25,949 nt of DNA from a virus. A model generated the notes under the pieces. It did no database searches. It was given only the letters and a program-made list of their open reading frames with translations, and had not been told where the DNA came from. Positions 1 through 25,949 of the stretch are shown in pieces. The translations under genes and the position numbers were made by a program. Position 1 is the first letter of the stretch; every line of letters begins with the position of its first letter. The stretch is from the IMG/VR virus record IMGVR_UViG_3300027144_000222, positions 1 through 25,949 of that record. One strand, given 5' to 3'.

Positions 1-744
1 ATCGGTAACATTTGTTCCCAATGCTCGTTTTGATAGATAACCCATTATTTGAAATGGTGTCCACATAGGAGGTAATAATGAAACCTTAGAAGTATGTGGA
101 GTATCGCCGATAGTAAAGTCAGATTTGGGAGCAGTCGCCGCTGTGTTTTTATCGTTCAAGTATCTAGGAATATCCTTGAACGAATCCTCAAAAACTTTTG
201 CTGCTATTTCATCTGTTGTGCCTTCATACTTCTGACACAAATATGAAATATTATCTACCATACCTTCCATCGAAATGAAGTGCAGAGAATACAATTGTTC
301 TTTGTCTTCATTTGACAAAAATCTATTCTTGATAGCATATACAGCAAATGATTTTTGTATTTTATTTGTTGGGTCGTAGGGCGCCTGGGCTAACTGAGGA
401 GTAGAAATATCCAGAGTTAATATTTCGTCTCCTATCAAAGGAACCTTTTCTATCAAGTTTTGTGTGTCACGGATAATCACATTTCCATGTAAACAAGGAG
501 AAAACATATCTTCATAGATATTGATTTCGACCACGAAGTCTCTAATATCAATAATGCCGCCGTTAGTAACTAGCAACACCTCGTTGTAAATAACATCACC
601 CGCTTTTTGCAGAATTGCAGGATTGAGATCAGCAAAAGCCGACTCATCGAAGTCTTCTTCATTTGAAAAGAGATCCCCATCACCTTCATATTCAGGATCT
701 CCCTTGGGCTTAGATGCACCCAATAAACTAAGAAAGTCTACCAT
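1..744 (-). CDS. Phage structural protein, probably baseplate hub-like (partial)
   Basis: This reading frame starts at the ATG at 744 and stays open through position 1, giving 248 codons with the C-terminus outside the window. It begins MVDFLSLLGASKPKGDPEYE, with an acidic N-terminal stretch. The block EINIYEDMFSPCLHGNVIIR is followed by IGDEILTLDIST. This pattern (a membrane-free beta-rich protein with an 'ED.FSP...G...IRD' motif) recurs in baseplate or hub proteins of marine T4-like phages, and that is the basis of the call. The frame lies 4 bases downstream of gp53 in the same orientation, so it belongs to the gp48-gp53 late transcription unit. The exact T4 equivalent (gp27-like or other) is not certain. 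Confidence 0.6.
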   Translation of the reverse strand, partial: MVDFLSLLGASKPKGDPEYEGDGDLFSNEEDFDESAFADLNPAILQKAGDVIYNEVLLVTNGGIIDIRDFVVEINIYEDMFSPCLHGNVIIRDTQNLIEKVPLIGDEILTLDISTPQLAQAPYDPTNKIQKSFAVYAIKNRFLSNEDKEQLYSLHFISMEGMVDNISYLCQKYEGTTDEIAAKVFEDSFKDIPRYLNDKNTAATAPKSDFTIGDTPHTSKVSLLPPMWTPFQIMGYLSKRALGTNVTD

Positions 745-748
745 TATA

Positions 749-1243
749 TTACCTTGAAATCAATGTCTGGAATTTGGTTACGAATGAGTTAAGATACTTA
801 GGTTCTAAAATCTGGACTTCTCTCTTAGCATCATTCAGTATTTCTTCATATTCGATGTTCGTGATTGCAATTTTATTTTCCGCATAGCTAGATTGTACCG
901 TGATGCCGTCATCGCTTTCATAGTGATGAACATCGTATAATTCTTCTAGACCGCCATATTTTAGTTTACAATATTCCACCAAATCTGTAGTAGACTTCGG
1001 CCATTCTTCTCTAATGTCAACGATATTATTTAAAATCATAATAACCCAGTGATATGTAGGCGAGCCATAGTATAAGTCACTGACTTGCTCTACCGTATAT
1101 CCTTCAGGAATAGTTACCGTCTCTAGTTCGGAATAGTGTGTCGAAAACGTATTTGTATAAACTCGTCTGAAAATATCCGTGACATACTTATATTCATTTC
1201 CAATTTTAAGTATATCCGATGGAAAATTGCTAAAATATGACAT
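749..1243 (-). CDS. 53: Baseplate wedge subunit gp53
   Basis: This 164-residue protein matches the T4 gp53 family, which joins the baseplate wedges around the hub during tail assembly. The recognisable parts are the N-terminus MSYFSNFPSDILKIG, then TDIFRRV, and the LysM-like core around residues 45-80 (IPEGYTVEQVSDLYYGSPTY, then HWVIMILNNI). It is a little shorter than T4 gp53 (196 residues). It starts 2 bases after the gp48 stop and is followed 4 bases later by the partial hub-like gene. In T4, genes 2, 4 and 53 are neighbours. Here gene 4 is also close by, but on the opposite strand. Confidence 0.93.
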   Translation of the reverse strand: MSYFSNFPSDILKIGNEYKYVTDIFRRVYTNTFSTHYSELETVTIPEGYTVEQVSDLYYGSPTYHWVIMILNNIVDIREEWPKSTTDLVEYCKLKYGGLEELYDVHHYESDDGITVQSSYAENKIAITNIEYEEILNDAKREVQILEPKYLNSFVTKFQTLISR

Positions 1244-1245
1244 AA

Positions 1246-2433
1246 TTAATATCCCAGCTTTGAGCGTTTGTTTGTAAGAGTTTCGAGTTCGGTAAATTCG
1301 AGTCTAATGGTTGCTTCTGTTGGCATACCGTTAGTTCCTTGAAAAGTGGTGAACCCATCTGCGCCATAATCGATATTCATTCCTGTCAGGGCACAATTTG
1401 ATATTCTTCTGACCCAGGTGTTTTCTGCGCCAGACTTATGATAGATTACAATTAAAAACTCCGACGGATAAATTAAAAATACTCCAGCATTACTAGGTTC
1501 TGGATGCATATGTTCAAGAAATGTCCCAATAATACCACCGACGCCACCCCTGGCCTCCGATTTACCAAAAACTGTTAAACCTTCTTCATATGTTCTGGGT
1601 GCAAATTTATATTCAAAACCAAATTTTCTGAAACCCATATTTTTAAACAACTGCTCTTTATACGGGTTCTCTACTGTTTTTGATGTAGCTTCTTTTAAGT
1701 TTGTAACCTGATTTCCGCCAATTGCACCGGCAAGACTTGCTAATTTTCTGGCTGCTAATGCACCAACATCGGTACCGACATCTCCTAGTGAGGCTTCTCC
1801 ACTAAAGTTTCCCGTTGCCGCGGCGCCGACAAAACCTCCTATATCGGCAACATCATAGTTTGCCGAATAACCGTAGCTAAGTTTATCTTGAATGCCTAAA
1901 ACGATTGCTTTAGATCCCATAATCAATCTTCTTGCGCCTATACCATTAAGAGCCGCACCAGCTGCCACCCCGGCAGCTATACCCAGTGCCGCTGTGACAC
2001 CTGCTGTTCCAACCGCACCAGATTTGAAGAAGTTTGATAACCCACCTTTAGCGCCCATAATACTCTTCAATCCTGCAAGACCAGCAGTACCTAATGTTTC
2101 GGCAGCAAGTTTTCCACCTAGTGCAGCACCGGCGGCTGTTGCATGTTCTGCATCGACTCTTTGTTGGCCTGAAGTTTCAAAAATAGTACCTCTACTACCA
2201 AGTGCTTTTGCCGCGCTTGTGCCTTCTCTAACAAGAGGATAAAAAGCTATCCAATGCGTGTGTTCACTTCCTTCTGCGTTTAAACTTTCCGGATATGAAA
2301 ATGTTCGTGAGGCTTTACTTCTTCCACTGAATGGATTAACCATACCCGAAGTGTCTCTATTAAATCTTCCTTCAGGAGAAGGAGAAGAAGAGGACTGCGT
2401 TGGACTTGCCGGCTCTCTTGTTTGTTCTGCCAT
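1246..2433 (-). CDS. 48: Baseplate tail tube cap gp48
   Basis: This 395-residue protein is recognisable as the gp48 family, which caps the central baseplate and primes tail tube polymerisation together with gp54. The key evidence is the N-terminal block around HTHWIAFYPLVREG and the conserved C-terminal segment: MNIDYGADGFTTFQ, then GTNGMPTEATIRLEF, then TELETLTNKRSKLGY at the very end. Residues about 90-250 are glycine/alanine-rich and low in complexity, a common linker in marine homologues. A TATAAATA element lies 35-42 bases upstream of the start (2468-2475), consistent with late expression. AGGA sits about 14 bases before the ATG, longer than ideal. Confidence 0.9.
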   Translation of the reverse strand: MAEQTREPASPTQSSSSPSPEGRFNRDTSGMVNPFSGRSKASRTFSYPESLNAEGSEHTHWIAFYPLVREGTSAAKALGSRGTIFETSGQQRVDAEHATAAGAALGGKLAAETLGTAGLAGLKSIMGAKGGLSNFFKSGAVGTAGVTAALGIAAGVAAGAALNGIGARRLIMGSKAIVLGIQDKLSYGYSANYDVADIGGFVGAAATGNFSGEASLGDVGTDVGALAARKLASLAGAIGGNQVTNLKEATSKTVENPYKEQLFKNMGFRKFGFEYKFAPRTYEEGLTVFGKSEARGGVGGIIGTFLEHMHPEPSNAGVFLIYPSEFLIVIYHKSGAENTWVRRISNCALTGMNIDYGADGFTTFQGTNGMPTEATIRLEFTELETLTNKRSKLGY

Positions 2434-2467
2434 TTCTAATAAATATCCTATTGAGCTTGGTTTGGAC

Positions 2468-2475
2468 TATTTATA
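2468..2475 (-). promoter_or_regulatory. T4-type late promoter (TATAAATA) for gp48-gp53
   Basis: The minus strand reads exactly TATAAATA here, the -10 element used by T4-type late sigma (gp55) with the gp33 coactivator, whose gene is in this window. No good TTGACA-like -35 is visible, as expected for a late promoter. It lies 35 bases upstream of the gp48 start. A one-mismatch version on the plus strand (AATAAATA, 2438-2445) precedes gp4 and could serve the rightward unit. A single octamer is weak evidence alone. Its placement before two structural genes supports it. Confidence 0.6.
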
Positions 2476-2495
2476 TGACATACACAAAGGAGACT

Positions 2496-2930
2496 ATGAA
2501 AGGTCTCTACAAAATACAAAATCCTAAAAAGTATATAGGTGATCCTGGTAGAATTATATATCGTTCTAGCTGGGAGCTAAAGTTTATGAAATGGTGCGAT
2601 AGTAATCCAAGTGTATTAGAATGGGGTTCAGAAGAACTGGCTATTCCTTATATTTCACCTAAAGATAATAGAGTTCATCGATACTTTGTAGATTTTTATA
2701 TGAAAGTCCAAGAGAGTAGCGGTAAAGTAAAAAAATACTTAATTGAAATAAAGCCTGCTAAATTTGTTCAGCAGCCGAAAATTCCCGCGAGAAAGACCAA
2801 ACAATTTCTAAATGAAGTTATGACTTGGGGTGTAAATCAAGCCAAGTGGAAGTATGCAACCGAATTTTGCGAAGATAATGGTTGGGAATTTATGATATTA
2901 ACTGAGAAAGAACTTGGAATTAAAGCATAA
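2496..2930 (+). CDS. 4: Head completion protein gp4 (gp50)
   Basis: This 144-residue protein of the gp4/gp50 head completion family is added to the filled head before tail joining; the family has a nuclease-like fold. Diagnostic blocks are RSSWELKFMKWCDSNPSVLE, WGSEELAIPYISP, then HRYFVDFYM, and near residue 80 KKYLIEIKPAKF. The D and ExK residues resemble a PD-(D/E)XK active site. A longer frame opens at 2400, but the ATG at 2496 is preceded by AAAGGAGA at the right spacing, and the product then matches the family's length (T4 gp4 has 150 residues). The extra upstream residues would overlap the gp48 start region. It is the first gene of the rightward structural unit. Confidence 0.92.
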   Translation: MKGLYKIQNPKKYIGDPGRIIYRSSWELKFMKWCDSNPSVLEWGSEELAIPYISPKDNRVHRYFVDFYMKVQESSGKVKKYLIEIKPAKFVQQPKIPARKTKQFLNEVMTWGVNQAKWKYATEFCEDNGWEFMILTEKELGIKA

Positions 2931-2953
2931 ATATAGACTAAGGAGAATATACA

Positions 2954-3076
2954 ATGGCTAAAGCAGCAGGAAATTCAAAGACAGTATTTGCACCTCGCCG
3001 CAAGGGAGTGAAACTAAGCACGATGAACAAACATAAGCGCCGCAATTTTAAGAAGTATAGAGGTCAGGGTCGTTAA
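2954..3076 (+). CDS. Small, very basic conserved-type phage protein (40 aa)
   Basis: The ATG at 2954 follows a near-perfect Shine-Dalgarno site, AAGGAG at 2940-2945, and the stop overlaps the next start as TAATG at 3074-3078. The product has 40 residues, of which about a third are Lys or Arg, including FAPRRKGVKLSTMNKHKRRN and ending KYRGQGR. It has no cysteine and no membrane segment. The composition suggests nucleic acid binding or a small head-associated protein, but I cannot name a family. Its place between gp4 and other virion genes, with coupled translation, argues that it is real and late-expressed. Confidence 0.8.
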   Translation: MAKAAGNSKTVFAPRRKGVKLSTMNKHKRRNFKKYRGQGR

Positions 3077-3654
3077 TGCCATCAAATAACGCCTTTCAGA
3101 AACTTCGTGCGCAAGTAGGAGATGGACAGAAGTCCATTGACTGGTATATGCGCAATGTCAGGGGCTTAGTTGGCGCAAGAGTTTCTGGAAACACAGTGAT
3201 GCAATCTGATATCGGCAGTCTCACTAGTAAAGTAGAGATTGGCGCGATGTATATGTATTTTTATGATCCTAAGTTAAAAGCCCAACTTCCTTTCTATGAT
3301 ACCTTTCCCTTGGTATTGCCGTTCGGGCCAGCTAAGGGTGGTTTCTATGGTATTAACGTTCACTATTTGCCTTACATGTTAAGAGCAAAAGTTTTGGGTG
3401 AATTAATGAACTTTGCGGATTCCAAGACGCTTACACCAACCAGCAAAATGCGCTTGTCGTATAATCTTTTAAATAGTCTACAAACAGCCGCTGAAATTAA
3501 ACCTTGCATCAAACATTATTTGACTACACATGTAAGGTCACAATTCATGAAAATTAATCCTGTTGATTGGAAAGCAGCGATATTCTTACCAGTTGAAGCG
3601 TTTGTTGGTGCAACTAAAGAATCAGTTTTCAGAGACACTAGGAGCAAAATTTAA
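3076..3654 (+). CDS. Conserved T4-like phage protein of unknown function (192 aa)
   Basis: This 192-residue protein starts within the TAATG overlap of the preceding small gene and ends in a TAATG overlap with gp54, so the three are translationally coupled. The most conserved-looking part is residues about 55-115: MYMYFYDPKLKAQLPFYDTF, PLVLPFGP, then GGFYGINVHYLPYMLRAKVL. No catalytic motif is visible. Its position near gp4 recalls T4 gene 2 or 3 (DNA end protector, tail completion), but I see no convincing similarity to either, so this is only a positional hint. It is probably a virion or assembly protein. Confidence 0.8.
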   Translation: MPSNNAFQKLRAQVGDGQKSIDWYMRNVRGLVGARVSGNTVMQSDIGSLTSKVEIGAMYMYFYDPKLKAQLPFYDTFPLVLPFGPAKGGFYGINVHYLPYMLRAKVLGELMNFADSKTLTPTSKMRLSYNLLNSLQTAAEIKPCIKHYLTTHVRSQFMKINPVDWKAAIFLPVEAFVGATKESVFRDTRSKI

Positions 3655-4250
3655 TGCAACAAGCACATAATAGCTTGGCAAATTTCCGCGCGGAGACGAG
3701 AAAAAGAGATTTTGCTCGTTCGCATAGATTTGAGGTACAAATAATTCCACCAGCAGAGTTGATGGGTGACGACGGTAAAAGAGTACCGGGTGGACAAAAA
3801 ATGGCCACACACATAACATCTGCAGGTCGTTCAGCAAATCATCTGTCTCTTTTTGTCGAAGATGCTATGATTCCAGGGATACTCCTTGGAACTAGACCAG
3901 TTAGAATCAACAATTTAAATGAACAACGTGCTAGTGCAATTGATTTTGGTGGAGACTCAATCACCTTTACATTTTTAGTTGATGTGACATGGGCAGCAAA
4001 AGACTTTTTCGGAGATTGGATGCGTGGAATTATCAGTAAAAGAACCAGAGAAATTGCTTTTCCAAACAAATATTATGGAGGCATGATAGTAACTGCATTG
4101 AATAATAAAGATGAAGTTGTTGCTAAATGGGAATTAGAAGATGTGTTTCCCAGATCGATTGCACCCATTCAGATGTCTAACAGCAATACACAGCCCGTTA
4201 GATTGCCAGTGACGTTTACATATAAAAGATGGTTTGTAATACCAGTTTAA
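3654..4250 (+). CDS. 54: Baseplate tail tube initiator gp54 (gp19-fold)
   Basis: This 198-residue protein has the T4 tail tube fold shared by gp19 and gp54. Recognisable blocks are HRFEVQIIPP, LFVEDAMIPGILLGTRPVRI, NNLNEQRASAIDFGGDSITF, TFLVDVTW, then ELEDVFPRSIAPIQMS and the C-terminal RLPVTFTYKRW. It is called gp54 rather than gp19 because it sits in the baseplate module with gp48 and gp26, not beside sheath and portal genes. T4 gp54 is longer (320 residues), so assignment to the tube protein itself is possible. Its role would be to sit on gp48 and nucleate tube polymerisation. Confidence 0.82.
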   Translation: MQQAHNSLANFRAETRKRDFARSHRFEVQIIPPAELMGDDGKRVPGGQKMATHITSAGRSANHLSLFVEDAMIPGILLGTRPVRINNLNEQRASAIDFGGDSITFTFLVDVTWAAKDFFGDWMRGIISKRTREIAFPNKYYGGMIVTALNNKDEVVAKWELEDVFPRSIAPIQMSNSNTQPVRLPVTFTYKRWFVIPV

Positions 4251-4268
4251 TTAATGAAGGACTAAATT

Positions 4269-4955
4269 ATGCCGTTGCCGATTATGACTACTCCAACTTT
4301 CAGAGTAAAGTTACATTCTTTACCAAATGAAATTGAGTTTCGTCCCTTTCTTGTGAAAGAAGAAAAGATACTTATTTTGGCTCAAGAATCAAATGATCCA
4401 AAGGAAATGATAAAAGCGATGCAAGACATTGTGACCTCTTGTTCTGGTGGAAATGTAAACGGTAGAGAGTTGCCGTTTTTTGATCTACAATATGCTTTTA
4501 TTCAATTGCGTTCGCAGTCTATTGGCAATATCACAGATTTCGTTTTGATTTGTGGTGAATGCGGACATAAGACTGAAACCACATTAGATTTGAATTCTCT
4601 TACTGTAGATTTTCCTGAAAATCATAGTAATAAGATAATGCTTTCAGACAATGTGGGTGTGTTTATGAAGTATCCAAAAGCAGAGATTTTGGTGGATGAT
4701 GAAACCCCAGCATTCGATCTTGTTATGTCATGTGTAGAAAAGATTTTTGATAATGACGAAATCTATGATGCGGCGGAAGAAGGTAAAGAAGAAGTCGAAA
4801 AGTTTATTAATAGTCTTTCTACTCAACAATTCGAGAAGATCGTTGAGTTTTTCCAGACATCACCTCGATTGGAAAAGACAATTGATTATACTTGCGTGAA
4901 ATGTGACACAGAAAATACGGTATTAATAGACGGTGTAGAAAATTTTTTCGAATAA
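4269..4955 (+). CDS. 26: Baseplate hub assembly protein, gp26/gp51 family (T4_baseplate domain)
   Basis: This 228-residue protein of the T4 gp26/gp51 baseplate hub assembly family has two zinc-ribbon-like CxxC pairs, CGECGH near residue 98 and CVKCDTENT near residue 211, which could bind one metal together. The C-terminal half holds the conserved FEKIVEFFQTSPRLEKTIDY block. AAGGA (4256-4260) precedes the ATG. The last codons contain a slippery heptamer (4940-4946) that can shift ribosomes into a downstream frame (see the frameshift feature). A gene of this type immediately before the tape measure parallels the tail assembly chaperones of lambda (gpG/gpGT), so a chaperone role for the tape measure is plausible. 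Confidence 0.85.
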   Translation: MPLPIMTTPTFRVKLHSLPNEIEFRPFLVKEEKILILAQESNDPKEMIKAMQDIVTSCSGGNVNGRELPFFDLQYAFIQLRSQSIGNITDFVLICGECGHKTETTLDLNSLTVDFPENHSNKIMLSDNVGVFMKYPKAEILVDDETPAFDLVMSCVEKIFDNDEIYDAAEEGKEEVEKFINSLSTQQFEKIVEFFQTSPRLEKTIDYTCVKCDTENTVLIDGVENFFE

Positions 4956-5131
4956 CCCTTTCTCATGATAATTTGATGAATCATTATAAGACAAACTTTA
5001 TTTTAATGCAAGAACACAAATATAGTCTGTCAGAACTTGAAAATATGATGCCATGGGAAAGGGAAGTTTACATAGGATTGTTGATGACTCATTTGAAGAA
5101 AAAAGCAGAAAAGAACCAACAGGATTTTTAA
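4940..5131 (+). CDS. Probable -1 frameshift extension of the gp26-like protein (tail chaperone-like)
   Basis: The heptamer A AAT TTT at 4940-4946 is in the correct register of the gp26-like frame (codons AAT at 4941, TTT at 4944) and has the X XXY YYZ form. A -1 shift there bypasses the TAA at 4953-4955 and reads on without a stop to TAA at 5129-5131, adding about 61 residues. The extension includes RITLSHDNLMNHYKTNFILM and SLSELENMMPWEREVYIGLL. Coding-like sequence (LSHDNL) begins before the first ATG of this frame (4976), where no good ribosome binding site is seen. A free 51-residue ORF from 4976 is the alternative. The extension ends 3 bases before the tape measure start, exactly where gpGT-type extensions lie. 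Confidence 0.72.
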   Translation, partial: KFFRITLSHDNLMNHYKTNFILMQEHKYSLSELENMMPWEREVYIGLLMTHLKKKAEKNQQDF

Positions 5132-5134
5132 TCA

Positions 5135-7474
5135 ATGGCCAGTAATTTACAAGGACTAACAGATAGACTACAGAAGACCCCCGGTAATGGGCCTGATCCT
5201 GTTATCGACCGTCTGGATGAAGTTATCGGTCAAGCAAAAGACATCAAAAAACTATTAAGTTCGTCCGGTTCGGGCGTCGGAAAAGAAACTCAATTAGAAA
5301 AGATTAAGGAAACTACAAATCCTTTTTCAGTAGCAACCGTTGATGGCGAAAAAGCGGCTAAGATTTTATCCGCTGCCACAGAAAACATAAGCAAAGACTT
5401 AGAACAGTATAGCGACGAAGAACGTAAAATGCTGACCGATCTTGTCAAAGAAATTGGCAAGTTAACTGAGAAGAACTTAGAAGGTTTCAATAAAGGTATC
5501 AAAGAGGTACTTGCGCTTGCTAAAAAAGGACAAGGCGTAGCAGAGGCTTCGGGTAATACAGACGCCGCAACTAGATTTGCGAATGCCGGAAAGGCAGCTA
5601 AAGAGCAATATTTTCAAGCAAATGATATGGGTCTTAAAGGAAAAGAAGACACATTTAGAAATCGCTTGAAGCGTGCCGTTAGTGGCAAAGACACGACAAC
5701 GGGTACTGCAATTTCAAAAGGATTTGTAAAAACTCAGCTTGAAGGTGCAAAAAGAGTCTTCACCGGAAAGCCTGGGGATATGAGATATGACCTGTTCACT
5801 TCTGATAAAAAGAAAAGAGCCGAAGCTAGAGATAGTATGGGCTTGGCCCAAGAAGCGGAAAAATTAACTGATCTTACTACAGAACAAAAGAAACTACTGG
5901 CCGATAGAGGAATAGCACCTGCTTCTGAAAAAGATATATCATATCGTAGAGAGGGTAAACCGGTATCAAAAGATACTATTAATCAAGAACTTCAAAAAGA
6001 TTATGATGAGAAAAAGAGTGCTTCAGTCATTTTACCTGATAAGCCAACCACAGAAGCGGTGGCAGCAGGTATTGAATCTAATGTATCACAGCCAACTAGC
6101 GAACTTCAAGAAGATGCATCTGGAATGTCAGAGAGTCCAGTTGTAGATGCTATTCAAGAAAATACAAAAAAGCTAGATGAAATATCTGACACATTCAAAG
6201 AAGCAAATGAATTATTCTCTGTAATAAAAGACACGATAGAAAAGATTGCTCAATCGCTTGAGAGTTCTGGTGGTTCAGATGGTGGACCAGGTGGCGGCGG
6301 ACCAGCAATTGATATCGATTTACCTAGTCGTAGAAATCGTGGCGGAAATATTCCTAATGCGCCAGATGGCAGTAAGCAGTCTAGATCAGAAAGAGCTAGA
6401 AGTCAACCGAGAGACGCCAAGGGTAGATTTGTTAGAAAAACACCTGCGGTTTCTCCTGGTAGAACACCGGGAAGAGGCAGAGGTCTACTCGGTGCATTAG
6501 CATTGGGCGCCGGTGCTATCGGCATGGGTTCAATGATTGCCGGTAATGATAATGATGGTGGTGAAAACTTGGTAGAAAATACTACTACCAATAATACAAC
6601 AAATATTGCCGGCAACGCTGCAATGACCGCAGCCGAACTTGCTCCTACACCAGGAGATACACCAAAGTCTGCCACTAAAGCTGGTGAAAAGGCTGCTACT
6701 AAAGCGGGTGAAAAGGGTGCAGTTAAAGCTGGCGAAAAAGTTGCTGCAAAGAGTGCAGTTAAAGCTGGCGAAAAAGTTGCTGCAAAGGGTGTAGCTAAAG
6801 TAGGCGCGAAAGCAGTTGGCAAATCGCTATTAAAGAAAATTCCAGGAGTTGGTCTTGTTGCTGGTGGTGTATTTGCTGCACAGAGAGCAATGGCTGGTGA
6901 CTGGACAGGTGCAGGCCTAGAATTGGCATCGGGTGCGGCAGGAACTATTCCTGGTGTTGGAACAGCCGCTTCTGTTGGATTAGATGCTGCACTGGCTGCT
7001 AGAGATATGGGAGCCTTAGGTGGCACACCAGAAACACGTGCCGCAGAAGCCGCACAAAGTGGGCAAGCACCAAAAGCAACAGCACAACCAAAACAGGCCG
7101 CAGTTAAAGGCAAACCAGGTGGTGGAATATTCAGTAAAGCAGCCGGATTTGTAAAAAGAAATCCTCTAATGATGGCGGCAGGTGGACTTGGGCTCGCGGC
7201 AGTAGGTGCAAAGACCGCGTATGATTATATGAGCGGTGGAGGCGAAGAAACTAAGGTTCAGTCAGGACAAAATCCTGATAGCGGCATCTTAGAAAAAGGG
7301 TCAGAACAAGCTAAAGACCAGATGAAAGTGAATGTTCCTCCTCCAACAATAATCAATCAAGGTGGTGGAGGTGGCGGTGCATCCGAAAGCTCCCCGGTAC
7401 CAAATACTAAAACTTATGTTAGAGATGATGAGAGTAGTTGGATGAGATTTGCTCTAAAACGAGCAATGGCATAA
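5135..7474 (+). CDS. Probable tape measure / baseplate hub tail-length protein (gp29-like role)
   Basis: This 779-residue, low-complexity virion-type protein is the largest gene of the rightward unit. Residues 1-380 are charged and helix-rich with coiled-coil character; residues about 385-455 are Gly/Pro/Arg-rich. Ala/Gly hydrophobic stretches appear around residues 455-470 (GALALGAGAIGMGSM), 565-640 (KKIPGVGLVAGGVFAAQRAM, later SGAAGTIPGVGTAASVGLDA) and 680-700. A 12-residue repeat around KAGEK lies near residues 510-560. The C-terminus ends SSWMRFALKRAMA. Length, hydrophobic patches and position just after the gp26/frameshift pair suggest a tape measure, but there is no motif proving it. 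No peptidase or lysozyme motif was seen. Confidence 0.6.
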   Translation: MASNLQGLTDRLQKTPGNGPDPVIDRLDEVIGQAKDIKKLLSSSGSGVGKETQLEKIKETTNPFSVATVDGEKAAKILSAATENISKDLEQYSDEERKMLTDLVKEIGKLTEKNLEGFNKGIKEVLALAKKGQGVAEASGNTDAATRFANAGKAAKEQYFQANDMGLKGKEDTFRNRLKRAVSGKDTTTGTAISKGFVKTQLEGAKRVFTGKPGDMRYDLFTSDKKKRAEARDSMGLAQEAEKLTDLTTEQKKLLADRGIAPASEKDISYRREGKPVSKDTINQELQKDYDEKKSASVILPDKPTTEAVAAGIESNVSQPTSELQEDASGMSESPVVDAIQENTKKLDEISDTFKEANELFSVIKDTIEKIAQSLESSGGSDGGPGGGGPAIDIDLPSRRNRGGNIPNAPDGSKQSRSERARSQPRDAKGRFVRKTPAVSPGRTPGRGRGLLGALALGAGAIGMGSMIAGNDNDGGENLVENTTTNNTTNIAGNAAMTAAELAPTPGDTPKSATKAGEKAATKAGEKGAVKAGEKVAAKSAVKAGEKVAAKGVAKVGAKAVGKSLLKKIPGVGLVAGGVFAAQRAMAGDWTGAGLELASGAAGTIPGVGTAASVGLDAALAARDMGALGGTPETRAAEAAQSGQAPKATAQPKQAAVKGKPGGGIFSKAAGFVKRNPLMMAAGGLGLAAVGAKTAYDYMSGGGEETKVQSGQNPDSGILEKGSEQAKDQMKVNVPPPTIINQGGGGGGASESSPVPNTKTYVRDDESSWMRFALKRAMA
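6717..6787 (+). repeat. Exact 35-base tandem repeat inside the tape measure gene
   Basis: Positions 6717-6751 and 6753-6787 are identical over 35 bases with a 36-base period, encoding two 12-residue units (AVKAGEKVAAKS, then AVKAGEKVAAKG). Diverged copies lie just upstream (around 6672-6716, units with KAGEKAATKAGEKG). The period keeps frame, so copy number could change protein length without breaking it. Confidence 0.9.
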
Positions 7475-7506
7475 AAAAGGGGCGCTCTAAGCGCCCCTTT
7501 CTCTTT
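7473..7506 (+). terminator. Bidirectional intrinsic terminator between convergent genes
   Basis: A perfect 8-bp stem, GGGGCGCT (7479-7486) with AGCGCCCC (7490-7497) and a CTA loop, is followed on the plus strand by TTTCTCTTTT and on the minus strand by TTTTTT (the A run 7473-7478). It lies between the stop of the tape measure gene and the stop of gp32, and can end both transcripts. Confidence 0.93.
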
Positions 7507-8423
7507 TAGTCGTCCGCAAGACTTGCGAAGTAACTCATATTATCATCACTCTTTTCATCATTCCAAGGTGGAGTTTCTTCGGTTGTCTTAGCAGCCGTCT
7601 TCATCTTGGTTTCAACGAAGAGTTCATCCTCTGCATCAAGCGGATTTACCTTCTCTGCGGTAGGCACACGAGTACCACTACCAAGAACAGTATTCAGCTT
7701 GGTCTTGAGTTCATCATAAGACTTGAAGTTTGAGGGATCAAGAAAAGCGGCAAGTGAATGCGTTTGCTTCCAGATTGCTTCTAGCTTATCCTCATTTTCA
7801 TCAAGTGGCGTATTACCATCAAATTCTGACTTATCGTAGTTACGATAGCCTTCTACCTGACGAATACGGAGCTTAAAGTTAGCACCTTCCCAGAGGTCGA
7901 ACGGATTAACCGGCTTCTCATCTTCAAAGGTAGGCTGCATTACGTCCTTGATCTTGTCGAAAATCTTCTTACCATACTTATAGAGAAAGACTTTACCTTC
8001 GTTCTCAGGGTTCGATGGGTCCTTAACAACAAGAACGTTAGAGATATAAGACAAGCGGCGCTTCTGCTTACGAGCAATTTCCTTGTTGGCCTCGATACCT
8101 GAATTCCAGAGTTCTGAATTGAGTTCACCGAGAGGATCTGGCTTGTTAATAGTGGTCAGCGAATTTTCGATATACCACTTTCCGGACGGACCTTGAAAGC
8201 CATGATCATACACACGAACCCAAGGAAGTTCTTCACCTGGAGGAGCAGGAAGAAAACGAAGAACAGCCTGGCCATTGCCAGCCTTATCTACAGAAGGCTT
8301 CCAGAGGCGTTCATCGTCGCCGCGCTTTTCGTTTGTGGGATTTGCAATCTTTTCGACTTCTTTCATAAGTGAGTCGAAGTTGCCACGGTTCTTACGGAGT
8401 TCCGAGAGAGAATTAAAAGACAT
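7506..8423 (-). CDS. 32: Single-stranded DNA-binding protein gp32
   Basis: This 305-residue T4 gp32-family protein coats ssDNA and organises phage replication and recombination. The N-terminal basic segment contains SLSELRKNRGNFDSLMKEVE, covering the cooperativity motif region. The core OB-fold blocks are AVLRFLPAP, DHGFQGPSGKWYIENS, NVLVVKDPSNPENEGKVFLY and KYGKKIFDKI. The C-terminus is acidic and ends SYFASLADD, matching the protein-interaction tail of T4 gp32. The protein has no cysteine at all, so the T4 zinc site is absent; the corresponding segment reads NSLTTINKPDPLGELNSELW. It is the last gene of the minus-strand replication unit, with AAGGA upstream of the ATG and a repeat array in its leader. 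Confidence 0.95.
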   Translation of the reverse strand: MSFNSLSELRKNRGNFDSLMKEVEKIANPTNEKRGDDERLWKPSVDKAGNGQAVLRFLPAPPGEELPWVRVYDHGFQGPSGKWYIENSLTTINKPDPLGELNSELWNSGIEANKEIARKQKRRLSYISNVLVVKDPSNPENEGKVFLYKYGKKIFDKIKDVMQPTFEDEKPVNPFDLWEGANFKLRIRQVEGYRNYDKSEFDGNTPLDENEDKLEAIWKQTHSLAAFLDPSNFKSYDELKTKLNTVLGSGTRVPTAEKVNPLDAEDELFVETKMKTAAKTTEETPPWNDEKSDDNMSYFASLADD

Positions 8424-8440
8424 ATTTGTATTCCTTACTT

Positions 8441-8480
8441 TGCGTTGTATTGCGTTATATTGCGTTAATATTTGCGTTGT
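8441..8480 (-). promoter_or_regulatory. AACGCAA repeat array in the gp32 leader (possible autoregulatory operator)
   Basis: On the minus strand the gp32 leader carries four AACGCAA units, three of them with an exact 10-base period (AACGCAATAT, AACGCAATAC, AACGCAAAGT), directly followed by the AAGGA ribosome binding site at 8432-8436 and the ATG at 8423. T4 gp32 represses its own translation by binding an A/U-rich leader that overlaps its ribosome binding site. This array is in the right place to do the same, which is an inference. Confidence 0.5.
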
Positions 8481-8632
8481 GTATCATAATCATCGTAGTC
8501 ATCGAAATCTTCTTCTTGACTACCAGAGTATTTATACAGGTTTTTGCGGTGCTTACTGGATTTGTCCACACCTTTACGAACTTCTTTGACACGAGGTTCG
8601 TAATCGAAGTCTCTACGCTTAGAATGACTCAT
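8465..8632 (-). CDS. Small phage protein between gp59 and gp32 (55 aa)
   Basis: The ATG at 8632 lies directly against the gp59 stop at 8633, and the stop TAA at 8465-8467 lies within the gp32 leader repeats. The product has a basic first half (MSHSKRRDFDYEPRVKEVRK) and an acidic end (QEEDFDDYDDYD). It has no recognisable family. Its tight spacing within a replication operon, and a length that clears the gap exactly, support a real gene. An internal TATAAATA on the same strand lies in its coding sequence. Confidence 0.65.
   Translation of the reverse strand: MSHSKRRDFDYEPRVKEVRKGVDKSSKHRKNLYKYSGSQEEDFDDYDDYDTQRKY
8529..8536 (-). promoter_or_regulatory. Possible late promoter (TATAAATA) upstream of gp32
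   Basis: An exact TATAAATA on the minus strand lies 106 bases before the gp32 ATG, inside the 55-residue ORF. T4 gene 32 is also served by more than one promoter class, so a late promoter here is plausible. It overlaps codons for LYKY and could be chance. Confidence 0.4.
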
Positions 8633-9223
8633 TTAACAGACCACTTGGCCTTTCTCCTTGATCCATAGTTGAGAGAATTTGTCTTTATCAAACTTGACAA
8701 AGATGCGGTACTTTGTTATCAAACGAGATACATCTTTCCATATAAAATCATTTGCTAACACAGTATTATTACTATACACGAAATTAAACAATTTGTCAAG
8801 AATAATTAGGGTTTCAAGACTAATTTTTTTACCAAGGTATAGTTTTAATGCTAAGGGATGTTGACCATCACTAATCAATGGATCAACATTTGCTTTTTCA
8901 GCCTCTAACATAAGTGTAGAAATATCTTGGGTGAACAGATATGTCAACTTCTCTTTTCTAGCCTTCCAGTCCCGATATACGTTATCACTTTCGGCATCAA
9001 ATAAACCATTATGTCCATTGACAAAGTTAGCAACGAAATAATCTACCATCTCAGTAAAGGTAAATCGTTTGGCCAACTTGCGAAACAATAGAACATCCTT
9101 ACGTTTAAGAAATGTTTCTCTCTTACACCTGACACCCGATTTCGTTTTTGTGATATCGTAATCATCAGACGTAAAATGAAGTTTGAGTGACATGTAGACA
9201 CGATAAACTTCGAAAGAGTCCAT
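8633..9223 (-). CDS. 59: DNA helicase loader gp59
   Basis: This 196-residue protein is recognisable as the gp59 family, which loads the gp41 replicative helicase onto gp32-coated forks. The N-terminus FEVYRVYMSLKLHFTSDDYD is typical. Later blocks include FTEMVDYFVANFVNGHNGLF and the C-terminal half with ALKLYLGKKISLETLIILDK. It is slightly shorter than T4 gp59 (217 residues). Its start overlaps the gp33 stop as TAATG at 9221-9225. The gene order 33-59-small-32 is a variation on the T4 32/59/33 cluster. Confidence 0.9.
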   Translation of the reverse strand: MDSFEVYRVYMSLKLHFTSDDYDITKTKSGVRCKRETFLKRKDVLLFRKLAKRFTFTEMVDYFVANFVNGHNGLFDAESDNVYRDWKARKEKLTYLFTQDISTLMLEAEKANVDPLISDGQHPLALKLYLGKKISLETLIILDKLFNFVYSNNTVLANDFIWKDVSRLITKYRIFVKFDKDKFSQLWIKEKGQVVC

Positions 9224-9498
9224 TAGAAGGGTAGCTTTCCATCCTTGCGCTTCAACATATTTAGTTCTTCTGCTTCCGCACGAATCTTTTCTTTGAGTGA
9301 AGTTGTCAATAGAACCGATGCCGATTCCATCTCAATATCATTCTTCACGCAATAATCAACTAGCAAGTCCATACACGGTAGACCTGTTGTTGATGCTTGT
9401 TTCTCAATAAATTGAGAAAACTCAGTAGAAGTTCTAAACTTTTTCGTAATCAGAAATTCGTTGCTGACTTCATCTACCACTTGAAAATCCTCGACCAT
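9223..9498 (-). CDS. 33: Late promoter transcription accessory protein gp33
   Basis: This 91-residue protein fits the gp33 family of marine T4-like phages. gp33 binds host RNA polymerase and links it to the sliding clamp for late transcription. Visible features are the helical core (EFSQFIEKQASTTGLPCMDL, LVDYCVKNDIEME, SLKEKIRAEAEELNMLKRKD) and the short hydrophobic C-terminus GKLPF, where clamp-contacting residues lie in T4. It overlaps the upstream methylase by 29 bases and gp59 by 1 base. Its presence fits the TATAAATA elements seen in this window. Confidence 0.85.
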   Translation of the reverse strand: MVEDFQVVDEVSNEFLITKKFRTSTEFSQFIEKQASTTGLPCMDLLVDYCVKNDIEMESASVLLTTSLKEKIRAEAEELNMLKRKDGKLPF

Positions 9499-10015
9499 AA
9501 AATTGTGTTCCGCTCATTTCATTTTTATCAAAAAGATACCAACAAGAATTGTCCTTGCCAGTAAACTTACTATCTTCAATCCACTTTACTCTCCCGATGG
9601 CCACGACCTTACTACAATATTGTAGATAGGGTATTGCTTGTTTAGTATGCATCCAGTCGGCATCAAAGAGAAGCCACGTCGGACGAATACTAGCAAACCT
9701 ATCAATCAATGGATGTAGTATCCATCGCGACCAAGGCGGATTAGTTATAATATAGCTGGTATTTACGGGAATGTCAACAGTTAATGCATCATATTTTTCA
9801 ATAGACGGGTCTTTAGGATCAATATCAGAAACCAAAGTAGCTACGGCATTACTGTCTGTTAAGGTGTCGATATGCCTACAGAGTCTACCGTCGCCAGCAC
9901 AAGGCTCAGCGAAGGTAAACTCCGAGGGAAGAAAGGGTAAGAGAGGCTTTACTGCATCCAACGGAGTCGGATAGAAATCATTCTTACGATGTTCAAAGTT
10001 ACTTCTCTTACCCAT
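9470..10015 (-). CDS. DNA adenine-methylase-like protein (class I SAM methyltransferase)
   Basis: This 181-residue protein opens with NFEHRKNDFYPTPLDAVKPL and carries the SAM-binding motif FAEPCAGDGRL (about residues 34-44) and the catalytic motif NPPW (about residues 92-95), which is characteristic of N6-adenine or N4-cytosine amino-methyltransferases. Further blocks are TWLLFDADWMHTKQAIPYL and VVAIGRVKWIEDSKFTGKDN. It lacks an obvious target recognition domain and is short, so specificity is unclear. It lies 3 bases after the endolysin stop and overlaps gp33. No partner restriction enzyme is seen, so protection from host nucleases or regulation is more likely than restriction-modification. 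Confidence 0.82.
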   Translation of the reverse strand: MGKRSNFEHRKNDFYPTPLDAVKPLLPFLPSEFTFAEPCAGDGRLCRHIDTLTDSNAVATLVSDIDPKDPSIEKYDALTVDIPVNTSYIITNPPWSRWILHPLIDRFASIRPTWLLFDADWMHTKQAIPYLQYCSKVVAIGRVKWIEDSKFTGKDNSCWYLFDKNEMSGTQFYGRGFSSGR

Positions 10016-10018
10016 TCT

Positions 10019-10624
10019 TTATCCTGCATAAAATATATGATCACCAATTTTAGTTACTCTACGAAGATTCCAACCTGGACTTACATAGTCGGCATGGTAG
10101 AATAGAACATTTTTTCCTAATACGCCATGATTAGCCCCATCGAACAATACCTTTTCAGCCACTCTTTTGGCTTGTGCGTATTGTTGCGCACTGCGCACAC
10201 TCTTCTTTCCTTCGCACACCCATGAGAACTGACACACACGTTTTGTTCTCTGGTATACAACGGAGCATACGGATTTAGGAAACTTGGGGCTATTTACCCG
10301 ATTGATAGTGACAGCAGCAACGGCCAATTTGCCTTGAGTAGACTGGTTACCAGCCTCATAATAGATATTGTCTGCGAGACACTTCAATTCTCTGTTGTTT
10401 GCCAGACGAATATTTTGTGTCTGGATTCTTTGTTGTGTTACTTTACGTTGTTGTTCTTGAGCATCTTCTTTGATGTCCTGGATTACTTCTCCAACGCCGA
10501 GGGAATATTCCCTTGCTTCTCTTTCGATGGCAGTTTCAGCATATGAATTAATTCCATATAAACTATAACTTAATAGTGTAATAATCGAAAGAAACTTGAA
10601 AAACTTCTTATTAAAGGAAGTCAT
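10019..10624 (-). CDS. Cell wall hydrolase, SleB family, with signal sequence (endolysin)
   Basis: This 201-residue protein has a Lys-rich N-terminus followed by a hydrophobic segment (FLSIITLLSYSLYGI) and a likely cleavage after AYSYA-type residues (NSYA-ET), suggesting export by the host Sec system. The catalytic SleB/Hydrolase_2 domain occupies about residues 80-200: CLADNIYYEAGNQSTQGKLA with the family's catalytic Glu, then VAAVTINRV, CQFSWVC, and FYHADYVSPGW near the end. It would cut host peptidoglycan for lysis; a signal-sequence endolysin does not need a classical holin for export. Domains of this type are common in phages and hosts among alphaproteobacteria. It is the first gene of the unit that runs to gp32. 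Confidence 0.9.
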   Translation of the reverse strand: MTSFNKKFFKFLSIITLLSYSLYGINSYAETAIEREAREYSLGVGEVIQDIKEDAQEQQRKVTQQRIQTQNIRLANNRELKCLADNIYYEAGNQSTQGKLAVAAVTINRVNSPKFPKSVCSVVYQRTKRVCQFSWVCEGKKSVRSAQQYAQAKRVAEKVLFDGANHGVLGKNVLFYHADYVSPGWNLRRVTKIGDHIFYAG

Positions 10625-10695
10625 CTTATTTCCATTTTTTTGTTATACTTGAGAGGGTATTAACCAGTGACTCCCCACACTGATTGTCCGAAGAC

Positions 10696-10743
10696 AAAAA
10701 ATGACCCACTGTGCTTGCTGGTGTCAGGTCGCACAATGGGTCA
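10696..10743 (-). terminator. Intrinsic terminator of the tmRNA gene
   Basis: The inverted repeat TGACCCACTGTGC (10702-10714) and GCACAATGGGTCA (10731-10743) forms a 13-position stem with one mismatch, followed on the minus strand by a run of six T (10696-10701). It lies just downstream of the tmRNA coding piece and upstream of the endolysin gene. Confidence 0.88.
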
Positions 10744-10751
10744 TACAACTA

Positions 10752-11132
10752 TTTAGCATTCATAGGTTCTTAGTTCACTCATTTCATCGTATATACAGAA
10801 CATGTGATAGTTTTATTCTGTTTCGAGGGAAAACTATCAAAAACCCAATGAGATTATGCGGCTAGCGCATATCCTGCAAAGGCAACGTTATCGTTTGCAT
10901 TTACGTTTAGTGGCACTTTGCCAAGCAATCAGTCTCGAACCGCCCTATTACACGAAAATCGAATTCCATGGTCACCCCCATCATCTACACAGCGAGCCAA
11001 GTCGGACATCGTCACCTATGACTCAGCTGGGTTGCGATCCTTGCCACGTCATGGTCTACTGTGTAGATGGTGGAGGTGCGGGGAGTCGAACCCCGGTCTT
11101 TCCGCCTTTATTGTTGATTGTCATCAACTGAT
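10752..11132 (-). ncRNA. ssrA: tmRNA, circularly permuted two-piece form
   Basis: Reading the minus strand, the acceptor piece comes first: a T-arm with a 5-bp stem and TTCGACT loop (11079-11095), then CACCTCC, A and an encoded CCA (11068-11078). After an 88-base intervening segment the coding piece begins GGGGGTG (10973-10979), which pairs with CACCTCC over 7 bp with one G-U, closing the alanine-type acceptor stem. The intervening segment is closed by a perfect 10-bp inverted repeat (10983-10992 with 11059-11068), so the precursor forms one long hairpin to be processed. The tag frame at 10854-10898 encodes ANDNVAFAGYALAA and a stop. A 10-bp stem (10806-10840) follows the tag, in the place of a pseudoknot. 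The permuted order is that of alphaproteobacterial and some cyanobacterial and betaproteobacterial tmRNAs. The mature ends away from the acceptor stem are approximate. Confidence 0.88.
10854..10898 (-). other. tmRNA proteolysis-tag reading frame
   Basis: Fourteen codons from GCA (10896-10898) to TAA (10854-10856) encode ANDNVAFAGYALAA. The ANDN start and the Ala-Leu-Ala-Ala end are hallmarks of tags recognised by ClpXP/SspB-type degradation. GCA as resume codon is usual; the bases before it read GTAAAT. Confidence 0.88.
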
Positions 11133-11138
11133 ATTTTA

Positions 11139-11167
11139 TTTATATACTAGTTTGCTTTGGAAGTCAA
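11139..11167 (-). promoter_or_regulatory. tmRNA promoter (TTGACT - 17 - TATAAA, overlapping TATAAATA)
   Basis: On the minus strand TTGACT (11162-11167) and TATAAA (11139-11144) are separated by exactly 17 bases, a good sigma70-type promoter 5 bases beyond the stop of the A-type carrier gene. The -10 is part of an exact TATAAATA (11137-11144), so the same site could also work as a T4-type late promoter, allowing expression through the cycle. Confidence 0.7.
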
Positions 11168-11172
11168 CCGTT

Positions 11173-11517
11173 TTATAGATTAAAATTGATACTTTCTCCG
11201 CAGCCGCAACTACTTGATGCGAGAGGTGCTTGTATTTCGATGACGCTACCAATAATATCAACTTTCTTATTGACGGTACTGCCAATAAGATAGAGTTCAG
11301 ATGGCCTATCTAACCAGAACGTCCAATCATCATACTCTTGTGGAAAGTCATCTTCTATGAGTTCGTCTGCACTCTTTACCAAATCCCACTTGTAGCTGAA
11401 TCCAGCACAGCCGCCACCTGCAAGAGATAGGCGAACACCCAGTGCGTTGTTCGAAACGGAGACATTACGAAAATGCTCAAGTGCGGATTCCGTAAACTGT
11501 ATGCGGTCTTTTATCAT
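11173..11517 (-). CDS. A-type Fe-S cluster carrier (IscA/ErpA/HesB family)
   Basis: This 114-residue protein carries the three invariant cysteines of the family: Cys37 in AGGGCAGFSY and Cys104/Cys106 in SSSCGCGESINF. The spacing C-X66-C-X-C is close to that of IscA. The start at 11517 (MIKDRIQFTESAL) fits the family N-terminus; a longer frame from 11553 would overlap the exonuclease end and is less likely. A-type carriers pass Fe-S clusters to target enzymes. This gene follows the exonuclease by 4 bases and shares its promoter. Four radical SAM proteins, each needing a [4Fe-4S] cluster, are encoded upstream in another unit, so it may serve them (inference). Confidence 0.92.
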   Translation of the reverse strand: MIKDRIQFTESALEHFRNVSVSNNALGVRLSLAGGGCAGFSYKWDLVKSADELIEDDFPQEYDDWTFWLDRPSELYLIGSTVNKKVDIIGSVIEIQAPLASSSCGCGESINFNL

Positions 11518-11521
11518 CAAA

Positions 11522-12190
11522 CTATTTATTACGGCTCGCTTCGAATAAATCACGAGTTTCGATAAGTTTTTTGGCCCAGTTGTCGCGCTTTTCTACGAAC
11601 ACCTGAGGCTCATCGCCATCCACTGCAATCAAGATAACGAGAAAGGGAACAGGAATACCAGTTCGTTCTTCATACATAATTGCATATGCAGCGGTCTGCA
11701 TAAAGTAGGAACTGATATATTCCTTCTTCTTGGGCCGATTAGAAGTCTTAAAGTCGATTACGGCGCGAATACCATTGTATTCTCCGATACAGTCAACTCG
11801 ACCAGCCATACGCAGGAAGTCGCTGTATAATGCCAGCTCTTGGCAGTGAATGTTATCGATAGGTTCAAGAATTGACTTAAACTTAGTAAACATTTCCTTG
11901 TCGAGTAAGGACGCTTTCACGCTATCAAAATCGACTTCTTCATTCTTTAGATATGCTTCGGTAAGTGTGTGTATTTTAGTACCACGAGTAGAAGCCTGCT
12001 TAGAAATGCGGTCGGCTTCTTCTTCACCAACGCGCTCACGCCACTTGTTGATGCCATCTTTATTCAGAACACCGAGAACGGTGGTAGCAGAGGGATAACC
12101 AACACCTGAGGCATTGACATAAACTCTGCTACCATCTTCTCTTGTTTCATCTTGGGCAAAATCGGTATAATCATAGATCGTTTTAAACAT
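11522..12190 (-). CDS. PD-(D/E)XK exonuclease (RecB/MGME1-like)
   Basis: This 222-residue nuclease of the type common in T4-like marine phages has RGTKIHTLTEAYL near residue 70 (the helix with conserved His and Glu), then GRVDCIGEYNG and AVIDFKTS around residues 128-150, supplying the catalytic D...DxK of the PD-(D/E)XK fold, and YFMQTAAYAIMYEE with the QxxxY motif near residue 165. A single-strand or end-directed DNase role in recombination or host DNA breakdown is likely. The N-terminal YVNASGVGYPSATTVLG is also typical of these phage proteins. A strong promoter lies just upstream. Confidence 0.86.
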   Translation of the reverse strand: MFKTIYDYTDFAQDETREDGSRVYVNASGVGYPSATTVLGVLNKDGINKWRERVGEEEADRISKQASTRGTKIHTLTEAYLKNEEVDFDSVKASLLDKEMFTKFKSILEPIDNIHCQELALYSDFLRMAGRVDCIGEYNGIRAVIDFKTSNRPKKKEYISSYFMQTAAYAIMYEERTGIPVPFLVILIAVDGDEPQVFVEKRDNWAKKLIETRDLFEASRNK

Positions 12191-12194
12191 ATAC

Positions 12195-12223
12195 TCTTAT
12201 AACATGATTCGCATAGTTTGTCA
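12195..12223 (-). promoter_or_regulatory. Sigma70-like promoter for exonuclease-A-type carrier
   Basis: On the minus strand TTGACA is followed after exactly 17 bases by TATAAG and then AGTATATG, with the ATG being the exonuclease start at 12190. The same TATAAGAGTAT context occurs in the promoter at 22860-22888. The closeness to the ATG means either a nearly leaderless transcript or a start at a downstream ATG. Confidence 0.75.
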
Positions 12224-12229
12224 AGTCTT

Positions 12230-12985
12230 TTATGCGTATCTCTCCTCATATTCTAGTCTGGCCAGAATATATTCTTTAACCAATTTGGACCTTACTATAT
12301 CATGAACAGAAAACTCTACAGTTTTGAACGAAGGCATTAGTTCGGCGATAGCGATGAACTTTTGAAGTCCAGACATATCGGTCTTTTTATATAGATCAGT
12401 CTGTCGGAAATCTCCGCAGAATATGATCTTTGAGTTTCTGCCAATTCTGGTCATAATTGAATTTAATTCCATATCCGTCATATTTTGACATTCATCGACA
12501 ATGACGATGGAATTATCTAGAGTGATACCACGAACAAATGAGGTGATCATAAAGTTCACTGACTTTTGTTCTTGCAATCGCTGAAATGGCTGGATGTGAT
12601 TAAACAAATCCTCGCAGATTTCTACATAAGGTAACTGATAAACTTCTGTCTTTTCTTTCTCATCTCCAGGTAGGTGACCAATTTCTCTTGACGGAACAGC
12701 AGAGCGGACTATTACTACTCGCTCAAATACTGTTTCTGGATCTAGTGCCTCTTCTAGTGCCTTAAAAAGCGCGATGTATGTTTTCCCTGTTCCTGCTACA
12801 CCGTGAAGTAATATTGCTGCGGACTGTTGATTATAAAGTTCAAAAAATTGTCTCTGATTAAAGGTTTTTGGTTGAATATTTTTTAGGTCTTCGTATTTTA
12901 CTTTGCATAGCTTGCTCTTCTCTAGGGTTACGGGCGAGTCATTATTTGAGACAACTTGTAAGGCGTTTTGTTTTCTTCTTGACAT
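12230..12985 (-). CDS. phoH: PhoH-family ATPase
   Basis: This 251-residue PhoH-like P-loop protein, a common gene in marine and T4-like phages, has Walker A GVAGTGKT at residues 62-69, the PhoH block VVIVRSAVPSREIGHLPGDE, Walker B SIVIVDECQNM and a sensor-like IIFCGDFRQTDL. The start at 12985 is chosen over an upstream frame start because AAAGGA precedes it at good spacing and the sequence MSRRKQNALQ looks natural. Biological function remains debated for the family (ATPase, RNA-linked or phosphate-related). It lies directly downstream of a terminator hairpin, so it must use its own weak promoter or readthrough. Confidence 0.94.
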   Translation of the reverse strand: MSRRKQNALQVVSNNDSPVTLEKSKLCKVKYEDLKNIQPKTFNQRQFFELYNQQSAAILLHGVAGTGKTYIALFKALEEALDPETVFERVVIVRSAVPSREIGHLPGDEKEKTEVYQLPYVEICEDLFNHIQPFQRLQEQKSVNFMITSFVRGITLDNSIVIVDECQNMTDMELNSIMTRIGRNSKIIFCGDFRQTDLYKKTDMSGLQKFIAIAELMPSFKTVEFSVHDIVRSKLVKEYILARLEYEERYA

Positions 12986-13014
12986 AACAGTCCTTTGAGG
13001 TTTGAGGTTGATAC

Positions 13015-13046
13015 AAAAAAGGCGACACTGCAATTGCAGTGTCGCC
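13015..13046 (-). terminator. Intrinsic terminator ending the long radical SAM operon
   Basis: A perfect 26-base palindrome at 13021-13046 (GGCGACACTG, centre CAATTG, CAGTGTCGCC) is followed on the minus strand by TTTTTT (13015-13020). It lies between the 182-residue gene and PhoH and would end transcripts coming from the promoter at 22860-22888. Confidence 0.93.
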
Positions 13047-13111
13047 TAGTGCCGAGGGAGGCACGATGGATTCGGGAAGAGAAATCGGTATTACTGTCTT
13101 CATGTAGTTAT

Positions 13112-13660
13112 TTATTGAGTTGCGTCTCTCCACCACTCAGGAATTTCACGATTTTTCCATTTTGCCATATTATTTTTTGCACCAACATAATAGTTACGAT
13201 ACGACTGTAGAGAATCGCCTTGTACCTTATATTCGTCAGGCATAGCAGGTGTCGGTTGTGTTAGATGACTTACAGGAATATTTTTTGGGGGCATGCGAAG
13301 AAAATAAACTAGCCGGTCAGTGGCATGGATTTTACCATAGCGATGAGTGTATTCTGTAAGAAGAGACTGGAATAGACACATAAGCCAGTTATAATTATTG
13401 TTAGACTGACGAACCCAGATAGCACTCGGATGATTGATGTGTGTCGCTTTGTAGAGAACTGTTTCAAGGGTGTTATCTTCCATACGCCAGCGTTTGATTG
13501 AACGGCCATTAGCAGTTTTATCTAGGTATTGTTCACCGTCGATTACGCGATGTGCAGTAGATAACAGTTGTGCATATTCTAGGATCATCTTAACGACATG
13601 CTTGTCATTATGATATTCAGCACATTTGGAAACGTCACGATCCAAATAAAAGATATTCAT
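13112..13660 (-). CDS. Conserved phage protein of unknown function (182 aa)
   Basis: This 182-residue protein has a clear conserved-looking layout: MNIFYLDRDVSKCAEYHNDK, then HVVKMILEYAQLLSTAHRV, later HINHPSAIWVRQS, YTHRYGKIH and PQ-type MPDEYK, ending MAKWKNREIPEWW. I have the impression of a family widespread in tailed phages without assigned function. The His/Lys/Cys-rich N-terminal helix could be catalytic, but no known motif matches. It follows the 90-residue gene by 6 bases and is the last gene before the operon terminator. Confidence 0.8.
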   Translation of the reverse strand: MNIFYLDRDVSKCAEYHNDKHVVKMILEYAQLLSTAHRVIDGEQYLDKTANGRSIKRWRMEDNTLETVLYKATHINHPSAIWVRQSNNNYNWLMCLFQSLLTEYTHRYGKIHATDRLVYFLRMPPKNIPVSHLTQPTPAMPDEYKVQGDSLQSYRNYYVGAKNNMAKWKNREIPEWWRDATQ

Positions 13661-13666
13661 GATATA

Positions 13667-13939
13667 TTAACTTTCTTCAATAGATTCACGTATGCAGCGT
13701 ATATGCTCTTTTGCTACATTTGATATTATATCAGATTCCCTCGCAATGTCAAGACATTCTATAACTTCAATTGGGTCCATTTCTAATAAATCGTCCATCA
13801 TCTTTCTTTCTGGTGTAACTCCGAAAGCATTGACGCAAAATAAAACAAGCTCCACATCGGCATCCGTATACAATGGTATACGATAGCGTCTAGGTTCCTT
13901 GCGAAACTTGTCCGGGAACTTTAGAATATTATCAGTCAT
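13667..13939 (-). CDS. Small hypothetical phage protein (90 aa)
   Basis: This 90-residue acidic, helix-rich product starts MTDNILKFPDKFRKEPRRYR and contains MMDDLLEMDPIEVIECLDIA. It has no recognisable domain, signal or membrane segment. It starts 11 bases after the carbamoyltransferase stop and ends 6 bases before the next gene, so it is embedded in the operon. The spacing makes it credible, but function is unknown. Confidence 0.65.
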   Translation of the reverse strand: MTDNILKFPDKFRKEPRRYRIPLYTDADVELVLFCVNAFGVTPERKMMDDLLEMDPIEVIECLDIARESDIISNVAKEHIRCIRESIEES

Positions 13940-13950
13940 GCTAATATTTA

Positions 13951-15384
13951 TTAGGAAAAGACTTTTACGGCATATTTCGCTTCAAAATTATCCGCATCCT
14001 TAAAGTTATTTACCATTGGCATACCCTTGATATTGAGACTTGTATTCAATAGCATTGGACAGCCGGTTTCTTCATACCATCTACTAAGAAGTTCATATAG
14101 ACCAGAGTGTTGCTCTTTTGTCACAGTTTGGACGCGACTTGTGCCATCAGCATGGACAATAGCAGGAAACAAATCAGGATATTTACATCTTGAAGTATAT
14201 TGCATATAAGGGGAGTCTTCCCATGACATTTCAAAATAGTCTCTCGCATGTTCCGCCAAAATAACTGGAGCGAATGGACGAAATTGTTGACGCTTTTTAA
14301 TGGCATTTACTTTATCCTTAATATCATGGCCCCTTGGATCAGCTAGAAGACTGCGATTGCCTAATGCTCTGGGACCAAATTCAGCTTGACCATTTGCAAC
14401 ACCCACTATACCAGTATTTCGCAATTCTGTCAACAGTTTTTCTACTGGATATTCTCCTCCCATATCTGCACCCAGATATGGACCTTTCCAGTTCAATTTT
14501 TGTCTGTTGTTAGCTGCAATCGCTCCCAAGGAACTGCCTGCATCACCAGGATTTGGCATAATCCATACATTCTCAAAATACTTTCGTGCAATATGATTTG
14601 CACTACAGTTTAGCGCACATCCACCCATAAGAACGAGATTGTCTTGAGAGGCGTCTTTCATTTTTGCTCGTATTAGTAGTTTTTCAAATTCTTCTTCATA
14701 GACTTTTTGAGTTGCTGTGGCGACACTATAAATGTTCAGGTCGCTGTCATTGGGTCGCCACCAGCGACATCCGCGATGTAGGTTCTCAGATTTCCAAAGA
14801 TTTTTTACTTCGTCATAATACTTTTCGGGGTCACCATATGCTACCATTCCCATTAAGATATATTCATCTTCGTTTGCTTTTAGACCAATACGGTCAGTCA
14901 TAGCAGAATAGAACAGTCCCAAAGACTTGGGGTAGTCCATAGACCATTTCTTTTTCAGTTTACTACCAGAACATTTCCAGACTGACGCAGTATCGAATTC
15001 ACCGATAGCATCGATAACAAGAGCGGTTGCATTATCATACGGCGAAGTATAGAAGCCAGCTGCGGCATGCGATTCATGATGAAATGCAAATTCTACCGGA
15101 ATATCTTTTAGACCAAAATGTTCAAGATATTGCCTGACACTAAACCGAACTAATCCCTGGCCTGCCAGCAGCCTTCTCATTGCCCTAAGTTTAGGCTTTT
15201 CATACCAGTGTATCTTGTTTGGTTTACCAAACTTCAAAGCAGCATGAATCAAATCAGCATTTAAGTCTTTATCATTCTTGATACCAGAATATCTTTCCGC
15301 ATGTGAAGCAAACAGAATTTCATTTCCGAAAACAACAGTCAAAGACGCATCATGCACGGCGGCGGATATACCCCATTCAATCAT
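13951..15384 (-). CDS. Carbamoyltransferase, NodU/CmcH/TobZ family
   Basis: This 477-residue enzyme has the two-domain layout of NodU-type O-carbamoyltransferases, which move a carbamoyl group from carbamoyl phosphate, via carbamoyl-AMP, to a sugar or other hydroxyl. The N-terminal Kae1-like part has GISAAVHDASLTVVF, the metal-binding FHHESHAAAGF and ALVIDAIGEFDTASVW; the middle has LVLMGGCALNCSANH; the C-terminal part has GQAEFGPRALGNRSLLADPR and RPFAPVI. The ATG at 15384 is preferred over a TTG at 15417: it overlaps the upstream mini-ORF by 8 bases (ATGATTGA), like the other junctions of this operon, and gives the typical family start. It is the last enzyme of the radical SAM operon. Confidence 0.95.
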   Translation of the reverse strand: MIEWGISAAVHDASLTVVFGNEILFASHAERYSGIKNDKDLNADLIHAALKFGKPNKIHWYEKPKLRAMRRLLAGQGLVRFSVRQYLEHFGLKDIPVEFAFHHESHAAAGFYTSPYDNATALVIDAIGEFDTASVWKCSGSKLKKKWSMDYPKSLGLFYSAMTDRIGLKANEDEYILMGMVAYGDPEKYYDEVKNLWKSENLHRGCRWWRPNDSDLNIYSVATATQKVYEEEFEKLLIRAKMKDASQDNLVLMGGCALNCSANHIARKYFENVWIMPNPGDAGSSLGAIAANNRQKLNWKGPYLGADMGGEYPVEKLLTELRNTGIVGVANGQAEFGPRALGNRSLLADPRGHDIKDKVNAIKKRQQFRPFAPVILAEHARDYFEMSWEDSPYMQYTSRCKYPDLFPAIVHADGTSRVQTVTKEQHSGLYELLSRWYEETGCPMLLNTSLNIKGMPMVNNFKDADNFEAKYAVKVFS

Positions 15385-15481
15385 AGATAAAGGGGTCCTG
15401 TTTTCGAAGATACTCAATACGTTTCTTCATCTCTTTTTTGGCGCGATATGCTGCAAAGAATTTTTTTATAAATTTAATCAT
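15377..15481 (-). CDS. Mini-ORF before the carbamoyltransferase (34 aa)
   Basis: The ATG at 15481 overlaps the SGNH hydrolase stop as ATGA (15478-15481), and the TGA stop overlaps the carbamoyltransferase ATG. The product is strongly basic and amphipathic: MIKFIKKFFAAYRAKKEMKK and then RIEYLRKQDPFIYD. It may be a real small partner of the transferase or only a translational bridge that keeps ribosomes moving. The perfect fit into two overlaps favours translation. No family is recognised. Confidence 0.6.
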   Translation of the reverse strand: MIKFIKKFFAAYRAKKEMKKRIEYLRKQDPFIYD

Positions 15482-16269
15482 TGGATTATATTCCCGTCTT
15501 TTAACCTGTTATAAACTAAATCTGCAAACTTGATATGATATTCCACCTTAGGGTGTCCCCATCCATGGGTGGCTTGCTTATATGGAGTATCTCCATATGT
15601 ATCAGAAAAAGATACATCTCTTCCTAATAAATGTTTAAACCGCATATTAGACAGCCACGATATGCCCGGAGGAAATGAACGTTGAAGCATATTATTCCAA
15701 GAATATACAGTTGTAACCATCTTTATTCTTCCGCCAAAAGAATCCGAAAGAAGGTCTAGATATTTTAGATGTTTCGCATGTTCCCAAATAATATTGTTAT
15801 TAGTTCCCCATGTTGCAACCATAAATTCATAAACTTCTTTAGACGGCCAATGTTTTGGTAAGGACAACATTTTAGTTTCCATATAATTATCGCCGCTGGA
15901 TAAAATAGAGAATCTAGTAGGACAAGTTACTCCTACAATAATTAAATCGTTATCTCGAATAAGACCCTGTTCAATGTCATGGGTTAGTCTAAAAACCGCA
16001 TCGGCAAGACTTGTGCCTAGATAGGCACGATTCCAATAAGAAACATCTATTTTTTTCGCAAGATGTGTCGGCCAAGAAAAAGTTAAAGAATGGTCATCGC
16101 ATTTCTTTTGCATTTCTCGTGTCGGATAGATGGCTTCGCGATTCAAGACTCCTGCGTTCACTTTTCTCTTATCCAATTGATCTACATTGATTTGCAAAAT
16201 TTCGGCGTCCCCAAGTTCTTGTCCGGCAGTAAATGAGCAACCATAGGATACTATTCTATCGATTTTCAT
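15478..16269 (-). CDS. SGNH-hydrolase-like protein
   Basis: This 263-residue protein has block I near the N-terminus (IVSYGCSFTAGQELGD, Ser in the GxSxTxG position), a second segment NRAYLGTSLADAVFRL with Gly/Asn character, DNDLIIVGVTCPTRF, and a C-terminal THGWGHPKVEYHIKFADLVY containing the terminal His. These fit an SGNH/GDSL-type esterase or acetyl-transferring enzyme, though the usual DxxH is replaced by a GHPxxxxH arrangement. The start at 16269 is chosen because it overlaps the radical SAM stop as ATGA. It may acylate or deacylate the pathway's product. Confidence 0.72.
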   Translation of the reverse strand: MKIDRIVSYGCSFTAGQELGDAEILQINVDQLDKRKVNAGVLNREAIYPTREMQKKCDDHSLTFSWPTHLAKKIDVSYWNRAYLGTSLADAVFRLTHDIEQGLIRDNDLIIVGVTCPTRFSILSSGDNYMETKMLSLPKHWPSKEVYEFMVATWGTNNNIIWEHAKHLKYLDLLSDSFGGRIKMVTTVYSWNNMLQRSFPPGISWLSNMRFKHLLGRDVSFSDTYGDTPYKQATHGWGHPKVEYHIKFADLVYNRLKDGNIIQ

Positions 16270-17474
16270 ATATTTTTTGCCCAAGGATGCGTTTGAAATA
16301 AATTCTGATTTCTGATTTTATCTAATAACAGTTGCTTAGACACAAACTGCTTTTGCAAGTGAATATTTGTTAAGTTTTTTCTATTTCCATCTAAAAATGA
16401 AATAGTTTCCTGTAACGCCCATCTATTAATACCCATATTTGGCAATTCTTTTTTCATTTCAAGTAAAAATTCTTCGTAGTCTTTTTCCGGCATAACATCC
16501 GGCTGCAAGAAAACTGGAAAATCAACTGTATGAATTTGAACTTTCAAGTTCTTACTATCAGCCCATCGTAATAACGGTATCATCGCAGGAACTGATAAAT
16601 TTTGTAATGTAGAACTAATACCACATTCTATAGTATCCGTAGTTTCTGTTTGTGTGAGTAAAAGATCAAAGTTTTTTTCTATAGTTTCCCATTTAGCAGG
16701 ATTTCTAATATACTCATAGTAATCATAAATTCCATCAATACTAACATTAAGCTGAACCTGCTTAAACTTTTTCCATTGAGTAATAAATTTAGGTCTGAGG
16801 GTAATTCCATTGGTGTTGTATATTAATCTAACTCTAGAACTAACTCCAGAATCTACTAGATAATCTAATAGGGTTTCATGAGCATCAATTATTAAAGGTT
16901 CGCCGCCAATCAAATAAATCTCTCGGACAGTATTCAGGTGTGGTTTTAGCAATTCTTGCATGTCAACAACATCTACCCAATCATCTGGTTCACCGAATTT
17001 GCCGTAGTATTCTTCAGATTCTTTATGAGTAGTGATCTCTTTGCTAATCAAAGAACTACTCCAGGGTGCACACATTCTACAGCGTAAATTACATTTTCTA
17101 CCTAGGTCAAATTCAATTCTTTGGATTCCTAGGGGTTCAGGAGTATTAGTCTCATTAATATAATCGTAAGTATCAGGAAATCTTTGATTTATCATTTCAC
17201 GGAAACTTTGCATACCAGAATCTTCCATTTTCCAGCAGCGATTGCAAATAGGATTTCTTTCTCCTGCAATCATTCCTTTCCGTAATTCTTTATGAGTATG
17301 ATTATTTAATAAGCTATCTGTAGTGTAATCCTTCTTTGTTGTAATCATTGCCGTCACATCCGGCGTCTCTTCAATTCTGGCATTAATCGCATTGCAACAT
17401 GGCCGCAAATTACCCATAGAACCGACGCTAAGAAGTGTCCAAGGATATACACAGATAGTTTTACCATCAGACAT
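16266..17474 (-). CDS. Radical SAM protein D with N-terminal twitch-like Cys domain
   Basis: This 402-residue radical SAM enzyme has the SAM/[4Fe-4S] motif CNLRCRMC at residues 128-135 and a GGEPLI motif downstream (YLIGGEPLIIDA). Before the core it carries Cys8 (ICVYPW), Cys26-Cys27 (NLRPCC) and Cys77/Cys80 (CNRCW), which could hold an auxiliary cluster; in most SPASM/twitch enzymes such cysteines lie after the core. SIDGIYDYYEYIRNPAKW matches the usual 'D.....R...W..' strand. It overlaps the upstream radical SAM gene by 8 bases and the SGNH gene as ATGA. The substrate is unknown. Confidence 0.9.
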   Translation of the reverse strand: MSDGKTICVYPWTLLSVGSMGNLRPCCNAINARIEETPDVTAMITTKKDYTTDSLLNNHTHKELRKGMIAGERNPICNRCWKMEDSGMQSFREMINQRFPDTYDYINETNTPEPLGIQRIEFDLGRKCNLRCRMCAPWSSSLISKEITTHKESEEYYGKFGEPDDWVDVVDMQELLKPHLNTVREIYLIGGEPLIIDAHETLLDYLVDSGVSSRVRLIYNTNGITLRPKFITQWKKFKQVQLNVSIDGIYDYYEYIRNPAKWETIEKNFDLLLTQTETTDTIECGISSTLQNLSVPAMIPLLRWADSKNLKVQIHTVDFPVFLQPDVMPEKDYEEFLLEMKKELPNMGINRWALQETISFLDGNRKNLTNIHLQKQFVSKQLLLDKIRNQNLFQTHPWAKNI

Positions 17475-18744
17475 CGTTTTGTTCTCGTTCTTCTTTTCTC
17501 ATCATACTTCTTTTGGTTGTCCCAAGTTCACCCTGATCTAAATTATTATATTCTTCCCCACAACATGCACTACATTGATGACTTCTCAGTTGATGTCCTT
17601 TGGTAAAACTAAGGGGTAAAAATTTCTGATATAATGGAGAAGCGATAATATCTTCTAATTTATTATGATGGAGTGAGATGGATTTCATTCCTCCGTTCAA
17701 TTCAATCATTTTTTTAGATGAATCATTTTTATTAAAATCAGTATTTGCTCTCCACTGTTCTCCACCAAGAAAACAACAGGGATAAACATTTCCTGCACCA
17801 TCAACAAAGATTTCGTTTAGATGAAAATATTTAGATTGTTTTGCTCTACAAATTATGCCTAAAGTATTATGCGGAAATACAATCCATTTTTTATTTTGAT
17901 TATCATAAACATGCATATTTTGCTTTGCTTCCGGATCAGGAAGAAGTCTATTAAATTCGTCATCCGTAATAAATTGAGGAATTAATCCAAACTGTCGTTT
18001 AAATTCAATAGAGTTTTCATTTTGAAATTCCTCGTTCACCGGTTGTCGTAGAGTGTGTGTTACGACACCGTCTTTGTATACATCATACAACCCTCTACCA
18101 TCATCATCAAAGGAGTTCCAACGGGTTGTTTTTTTCACATTGAAAAAATGAAATCCAAGATCATCTGCAATTTTCTTAGCTTCGTCTACCTGATGTTCGT
18201 TATGTTCAAAGACAATGTAGTCCCATCTTGCTTTACCGCCTGCCGCAGTATATGCTTTCATATTTTCGTAAATTTTTTCGAAATTTGTATTTCTGCGATA
18301 TAGGTGATTGGTGTCCCATAATCCATCCACAGAAAAAATCACATAATCATCACGAGAGCCATCTGGACCACCGTTCATTATGGTAGCGAGTTCTTCCCAC
18401 CAAGACGCCGGACGGGCACTACCATTTGTGTGAATTACTAGACCGACTTTATCATTGCACTCCCGAATATATTTGTATATTTCCAGTGTGTCTTTTGCTG
18501 CAATAGGGTCACCATAATTTCCGCATGAATAAATTCGACGCATTTGTTTTAAGTATTCTGGCGAAAACCAACTTTTAAATTGCTGTAAAGTAATTTCTGT
18601 CATTGGAAGAATTGGATTGATATCAGAGCCTTGTCCAATATGTCTAGGACACATAGGACAAGCAGCATTACATCTCGTAGTAATTTCCAAATGCATCGCT
18701 GTCAAATCTTTATATGTCTCGTATAGAGGTTCAATTTGCATCAT
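17467..18744 (-). CDS. Radical SAM/SPASM protein C
   Basis: This 425-residue protein has its cluster motif very near the N-terminus, CNAACPMC at residues 25-32 (TTRCNAACPMCPRH), and a C-terminal SPASM-like region with FVDGAGNVYPCCFLGG and QCSACC, preceded by IICRAKQ. This is the conventional order, unlike the other three. Other landmarks are SCGNYGDPI and FSVDGLWDTNHLYRRNTNF. It may initiate chemistry on a peptide or sugar-like substrate; SPASM enzymes often act on peptides. AAGGAT precedes the ATG at 18744; a second ATG follows immediately. It overlaps radical SAM B by 14 bases. Confidence 0.92.
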   Translation of the reverse strand: MMQIEPLYETYKDLTAMHLEITTRCNAACPMCPRHIGQGSDINPILPMTEITLQQFKSWFSPEYLKQMRRIYSCGNYGDPIAAKDTLEIYKYIRECNDKVGLVIHTNGSARPASWWEELATIMNGGPDGSRDDYVIFSVDGLWDTNHLYRRNTNFEKIYENMKAYTAAGGKARWDYIVFEHNEHQVDEAKKIADDLGFHFFNVKKTTRWNSFDDDGRGLYDVYKDGVVTHTLRQPVNEEFQNENSIEFKRQFGLIPQFITDDEFNRLLPDPEAKQNMHVYDNQNKKWIVFPHNTLGIICRAKQSKYFHLNEIFVDGAGNVYPCCFLGGEQWRANTDFNKNDSSKKMIELNGGMKSISLHHNKLEDIIASPLYQKFLPLSFTKGHQLRSHQCSACCGEEYNNLDQGELGTTKRSMMRKEEREQNDV

Positions 18745-20122
18745 TAATATCCTTGCACATATAATAAAATTCCGCGTATTCGGGAAATAGTTCCAGAAGT
18801 CCTAGTCCAGGAGTTCTTCTATCATATTCAGTAAAGAATTTATAAAAGTCTTTTCTACCCTGTTGAATAAGTTCGGGTGTTATTTTCGGGCCGCCAGTTA
18901 CAAAATAGTTTCGAAGACGCTTCATCTTTTCCCACTCATGTTCATTGAACCCAGATCGCGGACCGTGTTGTGTTATATTATCTTTAATGAACTGCATATC
19001 ATCATCAAAATATGATACCCACTCCGGGGGTAAGAGATTAATCATCCAATGAGGCGGTTCTTTCAAATACGGCGTATCAAAACCAATTCTTTCTTTACCC
19101 CACTTGTGGCGAAGTTCTAGAATTTTTTCCAGAAAAGGTCTAAAAGAAGCGACACATAGAATGTTGTAGGTACACATTACGGATATGGAAACATCTGGAA
19201 CAGTCGAAAGATATGTTTCAACATTCTTTAACCATAAATCTTGACTTAGCCCACGGCGCATATATTCTGCTTTGGGGCCCCAGGACTCAAGGCTAGTGTA
19301 TAGTCTAAATGTCTTAATCTTTTTGCTCTCAATCATAGTCTTTACAGATTCGGCAAACTTAATTACCCTATTATTCGAAACTCCTAGATTACTGTTTAGG
19401 TTAAGTTCTAGATGGGAAGTATCATCTCCCGCTTCTATCAATTTGAATAGTTTCATTGTATTAGGATTAATAAGTGCTTCGCCCCCCGTAAGACGCAAAA
19501 CCTTCAAATCTTTCTTTAGATCGGGCCACCATTTCCAGAATGCTTCCACATACGGATTATCTTCGTCGTCTGCATATACTTTTGTGGTTTCTAGATATTC
19601 GATACCGTATTGATTATAACTAATGTCATAGTTACCATGTTCTTTAATTTCTTGCTCCCACAATGAAGATGCTTGGGGACAACAGTAACCGCACTTGAAA
19701 TTACAACCGTTGCCGAAACTAACTTCTAGAAAATATGGATTGAAGTCGGCATCCCAAGGAATATTACGAATACGCTCGGTTTCTTCCGCGGCATTAATCC
19801 AATGACTTGCGTTATGAAACATTCTATCACTAAAATTTTCGCCAGGAAGATTCTCGACATTCCAGCAATAATAGCATTCTTCCGGGCGGCCGCCCTCCAG
19901 CATAATTTTGCGCTGTTGCTTTTTCCACTTTGTGTTGTGAAGAGCGGATGGATTTTCGGCAATTTCTTCTAGAGGAATACGCTGTGGTCGAGGATGATAA
20001 CAACTGTGATTATCGCCCGATTGAAGATATAAAGTTTCATGTCTCCATTTTTGCAGGCAAAAACCATTACCCACAGTATTCAAGGTGTCTCGAACAGCCC
20101 TAATATGGTCCAAATTAGACAT
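18731..20122 (-). CDS. Radical SAM protein B (twitch-type, paralogue of A)
   Basis: This 463-residue protein starts MSNLDHIRAVRDTL at the ATG at 20122, which has AAGGAT upstream and lies 2 bases after the stop of A. A GTG at 20140 is in frame but less likely. The N-terminal cysteines are Cys22, Cys41, Cys83 and Cys86 (FCLQKW, HSCYHP, CYYCW), and the radical SAM motif CNFKCGYC is at 140-147. The block NPYVEAFWKWWPDLKKDLKV with LTGGEALI is shared almost word for word with A. The C-terminus ends LFPEYAEFYYMCKDINDAN. A and B are clearly tandem duplicates that diverged. The substrate is unknown. Confidence 0.92.
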   Translation of the reverse strand: MSNLDHIRAVRDTLNTVGNGFCLQKWRHETLYLQSGDNHSCYHPRPQRIPLEEIAENPSALHNTKWKKQQRKIMLEGGRPEECYYCWNVENLPGENFSDRMFHNASHWINAAEETERIRNIPWDADFNPYFLEVSFGNGCNFKCGYCCPQASSLWEQEIKEHGNYDISYNQYGIEYLETTKVYADDEDNPYVEAFWKWWPDLKKDLKVLRLTGGEALINPNTMKLFKLIEAGDDTSHLELNLNSNLGVSNNRVIKFAESVKTMIESKKIKTFRLYTSLESWGPKAEYMRRGLSQDLWLKNVETYLSTVPDVSISVMCTYNILCVASFRPFLEKILELRHKWGKERIGFDTPYLKEPPHWMINLLPPEWVSYFDDDMQFIKDNITQHGPRSGFNEHEWEKMKRLRNYFVTGGPKITPELIQQGRKDFYKFFTEYDRRTPGLGLLELFPEYAEFYYMCKDINDAN

Positions 20123-20124
20123 GC

Positions 20125-21777
20125 TTATAAATCCTTGCACTTATTATAAAATGTGAGTAGTTCAGGAAAAGTGTTCGCAAAGGAAGTATTGCGCCTTCTA
20201 TCCAACTCATCGACATATTGAGAAAATCTTTTCATATCAGTATTTAGACGACTTGGTTCCATTACTTGACGCATGATGTCCAGGTCTCTACGGACTTTGT
20301 CGATTTCATACTGTTTAAATCCCCGAAAACTAGTAGAATAATCATCACCCTGAATATTTTTTTCCATGAATTCTACGCTTCGTTCTACCATAGATATCAT
20401 GCCTGCGTCTGCCAATTTTATACTTAACCAACTTGGAGTATGCAGAATAGGAATATCAAACCAGATTTTTTGGCTTTGAGGACTAACTATTTGTTTTTTG
20501 CCGCTTACATCGTAGACCACTTCTGGCTGCTTATCATAGGCAAATTCTTCTCGTAAGTCAAGAACCCATTCTAGAAAATTTTGTAGTTTTGGGATGCTTA
20601 AAATATTAAAAGTATTAATAAGTGTGATATTAGTGCAGTGAGTTTCCCTCAAGAAAGTTCTAACGTTTGAATCGAGCCTATCGAAATCCATACCGGTTCG
20701 AATATATTCCGCCTGCGACCCAACACTATCACAGCTTACAAATAAAGAAAAATGCTTCATTACCGGAGCAATGCAATCAAACTCATAAGAAAATCCACCA
20801 TCAGTCAAACTTCTTCCGGTTTCTGTCAATTCTGGAATATTTTGTGATTCCATTGACGGCAATTCGCTACGATAAAGCCGCTTATTCTTATCGCCAATGA
20901 TATAGTGTTGCCATTTAGTCCATTCGGTTCCATTTTTGGGATCAGGCACATAACATTTTACCTTATGTGGTGCCGTTTCCAGCTTTTTAACTTGAGTTAA
21001 AAACTTATCAAACAATTCTTGTTTCGGTGGACACAAATTGCTTGTGATACTTAACTCCAGTTCTGGATTTGGATTTTCATACACATAATCTAATACTTTG
21101 AATGTATTATTATCCATAAGTGGTTCACCACCCGTCATTCTAAAAATCTTTAGTGTTTTATATAATTCGGGCCACCATTTCCAGAATGCTTCAACATATG
21201 GATTATTTTTGATGGCCATTTTTTTTGGCATCAAACCATATTCTGTTAATGCATTTAGATCATTATGCGCTGCATCCTTAAGAATATAGGGCCCAAATTT
21301 TTCAACTTCTTCCTGCCAGGAAGTGCTAAGATGAGGAGAACAGTAAACACATTTAAAATTACACGCCTGATTAAAATTCACCTCAACATAAGCAGGTGTG
21401 ATTGTCTTATCTAGTGTTTTATTCGTTGCGATTTTTTGAAAATCTGGCTCATTCCACCATTCGCTACTACGATAATGTCTATCGCTGGTGTGTCCGGCAT
21501 CCTCAATTCTCCAGCAATACGAACAACCCGACGGACGTTCACCTTTGCGCATCTTTTCACGTTCTTGAATTTTCTGTGGTGTATTATGAAGTAATCCGGG
21601 ATTTTCTGCTAATCCTTCAAGAGGAATATCATGTGTAGGAGGATGATAGCAGCTATGAGTTTTACCATTGGTTAAGTGTAAACTTACCATATTCCATTTT
21701 GCCAAGCAAAATGAAGAACTAACCGCGTTGAGTCTTTCCTTCATGGCCTCTGCCGACTCTTTATATTCGCCACTCAT
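20125..21777 (-). CDS. Radical SAM protein A (twitch-type, long paralogue of B)
   Basis: This 550-residue protein has the same layout as B: Cys24, Cys43, Cys85 and Cys88 before the core (FCLAKW, HSCYHP, CSYCW), CNFKCVYC at 139-146, then PYVEAFWKWWPELYKTLKIF with MTGGEPLM. It is about 87 residues longer, largely because of an insertion near residues 250-330 (around TEWTKWQHYIIGDKNKRLYR) and another near 420-440. It ends FPELLTFYNKCKDL, like B. The ATG at 21777 overlaps the 26-residue ORF stop as ATGA. Together with B it could form a heterodimer or handle successive steps. Confidence 0.92.
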   Translation of the reverse strand: MSGEYKESAEAMKERLNAVSSSFCLAKWNMVSLHLTNGKTHSCYHPPTHDIPLEGLAENPGLLHNTPQKIQEREKMRKGERPSGCSYCWRIEDAGHTSDRHYRSSEWWNEPDFQKIATNKTLDKTITPAYVEVNFNQACNFKCVYCSPHLSTSWQEEVEKFGPYILKDAAHNDLNALTEYGLMPKKMAIKNNPYVEAFWKWWPELYKTLKIFRMTGGEPLMDNNTFKVLDYVYENPNPELELSITSNLCPPKQELFDKFLTQVKKLETAPHKVKCYVPDPKNGTEWTKWQHYIIGDKNKRLYRSELPSMESQNIPELTETGRSLTDGGFSYEFDCIAPVMKHFSLFVSCDSVGSQAEYIRTGMDFDRLDSNVRTFLRETHCTNITLINTFNILSIPKLQNFLEWVLDLREEFAYDKQPEVVYDVSGKKQIVSPQSQKIWFDIPILHTPSWLSIKLADAGMISMVERSVEFMEKNIQGDDYSTSFRGFKQYEIDKVRRDLDIMRQVMEPSRLNTDMKRFSQYVDELDRRRNTSFANTFPELLTFYNKCKDL

Positions 21778-21854
21778 AGAGTTTTACACCAATCTAAAAA
21801 TTCGCTCATTTCAGGAAAAACTTCATCGCCACGTTGGTTCTCATCATTGCTCAT
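21774..21854 (-). CDS. 26-residue mini-ORF resembling the C-terminus of radical SAM A/B
   Basis: The ATG at 21854 overlaps the methyltransferase stop as ATGA, and the TGA stop overlaps the radical SAM A ATG as ATGA. The product begins MSNDENQRGDE and ends VFPEMSEFLDWCKTL. That end aligns with the last residues of A (FPELLTFYNKCKDL) and B (FPEYAEFYYMCKDI), and its MSN start matches B. The simplest reading is a third tandem paralogue reduced by in-frame deletion to its ends. Alternatively it is a free tail peptide with a role of its own. Expression is likely from the coupling. Confidence 0.65.
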   Translation of the reverse strand: MSNDENQRGDEVFPEMSEFLDWCKTL

Positions 21855-22414
21855 TTAAATCCCACCGCCATGTATCTATAAAAATGTCCGCACTTCAGCA
21901 TACCTGCATACTGTGGATCTTTAATACTGTTGATTGTTAAGAATTCTTCTAGATTATCAGCAATACGAACATGCTCAGGATTAACTAGATTATTTCCTTG
22001 CACGATATATTTAGTCCCCGTAGGAATGGAGTTCCACCAAGCATCATAAACTTCTTGTGTCACATGTTCGGAACTGGTATTGATAACTAAATCGGGATAT
22101 GGATAATTTAGTGGCATACCATTTCGCATGTCGTGCTGACGGAATGTGATATCGTGATAGCACTCATCGATAGCAGCAAATACCTTTTTACATTCAGAGT
22201 CGATGTCCGTGGTTAGAATTTTCGCATCAGGAAACTTGTGGGCAATAAACTGTGCAAGAACTCCGTACCATCCACCAAAAATTACAATAGAGCTATCAAG
22301 AGGAGTTACATGTTCCAGTAACCATTTCTTACTTTCGATCTGACTATCCCAAAAGTTCTCAGAAAATCTGTATGCATTTTCTGGATTATTACGGATATAT
22401 TGCATCCATAGCAT
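21851..22414 (-). CDS. Class I SAM-dependent methyltransferase-like protein
   Basis: This 187-residue product starts at the ATG at 22414 (MLWMQYIRNNPENAYRFSEN), 13 bases after the upstream stop. A longer frame exists but would run into the conserved upstream gene. The Rossmann-fold motifs are SSIVIFGGWYGVLAQFIAHK (motif I in a degenerate GGWYG form), AKILTTDIDSECKK (acidic residue that binds the ribose) and PDLVINTSSEHV (motif IV region). The rest includes VNPEHVRIADNLEEFL and HFYRYMAVG. It may methylate the pathway product or an intermediate. It is the first enzyme gene of the radical SAM operon and overlaps the mini-ORF. Confidence 0.8.
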   Translation of the reverse strand: MLWMQYIRNNPENAYRFSENFWDSQIESKKWLLEHVTPLDSSIVIFGGWYGVLAQFIAHKFPDAKILTTDIDSECKKVFAAIDECYHDITFRQHDMRNGMPLNYPYPDLVINTSSEHVTQEVYDAWWNSIPTGTKYIVQGNNLVNPEHVRIADNLEEFLTINSIKDPQYAGMLKCGHFYRYMAVGFK

Positions 22415-22427
22415 TACAACATCAAAA

Positions 22428-22829
22428 TTAACCACGGCGCATCTTCGCAATCTCCAAAATTTGTTCATCATTGATAACAGGCACAGCATTACTCTTATGT
22501 AGAACACTGATGCCCTTGATAAGTGTGCCCGTATAGACTTTTTCTTTACGAGTATAGTTTACACCAATACCATCGCCAGAAGGATATTTTTGCCGGTGGT
22601 CACTGACTTCATATTTAGGCAGAGGTGTACCACGCAACTTGGGTTTATAATTACCTTGACGATATTGCACATATTCGTCGAAGGTCTTGGTGGTTGAACC
22701 GATGCGCTTCATATGCTTGTTGTATTCTACCCAATCCTGGGAATACCGTGCAGTCACACCTTTGTTAGAAGTCTTGCGCTTCTTGGTGTTAGTGGTAGTG
22801 AAAGCATGTGACATAAGTTGCATAGACAT
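22428..22829 (-). CDS. Conserved T4-like phage protein of unknown function (133 aa)
   Basis: This 133-residue basic protein has the blocks YSQDWVEYNKHMKRIG, TKTFDEYVQYRQGNYKPKL, YEVSDHRQKYPSGDGIG and the C-terminal LHKSNAVPVINDEQILEIAK MRRG. I have the impression of a family common in T4-like phages without an assigned role. The ATG at 22829 has AAGGAT 9 bases upstream and lies 31 bases downstream of a strong promoter -10, so it is probably an early gene. It leads the long operon that contains the radical SAM genes. Confidence 0.82.
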   Translation of the reverse strand: MSMQLMSHAFTTTNTKKRKTSNKGVTARYSQDWVEYNKHMKRIGSTTKTFDEYVQYRQGNYKPKLRGTPLPKYEVSDHRQKYPSGDGIGVNYTRKEKVYTGTLIKGISVLHKSNAVPVINDEQILEIAKMRRG

Positions 22830-22859
22830 AATAAAATCCTTTTTCTAACTCAACATACT

Positions 22860-22888
22860 CTTATACCCTATTACGGTAGATATGTCAA
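22860..22888 (-). promoter_or_regulatory. Strong sigma70-like early promoter for the radical SAM operon
   Basis: On the minus strand TTGACA (22883-22888) and TATAAG (22860-22865) are separated by exactly 17 bases, with AGGG directly before the -10. It is divergent from the promoter at 22923-22951, and both share the nine bases TAGGGTATA around the -10. No other promoter of comparable quality is seen until the terminator at 13015. Confidence 0.85.
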
Positions 22889-22922
22889 GCGAAAAATTAT
22901 TATAATTTATGAATAAAGATAC

Positions 22923-22951
22923 TTGACATTTTCAACAAACTAGGGTATAGT
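22923..22951 (+). promoter_or_regulatory. Strong sigma70-like early promoter for the two small rightward genes
   Basis: TTGACA (22923-22928) and TATAGT (22946-22951) are separated by 17 bases. Transcription would start near 22958, about 18 bases before the ATG at 22976. Confidence 0.88.
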
Positions 22952-22975
22952 GAATATATTGTGATGGAGAATGTG

Positions 22976-23170
22976 ATGACTGTTGATGTAATCTCTCGTG
23001 AAGAAGAATTGTTAGAACTCCTCGGAATTCCGTGGAATGGTTGGGGATATGAACTTGAAGAGTTCGCTCAAATAAACTTCGAACTCGAAGCGAATGGTGT
23101 TCCCACTTATAAATCATTCGAGGAATACCTCGAATCCCGTGTTAAATATAAGCAAAGGATGGCAGCATAA
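22976..23170 (+). CDS. Small acidic early protein (64 aa)
   Basis: The ATG at 22976 is chosen because GGAGA (22967-22971) lies at good spacing and an ideal promoter sits immediately upstream; GTG and ATG codons at 22961 and 22964 are in frame but would leave almost no leader. The 64-residue product is acidic (REEELLELLGIPWNGWGYEL, then SFEEYLESRVKYKQRMAA). There is no known domain. Size, acidity and early promoter fit a host-takeover protein, which is an inference. Confidence 0.78.
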   Translation: MTVDVISREEELLELLGIPWNGWGYELEEFAQINFELEANGVPTYKSFEEYLESRVKYKQRMAA

Positions 23171-23340
23171 TGTCTACATCTATTCACGATCAGGAACTCG
23201 ATGAGCACTTCGGTCGAGTTGAAAGCGAACTCAACACACAAGAAGTAACAGAAACTCCTGTTGTGTTTTTCCGATTCAACGAGGAAAAGGACAACCCACT
23301 ACTTACTTGGCCGTGGCACGGTAAACCCCATCGAAGTTAG
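23170..23340 (+). CDS. Small early protein (56 aa), overlapping the cyclase end
   Basis: The ATG at 23170 overlaps the previous stop as TAATG. The 56-residue product begins MSTSIHDQELDEHFGRVESE and ends TWPWHGKPHRS. It runs 38 bases into the 3' end of the adenylate cyclase gene on the other strand. No family is recognised. Translational coupling and the shared promoter support it; the convergent overlap without an obvious terminator is unusual. Confidence 0.68.
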   Translation: MSTSIHDQELDEHFGRVESELNTQEVTETPVVFFRFNEEKDNPLLTWPWHGKPHRS

Positions 23341-25354
23341 CAGGAGGTTCGCCCTCCATGCGCTCTAGCATCATGTCATAGTAATTTACCAACTCTCCTT
23401 GCCAGCACTTCTTTAAGTCGCTGGCAAACTTTTTAGCAACTTCCCAGTTTCCGCTACGGTAAAATCCTAAGAATTTCTTATGTTGTAATTCGCCAGCAGC
23501 ATCAAAGAACGGGAATGCTGTATATATTCTAGCAGGTTCTGTCTTACCCTTCACAGCAATCAGATCAAGTTCTACTACTTGGTATACATCCCCAACCAAT
23601 TCGGCAGTTTGCGGTCCGAGGACGAGTTTGACTCCATAAGGTTTGGATTGACCTTCCAAACGAGCAGCCAGATTAACGCCATCACCCAAGCAAGTATAGT
23701 CAAAACGCTGAGTGCTGCCCATATTACCAACAACCACAGTGGCAGTGTTAATACCAAGACCCATCCCAAAAGCGGGCACACCTTCTCCTTTAATTTCGTC
23801 ATTGAAAGTCTCCAAATCTTTTAGCATCTGAAAGGCAGTTCTTACTGCATCTAACGCATGTTTATTATTATCCAACGGTGCATTCCAGAATGCCATCTGA
23901 GCATCGCCGATATACTTGTCTAGTGTTCCCTTGTTCTCAAGGATTGCTCTTGTCATCACTGTCATGTAGCGATTCATAATCTTTGTCAGACCTTGAACAT
24001 CTTCTCCGTAGTGTTCCGAGATAGTTGTAAAACCACGAACGTCTGTGAACATAATCGACAGTTCTCTAGAGTCACCACCAAGTGTCAGAAGTTCTGGTTG
24101 TCTTTGTAACTGAGCAACGAGATCTGGTGACAGATAGGTTCCGAACTGTTTCTTAATTTGCTGCTTCTGTAGATATTCAGAAATATACTTCGCGGTAAAG
24201 ATGTGAATGTAGATAAGAGCAATAGCAAATATGTTAAATGTTACATCGAACAGAATACCTTTGCTTGCGAACAGATAAACAGGTAGATAGAAATATCCAC
24301 CGAGTAAAACAGCAATATAAATTATAGAGAATTTAAAACGCGAAAGAATAATCAATGCCAGAGCAAGACCAAGAAAAGCCGCAAGATCCGCAAGTTGACT
24401 CCACACAGGAATCGACACAGAGTCTCCATTTATCAGAGTTTCAAGAATACTCGCCTGAAGGACGTGGGGATGTTGCGCACCTGATGGAGTCGCTACAGGG
24501 TTCGCAATTCCAGCAGCAGTTACGCCAAGAATTACAATTTTCCCATCAAGACGAGGAATATCAGAACCTAATTCAACAGATGGAAATACGTAATTGGGAT
24601 TAATGAACGTTCTTCCATATTCATCTGTTTTAATGGTTTCAAACGAAGGAATACGTAATGCCTCAACTCCCGTCTGATTTATCTTCGCTTGATACGAAGG
24701 ATCTCCAGCAGCAACACGCAGCATCTCTAGGGCAAATGCGGGATAGTATTCGCCAGATGATTGCGCTAGAAGAGGAACTCGCCTTACGACCCCATCAGTC
24801 TCAGGTAGGGTTGATGTTATCCCAACACCGACAGCGGCTTCTTGAAGAGATGAGATATTACTTAGAACGCATGGATATTGAGGAAGAAATTCGGTTGCTT
24901 CTCCATCGCCGACTACGGCAACGCCTGTTTTCCGAATTGTCGCACTTGCCCGTGAACAAGAGTCGCTTACCGTCTGACTGAGAACAACTGGATACTGATT
25001 TAAGGTATCCGCAAGAACTCGATCAGTCCCCATCCGATCAGACTCAGGCATAAGTATAGTGCTACCAACAAGAGTAGCCCCTCTAGAATAAATGTCGCTA
25101 ATAATTTGAGCATGGACCTCACGTGGAAACGGCCACTGACCATATTTCTCAATTGCTTTCTCCCCAATATTAACAGTTACAATTTGTTCAGATTGCGTCG
25201 GTGAACCGAGCATCAAATAATCATAAAACTTCAATCTTGTGGATTCAACCAAGTATGGGTTTGCTAGTTTTACTGTTAACAATACCGCAAAAGTAATCAG
25301 TGCCAACCATGGCGAGAGTAAAACTTTTTTAGTTTTTTGTATAAGAGTATCCAT
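23303..25354 (-). CDS. CHASE2-domain adenylate/guanylate cyclase (class III), membrane-bound
   Basis: This 683-residue protein has an N-terminal membrane helix (about residues 13-30, SPWLALITFAVLLTVKLA), an extracellular CHASE2 sensor (about 40-300, with FYDYLMLGSP, YGQWPFPREVHAQIISDIYS, DGVVRRVPLL, GKIVILGVTA), three membrane helices (about 318-395) and a cytoplasmic class III cyclase domain (about 430-590). The catalytic motifs are intact: IMFTDVRGFTTISE with metal-binding Asp, LDKYIGDAQMAFWNAP with the second Asp and the purine-contacting Lys, and FDYTCLGDGVNLAARLEG with the catalytic Asn and Arg. The protein should make cAMP (or cGMP) in response to an external or periplasmic cue. The upstream curlin-like gene overlaps it by 26 bases, so the two are coupled. 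Confidence 0.95.
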   Translation of the reverse strand: MDTLIQKTKKVLLSPWLALITFAVLLTVKLANPYLVESTRLKFYDYLMLGSPTQSEQIVTVNIGEKAIEKYGQWPFPREVHAQIISDIYSRGATLVGSTILMPESDRMGTDRVLADTLNQYPVVLSQTVSDSCSRASATIRKTGVAVVGDGEATEFLPQYPCVLSNISSLQEAAVGVGITSTLPETDGVVRRVPLLAQSSGEYYPAFALEMLRVAAGDPSYQAKINQTGVEALRIPSFETIKTDEYGRTFINPNYVFPSVELGSDIPRLDGKIVILGVTAAGIANPVATPSGAQHPHVLQASILETLINGDSVSIPVWSQLADLAAFLGLALALIILSRFKFSIIYIAVLLGGYFYLPVYLFASKGILFDVTFNIFAIALIYIHIFTAKYISEYLQKQQIKKQFGTYLSPDLVAQLQRQPELLTLGGDSRELSIMFTDVRGFTTISEHYGEDVQGLTKIMNRYMTVMTRAILENKGTLDKYIGDAQMAFWNAPLDNNKHALDAVRTAFQMLKDLETFNDEIKGEGVPAFGMGLGINTATVVVGNMGSTQRFDYTCLGDGVNLAARLEGQSKPYGVKLVLGPQTAELVGDVYQVVELDLIAVKGKTEPARIYTAFPFFDAAGELQHKKFLGFYRSGNWEVAKKFASDLKKCWQGELVNYYDMMLERMEGEPPANFDGVYRATAK

Positions 25355-25949
25355 TACATGGTCCAGTTGTGCATGTTATTTCCATTTTCGCAGAGTCGGT
25401 GGCAGTCAAGTTATTTTGTGTGACAGTTACACCGATTCCAGGACTATTTAGTAAAAGTTGAAATTGCTTTGCAAAAGCACCTATTTGAGTAACAGATGCA
25501 GTAACTCCACCGAATGGTGCGCTGATATCTAAAAAGTGGTTAGCACTTCCTTGTTGTAAGGTACTGATATTATTAGAGTTTCCTAAAGCATTGATAAACA
25601 ATGATTTTCCTCCAGCATCTTTTTGTTGTGCTGAGATTTGATTGCCTAAACCATTAGTGATTATCTCGGCATATTTGCTGCCTTGTTGTTGTGTTAAGGA
25701 GACTACGTTGTTATTACCAGTAACTGAAACTTCTGCCAAGTTCTTACCGATTGGAGTTGTTGTCGTTCCTTGGTTGATAGTAACACTGTTGCCGCTGCCA
25801 TTAATCGTCATTGCTTGCGCACCATTCACGCCACGAATTTGATTCTGCTTAGAGAACTGTTCGATGTAAACAGAATTACTAGAACCAGTTACGTTGAGGT
25901 AAATGGAGTTTTGTGTAATCGCATTTGTTTGATTAATCTTCAATGATTG
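25329..25949 (-). CDS. Curlin-like / beta-repeat protein (partial, 5' end outside window)
   Basis: The frame is open to the window edge, and the apparent TTG start at 25943 is probably not real, since codons continue beyond it. At least 206 residues show degenerate repeats of about 20-23 residues with Asn-x-(Val/Ile)-x-(Ile/Leu)-x-Gln, for example GSGNSVTINQG, GNNNVVSLTQQQG, GNQISAQQ, NSNNISTLQQG, VTASVTQIG and GVTVTQNN. This resembles CsgA/CsgB curli repeats (Q-G-N ladders), so a secreted amyloid-like or adhesive product is likely. The C-terminus ends CTTGPCNGYSYTKN, with two cysteines. It overlaps the cyclase start. The N-terminal signal cannot be seen. Confidence 0.75.
   Translation of the reverse strand, partial: QSLKINQTNAITQNSIYLNVTGSSNSVYIEQFSKQNQIRGVNGAQAMTINGSGNSVTINQGTTTTPIGKNLAEVSVTGNNNVVSLTQQQGSKYAEIITNGLGNQISAQQKDAGGKSLFINALGNSNNISTLQQGSANHFLDISAPFGGVTASVTQIGAFAKQFQLLLNSPGIGVTVTQNNLTATDSAKMEITCTTGPCNGYSYTKN

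Follow-up and report, generated by a model that had tools for sequence, protein, structure and literature searches.

What would a virus make with four radical SAM enzymes that are encoded in one operon together with a carbamoyltransferase, an SGNH-fold protein and a probable methyltransferase, and which molecule would be modified? The operon (Table 1) lies in a stretch of 25,949 nucleotides, hereafter the window, that spans positions 1 to 25,949 of the IMG/VR virus record IMGVR_UViG_3300027144_000222. We consider it somewhat probable that it is a virus-encoded glycan-tailoring pathway, with four radical SAM enzymes (A, B, C and D) as its virus-specific core.

Source virus and operon structure

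The window comes from a T4-like, pelagimyophage-type virus, in which T4-like gp32 (57% to that of HTVC008M), gp59 and PhoH are present; in close relatives (contigs of L003 and L006) gp23 scores 453-471 bits. An earlier note on this DNA described a single, tightly coupled minus-strand unit, and every gene junction it quoted reads as claimed on that strand: ATGA at 21851-21854, 21774-21777, 16266-16269 and 15478-15481, a 14-base overlap at 18731-18744, and 8-base overlaps at 17467-17474 and 15377-15384. Equally real are the promoter and the terminator, the strongest of the region, with its 12-bp stem and T run at 13020-13047. A sigma-70 promoter with a 12/12 match and an extended -10 sits inside p90 (13752-13725), so that the last gene, p182, can be transcribed separately. 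Probably p182 is not part of the pathway; in HTVC008M and Melnitz it is linked to PhoH without the cassette.

Table 1. Features of the operon and its surroundings, in window coordinates.
Feature	Position	Strand	Basis
A-type Fe-S carrier (IscA/ErpA family)	11173-11553	minus	PF01521 E 2e-9, above cut-off
Intrinsic terminator	13015-13047	minus	12-bp stem, then T run
p182, phage DNA-binding protein (phrog_624)	13112-13660	minus	phrog_624 E 2e-56
p90, contains internal promoter, probably outside pathway	13667-13939	minus	relatives keep it between CARB and p182
CARB, NodU/TobZ-type O-carbamoyltransferase, 477 aa	13951-15384	minus	Carbam_trans_N E 6e-36, _C E 2e-52
pep34, small basic protein ending DPFIYD	15377-15481	minus	C-terminal motif homologues in 6 other window-like loci
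SGNH-fold protein, Ser-His type	15478-16269	minus	AF2 pLDDT 91.9; Foldseek
D, N-terminal-twitch radical SAM enzyme, 402 aa	16266-17474	minus	NF033640 304 bits; D clade
C, radical SAM/SPASM enzyme, 425 aa	17467-18744	minus	Radical_SAM and SPASM above Pfam cut-offs; C clade
B, N-terminal-twitch radical SAM enzyme, 463 aa	18731-20122	minus	NF033640 282 bits; 571 IMG/VR relatives
A, N-terminal-twitch radical SAM enzyme, 550 aa	20125-21777	minus	NF033640 306 bits; A clade
pep26, in-frame deletion scar of A'-B' radical SAM pair	21774-21854	minus	end matches to L002 proteins
MT, probable class I SAM methyltransferase	21851-22438	minus	Methyltransf_25 weak match E 0.006; class I motifs
p133, first operon gene (phrog_27048)	22428-22829	minus	phrog_27048 E 2e-16
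Sigma-70-type promoter TTGACA-17-TATAAG	22860-22888	minus	sequence; same promoter before homologous gene in L006

The radical SAM core

The assignment of four radical SAM enzymes and a carbamoyltransferase is borne out by HMM scores above the Pfam or NCBIfam cut-offs. The curated cut-off of NCBIfam NF033640 (N_Twi_rSAM), 170 bits, is exceeded by A, B and D, while C scores only 44 bits. The CxxxCxxC motif is intact in all four enzymes and kept in 182/182 radical SAM proteins of the compared loci, a pattern that argues for active enzymes. For none of the NF033640 members did the literature searched give a product, substrate or activity. B has more than 100 invariant alignment columns and a predicted structure with an AF2 pTM of 0.86, and its likeness to solved structures, in sequence and fold, is limited to radical SAM barrels of a generic kind, those of lysine aminomutase, viperin, MoaA and BlsE. 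No match reached E <= 0.001, so that its reaction is not readable from them. We also rejected a defence viperin, as the PADLOC viperin matches are weak and cover the radical SAM core only.

A and B are an orthologous pair, found together in all 40 dereplicated viral loci (52-83% identity), directly adjacent in 35 of them. Their genes overlap in most cases, and C and D usually come next. The A clade is represented once per locus, the C clade occurs in 37 of these loci and the D clade in 34. This supports the earlier proposal that coupled genes form a pathway for the biosynthesis of some decorated molecule: the A-B(-C-D) core is not scattered across the relatives and is conserved as a block in two genomic contexts, with modular decoration genes at its flanks. 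When an independent search was started from the neighbouring glycosyltransferase-like gene, A and B were recovered in 44 of the 47 loci with room for them. The carriers are many uncultured aquatic relatives of phage T4. IMG/VR holds 571 relatives of B, which was not found in 84,980 cellular genomes, apart from one 5.5-kb MAG contig, or in any isolated phage.

Radical SAM enzymes come at a high cost, demand much iron and are sensitive to oxygen. Since from four to about 22 of them are kept with all motifs intact, the product must be valuable to these aquatic phages; the upper figure is that of one contig, which also encodes a UDP-glucose/GDP-mannose dehydrogenase and a 2OG oxygenase. An A-type Fe-S carrier, found in 5/25 related contigs (incomplete ones), is possible support for Fe-S enzymes by its co-occurrence, and not a rule.

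Accessory enzymes

The methyltransferase call holds in part, as the class I motifs are present and the HMM match is weak. The MT gene starts at a GTG near 22438, overlapping p133; homologues occur in 28 loci, the one in L006 being 91% identical and in the same position. Homologues of p133 lie upstream of the cassette in L001-L004, L006 and L064. The SGNH-like call had no HMM support, but the fold confirms it, with carbohydrate esterase CE2 (2w9x), TesA and PatB as the nearest solved folds in Foldseek. Ser12 and His239 are invariant in 21 homologues; the catalytic Asp expected three residues before the His is missing, with Gly236 in its place, and we therefore do not claim esterase activity. 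The modelled fold, closest to carbohydrate esterases and also near PatB, would count for a glycan substrate.

CARB is complete, with a Kae1-like N domain and a YrdC-like C domain that both exceed the Pfam cut-offs, and its HHxxHA, GPRALGNRS and FRPFAP motifs align with GdmN. It reaches only 136 bits against the nodulation protein NodU (NF041651, cut-off 1000) and is thus not called NodU. Its PDB matches are GdmN, NovN and TobZ. The sequence resemblance to NovN and TobZ, which act on sugars, suggests a sugar substrate as well; GdmN-type carbamoyltransferases act on non-sugars, which counts against it. The GdmN match, to an enzyme that acts on a polyketide, would also fit a cassette that makes a free metabolite or cofactor-like compound acting in the host cell, and natural-product clusters commonly combine methylation, carbamoylation and radical steps. 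However, no PKS, NRPS, terpene synthase or aminocyclitol synthase that would build a scaffold is visible in the operon, and relatives instead add sugar enzymes and glycosyltransferase-like genes, making such a compound very unlikely.

Genomic context and small open reading frames

In most relatives the block lies downstream of glycosyltransferase-like genes, calls that are weak HMM matches (GT8-like genes included) or depositors' names, and is preceded by tail-fibre-like genes. The tail-fibre-like neighbours, and the fact that characterised SPASM and twitch radical SAM enzymes act mostly on peptides, would fit a RiPP-like modification of a phage protein, such as tail-fibre subunits or the 34-aa peptide of the operon. 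In the window lineage, however, tail-fibre genes do not adjoin the block; in one clade the block is convergent to a glycosyltransferase-like operon and does not run with the tail genes; and no RRE/PqqD domain was found in any operon protein.

Two tiny ORFs of 26 and 34 codons, implied by the overlaps, had been left unnamed in the earlier note, which saw no RiPP precursor. That view holds for pep26, rejected as a precursor because each of its halves corresponds to one end of an A'-B' pair that has been lost: NDENQRGDEV is identical to the N-terminus of A in L002, and FPEMSEFLDWCKTL aligns with the C-terminal end of the additional B there (score 64 against a shuffled maximum of 37). In L006 and L064, MT and A overlap and leave no room for pep26. 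It holds less well for pep34, whose C-terminal DPFIY is invariant across 7 window-like loci and which is, on this conservation, a weak candidate precursor. The motif was not found in the glycosyltransferase-linked loci with the same A-B core, and tblastn gave no credible match for pep34 in isolate phages. Taken together, protein or peptide modification appears rather unlikely to us.

Proposed pathway and target

A modified base in the virion DNA is a further conceivable product, as some phage DNA hypermodification pathways employ radical SAM enzymes and QueE or QueC occurs elsewhere in T4-like relatives. The window, however, shows neither an enzyme for base hydroxymethylation nor a base glycosyltransferase, and the company of the block is tail and carbohydrate genes rather than genes for nucleotide modification; we regard this product as extremely unlikely. 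The earlier note had left the target open among sugar, peptide and nucleotide, and among a host molecule, the virion and DNA; a sugar is now favoured by the glycosyltransferase-like genes, UDP-sugar dehydrogenase and sugar aminotransferase of the relatives. Against it counts that, in contigs of 108-117 kb, the window lineage lacks the glycosyltransferase-like genes that the other lineage has.

In the glycan-tailoring pathway that we favour, A and B would share one sugar unit as substrate and act on it sequentially or as a pair; their 5'-deoxyadenosyl radical would allow C-H chemistry such as oxidation, deoxygenation or epimerisation. Further radical steps would be carried out by C and D with auxiliary Fe-S clusters in their twitch or SPASM domains, the clusters possibly being supplied by the phage A-type carrier. 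After the radical steps MT would methylate and CARB would O-carbamoylate hydroxyls, and an acyl group may be added, moved or removed by the SGNH protein.

The early-type promoter noted before stands for the window lineage: in L006 the same TTGACA-17-TATAAG precedes the same first gene, although the p133 homologue is only 64% identical in protein. It does not stand for the whole system, as equivalent operons across the family carry a sigma-70 promoter in 14/28 cases and a T4 late promoter in 12/28. T4-late motifs within the window were considered and do not account for the operon. Because promoters are split between early and late, timing cannot identify the target, and the split offers a natural experiment that could show at what stage the product is required. 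The conserved sigma-70 promoter and the lack of tail or glycosyltransferase genes beside the window-lineage operon point to host envelope polysaccharide as the probable target in this lineage, which would be altered, for example, so as to exclude competing phages. Virion fibres may be decorated by the same chemistry in lineages with late promoters, in which tail-fibre and glycosyltransferase-like genes precede the block.

It is possible, and we propose it tentatively, that this is a virus-only system whose A-B-C-D core makes a glycan or fibre modification of no known cell, and which has grown through duplication to about 22 enzymes, shrunk through in-frame deletion and switched between host-type and late promoters. 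If the glycan assignment is true, a large and unexplored set of enzymes that modify sugars by radical chemistry is to be found in these phages, along with a new means to alter host surfaces or virions. As a clean marker, the A-B pair can be cloned and tested, and carriers can be tracked by it.

Comparison with known systems

That such phages carry many radical SAM genes is already reported; the core of four conserved enzymes, its apparent restriction to viruses and the switch of promoter type seem not to have been described so far. One paper described radical SAM cassettes in the host recognition cluster of pelagimyophages (PMC7029224), another T4-like environmental genomes in which Fe-S carriers accompany as many as 12 radical SAM genes (PMC5332604). 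As far as the consulted parts of these papers go, their phages resemble that of the window in being T4-like and aquatic, with several radical SAM genes and an Fe-S carrier; they also have GT8 glycosyltransferases and curli genes, and no conserved four-enzyme core, virus exclusivity, operon structure or function is named there. Of the NF033640 family, shared by A, B and D, the A and B clades occur here only in viral sequence. The gtrA/gtrB/gtr membrane glycosyltransferase trio of gtr-type serotype conversion is absent among the operon proteins.

The Schizotequatrovirus-type Vibrio phages KVP40 and K566 are also T4-like, and in them several radical SAM genes lie close together. These are 21-26% identical to D; B has no match, A only a 26% partial match, in K566, and the neighbours in KVP40 include QueC and NadV, not a carbamoyltransferase. 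Cultured Pelagibacter phages carry smaller forms of the cassette together with sugar enzymes. Pelagibacter phage Mosig EXVC030M (MT647606; Mosig_00082-00094) does, like the window, hold carbamoyltransferase, methyltransferase and radical SAM genes together, C being 28% identical to Mosig_00084. Its cluster differs in having short radical SAM proteins, nitroreductases and no A or B; its DegT-type sugar aminotransferase, in this company, supports glycan tailoring. In Pelagibacter phage HTVC008M (NC_020484), gp155-gp164 likewise form a tight unit with a methyltransferase, a NodU-like carbamoyltransferase and radical SAM, some 8 kb upstream of p182-PhoH. Where the window has four radical SAM enzymes this phage has one, gp158, which is not annotated as such and falls outside NF033640. 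It also differs from the window in its 2OG oxygenase, UDP-glucose dehydrogenase and annotated glycosyltransferase, and the latter two, encoded together with the radical SAM, methyltransferase and carbamoyltransferase genes, again support a pathway that tailors glycans.

Conservation of the radical SAM core

The minus-strand operon of the window (Table) contains four radical SAM genes, A, B, C and D, and the overlaps between its genes that the earlier note had named were all correct when checked on the sequence. B has 571 relatives in IMG/VR, and the best 80 of these, dereplicated by shared protein identity, gave 40 groups, the window included. Across these loci, whose contigs are incomplete and whose gene calls are mechanical, A adjoins B in 35 and is separated from it by one gene in 5, with the genes mostly overlapping. 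A and B are a clean orthologous pair. C and D usually come after A-B, in varying order. When 182 radical SAM proteins were placed in one tree, four families were resolved; every one of these proteins keeps CxxxCxxC. Because the loci were collected through B, the recurrence of A, C and D constitutes independent evidence. In a separate, independent entry via the neighbouring glycosyltransferase-like gene, 47 loci extended over 6 kb past that gene, and A and B were present in 44 of them.

The window, a 25.9-kb virus record, has a near-identical contig in IMG/VR (L007/L081), and its gp32, gp59, PhoH and exonuclease reveal kinship to Pelagibacter phage HTVC008M and Methylophilales phage Melnitz. 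A gene for a TnsA-like protein sits among its phage structural genes. B was absent from the isolate phages searched and, in a non-exhaustive scan by two peptide patterns, occurred in one cellular assembly only. The assembly is a flavobacterial MAG, in which a contig of 5.5 kb (L093, CANHSL010000125.1) bears B together with an SGNH gene, D and C. The radical SAM genes on this contig are 67-74% identical to the phage copies, which argues that it is probably misbinned phage DNA.

Features of the window and of a cultured relative
Feature	Location	Strand	Description
Minus-strand unit	22829 to 13112	-	p133, MT, A, B, C, D, SGNH-fold protein, 34-aa peptide, CARB, p90, p182
26-codon ORF	21774-21854	-	Fusion of N-terminus of lost A' to C-terminus of lost B'
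34-50-aa basic protein family	window 15377-15481; L001, L006, L064, L072, L074, L075		C-terminal K/R-x-DPFIY plus D, P or R
TnsA-like endonuclease N-terminal domain protein	2400-2930	+	PF08722, E 2e-23
HTVC008M gp158	NC_020484 126811-128181		Radical SAM enzyme, PF04055, E 1e-11

Expansion, deletion and genomic context

Radical SAM genes number from 4 to about 22 per contig, the largest set (about 22) lying within a 36-kb stretch of L013 (IMGVR_UViG_3300007609_001002, 13.2-49.5 kb) alongside a UDP-glucose/GDP-mannose dehydrogenase, a 2OG oxygenase and a B12-binding radical SAM protein. Genes have been lost as well. The 26-codon ORF just before A contains NDENQRGDEV, the N-terminus of a lost A' and identical in L002, and retains ATGA couplings on both sides; it is the scar of an in-frame deletion of a whole A'-B' pair.

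In most relatives, the order runs from tail-fibre-like genes through a gene of 116 aa, two GT8-like genes, one gene of 197 aa and a glycosyltransferase-like gene of 305 aa to A-B-D-C. Several of the glycosyltransferase names used here come from weak matches or from depositors' annotation. In the window lineage (window, L002, L005, L006, L064, L074), the block adjoins p182 and PhoH and is in most cases accompanied by MT, SGNH and CARB, and those glycosyltransferase-like genes were not found in its contigs of 108 and 117 kb. Both arrangements occur together in the record of L080.

The operon of glycosyltransferase-like and radical SAM genes opens with the 116-aa gene, and the promoters before this start (e.g. 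L067:1748, L016:4860) were compared in 28 loci. In 14 of them the promoter is of the sigma-70 type, matching at 10-12 of 12 positions and with a spacing of 17 throughout; in 12 there is instead a T4-late motif, ATAAATA or CTAAATA, between -31 and -35; no locus of the 28 has both. Upstream of the other genes the two tests were almost silent. This operon start is thus the site of an evolutionary switch between early and late expression. The sigma-70 promoter of the window lineage is kept in L006. A consensus promoter also lies within p90, making p182 separable from the operon.

Immediately upstream of the radical SAM operon, the minus strand (23303-25949) encodes a CHASE2-adenylate/guanylate cyclase and a curlin-repeat-like protein, as do the regions upstream of the cassette in L002 and L006; relatives further have CsgG, a curlin-repeat protein and FecR. 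These genes are the curli operon that HTVC008M and Melnitz are known to carry, and the window has part of it. Published accounts describe csgA/csgB as lacking, but curlin-repeat proteins are present here.

Enzymes and possible function

A, B and D score above the threshold set for the twitch-domain radical SAM family NF033640 of NCBIfam, and C has a Radical_SAM domain with a C-terminal SPASM domain. The structure model of B (pTM 0.86) matched only generic radical SAM barrels in the PDB, and its closest viral models are radical SAM proteins from uncultured phages. The SGNH assignment comes from structure prediction: the model is confident (pLDDT 91.9), and its matches are carbohydrate esterase CE2, TesA and the peptidoglycan O-acetyltransferase PatB. 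The Ser and His do not vary among 21 homologues, but the Asp at position His-3 is missing. CARB has both domains of NodU/TobZ-type carbamoyltransferases and matches GdmN, NovN and TobZ. MT is a probable methyltransferase, with weak support.

Earlier papers describe a T4-like environmental genome with up to 12 radical SAM genes and Fe-S carriers (2017; PMC5332604) and radical SAM cassettes in the pelagimyophage host recognition cluster, for whose GT8 enzymes host O-chain modification was proposed (2020; PMC7029224). The window fits both: it encodes an A-type Fe-S carrier and part of the curli operon. Relative to the literature searched, several findings are new: a core of four families that is nearly absent from cells, the definition of the operon, the switch of promoters, the growth to about 22 genes and the deletion scar.

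What does the operon do? The main rival reading is protein modification. Some cassettes encode a family of basic 34-50-aa proteins (Table), whose location within the cassette differs between loci. The target may be the host envelope or the virion: the window lineage looks early-expressed, with its block away from tail-fibre genes; other lineages, some with late-type promoters, have it beside tail genes. We favour glycan tailoring, with moderate confidence, because the cultured relatives HTVC008M and Mosig point to sugars. About 8 kb upstream of p182-PhoH, HTVC008M has a tight unit with an annotated glycosyltransferase, the radical SAM enzyme gp158, a methyltransferase, a carbamoyltransferase, UDP-glucose dehydrogenase and a 2OG oxygenase. 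There gp158, labelled a hypothetical protein in the database, is flanked by the glycosyltransferase and the methyltransferase-carbamoyltransferase. In Mosig, similarly, a DegT sugar aminotransferase, a carbamoyltransferase and a methyltransferase accompany the radical SAM genes.
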